Both the position numbers and the translations under genes were made by a program. A DNA stretch of 64,000 bases from Scleroderma bovista (lineage: Eukaryota; Basidiomycota; Agaricomycetes; Boletales; Sclerodermataceae): assembly GCA_037178675.1 (NCBI GenBank), contig JAYMGJ010000019.1, forward strand, positions 23,210 to 87,209. Direction: 5' to 3'. The notes below the pieces were generated by a model. It worked only from the letters and a program-made list of their open reading frames with translations. It had not been told where the DNA came from and did not search any database. Of the stretch, positions 1 to 64,000 are shown in pieces. Numbering within the stretch: the stretch's first letter is position 1; each line of letters opens with the position of its first letter.

Positions 1-515
1 ACTGTGGTGGTGTACTTACCAAAGTGGTTTGCTCTGCGCTGCTCAGTGAGAGTATTCCTTGAAGGGCTACAAGAGAACTGGAGCCATCACTGCTCGAGAT
101 CTATCATAGCCCCTCAAGGCACACCTGATGTAATAGATTTGCCTACCACCCGCCTACTATCCAAGGTATTCAAAAGACTCTCCTTCGGCCATTCTGTATG
201 AAAGATGTCGTGACTCTCCAGGGGTCTCCCCAGGGAGTTACTAGAGGATGCCGATACTTAAACTGAAAGAACCTCGGTGATGGATTTCCCATTTTCTGTG
301 GCGAAAATGTGTCTTTTTGCTATGTTCTTCTATGACGAAGTGTATAGGTTGAGGATTGTGTTAGAGGGTCACACCCCATATTTGTCCACATCTGATCAGA
401 CATAAAGCTGATTTTTGGGGGACACACCAGATACACTAACTGATATATAGGCACCCCCTTCTCGGGCCACACATGCCAGAGTTCTCCTTTGTTTGCTCCG
501 TGGAGAGTAGTGACC

Positions 516-1447
516 TTAGACCTTGCTACGTTTCTTAGGTTGACTCTCCACACCACCCTGGTCCGGCTCTTTATGTTTCCCGGGTACGTGGAGTATTACG
601 CTCTTCGATACGGCGGTAGCAGCCTGCAGTGCCTCAGTAAAGAAAGTTGTGAGTTCGTCCGGATGATCTTGGAATTTCGGCGGTAGTGTTCGCTCGCATG
701 CCGAGTATGGGGTATCCCGGCAGGAATTGGAAGGGTCAGATGGAGGACATCCTACACTGCATGTGTGACGGGTCCGACTCAAAGCCTGATCAGCGGGAAT
801 CACATGCCAACCACAATCTTGTGGGAGTGGTGAATAGTGTAGTAATTGATGCATGTCATCTTTCTTCCCGTCCACTGCTACCTCTGCTGCTTCGTGAGTC
901 GTGAGGAAATACTTCATGTCTGCCTTTGCCGCCTTGGTCCCCTTGGCCTTCTCTAAGTCAGAAAAGATCTCCGCGTAAATTTCATCTTCCCGTTTCTGAT
1001 CGTAGTCCTTCCATGAATCCTTGATCACGACGAGCTTAGGAGTATCTGGTGAGCTCCCTGCGGTATCTGGTCTGTTCAACATGTCAGATAGTCAACAGAG
1101 GTATGGTAAATCTAACCGATTTATGGTCTAGTGCTGAACGCGGGATATGGAGGAATTAGGTGGAGTTTACCAGCCTAAAGAAAGGTGATCTCTAAGATGC
1201 CATATTTGGTGATAGGACATCAGAGCACGGAAGCTTGGAAACTCACATATGCGTCTTCGACTCCTGGTTCCCCCAGTGTGAGTACAGCGTTAATCACCAT
1301 CTTGTCAATGTCGCCTGAAGAAGTGGATTTCTTCCCATCCTTTGAGCATCGTATCAATGTTGATTCATGCATCGAGAAAAATGCATAGAAAGGTTGGTCT
1401 TTGGTGGGATCTTTGAAGTTGTGGACCTGAGCCGATATCGTGGACAT
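516..1447 (-). CDS. Possible FunK1-like kinase fragment, left-arm copy
   Basis: Mirror of the gene at 11410-12341 in the other arm, with identical coding sequence; see that entry for detail. The reading starts MSTISAQV and ends in a basic PKKRSKV tail that could act as a nuclear signal. It is probably a degenerate or partial gene. Confidence 0.35.
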
Positions 1448-2566
1448 GTTGCAGTCGCGTGACCAGAGTCACTGTACTGAAGTGCGTTTCTACAGAATCC
1501 TATTTGCCAATTTGAAGTTTATACCCACGAGAGAGCGAACGTGAAACACAGTTGAGTGGTGAAGAATAAGTCAGCGACATGGTCGACTCACAGCAAGTAT
1601 GGGCCGTATGTTATCTTAGTGTTGGCATGCAAGCGATGTTGATGGCAGTGGAACCCACGTGCACGCGTCGAGCATGCACCCTAGCACCCCTCCCGGCCTG
1701 CCTGGAGCCATGCGACAGAAGGGGGACGGAAGGCTGCACCGAGGAAGTGAAGGCGGCGGTAGTGGAGGCAGACGGAGGAGTATGGTGGCAGCCGTCATCA
1801 ACGTTTTGGCTGCACGTAGGGAGCCAAGTTGGGGGATCGTGGTAATCGGCATCATAGTCGTTGTGCCACTGGTTTCAAGTCAACGTCAACGAGTTAGTGG
1901 AATGGTGCAGTTGTCGTCATCGTAGTGTGCTAGCTGCAGTGCTGATGGTAGTGGCCGCTGTCGCTGTCGTCGTGCTGGCTGCACAGATGAGGAGTGGTGG
2001 CGGTCGTCGTCATCTTTGCTGGCTAGATGGTGGTGGCCTTTGGTCATTCGTGTCGCCAGGCTGACTATGTCAATGCACTTTTAGGTGGGCTCGGCTCCGA
2101 TGCACTCGGTATGCACGACGCACACCACGTGTACAACGTATTCAGTGAGATGCCATGATGGTCAAGAGAGTAGAGGAGCGTCCACGACCGGGTGAGACGC
2201 ACAAGCGCAAGGTGTGGCCAGATCTAAAAAAGCTGTGCATCCGTGGGCTGTCCTGGGAGCGGATGATCTTGTCGACTGGCCAGCAGCTGCACGAAGCTCA
2301 GCCAGCGAGCCGAGGCTCGCGTTATGTGAGGACGAGCTGGGTGTACCTGGCGACTCTGTTCCAGTCCTTGGAGTCCATATCTTGATCATTAAATTGTGGT
2401 CTTCCTGTTCTGCTTCGTCATGCGGATGAGTCACATCGGACGGCCGGAGCATCTTGAGGATCTGCCGGTACATGGCCTGTAGAATTTGCACTCCTTAGTG
2501 TATATCCGGATTCCTGCAAATGACCTGGGCATGGAGAAGGAAATGACGCTGTAGTCTGCTTTACGA

Positions 2567-3040
2567 CCCACTGCGAGTGACCTGAATGCGTGGATAGGAA
2601 ACACCCGTTTGAAAGAGTTTACCATCTGGTTGTTGCTTTGAATAGAATGTGATTTCATTCAGAGGGTTATTGGGGCCCCTGCCATAGTGTACGGACCATC
2701 CTACCACGACATGGTCTACGGTGAGCTTCCAAGTAAGGTTCAGCAGCAAGCAGGTATCATGTACACTCGACAGCCTTTGCTACGAAAGCTGTCAGCATAT
2801 TGCCAACCCTGACATGGAAATGGCATCCTCACTGGTTTTGTGGTTGTATACGCGCTTATGCAGAGAGAAGTACAGCTCGTAGATTTGATTGGCGTCCTTG
2901 ATGTCGTAGCATATCTTGTTATTTAATATGACACGTGCGGAGGAGATGAATCTGAGGATGACCGTGGTAGCGGGCTCTGACACGGGAAATTTCACTGATA
3001 TTTTGATGTCCGCAGAACCACAGAAGTAAACTGGGGGAAC
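2567..3040 (-). other. Unrecognised coding-like stretch, left-arm copy
   Basis: Mirror of 9817-10290. Two open stretches, one of about 80 codons ending SMSGLAIC and one of about 60 codons containing GWSVHYGRGPN, look like exons of one unknown gene because they are rich in varied residues and lack low complexity. No family is recognised. Confidence 0.25.
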
Positions 3041-3239
3041 TACACTGATATCCTATGTCCTTACTGTAAGTAAGTACTTTCTATGTACTGCGGGAGAATA
3101 AACGAGTACAACAAAGGGACAAGAAAAGAGTAGGTAAAATCCAGTTAAAATTTGGAAGTGATTACACGACATTGACTCACCAAATACCACATGCTCCGAA
3201 GCTATTCACTTCGGGATGTCTTGTACCTAATTATCGTTG

Positions 3240-3777
3240 TTACTGATCTGCAAGAATGAGCAATTCATACCACCATTTGGAAGGACTGCTGTAAGATACC
3301 TTTTCAGCTGACTTGGATGCTTCAGAGGGCAGAGTAAGTGCAGTTTTCAACCATGCAAAAAAACCGGTTTGTGTTGTTTGGAGTGCTTGCAGCTTGTTTT
3401 CGATGTCTGCTGCCCGATTCTCAAGGCAGTTGACCCTGGTATCCACGCCTGCTACATCCAATTTATCTGCTTTTATTTTCAATTGGGAGTCCAGTAGCTG
3501 GTGGATAGCATCGATGGTGGTTGACAACACTTGGAAATGGTCAGTGAACCTCTGGTCCATCGAGGTGAACCTCTGGTCCATCGAGGTGAACCTCTGGTCC
3601 ATTGACGCCAGCTGCTCTTTGATTGATGCGATCTCCTTCGGAAAATCTGCTAAGCTCTTCAGATATAGCTGTCCCTGGGTCTCAGCAGTTGTACATAGTA
3701 CCTGTCAAACCCTCATCTGCTGCTGCTGCCGCTGCCGCTCGTTTCACCCCAAATGTATCAGAGGAGCTGGTAGACAT
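3240..3777 (-). CDS. Small coiled-coil protein with MDQRFTS repeats, left-arm copy
   Basis: Identical mirror copy of 9080-9617; see that entry. Both copies keep the same start, the same three tandem seven-residue repeats and the same stop. Confidence 0.5.
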
Positions 3778-3936
3778 AGACAGTATTGATGTTCTAACGT
3801 CTGATTCATAGTACCTTAGTCCATGTGAACACCAGTGCTGCACTTCGTTAACTTACCAGCCATTGGATCAGATTCAAAAGCAATATCTGAACGCGAATGC
3901 GCCAGTACTTGAGATATACCAATTATTACATAAGAA

Positions 3937-6582
3937 GTGGACAGCCACTCGGACGCCGCAGTACTTCTTGCTCAGCTTGGATACAAGCCTCAAGAGTTCA
4001 AACGCGCATTCACTCCATTAGAGGTGCGTCTTCTCCGTCGCTCAAGCCAGTCGACAGCCGAGACTCAATTGCTCGCGGGACGCTCGTAGGTGTTCGGGGT
4101 GTCCTTCAGTATTATTGGCCTCCTCTCAACCATTGCGTATGTCTCATCCTTTTTACCATCGAATTACAATAAGCAAACGTGTACAGCTCTGTTCTGGTCT
4201 ATGCCCTGCCGAATGGTGGCGCGTCTGCTATGGTGTGGGGGATATGTGTCGCATCGTGGTACCTTTTGGAGAGTGGAGATACTGAAGTGAAGCTATTCCA
4301 GTGGCTTGTAGCCCCGCTTTTCATTCTCTGTGTCGGTTTGGCCATGGCAGAGCTTGGCTCCTCTGCACCGACGTCTGGTGGTGTAGGTGCACTGTTGCAA
4401 GGGAATCTAAACTGCTTTTTGACGTCCGACGTCCATAGCTCTACTTCTGGACGCACGCTCTCTCCTCACCTCGCTGGCGAAATTTGCTCTGCTGGATCAT
4501 TGGGTGTACGTTTTTCGTTACTGTTAGGCCTACTTGCGTGACACTATTCGGTGCGTAGACGCGAACACGATCGGGAATATTGCGTCAATTGGTGAGCTGG
4601 GTTTTAGTTCATCTTCCAAGATTTGTACCTATTGACATGCAATTGATGAAGCCTCTATCGACTGGGGTTGTGCCGTCCCAATCACTGCTGCTGCGAGCAT
4701 CGGATCCGGCCAAACATTTACCGCAACCCAAGCACAAACTTAGTACGCCAGTCTTTCTTCTACCCTCAATCTTCCTCAACTTCATGCTATCGTCAGTGCC
4801 ATATACCTTGCAGTCCTCTTCACCCATGGCATCGTGTGCTGCCTTGCAACAGCCACGCTTGCCAGGTTGCAAACACTCTATGTTACCATCAACGCCTTGT
4901 GCGTATCTCCAATTTCGAAAGCCGTCTTGATGTCGACCTTCCATATGGCCAGTCTTTGCTTGGCGGTGATAGTTGCTCTCCTAGCTGCAACGCCAAAAAT
5001 ATAAGAATACCGCCAGCTATGCCCTCGGAAACTTCACGAACCGTACGTCTTCTCCCATATTGAATGTTCTGTCTCATCTCGTGCATAGTTGATGGCTGGT
5101 TAAATGGCTTTGCGTTTATCATGTCCTTCATGGCCCCCCTTTGGACAATTTGTATGTATATGCAGACGTATTTCGGCGTGGTCTCTGATGCTGACTATCT
5201 GCAGGTTCCTTCTGTTGGGTTCAACGGGCACGCTACCCTACAGTTTGTATTTAATGCATAGTTTGCGTTTGTTTGTACCTCAGTCGTTGTTCATCAACAC
5301 TGAGGTACGTCGTCTTCTGGCACACCGTTTCTTTACCTTACGCTGATTGTATTGGTACCAGACCGTGTCTTTAGGTACCACTAATGTTATTAGTCGTTGT
5401 TCATCAACACTGAGACCGTGTCTTTAGTCTACACCTTCGACTCTGCTGTGCATATCAGCGAGGAAGCCTCAAACGCTGCCATCGCTGTCCCATGGGCAAT
5501 CGTACGTCCTGCGACTCCTAGTTCACACACGACTCTGACCATTCACAAGTCGGCTCCATTGCTATTTCCGGCGTCCTCGGAGTAGGTGTGTCCCTTCCGT
5601 CCAACTTTCCTGTTGTCGCGCACCTTTTTCACTTGTCTTGCATCTCAGCCATTGATATCGCTCTTACATTCTGCATGGGCACGGATATCGAGTACTTGTT
5701 AAGCAGCCCAATCGGCCAGCCGATGGCCCAGATCTTCTTCAACAGCTTCGGGGCGCGAGGGACCCTGGCACTCTGGTCGTTCGTCGTCGCAGCACAGTAC
5801 GTCTATTCTGCCATTCCATGTATGTCCCTTCTTATCACCTTCCCACTAGGTACATGATGGGATCTAGCATGGCGATGTCTCTTAGTCTGTACCAACTAGC
5901 GCAACACCGTACTAACGTGACTGACTCTTCCTCTGGCAGGTCCTTGCGACATCGCGTCAATGCTTTTCCTTCTCGCGGGACGGCGCACTTCCCTTCTCTG
6001 GCATCCTTTACCGCATGAACAGCTACACCGGAACACCAGTCAACACCGTCTGGTTCTCCGTCGTGATGGCAGCTCTCTTTGGCGCACTCACGTTTGCGGG
6101 TGCCCAGGCGACGAACGCCGTGTTTGCGGTAGCGATCGCGGCTCTCTACGTTGCATATGCGATACCTATCGTGGCACGTTTCGTGTTTGAGAACGACTTC
6201 AAGCCTGGGCCATTCGACCTAGGTGTCTTTGTAGGTCCCCTCCCCCTTTTCTCACTCGCTCTTGGCGTTGGCGCTGACATCGTATCCGTAGAGTTTACCC
6301 GTTGGCTTCATCGCAGTGGCGTTCAAGCCGTTCATGACCATCATTTTCATGTTCCCCACATCCCCTGGGGCAAATGTTACTTCTATGAACTACACCGTAG
6401 TCGTCCTGGGCGGCGTGCTCCTGCTCTCACTTGCATGGTACTACTTCCCCGTGTATGGGAGCGTGCACTGGTTCACTGGACCGGTGCCGAACATAAATAG
6501 AGAACACAAGGAAGCTGGGTCAGATGCAACTTCAGTGGATAGAAAGGCGATAGGGGAGACGAGTGTTGCGGAGGTCGTATAG
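3937..6582 (+). CDS. Amino-acid/GABA-type permease (APC superfamily)
   Basis: A membrane transporter of the fungal amino-acid permease group (APC superfamily, GABA-permease-like), expected in the plasma or vacuolar membrane. Joined exons give the family's landmarks in order: LAQLGYKPQEFKR and FGVSFSIIGLL near the N-terminus, VGLAMAELGSSAPTSGG, SIDWGCAVPITAAASIGSG, HISEEASNAAIAVPWAI, SPIGQPMAQIFFNSFG, the SRDGALPFSGILYRMNSY loop, and the C-terminal GPVPNINRE. At least ten short introns fit GT-AG; one near 5868 seems to be GC-AG. One extra A in the run at 4994-4998 shifts the frame, so the gene is either slightly broken or carries a sequencing error. The true N-terminus is unclear: the frame enters from the inverted-repeat arm after a TAA at 3931, and the arm boundary (3968/3969) falls within a codon of the first recognised exon. 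Confidence 0.8.
5280..5415. repeat. Short local duplication in a permease intron
   Basis: The 23-bp string beginning AGTCGTTGTTCATCAAC occurs at about 5282 and again at about 5392, with partial copies of ACCGTGTCTTTAG beside it. It lengthens one intron of the permease to well over 200 bp, against about 50 bp for the others. Confidence 0.6.
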
Positions 6583-7101
6583 TGTGGGGGCATGATGACT
6601 AGGCTCGACACGAAGCATCTCTGTAGCACTGTAGGCTGGTCTGTCTTTCTATAAATGTTATTTCTCGACAATGCGTTGGTGTTGTATAAAACATAAGATT
6701 ACCCCTCCCATGTTGACTCAGGGATATCAGAATGTGCCAAGCTTGATCATCATAGTCACAACTAGGATCAAAGCGAGCAGCCTGACCAGAATGGATGCTC
6801 GTGCCGCTCAAAAGGCTTCCAGTAGCACTCATATCGTGAACCCACGACCGGAACATTTCGTATCATAGCAGATGGTAATTGCGAAAAGCAATTCCATTGA
6901 TTGGACATCAAGAGGTTCTCTAATCGGATTGTTTCCTACCTCCCAGGTGTGTATTATCTTGGTGTTTCCTAGCACGAAGGGGTGTAGCCGAGTCGTCATA
7001 TCCAATTTAATATCGTCATAGCAAGGTACGTTTTCTCGCTTGGCATGTTGTTCGAGGGCAAGACATTCCGAGACAAGTAACAATGTCCTACCAGGCATTT
7101 G
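6583..7101. other. Convergent intergenic region
   Basis: It lies between the 3' ends of the permease (+) and the sedolisin remnant (-). No further gene, RNA or repeat is recognised; short open frames here look like chance. Confidence 0.5.
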
Positions 7102-8888
7102 CTAGACAAACGTGACCAAGGGCGATCTGGCTGGCTTTCTGAAATCAGGAGTGCCGAAACCACTGACTAGAAACTAAATCTGAGGTTGTGGAAGCCAACG
7201 GCTACGTGAACATTTACCAGCGTCCCAACCCTGAGCTGCCTAGTATCGATGTCATGTTAACCATTCGATCAAGCCTCCGACTGCAAAATACTTACATGGA
7301 AACCTTGTGTACCACATCCTGGGTTGTTGCCCTCCATAATGTCATTCATGGCTTTGAAACCAGTAGAAAATCAAGAAGCTGAGGCCCGATTTCCCGGCGC
7401 TGATGCGTGCATCATTAAGCATTGAATCAATCGCTGCAATGGCAGGAGCAGATGTGGAAGTTGGACCAACTCCGGTGAGAAAGCGGCCTCCATAAAAGAT
7501 GATATATCCAGTGCTTTGAGCAGCGACATTGGGGATGCCCTGAGGAACGGGTGAGCTTGAGGGCCATCCACAAATTTAGTGAGCTTACACGTCCACCGCT
7601 GTTGTGAAATGAGTGTTTTGTTCCATCATTATTCAGAAAAGTACGAACCAATTAAACTGGTCCTTGTGTGTATTGTTACCTAGCGACTCCAAATACTTTG
7701 GGACTGCACCGCACTGATACAAAGGGCGGTCGAACTGTTCGCAAGTAAACCCCTAGACTGACAAAGAACACTGTACGGAAACAAACCTACATAGTTACTG
7801 AATCTTCCTCCCGAAAAGGCGGATGCCACTTCCGGTATATGCTTGGTACCACCAACCGCTGTGAGGCTGCCAGAGGCATCATCAGTTTACACCCAAGTGG
7901 TATAGCATAAACCCACTATGAACAGGAATCGGGGAAAGATGGTATGAATCTTGTCTTATTATGACCATCATTAATGAAGCATATTGGAGTCGCCGGATCG
8001 GAGGCATCATTACCAACCCCCAAATCACCAGAAGCAAACACGATAGAAACACCGTGAGCGGCAAGAATACCAAGTCCTGCGCACACACGACGTGGATATG
8101 GTTCAGGAACCGGCAGGACGAGGAACATCATCTGCCCGTGTGACAACGCAAAACCAATGCACACCTATCTCTTCAGGTTCACCCTAACCAGTGGAGATGG
8201 TCTGAGGGAGAATGTCCGCAGACAACATGTAGTCCAACGACTGTCATCTGAGTCAAGAAGCTGATTAAACTCAGTGTGTGGAAATGGACGCAGACGAGGG
8301 ACCACTGTGACCACTGCATCGTGACCGTAAAAACGAGTGTTCCACACTCGAGCACACTGGCTGTCAGTCCTCGTGAGCCTCGGGTTGATCAAAAAAGGAT
8401 TCGTAACAATAGCAGAGTAGAGTAGCTGATAGGGAAGACAGAAGACCACCGGGTGATTTTGATTTAAACAGATTGTGCGGAGGTGCGCAAAACGAAGTTA
8501 CATCTCCATCAGGCTTTGGACACCACGAGGAACTGGTGAGCGAGCAATGAGTAGCGGTAAAAATGCTGGGGCCCGAGACCAGATGATTGAACGCATCCAT
8601 GATGATCCGATCTCAACCCTGACGACGCTCTGGAGGGGCATGACGATAGCAGGATATGACTATGACCCACTTTGTGAGTCGCATAGGATGGTATGATGCG
8701 AGGGCAGCAAGCACGGGGATGTATGGGCCCAGTGCTGGTCCAATGTAGAGCAAAACAGGCCAGGAGAACGCAGGTGAGCGTGAGGAACAAAGGCAGAATC
8801 TGAGGGGCACATGAATTCCAATGAATGGGGCGAAGGGCAATTGCTCAGGACGTGGGTCCACAACCAGCACCACCACATGCAAGATGCG
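7102..8888 (-). pseudogene. Sedolisin / tripeptidyl-peptidase (S53), 5'-truncated
   Basis: A secreted acid serine-carboxyl protease family (peptidase S53). On the minus strand the recognisable part starts near 8270 with LPQTIST, followed by PRRVCAGLG, the oxyanion-hole region FASGDLGVGN, PATPICFINDG, TAVGGTKHIPEVASAFSGG, RPLYQCGAVPKYLESLG, the nucleophile region VGPTSTSAP, NDARISAGKSG, NNPGCGTQGF and a terminal SGFGTPDFRKPA. Short introns separate these. The second glycine of the usual GGTS motif is proline, though the serine remains. The upstream Glu/Asp catalytic pair and the whole propeptide should lie 5' of 8270; only poorly recognisable sequence is found before the inverted-repeat arm begins at 8889. 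A frame shift is needed near 8110. It is judged a dead gene cut by the rearrangement. Confidence 0.7.
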
Positions 8889-9079
8889 AGAAGTACTGCG
8901 GCGTCCGAGTGGCTGTCCACTTCTTATGTAATAATTGGTATATCTCAAGTACTGGCGCATTCGCGTTCAGATATTGCTTTTGAATCTGATCCAATGGCTG
9001 GTAAGTTAACGAAGTGCAGCACTGGTGTTCACATGGACTAAGGTACTATGAATCAGATGTTAGAACATCAATACTGTCT

Positions 9080-9617
9080 ATGTCTACCAGCTCCTCTGAT
9101 ACATTTGGGGTGAAACGAGCGGCAGCGGCAGCAGCAGCAGATGAGGGTTTGACAGGTACTATGTACAACTGCTGAGACCCAGGGACAGCTATATCTGAAG
9201 AGCTTAGCAGATTTTCCGAAGGAGATCGCATCAATCAAAGAGCAGCTGGCGTCAATGGACCAGAGGTTCACCTCGATGGACCAGAGGTTCACCTCGATGG
9301 ACCAGAGGTTCACTGACCATTTCCAAGTGTTGTCAACCACCATCGATGCTATCCACCAGCTACTGGACTCCCAATTGAAAATAAAAGCAGATAAATTGGA
9401 TGTAGCAGGCGTGGATACCAGGGTCAACTGCCTTGAGAATCGGGCAGCAGACATCGAAAACAAGCTGCAAGCACTCCAAACAACACAAACCGGTTTTTTT
9501 GCATGGTTGAAAACTGCACTTACTCTGCCCTCTGAAGCATCCAAGTCAGCTGAAAAGGTATCTTACAGCAGTCCTTCCAAATGGTGGTATGAATTGCTCA
9601 TTCTTGCAGATCAGTAA
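9080..9617 (+). CDS. Small coiled-coil protein with MDQRFTS repeats
   Basis: Unrecognised protein of about 170 residues. It starts MSTSSSDTFGVKR followed by an alanine run. After a small break (a possible 21-bp intron or a frame error near 9157) it continues QGQLYLKSLADFPKEIASI, then three tandem copies of the heptad-length unit SMDQRFT, then a heptad-rich region (LDSQLKIKADKLDVAGVD, CLENRAADIENKLQALQ), and ends PSKWWYELLILADQ. The repeat and heptads predict a long alpha-helical coiled coil, so a structural or oligomerising role is likely. The three repeats are identical at DNA level, so the array is young or homogenised. The left arm carries an identical copy. Confidence 0.5.
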
Positions 9618-9816
9618 CAACGATAATTAGGTACAAGACATCCCGAAGTGAATAGCTTCGGAGCATGTGGTATTTGGTGAGTCAATGTCGTGTAATCACT
9701 TCCAAATTTTAACTGGATTTTACCTACTCTTTTCTTGTCCCTTTGTTGTACTCGTTTATTCTCCCGCAGTACATAGAAAGTACTTACTTACAGTAAGGAC
9801 ATAGGATATCAGTGTA

Positions 9817-10290
9817 GTTCCCCCAGTTTACTTCTGTGGTTCTGCGGACATCAAAATATCAGTGAAATTTCCCGTGTCAGAGCCCGCTACCACGGTCATC
9901 CTCAGATTCATCTCCTCCGCACGTGTCATATTAAATAACAAGATATGCTACGACATCAAGGACGCCAATCAAATCTACGAGCTGTACTTCTCTCTGCATA
10001 AGCGCGTATACAACCACAAAACCAGTGAGGATGCCATTTCCATGTCAGGGTTGGCAATATGCTGACAGCTTTCGTAGCAAAGGCTGTCGAGTGTACATGA
10101 TACCTGCTTGCTGCTGAACCTTACTTGGAAGCTCACCGTAGACCATGTCGTGGTAGGATGGTCCGTACACTATGGCAGGGGCCCCAATAACCCTCTGAAT
10201 GAAATCACATTCTATTCAAAGCAACAACCAGATGGTAAACTCTTTCAAACGGGTGTTTCCTATCCACGCATTCAGGTCACTCGCAGTGGG
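9817..10290 (+). other. Unrecognised coding-like stretch, right-arm copy
   Basis: Two open stretches on the plus strand: about 9817-10066 (contains VILRFISSARVILNN and ends SMSGLAIC) and 10108-10293 (contains TWKLTVDHVVVGW and GVSYPRIQV). Residue composition looks protein-like and the order suggests exons of one gene, but no family is recognised and no start or splice sites are assigned with confidence. Confidence 0.25.
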
Positions 10291-10295
10291 TCGTA

Positions 10296-11409
10296 AAGCA
10301 GACTACAGCGTCATTTCCTTCTCCATGCCCAGGTCATTTGCAGGAATCCGGATATACACTAAGGAGTGCAAATTCTACAGGCCATGTACCGGCAGATCCT
10401 CAAGATGCTCCGGCCGTCCGATGTGACTCATCCGCATGACGAAGCAGAACAGGAAGACCACAATTTAATGATCAAGATATGGACTCCAAGGACTGGAACA
10501 GAGTCGCCAGGTACACCCAGCTCGTCCTCACATAACGCGAGCCTCGGCTCGCTGGCTGAGCTTCGTGCAGCTGCTGGCCAGTCGACAAGATCATCCGCTC
10601 CCAGGACAGCCCACGGATGCACAGCTTTTTTAGATCTGGCCACACCTTGCGCTTGTGCGTCTCACCCGGTCGTGGACGCTCCTCTACTCTCTTGACCATC
10701 ATGGCATCTCACTGAATACGTTGTACACGTGGTGTGCGTCGTGCATACCGAGTGCATCGGAGCCGAGCCCACCTAAAAGTGCATTGACATAGTCAGCCTG
10801 GCGACACGAATGACCAAAGGCCACCACCATCTAGCCAGCAAAGATGACGACGACCGCCACCACTCCTCATCTGTGCAGCCAGCACGACGACAGCGACAGC
10901 GGCCACTACCATCAGCACTGCAGCTAGCACACTACGATGACGACAACTGCACCATTCCACTAACTCGTTGACGTTGACTTGAAACCAGTGGCACAACGAC
11001 TATGATGCCGATTACCACGATCCCCCAACTTGGCTCCCTACGTGCAGCCAAAACGTTGATGACGGCTGCCACCATACTCCTCCGTCTGCCTCCACTACCG
11101 CCGCCTTCACTTCCTCGGTGCAGCCTTCCGTCCCCCTTCTGTCGCATGGCTCCAGGCAGGCCGGGAGGGGTGCTAGGGTGCATGCTCGACGCGTGCACGT
11201 GGGTTCCACTGCCATCAACATCGCTTGCATGCCAACACTAAGATAACATACGGCCCATACTTGCTGTGAGTCGACCATGTCGCTGACTTATTCTTCACCA
11301 CTCAACTGTGTTTCACGTTCGCTCTCTCGTGGGTATAAACTTCAAATTGGCAAATAGGATTCTGTAGAAACGCACTTCAGTACAGTGACTCTGGTCACGC
11401 GACTGCAAC
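10296..11409. other. Arm interior without a recognised gene
   Basis: It contains GC-rich, low-complexity open frames on both strands (for example runs of TCGTCGTC/GACGACGAC around 10845-10950) and a stretch near 10366-10695 with a serine-rich open frame. No conserved motif was found. It is mirrored in the left arm at 1448-2561. Confidence 0.4.
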
Positions 11410-12341
11410 ATGTCCACGATATCGGCTCAGGTCCACAACTTCAAAGATCCCACCAAAGACCAACCTTTCTATGCATTTTTCTCGATGCATGAATCAACAT
11501 TGATACGATGCTCAAAGGATGGGAAGAAATCCACTTCTTCAGGCGACATTGACAAGATGGTGATTAACGCTGTACTCACACTGGGGGAACCAGGAGTCGA
11601 AGACGCATATGTGAGTTTCCAAGCTTCCGTGCTCTGATGTCCTATCACCAAATATGGCATCTTAGAGATCACCTTTCTTTAGGCTGGTAAACTCCACCTA
11701 ATTCCTCCATATCCCGCGTTCAGCACTAGACCATAAATCGGTTAGATTTACCATACCTCTGTTGACTATCTGACATGTTGAACAGACCAGATACCGCAGG
11801 GAGCTCACCAGATACTCCTAAGCTCGTCGTGATCAAGGATTCATGGAAGGACTACGATCAGAAACGGGAAGATGAAATTTACGCGGAGATCTTTTCTGAC
11901 TTAGAGAAGGCCAAGGGGACCAAGGCGGCAAAGGCAGACATGAAGTATTTCCTCACGACTCACGAAGCAGCAGAGGTAGCAGTGGACGGGAAGAAAGATG
12001 ACATGCATCAATTACTACACTATTCACCACTCCCACAAGATTGTGGTTGGCATGTGATTCCCGCTGATCAGGCTTTGAGTCGGACCCGTCACACATGCAG
12101 TGTAGGATGTCCTCCATCTGACCCTTCCAATTCCTGCCGGGATACCCCATACTCGGCATGCGAGCGAACACTACCGCCGAAATTCCAAGATCATCCGGAC
12201 GAACTCACAACTTTCTTTACTGAGGCACTGCAGGCTGCTACCGCCGTATCGAAGAGCGTAATACTCCACGTACCCGGGAAACATAAAGAGCCGGACCAGG
12301 GTGGTGTGGAGAGTCAACCTAAGAAACGTAGCAAGGTCTAA
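11410..12341 (+). CDS. Possible FunK1-like kinase fragment, right-arm copy
   Basis: Exon 1 starts MSTISAQVHNFKDP (11410) and runs to about 11610. It joins across a GTGAGT...TTTAG intron to AGKLHLIPPYPAFSTRP, then an in-frame TAA. A GTTAG...AACAG intron leads to PDTAGSSPDTPKLVVIKDSW. The VVIKDSW box, followed by a long acidic/basic helix, is the best clue: FunK1 fungal kinases carry a similar box before the kinase core. No HRD-like catalytic loop is visible downstream, so this is at best an N-terminal remnant. The C-terminus ends PKKRSKV. It could equally be an unrelated protein with a chance resemblance. Confidence 0.35.
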
Positions 12342-12856
12342 GGTCACTACTCTCCACGGAGCAAACAAAGGAGAACTCTGGCATGTGTGGCCCGAGAAGG
12401 GGGTGCCTATATATCAGTTAGTGTATCTGGTGTGTCCCCCAAAAATCAGCTTTATGTCTGATCAGATGTGGACAAATATGGGGTGTGACCCTCTAACACA
12501 ATCCTCAACCTATACACTTCGTCATAGAAGAACATAGCAAAAAGACACATTTTCGCCACAGAAAATGGGAAATCCATCACCGAGGTTCTTTCAGTTTAAG
12601 TATCGGCATCCTCTAGTAACTCCCTGGGGAGACCCCTGGAGAGTCACGACATCTTTCATACAGAATGGCCGAAGGAGAGTCTTTTGAATACCTTGGATAG
12701 TAGGCGGGTGGTAGGCAAATCTATTACATCAGGTGTGCCTTGAGGGGCTATGATAGATCTCGAGCAGTGATGGCTCCAGTTCTCTTGTAGCCCTTCAAGG
12801 AATACTCTCACTGAGCAGCGCAGAGCAAACCACTTTGGTAAGTACACCACCACAGT

Positions 12857-12966
12857 GGGTCATAGCATTGTCACCCCAGTCGAGTGCTCAATCCTTGTCT
12901 GCTCATCCGTTCCCTATTCCTCGCACATCTGCAGTCAATGCTTTGTTCACACAAGCTTAACACATA
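12857..12966. other. Gap between inverted-repeat arm and element A
   Basis: 110 bp of sequence with no feature recognised. No target-site duplication for element A is visible between its last bases and those after 28555. Confidence 0.5.
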
Positions 12967-13026
12967 ATGCACCTGCATTGTCCCATACAACACGGACAGA
13001 CGAAGCTGACAATCGGCCGTGCTACA
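12967..13026 (+). repeat. Left terminal inverted repeat of element A
   Basis: It begins ATGCACCTG and ends TGACAATCGGCCGTGCTACA; the latter 20 bp are exactly matched, inverted, at 28497-28516. The following bases (TGACCAGCTGAGATAGGGCCC region) also resemble those after the terminus of element B. Confidence 0.7.
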
Positions 13027-13038
13027 TGACCAGCTGAG

Positions 13039-13362
13039 ATAGGGCCCAGCCATGGTGCATCCCCATGTCATACGAGTGGGCTAATGGTAAGGTGTTTCAC
13101 CATGCCATATTGGTGGCTCATGGAAAGGTTGTCACCAAGTAATATTGGTGGGCTGACACACTAGTACACTAGATCAGGATATGGCCTGTGGCAATAGGAC
13201 CTAATGCGGCAAGGGAGCTGCGGCATGCGGCCAGAGGACTATATGCCGCAGATTCAGGCCGAGGATTGCAGGGGGCTTGCCGCAGCATTTCAGCAAAAGG
13301 ACGGTAGTAAGTGCTGCAATGCGGCTAGCCTGTGGACGGGAGTCAATAGAAGGGCCTCTGTA
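13039..13362. other. Left subterminal region of element A
   Basis: It contains two copies of a TAATATTGGTGG-like word (about 13100 and 13140) that also occurs once in element B near 56875, supporting common ancestry of the two left ends. It is rich in GCGGCA and TGCCGC words. No gene is recognised. Confidence 0.5.
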
Positions 13363-13911
13363 CCAGTGTCCCATGCTTTGCATTTGGCTGTGGTATTGGT
13401 GTCCTGTGCTTTGCATTGGGCTGTACCTTTGGTGTCCCTTTCTTGTTGCAGGGCCAGCCAAAGAAACAGCATCCCGTGCTTTCCAATGGGCTGCATGCAT
13501 GGTGTACCTTTAAGAATACCCAGCCATGGGATTGGTGTCCCATGACTATGAGTAGGCCCTGGAGCCAGTTTCATCTATTATGTGCAGGGCACATGGCAAC
13601 AATAGGTACAATGTCCCATAGCATTAGGTGGGCCCTCAGAAAGGTGTTATCTACCTATATGGGAGGGCCTTGCAGTACACTTCAAAGTGACAGGCTATGA
13701 ATGCGGTGTCCCAGAGCATTAAGCAAGCCCTCCTTCTGGGGACACCTAGCTAGATGGGAAGGCCAGCTGATATGCTTCCCCTTCAGTATGATCGGCCATA
13801 ATGTTTGGCCTCCCAATATACACAGCAGGCCCTTAGAACTATATCCCTTGTATAAATGTAGGGCCGGGCATCTGGTCTTCTCTAAAGTAGCGGTAAGCCA
13901 GGTGTGGCACG
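13363..13911 (+). repeat. Subterminal direct repeat, left copy
   Basis: About 550 bp collinear with 27145-27732 in the same orientation. Shared landmarks in order are CCAGTGTCCC, CTTTGCAT, ATTCCAATGGGCTG, GTACCTTTAAG, GTCCCATAGCATT, GTGTTATCTA, AAAGTGACA, GGTGTCCCAGAG and TGGCACGA. The copies are clearly diverged. Such repeats could be remnants of an internal element or multiple subterminal protein-binding regions. Confidence 0.7.
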
Positions 13912-13931
13912 ACACAATCGGCACTACATGG

Positions 13932-14345
13932 CATTGGCAGAACACACTGTCGGCAGAACAATGCTGTCGGCAGAAGAAGGCTGTCGGCAGAACACACTGT
14001 CGGCAGAACACACTGTCGGCAGAACAAGGCTGTCGGCAGAACACACTGTCGGCAGAACAAGGCTGTCGGCAGAACACACTGTCGGCAGAACAAGGCTGTC
14101 GGCAGAACACACTGTCGGCAGAACAAGGCTGTCAGCAGAACACGTTGTCAGCAGAACAACGCTGTCGGCAGAACAAGGCTGTCGGCAGAACACACTGTCG
14201 GCAGAACAAGGCTGTCAGCAGAACACGTTGTCAGCAGAACAACGCTGGCGGCAGAACAACGCTGGCGGCAGAACACACTGTCGGCAGAACAAGGTTGTCG
14301 GCAGAACAAGGCTGTCGGCAGAACACGACTGTCGGCAGAATTGTT
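13932..14345. repeat. CGGCAGAACA minisatellite
   Basis: About 25 head-to-tail units of 16-17 bp alternating GTCGGCAGAACACACT and GTCGGCAGAACAAGGCT. Some units have CAG in place of CGG, which is the expected product of CpG decay. Because 16+17=33 bp is a multiple of three, all three frames stay open and yield long artefactual open frames. Confidence 0.95.
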
Positions 14346-15143
14346 TTTCGGGCAATGTCGGATTTGAACCGACGACAGCAGTGGCACAACATGTCATCAG
14401 CAATCTACCATCGGCATAATAGAATTGCGGCATTACAAGAACGGCACAACATAAATACTGGTAATGGCTGTGCAGCTATCGCGCAGGTGCCGCAATACCT
14501 TGCCGAGAATCACAAACGTGCTGCAGTAATAGCCGTGCGGCCATCATGCTTGCATGTGCGGCAATATGGGAATGACCGTGCCGTGTGGCAGTGTCGGCAC
14601 GGTTGTGGACACCGGCATTTGCCACTGACATACTGGCCGGTGGCAGCCAGGCTGGTGGCTGTGCGAATAAGTACCGCAATGATAACATTAAATTAATGAT
14701 GGCCGTACCGCAATGACTGACATGCGGCATTGATCCCTTTCTCAAGCTGCGGCTGTGTTAATACATGCCGCATCGATTGTTCCCCGAGAGACACACTCCA
14801 AAATAAGGCAAATCATAATGCCGATCCGAGATCCCTTATTATTGTGATGGGACAATGCACTGTGACAGCCAATCACAAGCAATAGAAACGCGGCCATCAT
14901 GCAATATGAAATGCAGCAGTGTGGTTCATTAGCCGAATTGTCAGGACAATGATTGGTCGGACTTGTGGCTGAATTATTAACCTATATTTGATTTAGTCCA
15001 CTTTGGTGTGCGACCACAATGCAAACATGTTGTGGTGTGAAATGCTTATATAATACGTTGAACATCCTTCAGGCCGCACGGCAATCGGACCCAGTTCTTC
15101 CTCTCAACCACTGCTTTACCATTTCCACATCCTTACAGTCTAT
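14346..15143. other. Noncoding region with CGGCA words upstream of the Zn-cluster gene
   Basis: No gene is recognised. Numerous CGGCA/TGCCG words are scattered here. At 14357-14373 the minus strand holds a perfect tRNA-like T-arm (GTCGG stem, TTCAAAT loop) that matches an RNA polymerase III B box, but no complete tRNA can be folded around it. The last 150 bp form the presumed promoter of the gene starting at 15144. Confidence 0.5.
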
Positions 15144-17110
15144 ATGGAAACTTCAGAAGGTTCTCAGTTCGTCTCCGCCTCATCCGTTCAAGAGGACATG
15201 TCAACGGCTACGTCCCTCACTGCAGAAGAAGTCGTCACCCAGGCCGCTGAAATAATTCAAGGCCGGATTGATGGCTTGAGAAGCACACGGGAGAAGGGTG
15301 TATGGTCGGAAGCAGTGTCAACTATCTGGGCCCAGGTGGTGCGTGGCAAATTTATCTGCAATCAATCAACTCACTGATTAGGATATGATAGCGCCGGGTC
15401 GAGAATGTCCTGCAGGAGTTACCTGCAGGATTCATTATACCGACTATCATCGTTGCTGCCGACCAGTTTATGGAGGCGCCAGAGGTGATCCTGTCGACAG
15501 GGAAGTGGCCTCACTTCCCGGACATCGTTAACGCCACGGACCACGATATCCGGGACCATCCCTGGTTCCAACTAGGCAAGCCGCAGAAGAAGGAGGACAA
15601 GGGAAAGAGGAGAGCGGTAGAGCCGTCGGGGAACAATGCAGTGGCAGGACCATCGGGGGTAAAGGAGACAGAGGTGCACGGCAGTCATGGCCAAGTAGGT
15701 GAGCCCAGTGAAACTGAGGACTCACAAGCAGTGCCAGAAGGAAGCCGTGCCATCGAGGATGATGAGGTGCCTAGGGGCCGCAGTCGCAGTCGCAAGCCGA
15801 GGAAGCGTGCCCAATCCGTCGCAACGATCAACAGCGATGGTGATGATGAAGAAGCCTCATCGCAACCACGGCCAAAGCGACCAAGGCCAAACGTTCGTGA
15901 CATGCAGACACCAGACGCAGGCTATGAGTGGGTGGATGACAAGGATCGCTGCATCAAGTGCGTACAGCGAGATCGACGGTGTGCAGCGAACCCAGGCCGT
16001 GCTTGCTGGCAATGTTGCTGCAGCAAGATTGCATGCAGTATGATGATGGCAGTCAGAGCGAGGTCAAGGTCGCGTTCACAAGCACCGAGGAAACCTGCAC
16101 CGCGTCGGCGTTCACCATCTGCGCCCTCAACGCTCAACTGAGGAAGGTCACAGCATGCAAAAAGCCAACGTCAGACCCCGGCACCAGCAGCGGCCAATCC
16201 GCCCAGGAAACCAAGTAAGTCGTTCATTATTCGAACAATTTAATATTATTTCTAGCGATATTCCATCCAGTTTTTGATGGGGTACTGATCAATACTCCAG
16301 CATGGCTAGGGAAGACATCGAGGACGGCAAGTCCATCGTCAATGGCCGCCGGCAGTGGCACGAACCCTCCCACAACACCGGGAGACAGTACAAATACGTC
16401 GAATGTACAAGATCTCGAGGAGGAGGTTGTCCGTTTGAGGGAAAAGCAGGCCGAAACGGAACGAAAGGTGGACGAAGCGAATGCAAGATTGGCCGTCGCG
16501 CTCGGAGAAGTCGCCAGCTTACGGCAGGTGGTTGAAGCGATGCGGGAACAGCTGTTCCCAACACCATCCCACCTTCAACGTCCGGCATCGCGGCAGGCAT
16601 TCGCACCGACACAGCTGGCATCTGACTCAACATGTCCCGAGGTCTCGCAGTGCGCTCACCCCAGTCCACCAAGCCCGTTGGCACTAGCGCCTACCACAAT
16701 GCTGGAAGAAATGGCATCGTCCAACAATCCGTCCCGACATGGCTCGAGCGAGCCGACCGGCACCCATGGTATGCAGGTTGCGCTGCGCAACAATGCCTCA
16801 AGTCTGGAGGTGGCAACTCCAGGCTTGGTCGATGAAAGGGGTGCCAGCAAGCCAACTGGTGATAGCTACGACTGGGCCCCACCAAAAGGTAAGTCTGTCA
16901 ATTACCAAGCCATGTGCTACTGATCACAAGATTGTGTTATTGACAGCGATTTGTGATGAAGTGGCCGCAACCATAGAGACCGGCAATATTCCAGCAATCG
17001 AGGTCAGCCCGCCGGAAGATGGAGATGTTGGGCCGGCATCCGATATGGAGATTGGGAGTTCCGATGCTGATGCCGGGCATGATGCCGGTGTGCAAATGGA
17101 AACGGACTAA
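15144..17110 (+). CDS. Zn2Cys6-spaced cysteine cluster plus coiled-coil protein of element A
   Basis: Four exons, roughly 15144-15338, 15392-16214, 16265-16889 and 16947-17110. Domain order: a helical N-terminal region (EEVVTQAAEIIQGRIDG), a second conserved block (ELPAGFIIPTIIVAADQF), an RS/basic region (RGRSRSRKPRKR), a cysteine cluster at 15950-16036 with spacing C-x2-C-x6-C-x7-C-x2-C-x6-C, a second RS/basic region, a block FDGVLINTPAWLGK, a long heptad coiled coil (about 16410-16556), then Pro/Ser-rich and acidic tails. The spacing is that of fungal Zn(II)2Cys6 DNA-binding domains, although here it is internal. A homologue with the same blocks, spacing and intron phase is at 58839-60830 in element B. 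A TGA at 16139-16141 interrupts exon 2; either an extra intron is missed or the gene is damaged. A role as a dimeric nuclear DNA-binding protein of the transposon is inferred. Confidence 0.65.
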
Positions 17111-17289
17111 TTTTCTTTTATCATACCTACGTCTTTTGTACAATTTCCGCTTCCTATTCCATGTATACCATATACATCACATTGTAAAGTATATTTATGC
17201 ATGTAGAGTTGTCCTTGTGAATCATTGACACAGCCTGAGAACTCTGTCAGAGACATGCCAGTAATGGTCTCAACCACAGCCATGAATGC

Positions 17290-18060
17290 ATTGCCAATAT
17301 GTCGCCGGCACATCCCAAATTTACCTGTGGAGTAACTTTTCAACGTTACTGATATACATGAATACCAAGAGCAGGCTAGATATGTCCTACAGATGTAACT
17401 ATAATTGCCATGTATGGCGGCATCAAGTATTGGAAGGAGCAACATACTTTTAATCCACTGGCACAACACAATCAGCAGAACATACAAGGGAGAACATACA
17501 CTCGGCACTGCATCAGCACATACAATCGGCATACAATCGGCACAACCACCGGCGGCATTACATCCATGCCGCTGCAACAGTGATCAGCACTTGCATAACA
17601 TTGGCACTTGCAAACCATTCGCACAAGACACTATCGGCACAGCAACATCGGCACAACATACCATCGGCACAACATACCATCGGCACAACATACCATCGGC
17701 ACTACATACCATCGGCACTATACTATCGGCACATCACACTTGTGACACAGCACACTATTGGCACTATGTACATGATACTATCCCAATCTTTCGCCGGCAA
17801 ATGCAAGATTTACCTTTGCAGTAATTCTTCGATGTTACCGATATACATAAATAGCAAGAGTATCTATAATTGCCGTGGATGGCGGCATTAGGTGTTGATT
17901 GAGGTAACATACTGTAATCAGCACAGCATTCCATTGGAACATGCATACGGTAGACAATCGGCACACACCCCAGCGGCAGGACATACATTTGTAATACCAT
18001 CAGCACTTGTATAACATCGGCACTTGCCGATACCTTTGGCACAACACACTATCAGCAAAT
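17290..18060 (+). repeat. Direct duplication and CGGCACAACATACCAT minisatellite
   Basis: Two diverged copies (about 17290-17560 and 17775-18000) share ATTTACC, GTTAC.GATATACAT, AATTGCC.TG.ATGGCGGCAT and CAACATACT-like landmarks. Between them, 17640-17740 holds four to five tandem copies of a 16-bp CGGCACAACATACCAT unit. It lies between two genes of element A and adds another block of CGG-containing repeats. Confidence 0.75.
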
Positions 18061-18176
18061 CTTTCCAGTGGTGAGATAAATGAACTATATATGGAAACCA
18101 TTATTATATAATCATTCAATTGTGATTTCCATTCCACGTCAATTCCATCTTGTCAACTTGCATCTTTGCTACCACT

Positions 18177-19477
18177 ATGCCACCTAAGTCTGTCAGATTT
18201 GATAGCGCAAGTCCGCGGAAATTGAGTGAGTAATTTCTCTCCTCTGAGCTGATCTGCATGACATTGTTATCAGCCATTCCTGCACTGCCAGTGTGGCACC
18301 CGCCTCCATCCATTGTCGATGAACGCCTGCCATCAAGCATGGACTGGATGCCACCCTCTCCCCCACGCCACGGGATGCGCACAGGTGAAACAAATGTGTC
18401 TGTGAGGAACAACGATGCAATGTCTGGGGACAGCAACAGACAAGCAACAGCGGCAAACAATCAGTTGCCAGCCCCCTCGCAATCAGCTCTGATCAACCTC
18501 CCTGGCCCTTCAGCACACGAGATGCGTGCAGCAACCCCCACGACTAGATCCCAGGCTTGGATGCCACCGTCGCCTCCAATCGCTGCCAGTTCATCCAATG
18601 TGCCGTCTACCCTCACCATTCGGTCGCAGGCATCAATGCCACCCCCGGCAGCAATGCCAGCTACCCCATCGGTTCGGCCATCATCCCAAGGCACCCAACC
18701 GCAAGCATGGATGCCACCGTCACCATCCCCCACGATGGCCGCATGGATCCCGCCCTCTCCAGTGCACATGCCACGTATTGGGACGTCATCCCCATCAATG
18801 CCGGCATCCTCAGTCCCGGCATCACCGTCCAGCCCAGCATCACCATCCAGCCCAGCATCGCCATCGCTCCCGGCATCGCCATCCAGCCCGGCATCGCTAT
18901 CTAGCCCAGCATCAAGCCAGCGGATTCCCACCTCCCCAATGGAGGCAGAATCATCTCCTGAGGCTGTATCTGGATCGCATGCACGATTCCGGGAACACGT
19001 GCATGCAGAGGATGGTAAGTCAGTATTACTGCAGGAATTATGTGTATTTAACAATCATCCAGTGGAATATTTTGAGATGGTGGACAGGATTAATGCATTG
19101 CATGAGCATTTGGATCCATTCCAGAGTGATGCGCTTTCATGTAAGTCTCTCTTGGGCTTGATCCATAGTATCAGTTGATCAGTTGTCATCTAGTGGCCTC
19201 TGCAAGGCAAGTTGCTACATCCGTCCCTCCTAGGAACTTGCCCGACCTACTCCCACTCGATGCCGGCCTTGATCACCCTATGATCGCGGCCTACATTCAT
19301 TACGCAAACACGTTGCTCAACACCGCCAGGTTGTGGAGATCGGAAATGTGCCGGAGAGTGATGTTGGCAAATGTGCGGGATATGTTGGCTAGGTCAGCCC
19401 GACTTGGCGAGAATGGTGACATAATTGAGTCCGATCACCCTGAGGATGTGGTAGTATTAGATCCCTCCAAGCTGTAG
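18177..19477 (+). CDS. W-x-P-P repeat protein of element A
   Basis: Four exons starting MPPKSVRFDSASPRK. The large second exon (about 18287-19014) is disordered and repeats a WMPPSP/WIPPSP motif (seen after MD, QA, QA and AA) separated by Ser/Ala/Pro stretches, including a run of SPASPS-type repeats at 18800-18915. The third exon is short (EYFEMVDRINALHEH) and the last is helical (ASARQVATSV, HPMIAAYIHYANTLL, ARLWRSEM) and ends VLDPSKL. A homologue at 61687-63097 keeps the KN/SVRF start, the W-x-PP motifs, the short third exon and the STARQIA/ASARQVA last exon. A scaffold or partner-binding protein of the transposon is a reasonable guess; no enzymatic motif is present. Confidence 0.6.
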
Positions 19478-19557
19478 TTTTGTTACAGTAGTGCGGCAAT
19501 AAAATCTTTCGGCACAAGACATGGCAGATTTGACAATAGCATTATTCTACAAGTATA

Positions 19558-21420
19558 TTATTTGCGGCGTCTCTTTGGGCTGGGCGTAGGGACATCGGCA
19601 TCGGGCCGCTTTGGCCGCCTTCTTTGCCGTTCCGGTTGACTAGGCCCGGCAACGGCATTGACATGTTGAGCCCTGGCAATCCGGCATGTGCTGGCAGCCC
19701 GCTTCCCCTTGCCTCCAGAGTGTGTGGCATCATCATCCCCTGATCGACCACCCTCCATCCCATTTGTGTTGCCAATGGAATGCATAGTTAATTCACCAAC
19801 TATCATTTGTCGGAATTGCTCAAATGGATATTGAAATAGGCAAACTTACATTCCACTGGCGCATCGGCTGTGTTCTTTTTAACCCGGGGCTTTGGCTTCA
19901 TCGGTCCATTAGCATTGACGTTGCCGGGATCCATATGTGCTTTTTCTTATATGAGAATACGTGCCATTTCCAAGTAATTGAGACCAATACCCACCTTGCT
20001 GTTTAGGTTCGGCCGGCTGCCGTGCCATCAGTGCCGCTGATGCTCTTCGTCAAGATGGTCCCACCGGCATAACAAAACCAAGCCCCACGCACCATTTTCC
20101 TTAGCATTATGTCCATCTGAGTCATCCTCTATATATAAACTTCATATTCTGACAACAAAAATATTCAAAGGAACTGACCAGGCTGTTCAATGGGCGTTGT
20201 ATGGCTTGCTGACAGGGATGTTCCAAATGTAGGAGGATCAAATGCTTGGAATACGGATGGGGCGTACCATCATCCTGGTTTGACCGGCATTGGTTTTTGT
20301 TTGTTGCACTGGACTCCCTCTCCTCTGGGGCCTCTTCTTTTATGCATGTCAATGGTTGCATAACATGGTTGAAAGATCCATACCAATTGTGCGCCGCCTC
20401 TTCCGACTGCTTGGGAGTTCCACATCTCGTGCCACAGGTTCTTTGAACCAGTCAAAACAAGTTGATAAAAGTATTCAGAGCTAACCTTTCAGGGGCGGCT
20501 TTGCTGCACTTATCATTCCGGCCACTGAGTCCTCACAATCTGATACTGGATCTTGTAATCCACCATCCATATCTCTCCATTTGTGAAATGTCAGTACATC
20601 TTCCGGATCTGTCACTTGCCTATCGCGCCAGAATTCCAGTACCTTTGTAACTTCCTGATTTGTGAGCCGGGTCGGCTCTTTGAACTCCCAATGCCGCGGC
20701 AGGTACACAGATGAAATGTAGATACCGGTCTTTGCATGTATGGCAGCCCAAGGAACACTTGCACTTGGCTTGCCGCATGCCTTGCCTGCGGCAAGGGGTC
20801 AATTCTCCGTCTATTTACAAGGAAGAACTTATGATAATGCCATGTCACAAAGGTCCTCATAACATCCTTTCTCTCCAATGCTTGCATATCGAGGATGATC
20901 GGAATCATTGGTGTGCCATCTTCCATTGTTGGTAAAACAGTTTGCGGCCTCTTCTGCCCTTTCTTCCGGCAGAGCGTCGGTCCGGCATCTTCATCGCTAT
21001 CATCGTGTTCTTCCCCTCCTATGGCCTGCTGTGCATAGGCATCCCAGTGGTGCTTGATGTCATCCCAATCGGCAAAGGTCTTCCCTTGTCCCAATGCCGA
21101 ATTAAAGTCGTGCCTGTGAATGTGAGTATACAAATACCACAAGTGAGAAGTGACATACATTCCCATCATGGGCTGACCATTCCGGCCCTTCCATGCCGCC
21201 ATCACAACCACCCGCATCCCACACTGCCGCCACATTTCCTGCGCAAACTGTTTGACATATTGTCGGCCTTTTGTCTCGGCCATTCTGTTTGCAGATGAAT
21301 AATTGTCGAGATAACATGTCAAACTTACTCGGCCTGGACCTCTGCCGGCGGCTGCTCCTCGTTCCATTCATCAGCCTGCTTTGCCGCAGCATCCCTTTCC
21401 TCCTAGGTGAGCTTCCCCAT
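19558..21420 (-). CDS. Conserved element gene with MWRQCGMR block and basic tail
   Basis: Multi-exon minus-strand gene convergent with the W-x-P-P gene, 80 bp apart. Blocks in order: EERDAAAKQADEWNEEQPP, then after an intron QYVKQFAQEMWRQCGMRV and VMAAWKGRNGQPMMGM, then HDFNSALGQGKTFADW, an acidic stretch, MIPIILDMQALERK, ISSVYLPRHWEFKEP, and a C-terminus rich in basic residues that ends TPSPKRRRK, a likely nuclear signal. I recognise the architecture as a type of hypothetical protein common in mushroom genomes but know no function. A TAG at 21403-21405 lies just before the first block if the start at 21420 is used, so the real start may be elsewhere. The 5' side abuts the KDZ fragment. Confidence 0.5.
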
Positions 21421-21451
21421 GATGCATCCTACCGCCTTTTGGTAGCCTTTA

Positions 21452-22223
21452 GGCCGCGTCGATGGTGAAATTATGGAGACTCTCTGGTCCTCTCTTAACA
21501 TCATTTTGCCATCGGCCCGCGGAATGGCAACGCCGCATAGACAGGAGCTGCTTGATTTTCAAATGAATGACAACAACTTCTTAAAGATGGTGCGGATGCC
21601 AACGATGCTCTACATGAACTAAGGGTTTCGCTGGCACACAAGGCAGTCATCTTCCGGACCGATGTCAGACATGCCGGGACATACAATATGACTACGAGGG
21701 CCTGGGGGAAGGTGGGTAGTGCCGATGTGAAAGTGCAGCGGCATGCGGCAATATATCGTCGGTGCCGGAAACAAATGATAGCATTGAATGCAAGCGGCAA
21801 CACATTGAACCGATACAAAATGTTGAGGAAAGAAGACCTAAAGATCAGTGCAACCATTGCCGACCCAAATGCAAGGGGTCATAGGGATGACACTTTGGCC
21901 TGGTTTTGGACAATGGATGTGCCGCGGGATACAGAAGTCAATGATTGGATGTCTGAATGTAAGATGATTGCTCCTCATGTTAACACCAGCTGACATGTAT
22001 AGTTTACCGGGTGCATTGGTTGAGGGCGAAAGCATTGCGAGACAGGTGGGACGAAGAGGTAAAACTATTGACATGTGAAGCCACGTGGACAAGACAATTT
22101 CTTTCGTATAGGGAAACACTTTGGAGAGATCAGAAGGAGGAGGCTAATATGAGCAGAGAGATGGGGAGAGCATGCTATGCAGCAAAGCAATGTCAAATGT
22201 ATGGTAGACTTGGTTGTGTATGA
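21452..22223 (+). pseudogene. KDZ transposase, C-terminal fragment
   Basis: KDZ (Kyakuja-Dileera-Zisupton) transposases are DDE-type enzymes of large eukaryotic DNA transposons. The fragment opens RVDGEIMETLWSSLN, matching the DGE..E..W signature around the catalytic glutamate, then ARGMATPHRQELLDFQMND. After an intron or frame shift near 21597 it continues AWGKVGSADVKVQRHAA, AWFWTMDVPRDTEVNDW, an intron of about 44 bp, then VHWLRAKALRDRWDEEV and MSREMGRACYAAKQ. The earlier catalytic aspartates and the Zn-binding N-terminus are absent: sequence before 21452 is the start of an opposing gene. The fragment stops at 22223, a little short of the usual end. It is therefore a dead transposase and element A cannot move by itself. 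Confidence 0.7.
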
Positions 22224-22647
22224 TTGGCATTGACCATCGGCATCAAATACCGCTATATGGTATGCAAAGAGGACATATTTGAAACGGATCATCAAGTGGC
22301 TGTTAGTGGAAAAAACAAGGTGCAACTGCAAGGTATTTATGGGGTGCATACCTTGGAATGAATGGATGATGGAATGGGAGGGTCATGGACAGTGGCACAT
22401 AGATTCGCTGGTAGCCGCAATGGCAAAGCCATGCACCAGCAGCAATTGAATGCCATGCATGAACACCCTTCGGCCAATATGTAAATATAAATCTGCCAAG
22501 GGAAGATGTGCAAACATGGGCCTACCGGCCATGGTCCTCGTAGTTCCACGACTGCTGGAATTGATAACAATCAACTACCGCAGCTAGAAACCATTGTGTG
22601 CCGGTGCAACAGCTAGCTATAACATATGTGCCGTAGTTCACTGCATC
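22224..22647. other. Region without a recognised gene in element A
   Basis: Noncoding sequence between the KDZ fragment and the palindromic minisatellite. Scattered GCCGCA and TGCCG words are present, but no conserved motif, RNA or terminator was found. Confidence 0.5.
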
Positions 22648-23745
22648 AATCATGCTGTTGTGTAGCGGCGTGTCAGGATGTTTCCAGCAGCGTGTGCCGC
22701 AATGATGATGGTGCCGAATTGTTGATTGTGCTGGAATGTTGACTGTGCCGGAATGATGATTGTGCCGAACGGTTGATTGTGCCGGAGGGCTGACTCTGCC
22801 GCAATGTTGAGCCAGAATGGTGATTGTGCCGAAATGATGATTGTGCTGCAGTGTTGGCTCGGCCGCAATGTTGCCTGTGCCAGAGGGTTGAGTGTGCCAG
22901 AGTGTTGACTGGGCCAGACTAATGATGGTGCCGACGGAGTGTTGATTGTGCCGGCCTGTTGACTGCCAGGATGTGGATCCTGCTGGAGTGTTGACTGTGC
23001 CGCAAGGTTGATTGTGCCGGAGTATTGATTGTGCTGGCCTGTCAACATTACAGCAGAGTCAACACTGCGGCACAATCAACCCTCCAGCACAATCACCGTT
23101 CTGGCTCAACATTGTGGCAGAGTCAACCCTGTGGCACAATCAACCATTCAGCACATTCATCATTCCGGCAGATTCAACAGTTCGGCACAATTATAATTCT
23201 GGCAGCGTGAACTAATCTAGCATCAATCATGCTGTTGTGTAGTGGCGTGTCAGGATGCTTCCGGCAATGTGTGCCACAATGATGATAGTGCCGAATTGTT
23301 GATTGTGCCAAACTGTTGACTGTGCCGGAATGATGAATGTGCTGAATGGTTGATTGTGCCACAGGGTTGACTCTGCCACAATGTTGAGCCAGAACGGTGA
23401 TTGTGCCGGAGGGTTGATTGTGCCGCAGTGTTGACTCTGCCATAATGTTGACAGGCCAGCACAATCAATACTCCGGCACAATCAACCTTGCGGCACAGTC
23501 AACACTCCGGCAGGATCCACATCCCGGCAGTCAACAGGTCGGCACAATCAACACTCCGTCGGCACAATCAACACTCTGTCGGCACAATCAACCATTCGGC
23601 ACCATCATCAGTCCGGCCCAGTCAACACTCCAGCCCAATCAACACTCTGGCACAGTCAACACTCCGGCACAGTCAACACTCCGGCACCATTACCAGTCCG
23701 GCACAGTCATCATATGGACCACTCATCGGCGACAGTTTCTCCTCA
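22648..23745. repeat. Nested palindromic minisatellite of GTGCCG/CGGCAC words
   Basis: The sequence is built from 20-25-bp variants of TTGATTGTGCCGGAGTG. It flips orientation so that 22880-23215 is the inverse of 23278-23640, with the axis near 23246 and a loop of about 60 bp. For example, 23012-23075 pairs with 23418-23481 almost exactly. A direct repeat starting CATCAATCATGCTGTTG also occurs at 22648 and 23221. The foldback could form a long hairpin. Arms differ mainly by CG to CA or TG changes. Confidence 0.85.
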
Positions 23746-24138
23746 AGGCTGATGCAACTCGTGTGAGCTTCTCATCATTTTCAGTGTCGACAGGTTCCAT
23801 CTTGATGCGCGTTGGCCGCCCCCGGGAATACTTCTTGCTCTGCCAGTCATGTCCGAGTGAGGGTGCGTGGTGGGCAGTGCTGGAATGCCGATCCTGCCGG
23901 AGTGTTGACTGTGCCGGAATGATGAATGTGCCGCCCTGTTGAATGTTTACACTTGACCAAGCCGGATCATTGTGATCATGCCGGAATCGACTTTGGGCTC
24001 GCCGAGCGGCACTACATCCCATCGGCACAACACACGTTCGGATAGTATCTACTACAAACTACTTCCAACAAATTTGGACTACATACCATCAGAATTACAT
24101 TTTAGTACAACAAACAATCATATCAGGAAGCTAATTAT
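23746..24138. other. Noncoding spacer between the palindrome and the TET/JBP gene
   Basis: A few more CCGGAATG and CGGCAC words occur to about 24025, then AT-richer sequence downstream of the TET/JBP stop codon. No gene is recognised. Confidence 0.5.
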
Positions 24139-25508
24139 TCAATGCTTCACCAGTGCATTGCGGACATTATCTGGCGTCACCCAATCAAGAGGCCGTGGCA
24201 CCCTCAACCAATGGTGAATATTATCCCTCATATAATACGCCAAACAGCACCTCGCTCCGTCAACCTCGTTGACGCCGTGCCGAAAGAGCCGGCTGGAAAA
24301 TGCAACGACAGTGCCGGGATTGTACAATACCTGAATCCCAAGACTGGGAATGTGCAGTGCACAATCATCATAATTACCGACACTGACTAGCATGTCATAC
24401 CAATCTGCTCGAGAGTGTGGGTCCCTGTGGAGGGGGGTACTTCGATTGACAATTAGCGAGATATTGGTGAAGACAGTGGACCAATTTTCAAGTGCCGCCA
24501 GCATTCCGGGATCATGGCCGGTCGCCCAGTCAGTCAAGTGTTGCATGGCAAGGTGGCCGGCATCGTATAGAGGTGGATGGATAATAGAAAGAACACCTGA
24601 AAGTATTGCCGACGGAAGACATATATCCTTGCTCCATTGATAGCCGGTAGGACCGGCCAAAGCCTTGGACACCCCCGGAATGTCATTGGGGGTCTAGCAG
24701 AAGATCAAACAAGTGCATCATCAAAAGAAGGAAGGTACTCACAGAATGGCCGAGCATGTGCCGTGCCGGAGAGAATTCCAAGCACCCGAAAATATCCACG
24801 TCATCCTTGAAATACTGGTGTGTTGTACGCCATGATTGATTAGTAATACTCTCTTCCAGTGGATCTGCAAGTGAATCGATGGATGCCGCGATGTGCTCCT
24901 AGAAACAAAGGCCTCAACAGTGGACAATGAGAGTGGAATGATACCATACTTGGATGCAGGGAGCTAGAGCTCCGGGAAGATACCACAATGCAATTGTGTC
25001 ACCTTCTCCCAGAATAATGGTGGGCCGGGAAAGGGTCCCAGTCAAAGAGGAAGGATGTCTACGGAGGACCCTAATCTCCTGTTGCTCATTTGTTCCGGAT
25101 TGCATTGGTCCGAGGCTTTCAGACAACCTAATCAAGTCAATGCCGCACGAAACTTCAGTGGATATCAAGCAAGGGATAATAGAACTATAAAAGAATTGGC
25201 TCACTCCGATTATGGTATGCCTGTGTGATGGTGGATACAATTTGGTTCATGGCTACAGTTGCGTCCACCGGCAGGGACAGAAGTGTTTCCGGGGTGGGGG
25301 AATTTAAGTCTGGGAATGCTTCATTCAGGAAGCGGCGCCGCATATATGATGCCATGATGTCAGACAAAGTATAGTTGGATGGCACGGCATTTGCACCGGC
25401 CATTGGAAACAGGACGACTTTTGACAATGTGGGGAGTAAAAATTTTAGTGGGGGATGTGCGGCATCCTGCGGACATCTGTTTGCAAACGGCAATGCAACA
25501 CATTCCAT
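24139..25508 (-). CDS. TET/JBP-family 2OG-Fe(II) dioxygenase
   Basis: The family oxidises 5-methylcytosine or thymine in DNA using Fe(II) and 2-oxoglutarate. On the minus strand, exon 1 holds YTLSDIMASYMRRRFLNEAF and LSLPVDATVAMNQIV; exon 2 holds CGIDLIRLSESLG, RRHPSSLTGTLSRPTIILG and GDTIALWYLPGAL; exon 3 holds the EHIAASIDSL and DVDIFGCLEFSPARHMLG blocks; exon 4 holds the catalytic core. There the metal ligands H-R-D (in TPLHRDPHS) and the distal His (LFRHGV) are followed by the arginine of DGARCCLAYYMRD, expected to bind 2-oxoglutarate, and the chain ends RNALVKH. All exons join by short introns and no stop interrupts the core, so the enzyme may be active. A second open frame upstream (25360-25581) is rich in Cys and may encode a missed N-terminal exon. 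KDZ elements of mushrooms are known to associate with such genes. Confidence 0.72.
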
Positions 25509-25678
25509 TCTCGGCTAGATCCACTAAACAAGGCTGATCGGCGATTGGCCGGTGCGAAACAACACATGCCCGGTTGCACAATGTGGTAATTATGCATCAG
25601 GTGACATGTGGACCGTGAGAACATTGATTACCTGAATGTTATAAGGCTTAGGGCGAATCGGCCATCACACCATCAATC
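25509..25678. promoter_or_regulatory. Divergent promoter region
   Basis: About 170 bp separate the start of the TET/JBP gene (-) from the start of the small gene at 25679 (+). The two genes probably share control sequences here. No TATA box is obvious, and part of this interval may be coding for a longer TET/JBP N-terminus. Confidence 0.35.
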
Positions 25679-26463
25679 ATGAATACCACATCCGAACTGC
25701 ACGAAACCTGTGAACTGTCCATGGTATTGCAATACGTTGGAGTCCGCTTTCGACAGATGGTGCACGCGGTTCAACAACAGCCCGAGGGGATGCTGGCCAC
25801 AGCTGAATGGTATGCAAACGTACAAACGGAAGTGGTAAGTGGAGAATGATTACATTTGATTAACACACTCATGAGCCCCCAGGCAAATTTAGAACGTGTG
25901 CTTGCCGCATGCCAGGCTATGGGTGCGAAGATGATATTGCCAATGATGGCGAGCAGGGTGCACAGAATGGTCGTACTAGAAGATCTGCCGCTGGCAAGAC
26001 TGTATGCGGCAATGCAGCAGTTGAACGTCTATCATGCGAAGGCCGCCGAAGTCCAGGTTCCAAGTACGCTTCAAGTGGCAAACTCGTGGTGGGTAAATGG
26101 CCACGGCCCATGTACGGCAGGGTACAGCACGCGGCCGCTGCGGGACATGGTATCGGAGGCAGAGGCATTCTTTCTGCCGGACCTGGTATGCTCCCTTATC
26201 CGTGTTGTGTTAGATACTAAAGCTTTTCCAAGGTTGCTGATAGAAAGGTCACCATTCTACTCACCGTTGGGTATACCTCCGACGAGGCCTTGTCAAATGC
26301 ACGGTACTTCTGCGACAATATGTTGCGGAGCTCAGACAATGCCCTCAAATATCATATAGAGGTGATGCAGCATTGTGCAAAAAGGATGGAGGACATTGAG
26401 ATGCTAACCCGTGCACCAAATGCATTGCGGCAGAAATGGGAGGAGTCTTTGGGTGGTAGGTAA
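25679..26463 (+). CDS. Small unrecognised helical protein of element A
   Basis: Three exons joined by GT-AG introns: MNTTSELHETCELSMVLQYV... (25679-25834), ANLERVLAACQAMGAKM... (about 25883-26185) and VADRKVTILLTVGYTSDEAL... (about 26233-26463), ending WEESLGGR. The exons join in frame and no stop interrupts them. The protein, about 230 residues, looks alpha-helical with no known motif. It is divergently arranged with the TET/JBP gene, so the two may be co-expressed. Its codons contain many GCCGC and CGGCA words like the rest of element A. Confidence 0.5.
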
Positions 26464-27144
26464 ACATTGTATGAATACCTACATATATGTTCATCACAAC
26501 AATAATTGGTTAATCAAATATCGGCCAAAGCGACACATGTGATATAATGTTGCCGGCCAAAGTCTGAGCTGCGGCTGCAACACCCGGCCAGGTTAACAAT
26601 GAGGCAGAAATCACACAGGGAACACATCGGCATGAATGGGAATAGCACATGTCTGGGTGGAGGTGTCGTCCGCATCTTCCAATACAATGGGTGCCGCAAG
26701 TTGATACCTTATGCCGGTCGTCAAGTTTGCGGCTGTGATGGCTGTAACCAATCATGGCTGGGCGGCAGTGGTGGCCTCCACTATGACAAGTACAGCCGCG
26801 GTATCACGGCAAAAGAAAGGTATGCCACAGCAATGCGGCCAGAGAACCAGGGATAGCCGCTGCTGCCGAAGGACTGTTAGCAGCATGGCGGCCAAAGCAG
26901 CAGGGTAGCCATGGAATTGTGGCCAAGGGGCTAGAAGTAGCAGAGTAGGCCCCGCCTCCTGCAGTTCCCAAGGCACGCCGCTAAAGTGGTGTCACACAAT
27001 GTGTCAAGCCCCATATGATGGTGTCCCATGATTACATAACAGCCCCAGGTGCCGTATCATCTATAAGAGCAGGAGGCCCTGGATATAGTGTTCTCTATTC
27101 TATTATAGAGCCCAACAAATAGGAGTGAGTAGGAGGGCTGCAGT
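26464..27144. other. Right interior of element A without a recognised gene
   Basis: Noncoding sequence with many GCCGC, GCGGC and CGGCA words (for example 26755-26990). Open frames here are short and on both strands. Homology with the left subterminal block begins at about 27145. Confidence 0.5.
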
Positions 27145-27732
27145 GCCAGTGTCCCGTGCTTTGCATCAGGCCCTAAATATGGTTTGCCATTTCTGTTGGC
27201 AGGCCAGAGGAATAGTGTGTTTCGGGCTTTGATCAGGCTGTAACAACAGAGTCCCTTTCTTACCAAAGGGCCATGGAACTATTGTCCCTTGCATTCCAAT
27301 GGGCTGTGCAGAGACTGTACCTTTAAGGGGTGCTAGCCACAGGTGTGGTGTCCCATAACTCTGGGCAAGCCCTGGAGACAGCGTCATTTATAGTCAGTGC
27401 GCCCAGCTCAGTCTGACAGGCAATGGCCATGGTATCCCATAGCATTGGGCAGGCCCTAGCAGAGGTGTTATCTAGCTATGCAGGCAAACCTTGCAAGTAC
27501 ATTTTAAAGTGACAAGCCATGAATGGGGTGTCCCAGAGGATTAAACAAGCCCTCAATGTGGGAACAACTATATAGTTGGGAAGGCATGTGGATAGGTGTC
27601 CCATTGAGTGCGTTGGGCCACAAAGTTGATCTCCCTGTATACCCATTAGGCCCTAGATATTATGTCCTCTATATAGATGTATCGCCGTGCATATAGTGTT
27701 AAGTAACTACCGTTAGGCCAAGATCTGGCACG
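27145..27732 (+). repeat. Subterminal direct repeat, right copy
   Basis: Collinear with 13363-13911 and in the same orientation; see that entry for shared landmarks. It lies just inside the right minisatellite, as the left copy lies just inside the left one. Confidence 0.7.
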
Positions 27733-27769
27733 AGGAACCGTCAGCACTAAATTGATGCAGCAATAGATG

Positions 27770-27905
27770 CGGCCAACACATAACACCTGGCACCACATAT
27801 CGTCGGCACCACATATCAGCGGCACCACATATCAGCGGCACCACATATCAGCGGCACTGCATATCAGCGGCACAACATCTCATCGGCACATCATCTCGTT
27901 GAACA
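27770..27905. repeat. CGGCACCACATATCAG minisatellite
   Basis: Six or seven tandem copies of a 16-18-bp unit, CGGCACCACATATCAG, with CGGCACAACATCTCAT-like variants at the right. It mirrors the position of the 13.9-kb minisatellite next to the other subterminal repeat. Confidence 0.85.
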
Positions 27906-27928
27906 TGCCGGAGTGTTGACTTTGCCGC

Positions 27929-28196
27929 TGTAGAGACAGTCCTGTCTCTAGGTGTAGAATTGGTAGTACTGATACTGGACTCTTACCTTAGCTATGTAGG
28001 CTTGTACTTAGCTTACTAAGCAACTTCCCTCTTTCCTCTGTATATGTTTGATCTCAGTCCTGGAGTGACTGAACACCTCTACTCTCCCTACTTCCTCTAG
28101 TCTCCCCAGTCCCTGGGAGCTCTGCCAGACCTCCAGAAGCCCCTGGGTCGAGCGTGCCTCACCTGAGGCAGCAGCAACACCCAACCCCCCCCTACA
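27929..28196 (+). mobile_element. Solo LTR inserted in element A
   Basis: It begins TGTAGAGACAG and ends TACA, so it has TG...CA ends, and is flanked by CCGC (27925-27928) and CCGC (28197-28200), a 4-bp target-site duplication. Removing it restores the local GACTTTGCCGCACTG motif. The first 20 bp contain the hairpin AGAGACAG-TC-CTGTCTCT. An inverted relative interrupts the copia copy at 53362-53641. No coding sequence is present, so it is a solo LTR or a very small LTR-like element. Confidence 0.75.
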
Positions 28197-28496
28197 CCGC
28201 ACTGTTGACCATGCCGCAATGCTGATTGACCGGCTCACTATGGTGTTATTGCTGCCGTCAGATTTCACCCCACTGCCTCCATTGCATACTGGCTCACTTA
28301 TTCTATTGGTATGCTACTCCTCTCAGCCTGAGTATTTTCATGACGACACCCATTTGTCCGGCTTAAGACTTTCACCCTACCCCGTGATGACAACAGAGCC
28401 ATGGGCCCACCGTTGTCACTTGGTGACAATGCTGTCGGGGGCTGACCCCTGTGATACGGCAAAGCTCTAGTCATAAGCCTCACTTCCGCCAGCCCG

Positions 28497-28555
28497 TGTA
28501 GCACGGCCGATTGTCATCGTCCGCTGACCGTATAACACGGCCTACCCAGGTGCAT
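28497..28555 (-). repeat. Right terminal inverted repeat of element A
   Basis: On the minus strand it reads ATGCACCTGGGTAGGCCGT, then a variable part, then TGACAATCGGCCGTGCTACA. The GTAGGCCGT portion is closer to the element B terminus (TTAGGCCGT) than to the left end of A, which has diverged there. Confidence 0.7.
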
Positions 28556-29819
28556 GGGCTCAGCTTAAGCGGTATGTCACATTGGAAAGAGCTTCAATAT
28601 TGTGTCCTGACGCACAAATTCAGGACAATCGATGCCAATATCATGATTGAACTTGACATTCGTGTTGGCAATACAGGTAATATAGTTCCATCACAGTTCC
28701 TGTTTTGGGAAACTTGGTACATATCTGCCACACCTTCATGACCTTCGGAGGACAAATGGTGTGCAATCTACGTGATTGAGTATTCAGCGCTCAGTGTTGA
28801 TGTTATTGATAGCGTTCCACCAAATCCTTGCTTTTGAAAATGCGAAGAACATCATTGTATTACAGGGTTTAAGTAAACAAAATTCTCACCCACCATGGTG
28901 GTTACTTGCTTTCCTATTTTCTCAAAGTGCTTGTCAGGGTGGCCCAATATCAGCCATCTGCAAGTGCCCTGGATGCATCCCTCGAAACCATTGTGGGTCA
29001 GGATGGCAGCACCATCAATTGTGAAGCTGGTACCATAAAGGGGGTGAACTGACTATAGGTAAGTGCCCGACTGCTAGCCATTGCACTGATCATGGTAATG
29101 AAGCGCAACAGTAATGTATGCTGTCAAATCGTTATTCTCACAAATGACTGTCCACACTCTAGAGGTTTGTTGGCCTGAGATGCGTATGGCATCCCCGCGT
29201 GCTTTGCGGCATCCCACAATGTCCTTTTGTCTTTATGGAGAGGTAGTGATTTGTTTTCGAGCTTTGAATGTTTGATTTACAGCTTCAGTTCACGGCTGCA
29301 GCCCATTTACATTCCAAGAAAACTCTACTCACTGATGCCATTGATTAAGTCGGTTGCTGTGTGTACTGACCGTGGCACTGTAATCGTTGATCCCCAAAAG
29401 GGAAGATAATTGTTTTGAATTATTTCTCTTTATTGCTCACCAGTTCTATGCAGCATGACGAAACCAGTCATTGCAGTCGTTCCAGACTTCACTGGCGCCT
29501 CCTCAAAGTCAAATATGACAGACCTGGAGGCTCACTATGAGAACACCTGCCCACTTGGGCATATTCGATACAATGCATCTGAGTTGATGGCCATAAATGA
29601 CAGTAAGCTATTCTAAAGTCAATGTATGCATGATAGAGATCTTTGTCTAGCCATGAGTACTAGATGTTACACCACGACGGATGGTAAACCTTCCCCATGA
29701 CTCCAACTTCATCTGATGGGAGATCGAGGCAAGTTCCTTACTCCGCACATCGCATGTTCTTCTGTTTTCCTCCGAGTTCATTGAAGTAAGGGATACGCGG
29801 ACTGGGAGACTTGATCAAG
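28556..29819 (+). other. Region of unrecognised exon-like fragments
   Basis: Several short open stretches with plausible intron borders occur on the plus strand: MSHWKELQYCVLTHKF (about 28572), a block DASLETIVGQDGSTIN (about 28970), and MTKPVIAVVPDFTG (29456). Together they may be remains of one multi-exon gene, but no family is recognised and no continuous model was made. Confidence 0.25.
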
Positions 29820-30679
29820 TCATTGAGGGCATGGGCATTCGACCGCTGTACACTCCAAGCTCGCATGCCATTCCTTCTCTTGTTGCATGTGGCGTGGTGA
29901 GAAGAACAATGAGGACGGGTTAATTGAACAGGTCTTGGAACTTACTGATACAACAGAACTTACACTATGACACCAGCTTCGGGGAGCTTTGCACCTCCCG
30001 ATATCTGGGATGAGTGGGAGTGATACATTTTTGATGCAACATGGATTGTGCAGACTACTAAAACATTGAATTAATTGAAATCGCAGTCCTGTAGCCAAAG
30101 CATGCATCGGATTGTTGTGGACTTCTTCGTCACATCGGATATTATAATTGCGCGGTGGTAACAGTGATGCTTGAGCAAGACAGATAAGGAAAATTAATGA
30201 CAACCTACTACTAAACAACATCACCCCTGCTTGCCTCACTTGTTCAAGTTGGATGACACCAGGTTTCCGTCTTCGCATTCAGGCTCCTTCCGTTTGCAGT
30301 GTTCAAGAGGAATATAAAGTTTGGTATCCCCAGCGAAATTCATAGCTCATTCTAGTGCATCGAGAAAAGAATCTGTGAGATCCGGAAGGAAATGTGTGTA
30401 ATTGGGCGAGAGTGATGTTTCCATGTCGCGGTATGACTTGACCAACCGTCTATGAATTATTTTGGCATAGCCGATTACATGCCAGAAAATTGTGGGAGCA
30501 TCCACTTTCAGTGAGGTTAGAAGGTACCGCACCCGCTCCACGGGTATGTACATAATCGGGGAACAGCGATCAAAAAGCTTTGGCTTGTTCAGGTGGGTGC
30601 ATTTTGTGATCCTCGTCAACATAGAAGTACATGACCCAGACCCAGACCCACCACAATGACTCAAGATCGTGAATAGCAT
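29820..30679 (-). other. Unrecognised minus-strand open frames
   Basis: The frame at 30347-30679 (about 110 codons) contains RVRYLLTSLKVDAPTIFW and ends SFLDALE; it reads like real protein but matches nothing I know. The frame at 29820-30278 is less convincing. No intron structure is assigned. Confidence 0.25.
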
Positions 30680-31016
30680 CCGTAATCTAACAAAAATCTA
30701 TCTGAGCTATTACGGCTTTATTCGTGCCTTTCGGGACATTTAGGACTTAGTGCACTTTTTTGGCGAGGCAGCCAGCAGAACTTAAATAACGTGACTCACG
30801 GAAAGTAAATTAAGTCCAGCAGTTCATAATGATGTCACGATAAGTCAAAAGAGTTTGCAACATTGCTACAATGTCGGAAAAGTGCAGAAAGACTGTATTA
30901 TACAGCTGTTACAGAGGTGTATCTAAGACAATAAATAGGGTGCTGTTGTCCTCCTGTTTCCGATTGTCGCTGCCAATACCAAGAGCAGTGGAGGCAACGC
31001 GAGGGCATGGTGCGAG

Positions 31017-31304
31017 TGTTGGAGCAATACCTATCTATGTAGAGGAACTGCTACTCCTGCTCACCTGTTGTGTGGAGGGGACAAGCTGAGATGATAGTGG
31101 TAGCTGGTCAAGAGCTGTTATATTATGTAAGCGATGTCCGCTGTTTATATACAACAAATAGTGTGACACATGACTGTGACATGTGACATGTGACATGTAA
31201 CATCTACTCTAAAGAGGACTATTACTAAGTCTACACTAATATGGGTCGCAGTCTTGTGTGCACTTCATTGACGGTTTACGCCGGGTGCATGTGCGACTTC
31301 AACA
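31017..31304 (-). mobile_element. Solo copia LTR
   Basis: 288 bp, starting TGTTGGAGCAATACC and ending CTTCAACA, inverted relative to the LTRs of the copia element at 40808. It is flanked by GCGAG (31012-31016) and GTGAG (31305-31309), a 5-bp target duplication that differs only by a C-to-T change at a CpG. A paralogous empty site lacking the LTR is visible at about 31635-31690. It formed by recombination between the two LTRs of a lost element. Confidence 0.85.
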
Positions 31305-31850
31305 GTGAGTCTGAAGACATGCTCAGGCTTGTCCCCTGGAAGGATGATGGTTCATCCACAATTTTTTTTGCAGTGTTGAGGCGAGGGAACCATGTTGGGA
31401 TCGATAGTAACCTCCCGAAGTGCATTGGGAGGTCTTAGTTGTTGAACCAGGGTCTCCGATGGCCTAGAAAAATCCATCAATTAATTGCGAGAACATCAAG
31501 ATGTGCCCACTCACGTCATTGTAATGCCTTGCGACACATTGGCTAAGCCTCCGCTAAGACTGATGTTACCAAGGCTTGTATTATTCTCTTTGTTCTCGGG
31601 CCCAGTCCACACAATACTTCTCTTGGACCACCCAAGGGCTGCGCGACGAGCAGTGGAGGCAACGTGAGGGCGTGGTGGGAGTCTGAAGACGTGCTTGGGG
31701 TCCCCTGAAATGAAGATTGGCTTTTCATCTGCAAATTTCTCGCAACGTTGAGGCAAGGCAATCATGTTGGGATTGAAAGTAGCCTCTTGAAGCACATTGG
31801 GGATCAATTGGACTGGGGGGGTATTGGAAGCGGCAGTGATAGAGTTCACT
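31305..31850 (-). repeat. Duplicated minus-strand gene segment
   Basis: The segment around 30960-31016 plus 31305-31440 is collinear with 31630-31800 (shared GAGCAGTGGAGGCAACG, GTCTGAAGAC and AACCATGTTGGGATCGA-like words). The 31511-31849 copy keeps an open frame ending SQGITMT with ISGDPKHVFRLPPRP; the other copy is degenerate and holds the solo LTR. Function is unknown. Confidence 0.55.
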
Positions 31851-32270
31851 ATGGCAGCCCTCAGCTGACCATTGGCAAGGGAGAATGAAAAAGAGGTCTT
31901 GATGGAGCGAGGATATGGCGAGGGCTGACTCCCAGCTCTTGAGCACCCATGTCAAAAGTCAGATGGAAGCAGATGGTAATTCTGGATGGAATGTTTGAGT
32001 AGCGCTTGCATTCCAGATCAATGACAAGGTGGATCAAATGCTGCAAAATAAACAATGTCAATTGAAACCATATGTTGGAATATTCATGGACATACATTGC
32101 ATGGCAAAAAGTGAGAATGGGGTGTCCACCCAGGTGTGCTTGCTCTCAGTTACAGCATCCTGCACCTCATCCCTAAGAGCATAGCACTTCCGAAGTGCTC
32201 AGATTCCCCATTTGTCGTCCCACAAGGAAAAAGAATCTACTGATGACGTCTCTGGGTCGACAACAAACAC

Positions 32271-32928
32271 TCAAGAAGGGCCTATTGTTTTCGTCACCGA
32301 GTTGGGGAGTTGAAAGGTCTTAGTTGTTGAACCAGGGAAAGAATGATCAGGTGAGTTGAAGGGCGACAAAGACCTCATTTTCTCCTCCTCAATGGTTTTG
32401 TATATCAAGGTCCTGGACACCCGAGCCTGTGAGATTCTTTGATGATGTCCATGACCGCACACACGGGGCCGCACGTGATCAAAAGTAGTGTTGGCCAGAG
32501 GGTGTGTAGCATTGGCAAGCATGACATTGAGTTGTGTGAGATCGATGCTGGACTGTGAACCCTCTGAGAAAGAGGAGTACCCATCAGAAATGGACAGTGG
32601 CAGGGTCGCTGCTCCCGAGCTGGAGGTGCATGTACTAGAACAAGAACATGTCATGACTGGTGGCCAAGTGAAGACAGGTTGTATTTGGACTAAAAACAGA
32701 GAAAGTCAATTTAGGTACAGAATAATTGGGGGGATACTTACAAGAACCAGAGGTATCTTCTCCTTCGGCCTGAAGTGCCATGTTCTCCAAGCTCTGGCGT
32801 TCCAAGAGGCCATGCTTTGTGCGAATCATATGCTCATCTCCAAATTTGAATGAGCTCAAGGTAGAAGCAATGGATGGCTTTGTTTTGATGATGCACGACT
32901 TGTCAGGGGACCAAGGGAGGTGATGCAA
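32271..32928 (-). CDS. Unrecognised Ser/Thr-rich protein
   Basis: Two exons joined by a GTAAGT...CTAG intron: one with SIASTLSSFKFGDEHMIRTK and ENMALQAEGEDTSG, then one with the block LSISDGYSSFSEGSQS and TFQLPNSVTKTIGPS at the end. It is disordered in character. It may extend upstream into 32929-33590. No domain is known. It could be a host gene or a companion of the adjacent Plavaka fragment. Confidence 0.35.
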
Positions 32929-33027
32929 GCTGTTGATTCATGACGCTGGTGACTGCGATTGTAGGGATGAATTTGTGAGTGGGCAGGGGTGCAGAAGTAG
33001 GAGCTGGATGCATCACTACTATCAACT

Positions 33028-33445
33028 CATGTGTGGCAGGGCTGCTTGTGGATAAATGAGAACATGTCGTTGACACTGGCGGGAGTAGGGTGTTGTCGCA
33101 GATGACCTCGCTGGCCAACATGAATGCGGATACGGAGAGACAATGGCCTGATAATCCCTGTGTAGTGAGAAAACAAGCCTTGAGTCTTTGAAGGAGGACA
33201 AGGGCCACAAAAGTGACCAGGGGGTCACTATCGACTCGTTTGTGGCAGGGCTGCTTGTGGATAAATGAGAACATGTCATCAACGCTGGCGGGAGTAGGGG
33301 GTGTCATCGCAGATGACCTTGCTGGCCAACATGAATGCAGATATGGAGAGACGATGGCCCGATGATCCCCGTGTGGTGAGAAAACAAGCCTTGAGGCTTT
33401 GAAGGAGGACAAGGGCTGCAAAAGTGATCAGGGGGTGTGGTTTCG
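33028..33445 (-). repeat. Tandem duplication of a 211-bp unit
   Basis: Units at about 33028-33238 and 33239-33445 share long stretches such as TGGCAGGGCTGCTTGTGG and GAAAACAAGCCTTGAG. Most differences are C/T or G/A transitions, several at CpG. Confidence 0.85.
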
Positions 33446-33556
33446 TGCGATGGAGGGCATATATGATAAAATAGGGCAGCTTCACTGTTGAGCCAGAAGA
33501 GTATAGAAGACAGAAGACAGCAAGTGCTTACTGGTATCACATACCTTGGCCATGAG

Positions 33557-34315
33557 CTAGAATGCCAATTCAAATGCGTGATGATCAACAAATTTGTTTA
33601 CATAGAAGGAGCTGAACACGTCATATGAATGGTGAGGTTTGATGTCTTTTGGATTAACATTGTGAGCAGAATAGACGGGAATGAGATGCGCTGTGCGATA
33701 TATGGCATCAATGTGGATGATAGCAATGTTTTTGTCATTGCATGCTCAGTAGCCTGGGCGGACAATCCACATCCCTGTGTCAGTGTCTGGGCCGTCCCCC
33801 ATGCGGTCAAACCAATGGATGATGGTGCACAGATATACTGTCCCTCAATACTTGAAAGAAAAAAAAAAAGAACACGCACAACATTGAGGCTGCGCATGCC
33901 TTCTGCCTGTGGGTCAGTTACAACAAATACACAGTCCAAACGAGGGCCTTCATTCCTCCACATTGGGCAGGAGCGAATATACTCACGATGCATGCCATGA
34001 ATGCCACTCAGATCACTGGGTGAAAAAAACATGGAGCATGCAGAATTATAGACATAAAGTTTACCATCATAAAATGGGCACTCCTGAAGGGGGATGTCTT
34101 CTGGATTGCGAGCATCCATGGGATCGAGTTGGAGATAAAGAAAGCAATGGAGCATGTTGAGGAATTGTGGTAAGTTGAGTTCAGCTGCCAGGCCAGCTAC
34201 ATTCTTTGCACAATTGCATTCTAGTAAGATGGGTTGGTCAGCATCAGCAAACCCACCCTTGTCTGTCCAGAGCTGGATTGCCCTGGACAGAGTCCCAGGT
34301 CTTCCAGACTCCCCT
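33557..34315 (-). pseudogene. Plavaka transposase, C-terminal fragment
   Basis: Plavaka is a fungal CACTA-like DNA transposon. Minus-strand landmarks in order: GGFADADQPILLECNC, LNLPQFLNMLHCFLY, CPFYDGKLYVYNSACSMFF, PSDLSGIHGMHREYI, CPMWRNEGPRLDCVFV, EGMRSLNVVRVL. Beyond these a frame change in a run of 11 T (33854-33864 complement) gives TIIHWFDRMGDGPDTDTG, HIDAIYRTAHLIPVYS and FYVNKFVDHHAFELAF at the end. Two TGA codons (one before GTVYLC, one before ACNDKN) break the second part; each would come from CGA by C-to-T change. The catalytic core upstream is missing and is replaced by unrelated tandem repeats. Confidence 0.75.
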
Positions 34316-34385
34316 AGGAAGGTACCTAACTGGCTAGAAGTGTCCAGACCTGTCCCAGACCTGTCCCAGACCAGATCTGACATGA

Positions 34386-34571
34386 CACACTGGAACAGTC
34401 ACCATGTGTGTTGCCTTAACAGATCTGTCCAAATCTGTGACAGATACTGTCCAATCTGTGAAAGAGTGTACTATGTGCCACACTGGAACAGTCACCATGT
34501 GTAATGCCTTAACAGTTCTGTCCAAATCTGTGACAGATGCTGTCCAATCTGTGAAAGAGTGTACTATGTGC
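34386..34571. repeat. Two tandem copies of a 93-bp unit
   Basis: The unit starts CACACTGGAACAGTCACC and ends GAGTGTACTATGTGC. The second copy starts at 34479. A short GTCCCAGACCT repeat lies just to the left (34342-34375). It sits at the broken 5' side of the Plavaka fragment. Confidence 0.9.
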
Positions 34572-34719
34572 TGTTCAAACTGTGCAAATTTCAACAGCCT
34601 CGACAGTAAGTGATATCTACTACTAAATGGGACAAAGTCACAATAGTAAGAACAGACTAGCAAATATAATTGCAACAGAATGATGGGATAAGGTACACCA
34701 CATTAATCGAGATTCACGT

Positions 34720-37194
34720 CAAAGCTTGAAGTAGATGGGGGTGTAGGTGCCAACCCTGAAACTGACCTCACCCTTCAAAGATGCCATCTCATCAAGAACA
34801 ACCTTCAGCTGTGTGTTCCATTACAGCCTGTCAGCAAGAGAAAAAGGCGAAATAAAATACCACAGTGGCAGAAATTGCAATGGTAACCCTTGGAACCTCA
34901 ACTCCAAATACTTTGGCGAATAGCTGTCCGACGGACGTGACACCAGTGTAGAAGAAGTCTATAATCAGGCCCGACAATGCAGGATGTGCAAGGTTGTTGG
35001 TATGTCCCTGAACATATATTAGACATACACAACTGAGTGCGCAGACACGACTTATCTGCCCATCCACACCGTCCTAACAGGTCTTTTGCAATGGCAATGT
35101 TTACCTCTCGATGGTTATCCGGGTCCCACTTGTAGCGTTGACTTACATACACACGAGCTTTCTTCCTCAGCGCCGAACACCAGTTTCCGAGGGCCTCCCA
35201 AAGCTGCATAGCCATTGTAAATCATAGACACTAGAAAAATACCTCACATACCAGTCTGCATATGTCATTGTGATGTTGAGGCCACCAACCTGGGGAAGAG
35301 GTAAGGTTAGTTAAACAACTAAGACACATGAGACCATACCCTCCCCAACAAACAAGCCCTGGGATTGCCTTTCACTAATAGCTTCTTCGACATATTCCGC
35401 AGCTTTGGTATTGAACTGTACATGGAGAGGGAAGGCATTGACAGACGCAGCGTCGCAATAAGAAAATTGTTTTGCTTGTTCGAGTATGTCACGAACTGCT
35501 GGATCATAGAATTGAATTTGCCAAGGTTCTGTGCATTCTGTGCGTTCTGCAGTACTATGACCCACACATGGATGAATCACCTCCTGTTGGTCCTCAATAT
35601 GGGGTAGTACATCTGGATTGTTGTGTGCAGCAGCTACGTTGGTACTTGTGGTTTGACGAGATCACGATGGGATAGAAGATTGTTGTTGTCGGATAGTCAC
35701 CAGTTGGGAATTACTAGGGAGGCGAGGAGTGTGATTCCTTTGATGATGCACAGCCACAACATCTTCAACAGCACGTGTTTGTCCTGAACCTGGATATATA
35801 ACATTTTGTTAATCACCTCTCGAGTGAAATGTGAATCTTACCATGGGTGGCCATAGATATCTCTGTCCAAAGATTTTGTGAGTAAGTGAATGTGATGACC
35901 TTGACTGCATACCTTGGGTGGGAGTGAGAGGTCATGAATGGACCGGCACGGGTTGTGAACCTGTCCAAAATTTTTGTGAGTAAGTGAATGTGATGACCTT
36001 GACTAGTACATACCTTGGGCGGGAGTGAGAGGTCGTGAATGGACTGGTGGTGAACCTTATGGACAACATTAATAAGTGCAATCAAGTGTTAAAATTATAT
36101 ACCTCTGACAATGGCCTCTGCAAATCTGTCATCTTCACTCGGTGAGATCTTGTCAATGAGTTCATCTTTGTGCACATTTTCTTCGGGCTGATTCCAAATA
36201 TCCAGACTGGGAACTGCTGAGAGGGTGTGGCCGCGATGAAGTACATGTCCATCCAATGAATGGTAGAATGATGCTGTGCACTGCAATTTAGTAGGGTGAT
36301 GAGGTGAGGCTGGTTCATCAAACTGGGGAGATGGCGGGGTAGTTGATGGTTGGGACTGCGGGTGAGAATGGGATTGTGTCTGCTGCCCTTGCTGTGGATC
36401 AGGATGCTGTGATGCTGCTGTTCCAGATGACACATGAGATTTGCTAGTAGGAGCCTTGACACCAGACTGAGACCCCAATGCCACCATTTTGAGGCGGGAA
36501 GAGAAGCCATGAACAGGACGCCATTGGCTAGCATCCAGATCTCCTGTTGAAGAACAGACAGAATTGGCACGAGAAGTAGGGATGGTAGAAGGATGAGAAA
36601 TATTAGAGAAGACAGTGCTGGCGCGAGAAGTAGGTCTAGATGCATCTGATGGTGAATCTACGTCACTGTGAGTGGATTTGACCTGTCTTCTGGGTGCTTC
36701 GCTAGTGTTTGGCAAACTAAAACTGAACCGTTGACCTTGAGCTGCAAGACTGAAGGTCGGTTGGGGAGGAGGTGCAACCTGTGAGGTGGCAGCACTGGTA
36801 GGTCCTTTTGCTCGAGGCCTTGGTCGGGGCTTACCAGAGGGACGATCCCTCACAATTTCCAGGTCAAGATGAGAAGGAGCCATAGCATTGACCTCTTCAC
36901 CCTGGGTCGCAAAATTGAGATTTGTGAGTTGTTTTGACCTCAGGGCCGTAGTGGTCTGCACATGCTCGATATGCTTCATCTGTGCGATTTGACCTCCAGT
37001 ACCTTTCCCACTGTGTGAAGACCGTCGAATGTCGATGTTTTCTTCTTGATCCCCATCTGAATGGTCAGATTAGTGGCCAATATTCGACAGGTAGGACATT
37101 ACCAAGAGTTTCTTCTGCCCTCGGCCGCTTTGAATGATTGGGAGCATCCGAATCATCTTCGTCTTCGTAGATGATCCTACGTTTTGGGGGCATA
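34720..37194 (-). CDS. DUF6532-type protein
   Basis: Multi-exon gene starting MPPKRRIIYEDEDDSD (37194), followed by KRPRAEETLG, a long Ser/Pro/Gln-rich disordered region (36095-36979), then a folded C-terminal domain: DPAVRDILEQAKQFSYCDAA, FPLHVQFNTKAAEYVEEAI, SLWEALGNWCSALRKKARV, INIAIAKDLLGRCGW-like block, HPALSGLIIDFFYTGVTS, and a last exon LKVVLDEMASLKGEVSFRVG ending IYFKL. The pattern of a nuclear-looking disordered N-terminus with a helical end domain containing H-P-A-(IL)..(LI)I..FFY.G is the one I associate with DUF6532, which is expanded in Agaricomycetes and of unknown function. Introns of about 50 bp fit. No clear stop breaks the model, so it may be functional. Confidence 0.6.
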
Positions 37195-37399
37195 GCTTCA
37201 GATGGCAAAGGCACGGGTGATGAAGTAGGACGAACAGCTAGCAAGAAATTTTATACTTCAAAACTTCATGTGTACAATGGACATACATATCAAAACAGCT
37301 ACAGCGCAGTCAAAAGTATGGACCACAAGTGTCACCCTACAAAATATTTGCTGGAACAAGTAATATATGACTACTTCAAATGAGAAAAATGTGTGCATA

Positions 37400-40213
37400 C
37401 TAGGAATCATGTTTGGCAGAACGTAAATTAGGCGGTTCAGTGGCTGCAAACTGATGAGTCAATGGCTTCTCTGTTGTGCTTTCCAGAGTGAGGTGTGGTC
37501 GTTTCTTGTGCTCAACGTAGTCTGTATCCGGCCTGGAGTGTTGTCTCCTTGTGCCACCAGAGCTGACACTTAAAGAAGTAAAGCCAGGTTCACTGGTCTG
37601 ACGAATAGGAGAGGGACGACGCATGCGCAGAATGTCAGGGTCTGATTCGCTTGAAACCACTGATGAATCAGCCAAGGAAGAATTCTTGGATGTTAGCTCC
37701 TGAGGCGATGTAGTAGCATTACTACAATCAACCATGGAATTTGACTTGACTGAATAAGGCTGAAGTTCATTGCCTCCCCTATCGGGTGAAGCTTTGGCAA
37801 TCCATGACTCATCTGGTAATTTGCTTAAAGCATTGAGGAGGCATTTAACCATGTCATCATGGGTGATGGTCCTCTCACCAAAGTTGAATGAGCCTTTGAC
37901 AAAGGCCATGGGCAAGATGATCTTCTCATGGAGGGTATTGAAGAGGTCAATGAGGGGTCTGAAATAAGGGGGGATATATTCGCAGATGTTGGCTGACCAA
38001 CTGAGCTGCGACTGAACTGTGATCGTTTTTTGTAAGCTTGGCTGAAACATGTTGAAGTACTCATCAAAGCATTCCACAAGCTTGTCTTCTGGTTTGAGCT
38101 TGCGAGGCTCGTCATAGAGCACAGAAATCCCAAGGAGGACATAAAAAAATGATTTGAGGTCGTGGTGGGGTGCATGTCTCACAGGTTCTCCCAGGCCTGC
38201 CATCACTAGCTCCACTGCCATCCAAGACCAGGTGCCCTAGATATAAGATTAGATTAGCATTTGTTGAAGTGTCAGAAAAGTGAGCTTACAGTCCGATAGA
38301 GCAGGTTTGTGTCAACAGATGGCTGACACGGATCTGGTGGAGGTGCTCCCCCCATGGAAAGAGTGATATCATTGATTTCCTTCAGCTCAGTGAGTGCTAC
38401 ATAGTTTACCACATTGTTGGTGTCGCCAGCCTTCAAAAATCAGACAGGAACCACGGTTTCATCCAGATCATCAGGGACAGGCACTGGAGATGTTGGTGTC
38501 TCATCAATAGTGAATGGAGTGAGCAGAGACAAAGAGACCACTGCACTAGTGGGCTGGTGGCAAAAAGCGGGAGTGGTAGCATCAACAGGGGATGGTGGTT
38601 TAACTGCATAGAGAGGTACAGCATAACCCCAATCAGTGAGGAGTCCCCGACAGGAAATTCTCTGAAGCTTGTGGAGAAGCGACTGGCAGGTTTCTGGTGA
38701 TAAGTGGCTGTGGATTACAAAGTCAAAGGAAGAGTCATCATCCAGGCCAATGAGAAGGAGGTTGAGCAAGCTGATGTCGTGATGGAGGATATTTGCCTTA
38801 TTGATGGTGTCCTTATGTACTGCAAGAATTCAGTTAGCTGACAATAAGTAAATGGATCATAACCCACTCAGCACATAATCGATGAATGCAACTAGCAGCT
38901 TGGCAAGTGAGGAGAAGTCCATAAGTTGTTTTCTGAGTGGCTCCGTGAGTAGGTGAGACAGTACATGAATGTGATAGCTGGGTATGCTGATATTGGATAA
39001 AAGAGTCCTGAGGAAATGGGTTGACCAGTTGACTTTGATATTGGGATGTGAGGGGTGAGGACCTGCAACTTGTTGTTCATGTAGGAGCTTGGGTACACCT
39101 CTAACATTGGCTTCATTGAGCTTTGCTAGTATGCTGCCTTCTGTAAATTTTCATAGGGGGTTGATCCAAGAGTCCTTGACAACGATCTGGCGAGGTTCTT
39201 GCTGAGGTTGGGAGGATGGGGGGTACAACAAACCAGCCCAGACAGTCGTTCCACAGCCATGTAATGCATCTGATATGAAAATAATCTTGTCCAGGACAAC
39301 CTCACCCACCGAGTCTGCTGAGTCCCCATGCCATGCAACTAGCACACGCTTCTTCCTGACCTTTTCCCAGAGTATACTTTCGTCGAATCCGAGATGATCA
39401 GGGCGTGCACATGAGAGACCGACTAAAATACGTAAAACTTCTTCTGGTTGTTGGTTGATGTCAATAGTTGAAGTTGAAAGAGATCCACCCCTGTCAAAAA
39501 ACGTCAGTACAACACTGTGTCCCAATATTCGTAGACAGGGGGCGGAATGCCTCCCATCCTGGGCATATAATAGAAGCACGGTCTTCCCAGCTACTTTGAT
39601 GTATGATTTCTTCATGGCGTTGTATTCCAGATCTTCATCTCTCCAACAATGCTGACATCCCTCCAGTCCAGCGGCCTCGACTTGTAATTTGCAACATCTA
39701 CTGGAACCAAAACCAGATCAGGTTTTCGATTGGCGTCCGATCCTTTCAGAGGTGCGCTGGCTCCATCTGCTACCCATTTTCTAAATAAATCAGTTAATAC
39801 AAGCTGTGAAAGATACACAATAAAATAACAAACTGTTTGGCTTTGAACTTTCCACCAATTACCTGCTTGACGGCGTCCATCACATCATTCAGAAACTTCG
39901 TCATTTTGGATTCACTGCCTACAGCTTCAGAAGCGCCACACCAGCAATCTAAGTCGGTATTTTTCTTTGTAGTCTTGCCTTTCTGCCTCTGCTTCCCATA
40001 GTAGCTGTTCTTCCACAGTGATTCAAGGACCTGATTCATCTCGATGGGTGGGAAGGTGGCCAGAAGAGGGTGCACCAAATTGTGAAAAAGTTCATGGTCA
40101 GGAAAGAGGGTGGTGAGCAGGCACCTACTCTCAGACAAGGTAAGTGACCAATGAAGATCATGAGTGTCAGAGCATCCATGTGCGTTCAATGCCAATCGGT
40201 TTTCCGCCTGCAC
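37400..40213 (-). CDS. FunK1-type fungal protein kinase
   Basis: FunK1 kinases are a basidiomycete-expanded eukaryotic-type kinase family. In order: an N-terminal helical region (LFHNLVHPLLATFPP), RKPDLVLVPVDVAN, RILGHSVVLTFFDRGG, HLGFDESILWEKV, the VVKDSW box, EANVRGVPKLL, the hinge LSHLLTEPLRKQLMDFSS, the catalytic loop ILHHDISLLNLLLIG, the metal-binding loop LLTDWGYAVPL, then after introns MAVELVMAG and HHDLKSFFYVLLGIS, and a C-terminal disordered tail. The catalytic loop reads HHD rather than HRD, but the aspartate is present. DWG replaces the usual DFG, as is common in this family. About seven short introns fit. The gene looks largely intact; the first exon and start are uncertain. Confidence 0.72.
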
Positions 40214-40807
40214 TGGGGATCAACAGTCTGGATCTTAAGGTATTTTGTCAGTTGCAACAGAAAGTGACAAAGGTGAGTACTCACACGTTTGATGGAGAGC
40301 GGCATTGCATGTGAAGTCAGCAGCTACAGTTGACAATGTTGGTTTTAACAGCCATATTCAGTCAAACAGAATATTTTACATACCTTTGCTGCTGGGCGGT
40401 GTCATGCACCAAATGTGTTTGGTACTGTGGACATGGAGAAAGTTAGCCAATGAAACTAATGTGAAGAACGCACCCAAGATCTGTTGAAAGATTGTTCTGA
40501 CTTGAGGGATACAGACAGCCCTCGCTATCCATATCACACAAAGTCAAGACTATCCTTATGCGAAGAATGAATACAAGCTCGTCGTAGCCATCTATCGCAC
40601 AAGAATGACTATCCTGATGCAAGAGATGGATGCCATCGCTGACAGTCATCTATCACACAAGAACTGTCAAGAAGCAGAAAGAATCCAATGAATAATGATC
40701 TTTTTGGTATGAGGAAGGAGTGCAGCCTTCTGCAGTCCAACTCCCATACCAGAACAACCAAAGAAGCAGAAGAAACGATTGAGAAACAAAGGAGAAAGAG
40801 AAGAATC
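40214..40807. other. Region upstream of the FunK1 gene
   Basis: No gene is recognised. Short direct repeats such as CTATC..ACAAGAA...ACTATC occur at 40525-40670. The last five bases, GAATC (40803-40807), are the left target-site duplication of the copia element. Confidence 0.45.
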
Positions 40808-41095
40808 TGTTGAAGTCGCACGTGCACCCGGCGTAAACCGTCGACGAAGTGCGCACAAGACTGTGACCCATATTAGTGTAGACTTAGTAATAGTCCTCTT
40901 TAGAGTAGATGTTACATGTCACATGTCACGCATCACAGTCATGCGTCACAATGCTTGTTGTATATAAACAGCGTTCATCGCTTATATAATATCACAGCTC
41001 TTGACCAGCTACCGCTATCATCTCAGCTTGTCCCCTCCACACAACAGGTGAGCAGGAGTAGCAGTTCCCCTACGTAGATAGGTATTGCTCCAACA
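40808..41095 (+). repeat. 5' LTR of copia A
   Basis: 288 bp, TGTTGAAGTCGCAC to TGCTCCAACA. It contains TATATAAACA at 40961-40970 as a likely TATA box and the direct repeats ATGTCAC. It differs from the 3' LTR by a 4-bp indel and about a dozen substitutions. Confidence 0.95.
40961..40967 (+). promoter_or_regulatory. TATA box in the copia 5' LTR
   Basis: TATATAAA-like word about 130 bp before the end of the LTR. In the 3' LTR the same place has lost 4 bp and reads TTATAAACAG. Confidence 0.5.
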
Positions 41096-41439
41096 GGTTA
41101 TGAGCCCTGTGAGCGCACTGTGTGCAGCAATGCACCAGGCAGCGCTCCAGCTCCCTGAGTGTCACTTTAACTAGCTCGACGCTGTGGAGGACAGTGAGCT
41201 CCTAGTTGAGCCCCTGCACAGCCACAAGGCGAAGTTCATTGATGATTTGCGCCAGTCAGTGAGCTCCTTAGTTGAGCACCTGCACAAGCAAAGTTCGTCG
41301 ATGACTTGCGCTGGCTGACCCTAGTCATGAGTTAGCTGTTGACAGAAGTGCTTTCACTAGCACTCAGGTGTTTCTCTTTTTCTTGTCTGTCCGTTGTCGC
41401 ATTCACTTGCTGACTCCATTGACCCAACAGAATATCACC
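41096..41439 (+). other. Untranslated leader of copia A
   Basis: It starts GGTTATGAGCCC, where the primer-binding site should lie; I could not assign the tRNA. The leader contains two GAGCTCCTAGTTGAGC-like repeats and a repeated AAGTTC(A/G)T.GATGA.TTGCGC word. The inferred Gag start at 41440 follows AATATCACC. Confidence 0.5.
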
Positions 41440-44400
41440 ATGTCCAGCGCTCTTGACAAGATGGTCCCCGTGTTCACTGGCTCCAACTGGCAGCAGTGGC
41501 ACATTGCCATGCAGGCTTACCTCCGGGCCCAGGGCCAATGGTATGTCTATTCGACCACACAGCCCGCCGACGGTCACGATGACCGAAAGGACTGGGACGA
41601 CTGCACCGAGAGAGTGCTCGGTAATATTACCCTGCGCCTCGCCCCCTCGATTCAGGTCGCCATCGCTGACCTTTCTACTGTCAAGGAGGTCTGGGACCAC
41701 CTTAAAAAGAACTTCGGCGCCCCCAGTATCGGCTCCGCCTACGCCAAGCTTAGCAAGCTCCTGGCAACCACCATCCCCGCTGGCTCCCATCCTGCTCCGG
41801 CGATCACGAAAGTGCTCAGTCACTTTGCCTACCTCAAGGACGCCGGCTTCGAATTCCCTGCCCCCGTGCAGGCAATGATTATTCTTTGCAAGCTCCCTCC
41901 CACTATGGAGGTCGTAGCTCAAATTCTCAGCCAAACGTCGCCGGATGAGATCAAGAACCTCAAGCCAGATGGGATTGTCAAAGCCGCCACGCTCTCCTTT
42001 GAGCAGAAAGGCACCACTTCCTGCAGTGGTGGTAAGGGCCCACGGGCCAACAAGCTTAGCGCTGTGAAGCGCAAGCTGGCTGACCCTAAATTTGCCCAGC
42101 AGCAGCAGCAGCAAGGTGGGTCCAACGGCGGTGCGAGCAGAAACGCTCCTGCCCAAGGACAGGGAGGCCGCACTCGACGCGGCAGCAAGAAGGCTCGTGC
42201 TCGTCGCGAGAACGCCCAACAAGCTGCCTTCGCCACCTATGTCCACTACGATGGACCAGAGCCCACCATCGACCCTCGCGCTTTGGCTCACACCCCCGGT
42301 GCTGCCCACTACAGCCCCCCCGCTTTTACCAACACCATCAAGGCATTCGATCTGGCACACCGCTTGGGGGTAGAACCCTCCTGCCAGACCATCCGCACCC
42401 TCGACCAAGTTGTGTCGATGGCGAGTGCGAACCTGGACCAGCCCGAGGCCGGTCCCTCCTTGCTGAAGCACCCTCATCTTGAGGAGCACATCACCATCTA
42501 TGAGGAAGATGCCATCTCCTTGGGGGATGAAGAGCCCTTCGCTCACGAACCGTTTGCTGACGACGAGATCGACGAGATCGACGTGATTGTCCTGGACTGC
42601 TACAATGCGACGTCAATGGCGATGGGCACAGAGGCCAGCCTTTTCAGGCAAGTACCTTCTGCATGCGTGCTGATCGACACTGACACACTCCCTTTACATG
42701 TGCATTATACACCTGCACTGTATATAGCGAGTAGTCACTACAATATGTCATGTCGTGTCTTGAGTAGAGCATATATTTGTTTGTGTTCGAACAATGCGCG
42801 CTGTGCTGGCTGTAAGGGAAAAATGACCGATGATAGTGAACTCTCTGGTGCCTTCTGGCTACTAGACTCTGGCGCATCCCGCCACTTTACCGGTGACTTA
42901 GGCGATTTCGCCTCCTACAACGCGCTAAAGCGAGCGCATTACACCAAAACAGCTAATGGTGTAGCATTAATTGCTGGCATTGGCACGGTATTACTCCGGT
43001 GCCTAGACCACAACTCTGGGGATGAGAAAGTAATCACACTCACCCAAGTGCTCCATATGCCAGGCGCTACTGCACACCTCATTTCTATGGGCAAAATGCT
43101 CCAGCGCAACTACAGAGTCACTGGCGATAAGCAAGGTATTAGCCTCACCAACAAAGCAGAGTGCTTATGGTTTGGGCCAGACCCAGAAGACGACTGCAAC
43201 ATCATTTTTGGGATTAGATCTATCCCGATAATTAGATCTAACTATATCGCCTCCGTGAGCAAAGTCAATTATGACATTATGCACTGGAGATTCGGGCACC
43301 CCTCAAAGGAAGTACTCCGACGCACGCAAAAACATATGCAGTGCTTTCCGGAGATCCACTTTCCAACTGAGGACTGTGTTTGCCCTGGATGTGCTCTTGG
43401 CAAGATGCCTAATCGAGCTTTCCCAGAGAACGAAAGACGTGCTTCCAAGCCTTTTGAGCTAGTGCACTCTGATCTTAAGTCTTTCCCAGTTACGTCGTAC
43501 CGGAAATTCAGATATGTTATCACTTTCTACGATGACTATACCTCTCACGCCTGGACCATGCCTCTTCGCTCCAAAGCTGCAGCAATTACAGCTGCCAAAG
43601 ATTTCCTCAAAATGGTGCGCATCCAACATGATACGCACATTGTTGGATGGATGTCCGATGCCGGTGGAGAATATAAATCTGATCTTTTCGATCGAGCACT
43701 CCTTGAGAAAGGAATTAAAATATATCAAAGTGCTCCAAGAACCCCCATGCAGAATGGCTGCGCCGAGCGTCTAGGGCGCACTCTCATGGATAAAGCAGAG
43801 TCTATGCGGCATTAAGCCTGCATTCCTGACTCCTGGTGGGAATTTGCGTTCGCTCACGCAACCCACATCTACAACTGTACTCCGGTAGCTCGCCTGCGAT
43901 GGCGCACCCCCCACGAAATACTTAAGGGGGAGATGCCTAACATCGATCACCTCCGTGTGTTTGGCTGTGGAGCATTTGTATATCTCCCTGCCACGGCTAG
44001 AGCAAACAAGATGGCTCCCAAGTCGGAGCTAATGACTTATGTCGGTGTTGCCCCTGGCAATGAGCACAACTTCCTGTTTATGCGCTCCACCAATGCAGTG
44101 TTTACTGCTGCTCATGCCGTCTTTGACAAGCGTCACTTCCCTCGCTGCCCCAAAAATTGGTGCGAACCTCTCGAGAACCCTTTCGGAAGGGCAAATCCAA
44201 AACCAGCCACTGACCGACCAGGGAATCCCCCTGATGATACCGACAGTGACGATGATGTGGAACACGACCATGGCTACCCACATCCCCCTGTGCAGGATGA
44301 CGATCCAAAGCACGAGGAACCCGAGGCTCCTGAGGAAGAGCCTAATCAACCAAATCCTCCCCGTATGCCATCTCCAGTGCCTCCACCGGCACCGAGAACG

Positions 44401-46350
44401 CCTTCACCAGCAAGAAATCCGCCACCTCCGGCACCGCAGCGCCCTGGCCGAGCTGAACACCACCAGAATGCGCCGCGACCCCCTGCAGTGAATATCCCTG
44501 CCCGCCCCCAACGTGAACGTAGAGCGCCATTGCGCCCCGGTAACGTGTATGGTGAGCGGCGACATCCCGTCGAGCAACTCCAGGATATTGAAAGTGCCTC
44601 TCGATGGCAAGAAACAGTGGGTGAGGCCCCTAGGCCCCCACAACCGGACACACCGGACAACATACCCAGTGGTTTCCCCGACACCTCTGCAACGCCCAGT
44701 GAGGAAGATGTGCAAAAGATGTGCGAGGAAGGGGGAGCAAACCTAGTCTGATATCAATATCTGATGGGCAAGGCCCTCACAACACGCGACCCTCAATATG
44801 AGAACGTCCGTGATTGGTCCTACAAGGACATTGCTCGCTTACCCCAAGCTGAGCAGAAACTCTGGTGACTTGCTTGCCAAGAAGAGCTCGACGTGCTGCA
44901 AAAGCGCAAGGTCTTTGAGCTAGTTGACCGTCCCCAAGACCGGAAGGTCATAAAGAATCGATGGGTCTTCGACGTGAAGTCGGATGGCCGCAAGAAAGCC
45001 CGCCTCGTAGCAAAGGGCTTCTCCCAGGTCGAGGGATTAGATTTCGACCAGGTCTTCTCACCAGTCGTGCGCTTTGAAACAGTGTGCCTCATGCTTGCAC
45101 TTGCTGCACTTGAGAATTGGTATATCACTGGACTCAACGTTTGGAGTGCCTACTTGTATGGCAAGCTCGACAAAGAGATCTACATGGAACAACCTGAAGG
45201 GTTTGTTCCCAGGCAAGAGCGCAAAGTGCTCCGCCTCTGGCGTGCCCTCTATGGCCTCAAACAGGCCGGCCTAGCTTGGTGGCGCACATTCAATGAGTCT
45301 CTGAAAGAGCTCGGGTTTGAGCACCTTAAGTCTGAAGCAGGCATCTTCTTCTACAAGAAGAAAGGCACCAACATCGTCATTGGTATCATCTACGTTGACA
45401 ATGCACTATTCTGCGGCCCTAACAAAGCTGTTGTTGACGCCATCAAAGCGCAATTCATGCGCAAATGGGAATGTAGAGACCTTGGAGAACCAAATGAGTT
45501 CCTCCGAATGTGAATCACTCGCAAAGGTCGCGCTATCCACCTGGACCAATGCGCATACCTCCAAAAGGTTGTCGAACGCTGCAGCATGCTAAATGCAAAG
45601 TCTGCAAGCACCCCACTGCCGGCTGGCTACTATGCCACCAAGAACACAGAGCCTGTTGATGCGGAACTCCGCTCCCGTTTCCAGACGGTAATAGGGTCCC
45701 TCCTGTACCTGATGTTAGGCACTAGGCCAGACATTGCTTTTGCAGTCACCCATCTCTCGCGCCATGCTGCGAACCCATCTCAGGACCACCTGAATAAAGC
45801 GCTTTATATCTGTCGCTATCTAATTGGGACGTCTACCTACTCCCTAGTATACAATGGTGGATCCGGTGCTGGCCTGATTGCATGCACGGACTCAGATTGG
45901 GGATCAGACCCTACCTCTCACCTCTCACAGACAGGTTTCTACCTGAAGCTTGCAGATGGCTTGATCAGCTGGACTTCTCGTGTGCAGAAGACTATTGCGT
46001 ACTCGTCCACTGAAGCAGAATACATGGCTTTGAGCGATTGCGCTCGCCAAGTTACCTGGATTCGGAGTTTACTTGGTGAGCTTGGCTATAAGCTGAAAGC
46101 TATCCCGATCTGCGGTGATAATCAGGGGTCCATATTCATGGCATCCAATCCCGTAACAGAGCCTTGCTCCAAGCACATTGACATCCGCTACCACGGAATT
46201 TGCGAGTCAGTCGCGAAAGGTAATGTGGAGCTATTCTTTATTGATGGTGCTGAAAATCCCGCCGATCTGCTCACCAAGAACTTGCCCCGTGAGAAATTCA
46301 CGAAGTTCAGAGCTCAACTGGGCTTACAGTTTCCCTCTGGCAGCATCTAG
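41440..46350 (+). pseudogene. Copia A Gag-Pol polyprotein, four stops
   Basis: A single frame of about 1,636 codons starting MSSALDKMVPVFTGSN. Gag region to about 42830, with a short Cys motif CSNNARCAGCKGK. Protease motif LLDSGASRHFTGD. Pre-integrase HWRFGHPS...CPGCALGK. Integrase with VHSDLKS, MSDAGGEY and NGCAERLGRT. A proline-rich linker at 44200-44700. Reverse transcriptase from NRWVFDVKSDG, RLVAKGFSQVEG, RALYGLKQAGLAW. RNase H with SSTEAEYMALSD; end FPSGSI. Stops: TAA 43813, TGA 44749, TGA 44866, TGA 45511; the three TGAs each fit CGA by one C-to-T change. The reverse transcriptase reads YVDN where the family has YVDD, and NVWSAYLYG where an aspartate is expected, so both metal-binding sites look lost, each explicable by a G-to-A change at CpG. 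Confidence 0.93.
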
Positions 46351-46384
46351 CACCTTATTCGCTGAAGTGCTCTACATGCAGCAC

Positions 46385-46396
46385 AGCAAGGGGGAG
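46385..46396 (+). promoter_or_regulatory. Polypurine tract of copia A
   Basis: AGCAAGGGGGAG directly before the TG of the 3' LTR; it would prime plus-strand DNA synthesis. Confidence 0.8.
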
Positions 46397-46680
46397 TGTT
46401 GAAGTCGCACATGCACCCGGCGTAAACCGTCGACAAAGTGCACACAAGACTGCAACCCATATTAGTGTAGACTTGGTAATAGTCCTCTTTAGAGTAGATG
46501 TTACATGTCACACGTCACGTGTCACAGTCATGTGTCACAATGTTTGTTATAAACAGTGTTCATCGCTTATATAATATAACAGCTCTTGACCAGCTACCGC
46601 TATCATCTCAGCTTGTCCCCTCCACACAACAGGTGAGAAGGAGTAGCAGTTCCCCTACGTAGATAGGTATTGCTCCAACA
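46397..46680 (+). repeat. 3' LTR of copia A
   Basis: 284 bp, 4 bp shorter than the 5' LTR. At two places the pair shows TG in one copy against CA in the other (5' TGTGACC vs 3' TGCAACC; 5' ACGCATC vs 3' ACGTGTC), the double outcome expected from one ancestral CG. Confidence 0.95.
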
Positions 46681-48734
46681 GAATCATTTTTAGCACCCAA
46701 ATGTCAAATTTAGGCGCCCAGTGCCGGCATTCTGATATTTTGAATAGCTCCGCTGTTTTTGAAGCTATCAGGCACATAACTATACCATCATGGAGCATAG
46801 ACTGTGGTCTATCTGCCTGTCAAGTTCCGACATAAATCCGATTATTTCCCACAGAGATATTCCACCCACAGTCCAGACACCCACTTCATCAGTCACTATG
46901 GAGTCCACATTTTCTCTGGAATGATTCTCTGCTATTGCAGCAGACCTCAACTACGTCCTGCTCTTGCGACAGCCTCTCCCTGAGCTCCTGTGCACTGCCT
47001 GGCACATATCTTCCCAGCCTGCTCCCTCAGTCCCTCTTATTCTTGGTCAGCGCGTTCTCCTCATCAGTCCTGCGTCACGCACGTACTTTGGTTGCCTCAA
47101 GTCTATCATTAGACTTGAAGATTCATACCTGGTCATCTCTGTGTCTCCTGAGTCCTCTGCATATGGTCCTTTCATCCCAGAGTCATGTCACATCCATCTC
47201 CCTCCATCATTCATCTCGCTTCCCTGGACATGTCGAATCCGCTATTCACATTTCACTTCCCTGCTATCCCGCAACAAACATGGATGAAACAGTGCTCTAG
47301 AACCCTTCTTAGGAGCCCTTATAGAGTACAGAACCTTCCCCTTACTGCTCAAGGGAAGACTGCTCTTGGGGAGCACCAAATTTCGCATTTTTGTCCTACA
47401 GAAGCTCAACCCAAGGGATTTGTGACACTCTGTGACCAACTGTTACTCTTCTAGACATTCCAGGCCCCCTGACACTGCTCTTCTGGTCGGATCAATTCTC
47501 TTATTATCCCCCAGCCACTCCCATCAGTGGCACTGCTTCAGAAGCTCATCTCCAGATCTAAAGTTCAATTAAACACAGGTTGTGCTTCCCTTCTGTCTGA
47601 GTCACACAGAGTCACTCTGGCTCACTCTGCTGCGCATTATTCATCCCCTCTTGGCATGACTAATCCCCATTACTCCCCTTACCAATCACTTACCAATCAT
47701 CCTTCAAATCATGCTTATCATGCTGCTTATCAATTCATGACTCATGCCCCTATGATTCATATGCATTATGTCATCGCATATGCTCATTTAGCTTCAATCT
47801 ACTCATCCCATGCTTTCCCCCCCTCTCTTTTGGGCCCCATGCAATGATTTTTCCATATTCTTGGTTGTGCACCCCTTTTTACCTATGTTTTTTGATCATT
47901 CCCTTGGTTCAGCAGCTTGTTCAGGCTCTCCCCATCGATGACTCAGCCTGATTACACTGCTTATCAATCGCTTACCAATTTCTTACCAATCTCTTACCAA
48001 GCACTTAGTCATTTGTGCTTACAGGGCCACAGCCCCTCCTGTATATAAACCAGCAGCCAAAGGCTGCAAGGAAGTGTCTGCTTCCCCCTCAATAAAGCGA
48101 CCACATTCACTCTCCCTCACTGTTTATAAGCTCCCTCTCTGTCTTTGGACTTGTAGGTCACCCAGTGCTGGCCTAAAGCTCCACTATTGTTGTTTGTCAG
48201 ATATACTTGATATCTGATCAGTTCTCTAGGCTCAAGCGCAGTCTAGCTCATCAATCCACTCCATCCCATCACTGTCCATCACATTCTTGAAGCAGGAACT
48301 GTCCCCTTGCTTTCCCTCTATCCCATCACTGCTGTTACACCCCTGTTATCAATCTATCATCACTGCTCAACCCCAGGACTCTTCCTAACCACTGTGGTAG
48401 GCTGAAGAGGAGTCAATACCATCCCCAGTCGCATCTATTCCCCATCAGAAGCCCTTCCCTCCCCTCCTGCACCTTACCTGAAGGCTTGCAGCACATCCCC
48501 CTGTGGAGATCATATACCAGAACCGCAGAGGAAGACCACCACTCGCTTTTGTTGTCATTGGGTGTTGGTTGTTGGTTGTTCTGACCTCTTCCCTCACTTA
48601 GATGCACAGCAGAGCTGCAACATAGTATCAGCAGTGGTTCAGGGGACACACGCAAGCGGCAAGTTTGAGTCTCAGAGATCGATCCCATTATAATTGATGC
48701 ATGAGGTACAAAATGTACAAAGCTACACGTAAAA
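46681..48734. other. Region without recognised genes; possible LTR-like segment
   Basis: Starts with the right GAATC duplication of copia A. No protein family is recognised in the open frames. TATATAAACC at about 48040 is followed 50 bp later by CAATAAAG (about 48090) and then by GTATCAGCAGTGG at 48624, a layout like the U3-R and primer-binding region of an LTR retrotransposon, but no partner LTR or coding region was found. A cluster of TTACCAATC words lies at 47680-47710 and 47960-48000. Confidence 0.3.
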
Positions 48735-50640
48735 CTAGCATGATAGCACAAAGTAAAACTGTTTTGACCAGTATTTATTCAGCCAGAATTCACTGGAGGC
48801 CTTGTAGCTATTTTCACGCATCAAGCAAGGGTGAGCTTCCTTCCCGAAGTTGGGAATTAAGTGGGCAGGAGATCGAACCTGAGTAATGGGAACCACCTCT
48901 CCGATCCTGCTTCTATCAGCCCTGACCGCACATTGTAACATGTGCATGCCTGTCCTCGGGTGAACATTGCTTATGGTTCCCTGTTGAGGAACAATGTTGA
49001 AGTGCTGGACGTAAGCTAGAAAATGTTCAGATGAAAGGGGACGAAAAATCATTCGTAACTGAATGATGGAATGGCCTGATAGATCAATCAGCCTGATAGT
49101 AGGTGCTACTATGCCAAGGGGACATACCATTGAGACCACATCATGGCCAGTCACTCCACGGCTCTGCATTTATCACAGCTGCATCATACAGACCATAAGG
49201 GCAGGATGCAGAAGGAGGGATGGCACGGAGTGTCTGTGGGGCATCAGGAACCTTGTTATCATGATATTGCATCTGTTGAATGTGAAATTTGTGCCATATT
49301 TGAATGTGGTCAAAAGGCAATACACAATCTCCCCCCTCATTTCCAGCTCCTGATGTAGGATGAGGCGCTCCGTTCTCCAAATGACAGAAAAACTCGAGTA
49401 AGGCTTGGCAGAGACCCGGAATCTTAAACATATCAGCTGCATCATCAATATTGAGGTGAAGCGAAGGCTTGGAAGCCAGACAAAAGGCAGTTGTATCATT
49501 TGAGAATGTACGAAATGGTTTGATGGCTGTGGGGATACAGCCCCATCAAAGCGCGGTCATGGTCCCAGAATAATCAGTGGAAATGATGGAGGACCTCGGG
49601 GGTGATGAATTGAGATGGATCTGATAGTGGATACATTTTCCAGAATGGCTCAATAACACCGTTCAAACAGAGTCACTTGATGATCTTCAAAAAGTCCTTG
49701 TAGTTGGATGGAGAGCATTCTGCACAAGCAATTTCAATTGCCGCCAGTGTAATAGCGCTTGTGCGCACAGGGTGGCAGAACAGGTCGCAATTCCTTTGAT
49801 GTTGCTGTGGTGACTGGAGACGTCTTTGGACTTGTCGCAGCAAGAAGACTTTCCTCAGGTGTATCAGCTATCCAGGAAGCTAATGGAGTGAAGCAGTATC
49901 TTAAGTTACCAACCGGGTCACTCATCATGACACCAACAGCTGCAGCTATCTTTAGGGGGGATAGCAGTTTATTCAGGACTTGGTGAGTGAGCCGGTCTTG
50001 CAGCAGACTGCGAACATGAGTGTTCTTGTGAAGGAATTTGGTGATAGGAAGGAGAGCAAGAAGGAGGTATCCGTGGAGCAAAGTTTTGCTGCATATGCTT
50101 GCATCAATATTTGCGAGGCTTATGAGAACCGGGTGGGCCATGCGATTTCCGGTAATGACTGAGATATTTGTCTTGTCTGATGAGAGGATAATGCCCAAAG
50201 TCGTGGCGCCAGCAGGGAGTGCATCCTGCAAGTCCAGTTAGTATCGCAAATCTCCAGAAGAGAAACTTACCTGAATTTTCCAGGCCCTGTCGCTACTCAG
50301 CCACTCATCGTAGATTCGGCAAGTTTTAGCGGCGGACGTCCAAACTTTCCGTGGGACAAAGGATATGTGCGGTGTGAGGAGCAGGTTACTGAGAAGAATT
50401 TGGAGGCAGTCGAGCAGATCGTGGTGGAATAGACAGACTGGATTTTTCATAGGAACCTCGGTCTCTATGGTTTCACAAACCCAAGTAGGGCCAGGAGGGA
50501 GAGTCTCTGCTAGAGCACAGAGCTGTTTTCCGGTACAAAAGGAGAGAGGGATTCGTTTGATCTGGAATTAAGTAAATAGATCAGAAGAGGAGAGTTAGGA
50601 ATAGAACAGATGGACTTACAATATTGAGCAATAGCAATGA
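48735..50640 (-). pseudogene. Plavaka transposase, second copy, central and C-terminal part
   Basis: Minus-strand blocks in order: IKRIPLSFCTGKQLC, AETLPPGPTWVCETI, HHDLLDCLQILLSN, ISFVPRKVW, RIYDEWLSSDRAWKIQ; intron; DALPAGATTLGIILSSDKT, GNRMAHPVLISLANI, LSPLKIAAAVGVMMSDPVGN, LASWIADTPEESLLAA; later NDTTAFCLASKP, HLNIDDAADMF, LPFDHIQIWHKFHIQQMQYHD, APQTLRAIPPSASCPYG, and the end RSPAHLIPNFGKEAHP and SEFWLNKYWSKQFYFVL. This is the core of a Plavaka transposase and is far more complete than the copy at 33.5 kb, but several frame changes are needed (near 49760 and 49600) and the N-terminal zinc-finger region is not seen. Confidence 0.72.
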
Positions 50641-51409
50641 ATCAATTGCCCTTAAGCTCAGCCTTGAACACAGAAGCCAAGAAGCAAATTGCCCCTCTTC
50701 ACGTGAAGCAAAGGGGAAATAAAGATTTATTGACCTCTCTTCGGTGTATCAATCCATCTGGAAAGCATCCATAAAGGTATTCCCTATAGAAAGGTGGTGG
50801 TCTGCACAGGGAAGGTCTAGCCTGGAAGAAGGGAGAAGGAGCTGTAGGTAACCTCAGTATGCTGGCAAGCTACTGATATATTAGTATATACCTGTAGGTA
50901 ACTACAAGGTATTAGTAGGTAGGAAAGTGGTTAGTAGATGGTACTCACCCTCAGTATGCTGGCAAGCTACTGAGGGAACTATAGTAGTAACTCTACTCTA
51001 GTGCGATGAAAGCTTATGTAAGTGGGTAAACATACCACAACAATTCTGTTTATCTCCAACATTCCCCCCTGGATACACTTTGCTGCATCCCTCGTAAGTC
51101 TCAGTGAACTTGTCCAATGGATTGCCAGCAACTCCGAATTCGCCCAAGTGACTATGGTGGTTATCATCCTGGTTACCAGGAGGCGTCCAATGACCTTCAG
51201 GGAAGTTGGTTTCAGTTTTGGGTATCACTCCAGATTCATCTACCATAAAGTGATTTTGATTGGGTTCAAAGAGTTGGTGGAGTGGATGAGTGTGTTCTTC
51301 CTCATGCCAGAGTGCACAGCATAAAGATATTGGCTGGTTCATATGTTGAAGAACATTCATCTCGGAACAGCTGATAGTCTTGGCTTTTCCACGATTGGTT
51401 TTGGCTTTA
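50641..51409. repeat. Noncoding spacer with a 25-bp direct repeat
   Basis: CCTCAGTATGCTGGCAAGCT plus CTACTGA-like bases occurs at 50852-50876 and 50949-50973, with GTAGGTA words between. The rest (51000-51409) is the decayed downstream part of the pogo-like copy or unassigned. Confidence 0.6.
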
Positions 51410-52285
51410 AGCAGAATTGGATTTCCTGACTGGTTCTGTGCCATTGCCTGTGGAATGAAGGTATGCTTGAACCATTTCGTACAGATAAAATCATCTGTCC
51501 ACCCATTAGGTGATGTTCCAACACCACAAAGATCATTGTGACTTGGTTTTCACAGAAGAATAGATTACTGATGACCTACCAGATGTTTGGGTGAGCTTTG
51601 AATCATTTCTTGTGATATGACTTCCCTGAGAACACAAATCCAGGTGCAATGTTACTACCATCAGCGGACACACACTCAATGATGGTGACGAGCTCAAGGT
51701 TTCTGCTCTGTGTCATGTACTTTGTGAATCAGCCACAGGGAACAAAGTACTTCTCAGGTGATGATTTCTGACCTCCACCTTGTTGACAACCCTTCTCATC
51801 CATGTTATAAGTGTTCTCCAAGGGGATCCCCTTTTCCTCAATGGCCTACTGCAGCAACTTAAAGTGGTGTTCGACCACTGTCTGGTTGAAAGACAATGCT
51901 GTGGGTCCAGCCCTGCTGGTTTCCCAAGTGTGATATCAGGATGCCGTCGTAAGAATTTGATAATCCACTGAGCACCTGGCTTCTTTCCGCAGAGCAGTTC
52001 TGCTTTGATCCAAATGGTCCGTTTGCTGAATGGTTGCCCCATGGAGCTAAGATGCTTGATCCAGTCAACTAGCACAGACTCCTGTGGAGGTGAGAGAATC
52101 TGTTGTTATGATATGCCTGTGAAGTCCCAAGATACTGCCATCAGAGAGTATAGTAAGGGATTTTGTGCTCAACTGCAGCAGCATGAATGTTGGGAGAATT
52201 GGAAGCAGAAAGAAGAGAGCAAACATGTTGGATTTTCTGTTCTTGCTCATCACTGAGTTTCTGAGCCTTTGTCCTGGCATGAAGC
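51410..52285 (-). pseudogene. Pogo/Fot1-like transposase (DDE superfamily)
   Basis: Minus-strand blocks: KLSDEQEQKIQHVCSLL and AAVEHKIPYYTL (helix-turn-helix part), then SVLVDWIKHLSSMGQPFS, KPGAQWIIKFLRRHPDITL, GKPAGLDPQ (CENP-B-like DNA-binding part), then after a frame change ENTYNMDEKGCQQGGG with the first catalytic Asp, RNLELVTIIECVSADGSN, APGFVFSGKS, GGQMILSVRNGSS-like frame for the usual GWTDD...W block, and NQSGNPILL. Stops and frame shifts are many, so the gene is dead. The second Asp block is not found. It is a Tc1/mariner-pogo class element common in fungi. Confidence 0.65.
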
Positions 52286-52737
52286 ACCGATGGCATGCAA
52301 TAACCTGTGTGCAGACGTGACCAGGCAGGGACTTAGACTGTTTCATTAACTTTGTGCTGCACTGCCATGCCTGCTGATGTCACTCCGCCAGAGCTCCGCT
52401 TGATATTGTCACACTTCTGCATCACTTCATTGCAACGACAATCACAATTGAAACATCCTCTTGACCATGTCTAAAAATTTTGTAGGATGTGGGGAAGTAT
52501 CTGAAGAATCCCATTGCAGCTTTGCACATTTATTTGTTGTGATCTAATTTCAGCCCTGGCAAGTTATTCTGAAAATAGCCCCTTTGAAGCAGTAAATTGG
52601 TTGCTACCAATGTACGGATGTATTTTATTTTTTTTAAAGTACATAGCCCTCTTGGAATATGGTATAACATGCTCTGTATATGACGGCATGGCTTGGATTG
52701 AAGTGTTGTGTGTTGTAGTTAGCATTTTGCATCTGTG
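52286..52737. other. Spacer without recognised features
   Basis: AT-richer sequence with no gene recognised. No inverted repeat ending the pogo-like copy was found. Confidence 0.4.
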
Positions 52738-53127
52738 TCATTTTGCAACTCCAGTCAAGTGATAGTACTGCGTGGCGGGCAACGAGGTTTGCGCGCGGTC
52801 GACAGCTTTTCCCTTGCCTTCGACTGGTGTTCCCTCAACGTCCTTTTCTCCCTCCATCTCCTGGTCAACAGGAATTTCCTCTTCTTCTTCATCGTAAATA
52901 CCGTCCTCGTCTCCATACATGCCAGCATCCTCTGCCTCTACAAAGGGGTGACTGGGCCCGGCAGTCGTCATCGACACAAATTCCATGGAAGGGGCAATGG
53001 ACGGCGAGAAACGAGTCTCGTCGTCGAAGGTGCGGGCCTTTTTCTTACCACGGTGCTTTTGGTTGGGGCGGCTGTACAGCGAGTCGACGATCCGCTCGGT
53101 GAGCGATCCCCGATCGGCATGGTAGTC
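52738..53127 (-). CDS. C-terminal part of an unknown gene fused to copia B
   Basis: An open frame reads DYHADRGSLTERIVDSLYSR, then KHRGKKKARTFDDETRF, SIAPSMEFVSMTTAGP, then a strongly acidic stretch (DEDGIYDEEEEEIP) and ends HLTGVAK. It begins exactly where copia B coding sequence stops (junction near 53128, CCTGGAC/TACCATGCC). Base composition and acidic/basic blocks look like a nuclear protein. No family is recognised. It may be a host gene tail or part of another element joined by a deletion. Confidence 0.4.
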   Translation of the reverse strand, partial: DYHADRGSLTERIVDSLYSRPNQKHRGKKKARTFDDETRFSPSIAPSMEFVSMTTAGPSHPFVEAEDAGMYGDEDGIYDEEEEEIPVDQEMEGEKDVEGTPVEGKGKAVDRAQTSLPATQYYHLTGVAK

Positions 53128-55549
53128 CAGGCGTGAGAAGTATAGTTGTCGTAGAAGGTAATAACATATTTAAACTTCCAGTATGACGTAACCGGGAAGG
53201 ATTTGAGGTCAGAGTGCACCAGCTCGAAGGGCTTGGAAGCATGTCTTTTGTTCTCTGGGAAAGCTCGATTGGGCATCTTGCCAAGAGCACATCCAGGGCA
53301 AACACAGTCCTCAGTTGGAAAGTGAATCTCCGGGAAGCACTGCGTATGCTTTTGCACGCGTTGAAAAGATAACAATGTGTTTGGGTGGCTGCTCCCTCAG
53401 ATGAGGTGCATTTGACCCAGGGACTTCTGGAGGTCTGGCAAGGCTCCCAAGGACTAAGGAGACTAAGAAACTAGAGAGTGAAAGGGTGGTTCAGTCACTC
53501 CAAGACTGAGCTCAAAGATATACACTGAAGAGAAGGATCTTTTTTTTGCTTAGTAAGCTAAGTACAAGCCTACATAGCTAAGGTAAGAGTCCAGTATCAG
53601 TACTACCAATCTACACACCCAGAGACAGGACTGTCTCTACAGCGTCGGAGTACTTCCTTTGAGGGGTGCCCGAATCTCTGGTGCATAATGTCGTAATCGA
53701 CTTTGCTCACGGAGGCAATATAGTTAGATCTAATTATCGGGATAGATCTAATCCCAAAAATGACGTTGTGATCGTCTTCTGGGTCTGGCCCAAACCATAG
53801 GCGTTCAGCTTTATGGATGAGGCTAATGCCTCGCTTATCGCCAGTGACTTTGTAATTACGCTGGAGCATTTCGCCCATAGAAATAAGGCGTGCAGTAGCG
53901 CCTGGCATATGGAGCACTTGGGTGAGTGTAATAACTTTCTCATCCCCTGAGTTGTGGTCTAGGCACCGGAGTAATACCGTGCCAATGCCAGCAATCAGTG
54001 CTACACCATTAGCTGTTTTGGCGTAGTGCGCTCGCTTTAGTGCATTGTAGGAGGCGAAATCGCCTATGTCACTGGTAAAGTGGCGTGATGCGCCAGAGTC
54101 TAGTAGCCAGAAGGCACCAGAAAGTTCACTATCATCAACCATTTTTCCCTTACAGCCAGCACAGCGCGCATTATTTGAACACGAACAAATATATGCATTA
54201 CTCGAGGAGACACGACATGACAAATTGTAGTTACTACTCGCTATATACAGTGACGGCGTAAAGCGCACATGTAAAGGGAGCGTGTCAGTGTCGGTCAGCA
54301 CGCGTGCAGAAGATACTTGCCTGAAGAGGCTGGCCTCCGCGCCCATTGCCATCAACGTCACGTTGTAGCGGTCGAGGACCATCGCGTCGATTTCGTCGAA
54401 CTCGTCGTCGGCGAAGGGCTCGTGGGCGAATGGTTCATCATCCCCAAGGGAGATGGCATCCTCCTCATACATTGTGATGCGCTCCTCGAGACGAGGGCGC
54501 TTCAACGAGGAGGGACCGGCGTCGGGCTGGTCCAGGTTCGCACTCACCAACGACACTACTTGGTCGAGGGTGCGGATGGTTTGGCAGGAGGGCTCTACTC
54601 CCAGACGGTGTGCCAAGTCGAAGGCCTTGATAGTATTTTCAAATGCGGGGGGGCCGTAGTGGGCAGCACCAGGGGTGTGAGCCAGGGCGCGAGGGTCGAC
54701 GGTGGGCTCTGGTCCATCATAGTGGACGTAAGTGGCGAAGGCAGCCTGTTGGGCATTCTCGCGGCGAGCGCGAGCCTTCTTGCCGCCACGTCGAGTGCGG
54801 CCTCCCTGTCCTTGGGCAGGAGCGTTTCCGCTCATACCGCCGTTGGACCCGCCTTGCTGCTGCTGCTGCCTCTGGGGCTGCTGCTGCTGCTGGGCGAACT
54901 TGGGGTCAGCTGGCTTGCGCTTCACAGCGCTAAGCTTGTTGGCCTGTGGGCCCTTACCACCGGCGCGTGAAGAGGCGCCTTTCTGCTCGAAGGAGAGAGT
55001 AGCGGCCTTGACGATCCCGTTGGGCTTGAGGTTTTTGATCTCGTCCAGCGATGTTTGGCTAAGAATCTGAGCTACGACCTCCATAGTAGGAGGGACCTTG
55101 CACAGAATGATCATAGCCTGCATGGGGGCAGGGAATTCAAAGCCAGTGTCCTTGAGATACGCAAAATGGCTAAGCACTTTGGTGATTGCCGGAGCGGGAT
55201 GAGAGCCAGCGGGGATAGTAGTTGCCAGGAGCTTGCTGAGCTCAGCGTAGGCAGAGCTGATACTGGGGGCGCCGAAGTTCTTCTTGAGATGGTCCCAGAC
55301 GTCCTTAACGTTGTCGAGGTTCGAGACCGCAACCTGGATCAAGGGGGCGAGGCGCAAGGTGATGTTACCGAGCACTCTTTCAGTGTTGTCGTCCCACTCT
55401 TTTCGGTCATCGTGACCGGCAATGGGTTGCGTCATTGAGTAAACGTACCATTGGCCTTGTGCCCGAAGGTAGGCCTGCATAGAGGTGTGCCACTGCTGCG
55501 AGTTGGAGCCAGTGAACACAGGGACCATCTTGTCGAGAGCGCTAGACAT
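53128..55549 (-). pseudogene. Copia B Gag-protease-integrase fragment
   Basis: It starts MSSALDKMVPVFTGSNSQQW at 55549 and stays open, through a glutamine-rich Gag segment longer than in copia A, the protease LLDSGASRHFTSD, and pre-integrase HQRFGHPSKEVLRR, until the solo LTR insertion at 53641. Beyond it the frame resumes (KHTQCFPEIHFPTEDCVCPG, FELVHSDLKSFPVTSY) and stops at HAW near 53128. Unlike copia A, it has no stops in the Gag-protease part, so it is probably younger. Confidence 0.9.
53362..53641 (-). mobile_element. Solo LTR inserted in copia B
   Basis: 280 bp with TG...CA ends and exact 4-bp flanks GCGT (53358-53361 and 53642-53645). On the minus strand it begins TGTAGAGACAGTCCTGTCTC and matches the solo LTR at 27929-28196 over most of its length, including ACTGGACTCTTACCTTAGCT. 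Its 3' end differs from the other copy. Confidence 0.82.
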
Positions 55550-55932
55550 GGTGATATTCTGTTGGGAGTCAACAGAGTCAGCAAATGAATGCAACAACGG
55601 ACAAGCAAGAAAAGAAGAAACACCTGAGTGCTAGTGAAAGCACTTCTGTCAACAGCTAACTCATGACTAGGTCATGCCAGCGCAAGTCGTTGACGATGTT
55701 CGCCATGGTTGGCGCAAGTCATCAACGAACTTCGCCTGGGGCAATACAGGTGCTCAACTAGGAGCTCACTGTCTGGCGCAAGTTGTCGACCAACTTCGCC
55801 TTGTGGCTGTGCAGGGGCTCAGCTAGGAGCTCACTGTGGTCCATAGCGTCAAGCTAGTTAAAGCGACGCTCAGGGAGCTGGAGCACTGTCTGGTGCATTA
55901 CTGCACACAGTGCGCTCACAGGGCTCATAACC

Positions 55933-56248
55933 TGTTGAAGCAATACCTATGTACGTAGAGGAACTGCTACTCCAACTCACCTGTTTGGGTGGAGTGCACA
56001 ACCAGAGATGGTAGCAGTAGCTGGTCAAGAGCTGTTATATTATATAAGTGGTGGACGCTGTTTATATACAACAAATAGTGTGACGTGTGATGTGTGACTG
56101 TGACATGTGACATGTGACAGTGACGTGTGACGTGTGATGTGTAACATCTACTCTAAAGAGGACTATTACTAAGTCTACACTAATATGGGTCACAGTCTTG
56201 TGCACACTTCGTCAACGGTTTACACCGGGTGCACGTGTGACTTCAACA
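55933..56248 (-). repeat. 5' LTR of copia B
   Basis: 316 bp, TGTTGAAGCAATACC to CTTCAACA on the plus strand. It is longer than the LTRs of copia A because of extra (A/G)TGTGAC words in the U3 repeat region near 56085-56145. Confidence 0.88.
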
Positions 56249-56734
56249 CGCGATTGGGTCAGCGGTTGCGGAGATATTCACATTTTCGCATTTGGGTGGA
56301 GTTTGGGACTGATAGGTCGATATCTCGGGATCTAAGGCTCGTCCTGCTTCGTCCTTTCGTGTCCTAACCCCTCTGTACTATGGCAACACCATCCTATCAC
56401 GCCGCATCCATCCGTCCAGCCGTTCCCTCGCTATGCTGCACTTCTCCTCCTCCCCCCCTCTTTCTGAGATTCATCCATTCTGCCTCTGTTTCTCGACCGG
56501 CCCTTTCGTCCTTTTAGTCTCTAGTTCTCTCAATCTTGTCGATTTCGTATACATTTTTACATCGCGTGTTTCCCTTGCCGTTCCGGAGATATTCGCATTT
56601 TGGAGTCCAGAGAGGAGGGAGAATGATCCGCATCTATGTCGACGGTTTCTGCGCTGGTCCCTTATCGCTTCTAGGGCCAAGTACTACTCGATGAGGGCTT
56701 TCTAACGCCACCTTGATCGCCCCAATCGGACCCC
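56249..56734. other. Spacer between copia B and element B
   Basis: No gene is recognised. A GGAGATATTC(A/G)CATTTT word occurs twice (about 56270 and 56585). Open frames are short. Confidence 0.4.
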
Positions 56735-56816
56735 ATGCACCTACTTAGGCCGTCTTACACGGCCACCCGAAGGTGAAAATCGGCCGAGTGTCATGGACCA
56801 GCGGATGGTAGCCCAG
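56735..56816 (+). repeat. Left terminus of element B
   Basis: ATGCACCTACTTAGGCCGT matches the right end of element A read inverted (ATGCACCTGGGTAGGCCGT). AATCGGCCG and ATGGACCAGC match the inner part of A's left terminus. Confidence 0.7.
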
Positions 56817-57169
56817 GAATAATTTGTTATCGATTGCCACGGATGGGCTACCTACTTAGATATTATCACAATGTAATATGGGTGGGCTAGATTGTCAATT
56901 AAGAGGAGGGTGAATGGGTCGAATTAAATATTGTCATGGAAATTAATGGGAGCACATAATTTGTGCTCACTATATCATTCGGGTGGGCCCAGGCCTGCCT
57001 TTCATTCATGTCATTGGACAAGCCCATATTGTATTATCATGTAGGTGTATAGGTGAGCTAAACTAAATCAGAGTAGCAGGGGGCACCAATACACAAATGG
57101 CACCGTGGTAATTACCCCGGGATTATTGTCAATAATCAGGGGTGTTCCTACTGCGGGTAAAGTGTCACT
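56817..57169. other. Left subterminal region of element B
   Basis: Contains TGTAATATGGGTGGGCTAG (about 56873), like A near 13140, and GGCACCGTGGTAAT (about 57095), which recurs near 57825 in the duplicated terminus. No gene. Confidence 0.55.
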
Positions 57170-57585
57170 ACCATGGGGTGGTAATCACTACCGCGGTTAA
57201 TAATCACTAGGTTGGTAATCACTATGAGGGGTTGGTCATCACTACCGCGGGTTGGTAATCACTACCGCTGGTTAATAATCACTACGTTGGTAATCACTGA
57301 GGGGTTGGTCATCACTACCGCGGGGTATGGGTCACTACCACGGGTTAATAATCACTAGGTTGGTAATCACTATGAGGGGTTGGTCATCACATCCACGGGG
57401 TATGGGTCACTACCGTGGGTTGGTAATCACTACCGCGGGTTAATAATCACTAGGTTGGTAATCACTACGAGGGGTTGGTCATCACTACCGTGGCTTGGTC
57501 ATCACTACCGCGGCTTGGTCATCACTACCGCGGCTTGCTCGTTACTACCGCAGGTTGGTTGTCACTACCCTTGGTATGTGTAATG
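57170..57585. repeat. GGTTGGTAATCACTACCGC minisatellite
   Basis: About 18 variants of a 19-23-bp unit, GGTTGGT(A/C)ATCACTACCGCG, interspersed with GGTTAATAATCACTAGG forms. It is the element B counterpart of the CGGCA minisatellites of element A and centres on ACCGCGG. Confidence 0.92.
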
Positions 57586-57630
57586 ATTGCAGGCAGGTAT
57601 AATTCCATATTGTGTGATAATGTAAACCAC

Positions 57631-58020
57631 ATGCACCTCCTTAGGCTGATGCATACAACCACACCAGAATAAAAATCGGCTAATCAGTACAACACAGAAC
57701 AGGACTATGCTAGAACCATGGTCAGTTATAATAATGGCGCAGTAGGTATGACCCATGATTTTATAATATAGGTATATAGGTGAGCATGTTCAAATCAGTC
57801 CAACACAAGGGACACCACTACGCTAATGGCACCGTGGTAATAGCTATTTCAAATAAGCAGTCACTACCGCGGGTGAAGTGTGACTACCACGGGGGGTGTA
57901 ATAACTACAATAGGTAAGGGGAACTGCTGCGGGGATGTAATTACAATAGGTAATGGAAACTGCCGTGGGATTAATTCAACTACCGGGGGTTAGGTTTAGG
58001 GACCACTAGCGTATGAAACA
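57631..58020 (+). repeat. Internal second copy of the element B terminus
   Basis: ATGCACCTCCTTAGGCTGATG at 57631 followed by AAAATCGGCTAATCAG repeats the terminal block. Further on, TATAGGTGAGC and GGCACCGTGGTAAT follow at the same spacing as in 57050-57110. The first 0.9 kb of the element is thus tandemly duplicated. Confidence 0.65.
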
Positions 58021-58838
58021 GGATGGAACCAATGTTTGGAAAGAGGACATGCTGCAGCATATAGGTGACTTATTGGTATTTGATGTCAGTAACACACCTA
58101 TTACTGTGGGAACAAAAATACATAGTGACCGCAGGTATATTAAATGATGACTGGTATATAGGTTTATCCTATATAAAGGAAGTATTAAATAAAAACTAAC
58201 ACTAGGGTTGTTGGATCGCTCTGTGCATGGTAATTATTCAAGGACTATGAATGGTGACATAGTATCAAGTGGAAAAGTATTAACCGTGGCAACATTTCCA
58301 CCGGAACAAAAGTATCAACTGCAGTGACCACCATGGGAGGCATATATTAACATGAAATGGAAAATATAATTTGATTGCATTATTGGGGTCATAGATGGGT
58401 TATGCAGTACACCGATGCAACCGCGGTAGCTACTGTTGGGTAGTAGAATGACACCACAAAAGTGGCACAATCCACGGTGGTGACAGCTCATGCAGGGTAG
58501 ATAGTACCACACACAATTCAGTGAAATGTACCATTCAAATGAAATTATTTACGACGAATTACTGGACCCCTGGTGATAAGTGGGCAGGACTCAGTTGGCA
58601 TACCAGGGCTGCTAAATAATTAACAGCATCTGTGCACAATTGGGGGTAGAATATTTTTTGGGTGAAACAAACAAATTGCATTCATAAAGTAAAGGACAAA
58701 AAAGAATTTAATACATGTGAACCGAAAAAACAATGTCTGGTGGCAAAAAGAAATGTTGTAAAAAAGAAAGTACAAAGATGTATGAATAAAGCAAATAGTC
58801 TGTGCAAAAACAATGTATGAATGGAGATAAAAAAAATA
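58021..58838. other. AT-rich noncoding region of element B
   Basis: No gene is recognised. Scattered CCGCGG, CCACGG and ACCGTGG words to about 58500, then an A-rich tract with several AAAAAA runs (58640-58830) leading to the 3' end of the Zn-cluster gene. Confidence 0.5.
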
Positions 58839-60830
58839 TTAAATGTCCATTTTATTCCCTTCCACAGCGCCTACACATCCCTCATCTGAAACCGCGGGTG
58901 CGGGAACTGAGTTATCGGGGACATTGGCGGGACTTATGATGATGATGGGGGGAGGAATCGCTTGGGGATCCAGAGGCATTCCATCACCTTCTGTAACGTT
59001 GGGAGACTACAGGGGATGTAAGTAGCGAACCATGGGTGAATCAATAGGACTTACCGCGGTGGTGGGGACAGAATCCCTGGCTTCATCCACAGCCATTGCA
59101 TCGTCTGTGGAGATGATGAAGGGAGGGGGGCGTGATGGAGGCACATGGTCATCGCCAGCAGGGCTGGGAGACCGAGGCGGATGTCTGTCTTCTACCGCAG
59201 TTGGACCCCAGAGAGTGTTCAAGAGGTCGGGGGCAATGGATCCCACATGGATCGTGATGGTGGTGGACGCATCAGGCAAAGATGATGCAGGCGGCTGTGG
59301 GGGCGATTCCATGCTTGCAACCGCAGGCGGTGTGGGATCCGGTCCATGGTCTGCAGGAGGGACGTCGGGGGAGCATGCAGCAGGCGAGGGCGCACGGAAA
59401 ATTGATGCAGGACTTCCAAGTGGGGTGGAAGTCTGCATGGAAGGGGGAGGGGGCAGTTCTGGATGGACAATCAGCGTACCTGACCTCAGACTCTCCATGA
59501 GCTGGCGAAGAGTGTCCATTTGAACCTCTTGCGCCTCCAGCCTACGTGTCACATCGCCCAGCTTCTCCTTCAAGTCCGAACATTCGCTGCAGGCGCTTGT
59601 AGTCATCGCTGTGGTCGTATGTTCGCTGTGTTCGGTGCTTGTACCACGGTCCCTTGATTTTGAAAGCCATCGCGGTTGCACTATCAGCACTCCATCAAAT
59701 TCTGTTTAGATTTTCAGCAGAACAGAGCAAAGGAAATATTTAACCTACTTTCACGTCTGCCCCTTGATGGGCCAAGTGTGGAAGGTCCAGCTGTGGCTGC
59801 TGGACGTGGAGAGGGGACATCCATGGGCGCGGGACTTTTGGCTTTGCGTTTGCGAGCAGAACGGGGAGGGTTGGTACGGGTTGGGGCAGCAGTAAGTGCT
59901 GGTGATGGGGCGGGGTCGGGTTGGCTTGTCCGTGTAGCTGGTGCACGGGACTGCGATCGCGACCTGACGCGCTTGAGTGACAAGCTGCACCCATGCTTCC
60001 CCTTGTTGCATTGGAAGCATGCACGATCCTCCTTCCTGGCACAGGGTAACATCTGACAGGCGCAGTGGTCACATCGATCGGCGGCAGGAAGGATTGGGAA
60101 GTCGGGAGGGGGATGGTGAAGGTCGTAGGTCTTGGTTACACCGCGGCGGGTAGGCTTCGCAGTGTCTTCGTCATCGCTGTCGACAATGGGGGCGGACTTG
60201 ACGCGTTTACGAGGGCGACGGGATTGGCTACGTCCCCGAGTCTGCTCACGTCCACGGCGACGACTTCTTGCCTCCTCTGCACCAACTGGCTCGGATGGGC
60301 TGACCTCATAGCTACTCACCTCATATGCCCTTTGCTTTCCCTTATCAACCCTCTGCATCTCTGCCTGCTCACCATCCACCCTGCCTTCGTTGCTCGGTTC
60401 CGGAATATTTTCACCGCGGTTGCACCACGGATGGTCGGAGACACTGTCTGCAGGGGATTGGAGCATTTGGGGCCACTTTGGCCACGTTGTAATACCCTCG
60501 GATGGATCTTCCAGGTCGCGATCAAGGGCCATGAGCATGGGGGGAATGCTGAAACCGCGGGGTAAGTTCCCCACCACCTCTCTGACGCGGTTCTGACGGT
60601 TGTTAGTGGCATTGAACTATGTTGAATATTGGACTCACCAGTTGGGCCCAGACATTGCGATGGACCTCCAGCCATGACGCAGTATCCTTCGTTTTCTTAA
60701 TAGCTGCTACTCTGCCGGTAATAATGCTGGTGGCATCCGCGATAACTTCTCCAGGGGTCATGGGTGTTCTGAAGTCTTCGGGAACGTTGGATGGGGATGG
60801 GACTTGGATTTCGGATTGTTGGGTGGACAT
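58839..60830 (-). CDS. Zn2Cys6-spaced cysteine cluster plus coiled-coil protein of element B
   Basis: Homologue of the element A gene at 15144-17110 with the same four-exon plan. Minus-strand exon 1 starts MSTQQSEIQVPSPSNV and ends NVWAQL; exon 2 has NLPRGFSIPPMLMALDRD, an RS/basic region (SQSRRPRKRVKSAP), the cysteine cluster at 59987-60073 with identical 29-residue spacing C-x2-C-x6-C-x7-C-x2-C-x6-C, and another RS region; exon 3 starts KFDGVLIVQPRWLSKS and contains the heptads SDLKEKLGDVTRRLEAQEVQ; exon 4 starts SPNVTEGDGMPLD and ends NKMDI. The reading is open throughout, so this copy may be intact. Its C-terminal half is Pro-rich and unlike A in sequence, while the Zn cluster, FDGVLI block and intron phases are conserved. 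Confidence 0.68.
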
Positions 60831-61686
60831 AGTTTTGTAGGAGTGAGATGAGTGAGAGAGGAAAACAAGTTTGCGGTGTGGAAGCCGCAGGGTATGTTGA
60901 ACATTTATTATGATTAGGTCAGCAGATGTCACACACCCAGACTGACCATTGGTATGTCATCAGGCGCCAAGCCACGTGCTAATAATCTCTGTTTAGCTAG
61001 TCAGGCACCAACATCAACGTGTAAATTTAATCACCGAGGTATAAATGGAATTGAAGGTCTCATAGGATTTTTGAAGGGAACCCACTGCGGTAACATACAG
61101 TATTTTAGATTTAACAGTATAATGGGTGCAGTATTAGTATCAAATAGACCACACACAGCAATGCTTGTACAATTGTGATTGCATATTGTGATTGCATAGC
61201 TAGTGCAAGCGACATTATTCACACTAACCCTTATTGGATAAAATAGCCGCGGAAGGTAAACACAATCGGAAGGCATTTTCGTCGGGTAAATGTTGAAATG
61301 TAGGCTGGACACCTGAAGTCCACTACAAATATAATGTGTGAAATTTCTCTGCTTTCTTGGAAAGCATAGAAAAGTATACCCGCAATGTCTAGTGACGGAA
61401 CAATGACCGCGGGTGTGCTAAACCTGTTTCATTGTCTATTGTTATCAGCAAATACTGACCTACAGCGCTACAATTAGGCTTGTTCATACCTAAACATTTC
61501 TACAAAAAGATAGAACAATTGCAATCCATTGAGAGTGATATATAGTACCCGAATTCCACCCTAGATTCCAGATGTCTTAATGGTGGGAAATATCTTATGT
61601 AAGCATTCGACCCGAACATATATGATCGCGGCCTGTGAACACCAAGCCCTTGCCAGCCTTCTTTATTTCATACACAACCACCAACC
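60831..61686. promoter_or_regulatory. Divergent promoter region of element B
   Basis: 856 bp between the starts of the Zn-cluster gene (-) and the W-x-P-P gene (+). It contains CCGCGGAAGG (about 61247) and ACCGCGGGTG (about 61410), the element's own motif, so it could be autoregulated. No RNA gene is seen. Confidence 0.4.
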
Positions 61687-63097
61687 ATGACCGGACCAGC
61701 TAGGAATGTTAGATTTATCGATGATGGAGCAGCCAACCCTGGTAAATTGTTATATTGGAACTGTCTTTGGCATTTGAGATTGATTTTGGGCAGGTTTATT
61801 TGGTAGCCCAGGGTGGACACCTCCAAAAAGACGGTCTCTGAGCAGAACATGTATGTATCCTTCATGTACACTTTAACAGTACTCATTTTATGTTTACAGC
61901 AAGTGATAATAGCACTGGGTGGTGTCCACCCGATGAACCTCCCCCTCCACCCGCGGCAGACCCGATGTCTATTGAAGTGGATGAAGGTTCGTTCCCCATG
62001 CTTGAATCACCTGTGGGTGCGAGGTCTGACATCTGGGCTGAACCAGGGGTGTTGCCAAGTCCTGAGTGGGACCCTCCTGCATTTCCACCCACATCAACAC
62101 CCGACCGTGGGGATGTAGCCAGCACACCCATGCCTCAAACATCGTCTGACTCATCATCCGACACCGACACCTCAGAGGATAGCCAGGGATGGATCCCTCC
62201 CCCTCTACCGCCATCACAAACCTTTCCCGAAGTGTCCCCAAGCCCTACCTCCGATGGAAACTCATCACCCCGGCCGATCACACCCATCCGCGCAACATCA
62301 CCTGACTCCTCCGATACTGACGCGTCGAAGGACAATGAAGGATGGACTCCACCTGCACAGCCAGCATTATACATACCACTGACATCGCCAATGTCAGTTT
62401 CGTCCGTTCAGTCCACCCCTTCAAAGTCACCCCACGGATCACCATCAATGGCTGGGTCCCCACTCTTCTCAGGGACAGGTGAGCCAACTGAGAGTGGATC
62501 TAACCCAGAGGAAAGATTCTTTGAGAATTCCTTGCCAAGGGTAGTTGGTACGAGCCCCATTGCACATCGTAGGTTAGTGGATAAGGGAAAGGGAAGGGAA
62601 GCGGAATCGGGCCCGGTGAGCGGATTCCCTGCAACATGTCCCAAGGATATGGAAGGTTAGTTAGGCCTTGGTTGGAGTTTCCTACACTGACACCATCGTA
62701 GGGGAATGGTGGCACTTGCTGAGAATGATGGCCGACCTGGAAATTTACAAAGGTAAATTCAATTGCCCGCGGCATGAATGTGAGTGCATTGACATCTCTA
62801 TTAAATTGATATTGACAATCAATAGTAAGCACAGCGCGACAGATTGCAGCCCGCTTCCACCCCAAGGACGGCAAAATTACCCGCCTGGACAACTCCTACG
62901 ACAAACCGCTTATTGCAATGTACATGCAATACGCGGACAAGTTGGTGGAAGAAACTCGGGAGTGGAGGAGGCTCATTGCATTGAGGGCACATTATGCTGA
63001 CATCATAGATAAGTTGGAGCAAATTGATAAGGGTGAGATGGAGGGCACACAGATTGCCATGGATCAATTAGAAGATTTACACCCATCAATGTTGTAA
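61687..63097 (+). CDS. W-x-P-P repeat protein of element B
   Basis: Homologue of the gene at 18177-19477. It starts MTGPARNVRFIDDGAAN; the next exons carry GSPGWTPPKRRSLS, then a disordered region with TGWCPPDEPPP, SQGWIPPPLPP and NEGWTPPAQP, plus repeated SS(D)TD.S(E/K)D acidic Ser clusters that may be phosphorylated. A short exon EWWHLLRMMADLEIY follows, then the last exon with STARQIAARFHPKD, KPLIAMYMQYADKLVEE and REWRRLIALRAHY, ending DLHPSML. The exon plan matches element A. No enzymatic motif. W-x-P-P could be a docking motif for a partner. Confidence 0.6.
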
Positions 63098-63646
63098 TTA
63101 CAATTGGTTGTCTGTTTTTATCTTGAACAAAAAACATTCAGTTTGTACAGGGATAAGCACTAGCATGGTGAGTATGATGGGCACCATGGAGTGATTGATT
63201 TTGGATCCACACATTGTGCTTGTGATAGTCCCCGCAGTAGCAATGGTCACCATGGCTGTAATCCACACCTTTTGTTCTAAATGGTTCTAAACATCATGGT
63301 ACCACGTGAATCATATATACTGCGGCTCTCATATATACCGCGGCTATTACAGACATATGTGCTTGCAACTGTCACCCCAGTTATAATTCAAACCTTTGGC
63401 TGAGGTCAATAGTTGTAAATACCGCGGCTATCATACATATTGTGGATATGGTACATGATGCCACTGTGCTGAGACGCCTTGGTTGTTACTACCCCGGGCA
63501 TTATCCATACCGCGGCCTTACGTACAACTCCTATATACATGCTGTGGCTATTATACACATACCGCGGTCGTGATCATCACCTTGTTTTGACCCACCCAGT
63601 GGTCCCATATTTGATGTATGTACTTTACAATACATATGAAATAAAC
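63098..63646. repeat. CCGCGG motif cluster between convergent genes
   Basis: ACCGCGGC(T/C) occurs at about 63337, 63420, 63507 and 63560, and CTGCGGCT or CTGTGGCT variants between, most embedded in (A/T)CATATATAC-like AT-rich words. No gene. The corresponding gap in element A is only 80 bp. Confidence 0.7.
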
Positions 63647-64000
63647 CTACGTTCGGCGCCTCTTTTGTATATGGGCGTCATCATAATCCTCCAGCCTGGG
63701 CGGGAGCCTTTTTGGCCGGACCGACTGCCGCCTTACTACATTCTTTTCCCCGCCATCGCATTTGTGTTGGAGTTGGAGTGATGAATCTCCTGCATCTTCT
63801 TTGAGCCTTATGAGTAATTTGCTTGATGGGGCCACAATGCATACCTTGTGTAATGGCGGCCCTCGAAAGACCTGCGGCCGGCACTTGAACTGACGGACCA
63901 CTCCGTTTGGCAACTTCGGAGGGCTGGGCTGGACGTATATCAAATTTGTAAGAATAAATTTATTTGTGATGCAATACGAAGCACTCTTACCTTTTGTCTT
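63647..64000 (-). CDS. Basic-tailed protein of element B, C-terminal end
   Basis: A minus-strand open frame runs off the window edge on its 5' side. It reads RQFKCRPQVFRGPPLHK, then after a possible intron VVRRQSVRPKRLPPRLEDYD and ends HIQKRRRT. Position (convergent with the W-x-P-P gene), strand and the basic KRRR terminus match the element A gene at 19558-21420, which ends SPKRRRK. Sequence similarity beyond the tail cannot be judged from the portion visible. Confidence 0.4.
   Translation of the reverse strand, partial: KTKGKSASYCITNKFILTNLIYVQPSPPKLPNGVVRQFKCRPQVFRGPPLHKVCIVAPSSKLLIRLKEDAGDSSLQLQHKCDGGEKNVVRRQSVRPKRLPPRLEDYDDAHIQKRRRT

Follow-up and report, generated by a model that had tools for sequence, protein, structure and literature searches.

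The 64,000-nucleotide stretch of Scleroderma bovista DNA analysed here (hereafter, the window; C19:23210-87209) contains a 15,601-bp copy of a transposon whose six genes encode a KDZ transposase, a TET dioxygenase, and four companions, designated A/B, C, D/E, and H. The existence of the element and of its companion module is hardly in doubt, and its assignment to the KDZ class is firm, whereas its placement in the Kyakuja lineage is quite probable. The kit of six proteins, two of which resemble DNA-binding proteins, suggests equipment for escaping silencing, and bears on the reasons for the presence of TET genes in mushroom transposons and on how a TET would act on its own family. The best explanation of the whole, which we hold with not quite even confidence, is a six-gene KDZ transposon, probably Kyakuja, whose TET would be guided by A/B on the tandem arrays of the element.

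Limits, copies, and class of the element

The assembly (51.8 Mb, 850 contigs) was searched with 84 bp of the left end (12961-13050, plus strand, beginning CACATAATGCACCTG) and 84 bp of the right end (28472-28561, minus strand, finishing ...CAGGTGCATGGGCTC). Each query gave at least 40 matches at 98-100% identity (40 scored of 104 candidates for the left end and 40 scored of 95 for the right end). Pairing of the end matches listed yielded 13 elements of 8.6-26.5 kb including that of the window; 10 of the 13 were longer than 18 kb (18.5 kb or more), and the main blocks of the copies were ~92-99% identical to the window copy. A preliminary description of this DNA had proposed a "composite element" at 12967-28555 bounded by "terminal inverted repeats", and had named a lack of other copies with these termini as a refuting outcome; such copies turned out to be numerous. 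The element is one mobile unit as proposed, but a single transposon rather than a composite one. Six more bases on each side (CACATA on the left and GGGCTC on the right) were common to all 13 pairs, and in five pairs a 7-bp duplication lay outside them, so that the element spans 12961-28561 (plus strand). The term "terminal inverted repeats" was generous, as the ends are asymmetric and inverted order is confined to the ATGCACCTG that both share near the tip and to 35 subterminal bp at 86% identity. A subterminal direct repeat of ~450 bp at 71% was also present. An insertion of ~270 bp (27928-28197), which resembles 53381-53644, was missing from the 12 other paired copies as an alignment gap and is a later event.

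A target-site duplication, expected in the preliminary description, was found around the window copy as a perfect 7-bp repeat (AGCTTAA at 12954-12960, identical to 28562-28568). Exact 7-bp duplications flanked five of the 13 pairs (C19, which is the window copy, C727, C342, C216, and C1), the chance for one pair being ~6e-5. The other eight pairs lacked it, which could reflect recombination among copies or assembly joins.

All 13 paired copies began with 5' CA and finished with 3' TC, and none showed CA..TG termini. According to the available text of Kojima (2025; PMC12730594), CA..TG termini were reported for two Laccaria families as a descriptive rather than defining trait, target-site duplications are 7 bp in Kyakuja and 8 bp in Zisupton and Dileera, and Boletales have only TET-bearing Kyakuja. 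Because of the 3' TC in place of TG, we filed the element as KDZ, probably Kyakuja. It shares with the TET-bearing Kyakuja of Agaricomycetes the KDZ transposase, the AG-type TET, the 7-bp duplication, the 5' CA, and the lack of long terminal inverted repeats, but differs from them in the 3' TC and in its four additional genes, whose order is fixed, and its family-differing arrays; the text available from that source describes neither these genes nor the arrays for Kyakuja (PMC12730594). The association of KDZ and TET/JBP genes in mushrooms was noted as known in the preliminary description.

The six genes and decay of the window copy

The reference for gene models was the copy on C727, which is 18.6 kb long and carries a duplication; A/B, C, D/E, and H were modelled in it with short GT-AG introns and then mapped onto the window. 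In ten of the 13 paired copies, coverage of the modelled exons was 89% or more for each of the six genes, in line with the earlier expectation that full-length copies would show a complete KDZ gene and the same cargo; those falling short were the window copy, C131, and C1. Compared with C727, the window copy lacks two stretches (2,895 bp and 773 bp). Through these two internal deletions, D/E lost a part and the KDZ transposase most of its sequence, leaving the copy non-autonomous; it arose by internal deletion in two steps, and its movement would depend on transposase from another copy. The KDZ transposase remnant of the preliminary description was borne out at 21450-22146 (plus strand) as two pieces, 21450-21599 and 21598 to ~22146, in which a 150-bp core piece is fused to the 3' part. 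The gene is present in C727, where Pfam detected the transposase domain PF18758 (E = 1.3e-29). The catalytic exon of the TET/JBP gene (24139-24693, minus strand) retains an open reading frame in the window copy, and its earlier identification was confirmed by Pfam (PF12851, E = 1.1e-17); the TET of C727 matched the same family (E = 4.7e-18) and aligned with Coprinopsis CcTET (E = 1e-29). In CcTET numbering, the residues that mark AG-type TET/JBP proteins in the available text of Kojima (2025; PMC12730594) are HxD, a second His, Asp337, and either Gly or Ser at position 331, and the C727 protein keeps the metal-binding HxD, the second His, Asp337, and a Ser at 331.

Companion A/B (15144-17107, plus strand; exons 15144-15338, 15392-16214, 16301-16888, and 16947-17107) carries one in-frame stop in the window copy. 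Zinc clusters of the Zn2Cys6 type have the spacing C-x2-C-x6-C-x5-12-C-x2-C-x6-8-C, and the cysteines of A/B fit this pattern in three element families. The gene, the spacing, and the coiled coil of the previously proposed Zn2Cys6/coiled-coil protein were thus upheld, but the Pfam zinc-cluster profile gave no match for A/B; weak Pfam matches to Syntaphilin and YscO fell on the coiled coil and were discarded. A/B looks like a GAL4-type zinc-cluster protein and may have a zinc-cluster fold, the predicted-fold match to such regulators being weak. It resembles the GAL4-type regulators Pho7, Leu3, and GAL4 in its six-cysteine spacing and a downstream coiled coil, and differs from them in the lack of a Pfam match and in being encoded by a transposon. 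Among the best 7,992 candidates scored in protein databases, three proteins were relatives of A/B, two of them from Scleroderma citrinum.

Companion C (18177-19474, plus strand; exons 18177-18225, 18274-19140, and 19194-19474) is a proline-rich W-x-P-P protein with a conserved C-terminal exon. Its proline-rich exon as query found relatives in this element family only, and its last exon found 47 diverged loci at 30-39% identity, so a restriction of C to this family was dropped. Companion H (25871-26460, plus strand; exons 25871-26185 and 26233-26460, the second less sure) is a small protein arranged head to head with TET and has 16 relatives in protein databases. Both C and H, listed in the preliminary description as a W-x-P-P protein and a small helical protein, were confirmed as genes.

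Companion D/E (19561-21451, minus strand) comprises exons 21329-21451 (truncated), 21159-21284, 20833-21113, and 20484-20785, with the tail at 19561-19845 added by analogy; the window copy has lost exon 1 and a portion of exon 2. Database proteins from Scleroderma and Pisolithus, whose alignments run across the introns of D/E, support these introns, as does a second element family. The preliminary description had listed a basic-tailed protein: the gene D/E was confirmed, but the gene model ends before the tail exon, and the basic tail (PKRRRK) most likely forms the final exon, following those at 20484-21451, since relatives finish in a similar tail. The fold predicted for residues 82-151 of a Scleroderma relative is HMG-like. 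At the Pfam cut-off, no HMG profile was matched, with no family found for the C727 protein and no HMG among the 18 families listed for 25 relatives. Foldseek matches of D/E (best E 0.22, many to MEF2 at rmsd ≥10) were not used. By predicted fold, D/E is a putative HMG-like protein, possibly akin to the HMG-box proteins SOX, Abf2, and TFAM, from which it differs in the lack of a Pfam match and in its extra parts and basic tail. Protein databases contained 28 relatives, 27 of which came from Scleroderma, Pisolithus, and Melanogaster. Iyer et al. reportedly noted TET-bearing KDZ transposons of Agaricomycetes and a "divergent HMG" protein in 2014. We take D/E to be probably this protein, in which case a part of the cargo has been described before.

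The companion module in other element families

The TET family search of the genome gave at least 149 matches over the cut-off (150 scored). The order A- C+ D- E- KDZ+ H- TET recurred in other TET element families of the genome. When the diverged companion loci were set alongside the TET and KDZ loci, 53 of the resulting 134 clusters contained at least four of the seven markers; departures from the order were confined to a few clusters, mostly of adjoining elements (C59, C305, C380, and C463). Relative to this commonest order, A/B and the H-TET pair are turned around in the family of the window element. Single companions used as queries recovered close copies and, in addition, diverged relatives, which showed amino-acid identities of 26-45% for A, 29-49% for D, 29-41% for E, and 28-37% for H. 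Within 25 kb of a listed TET or 15 kb of a listed KDZ lay 54 of 54 H loci, 55 of 69 D loci, 54 of 67 E loci, and 39 of 57 A loci. The remainders (none for H, 14 for D, 13 for E, and 18 for A) are upper bounds on isolation, since TET and KDZ loci may exist beyond those listed; some of these loci sit in A-C-D-E clusters for which neither TET nor KDZ was listed (C59, C30, C137, and C712). For C, 43 of its 47 loci had A, D, or E no more than 12 kb away, and three had no listed neighbour. The window itself contains a fragment of a second element (56728-64000), which belongs to another TET-type family, with a similar terminus at its left end near 56728, an A/B gene (59010-60956, minus strand), a C gene (61842-63094, plus strand), and a D/E tail-like exon (63650-64000, minus strand); its TET and KDZ lie outside the window.

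These data argue for the fixed cargo being a module, as the preliminary description had proposed, and the contrary outcome that it had named, companions occurring as ordinary host genes, did not materialise. As far as seen, the companions do not appear to be ordinary host genes, their diverged relatives lying mostly near TET or KDZ. We consider it very improbable that they are host-derived passengers found together merely through the recency of the copies: the high identity of the copies in their main blocks is compatible with this, but it is already contradicted by the same genes recurring in the same order in families at 26-49% identity with signs of constraint. Aligned codons of A/B and D/E, compared between C727 and C441, pointed to constraint at the protein level, albeit in segments chosen for aligning as protein. 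Within-family pN/pS was rejected as proof of selection, because values for shifted frames and noncoding stretches overlapped (0.24 upward) and CpG transitions made up most substitutions (289 of the 390 variant alleles across six coding alignments).

The module had, with some reserve, been called undescribed, and a literature search listed no paper with a title or abstract on the companion genes, although the HMG-like member has probably been known since 2014. As far as limited searches show, the conserved six-gene set and the family-differing arrays are undescribed, whereas the TET-bearing KDZ transposon itself is known.

Tandem arrays and the putative targeting of TET

TRF identified four tandem arrays in the element: array 1 (13936-14340, plus strand) with 16-17-bp units and a CGGCAGAACA core, array 2 (17614-17733, plus strand) with 16-bp units CGGCACAACATACCAT, array 3 (22693-23946) with 17-bp units, CGGCACAATCAACACTC and its inverse, together with a 290-bp inverted repeat, and array 4 (27777-27889, plus strand) with 16-bp units CGGCACCACATATCAG. 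The four arrays have different flanks and one CGGCA core. CGGCA occurred 192 times in the element versus 36 expected, and none of 100 shuffles exceeded 50; elsewhere in the window there was no excess (38 versus 52 expected). A CGGCA pair at 16-17-bp spacing had 633 matches in the genome and its reversed pattern none, and the 100 places listed of the 633 were on 13 contigs, all with genes or ends of the window family as compared by eye. The array of the second family (57165-57569) consists of 20-bp units with CCGCGG; this element piece has 21 palindromic CCGCGG sites in whole and no CGGCA excess. A 25-base pattern from the second array had 37 genome matches versus none for its reversal; 33 of these fell on contigs where such elements also have A, C, or KDZ loci, and the remaining four were on C784, with no gene among the loci listed. 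A family-specific short motif in noncoding tandem arrays was therefore found for two families.

GAL4-type zinc clusters bind CGG triplets, and it is on this basis that we link A/B to the arrays. In the mechanism that we favour, the host would methylate the CpGs of the element and TET would oxidise 5-methylcytosine on it. The zinc cluster of A/B would bind CGG triplets in the arrays of its own family, with the coiled coil serving for pairing, and the bound protein may flag the element to TET or the transposase; D/E would bend DNA as the ends are brought together, and C and H may be partners. A role of TET as an anti-silencing factor is likely, in line with Kojima (2025). That A/B is an array reader directing TET is a tentative proposal. 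The same caution applies to self-targeting demethylation, in which the zinc-cluster protein of each family would read its own CGG arrays and direct its own TET, together with the HMG-like protein and two partners, to that family alone, with protein and array co-evolving as in plant VANC, though in a system made of unrelated parts. In the available text on plant VANDAL elements and VANC (PMC5735166), the likeness lies in an element-encoded DNA-binding protein (here predicted), noncoding tandem motif arrays, and a motif differing between families; the two systems have no known homology, VANC has no TET, and binding in the present element is a prediction. If true, the proposal would supply a second case, independent of the first, in which transposons counter silencing in a sequence-specific manner, as well as a natural pair for targeting TET, and the zinc-cluster-like companion with its family-differing arrays permits a direct and cheap test of targeting.

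Transitions from C to T affected 5.0% of CpG cytosines versus 0.29% of other cytosines in 12 copies, a 17-fold excess, and CpG loss per copy ranged from 1.1% (C556) to 25.7% (C177). This decay fits CpG methylation of the elements, for which an anti-silencing enzyme would be useful. If TET acted on arrays or promoters, these should be spared from CpG decay, but no such sparing was found: the three array-bearing stretches, in which repeats align badly, showed 4.0, 6.7, and 8.7% versus 4.2-5.2% in genes. The absence of sparing is compatible with the arrays being neutral tandem expansions that have no binding protein, with unrelated roles for the companions. Noncoding parts of transposons often contain tandem repeats, and any array would produce an excess over shuffles. 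We nevertheless regard this explanation as improbable, given the single core kept by four differently flanked arrays and the lack of excess elsewhere in the window.

A less improbable alternative, although still unlikely in our judgement, retains the six-gene transposon and gives the arrays a part in transposition: A/B would coat subterminal and internal arrays and D/E would bend DNA to pair the ends, with TET acting separately and without choice of sequence. Such a role would parallel that of plant En/Spm TnpA, which binds repeated subterminal motifs and affects methylation and transposition; En/Spm differs from the present element in its transposase class and in having no TET. Arrays near both ends and the conserved head-to-head pair of D/E and KDZ, which suggests joint expression with the transposase, agree with such a role. 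For TET, the available text of Kojima (2025; PMC12730594) speculates that it acts non-specifically, and in Coprinopsis other transposons, too, are covered by oxidised methylcytosine (PMC12730594). The distribution of CGGCA in C727 speaks against the transposition role: leaving aside the 86 bp that separate C from D/E and hold two sites, the motif is denser between A/B and C (20.5 per kb) and between KDZ and TET (21.5 per kb) than towards the ends (13.8 and 10.6 per kb).

CpG decay among copies of the element

In 12 aligned copies of the KDZ transposon carrying a TET/JBP dioxygenase gene (the element), C-to-T decay at CpG was 17 times that at other cytosines. This decay was uneven between copies, ranging from 1.1 to 25.7%, and such CpG-specific decay might be used to gauge the age or methylation of copies.

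Related TET-type loci

A partial second element of a different TET-type family occupied the right edge of the window (56728–64000) and ran on past its end. It contained its own A/B (zinc-cluster-like with coiled coil) and C (W-x-P-P proline-rich) genes, an exon resembling the tail of the HMG-like D/E gene, and a CCGCGG array; no additional TET or KDZ match on its contig was found among the matches listed in the TET and KDZ searches. In a separate group of loci (C324:19166, C127:117822, C252:25437, and C74:26095; contig:position in the same assembly), a TET gene with a frame of 178 aa adjoined a KDZ gene, and no diverged companion was found nearby among the matches listed. This group may represent either a simpler element or one whose companions have diverged past detection.

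Repeats within and around the element

The array between the KDZ and TET genes contained a 290-bp inverted repeat (22915–23204 and 23289–23578; 93% identity); transcription across both arms would produce an RNA that folds into a long hairpin. Left of the element, an inverted pair of 3,971 bp (1–3971 and 8886–12856; 99.95% identical) stopped approximately 100 bp short of it, and could reflect a very recent duplication, a transposition, or an assembly feature.

A Copia-type LTR retrotransposon, whose terminal repeats measured 289 bp, was located at 40808–46681, together with a related, inverted partial copy (53116–56249) and a solitary repeat (31017–31305). Within the element, an insertion of approximately 270 bp (27928–28197), which showed 83.5% identity to 53381–53644, resembled a solo LTR: its ends were of the TG..CA form, and it had what may be a duplication of 4 bp.
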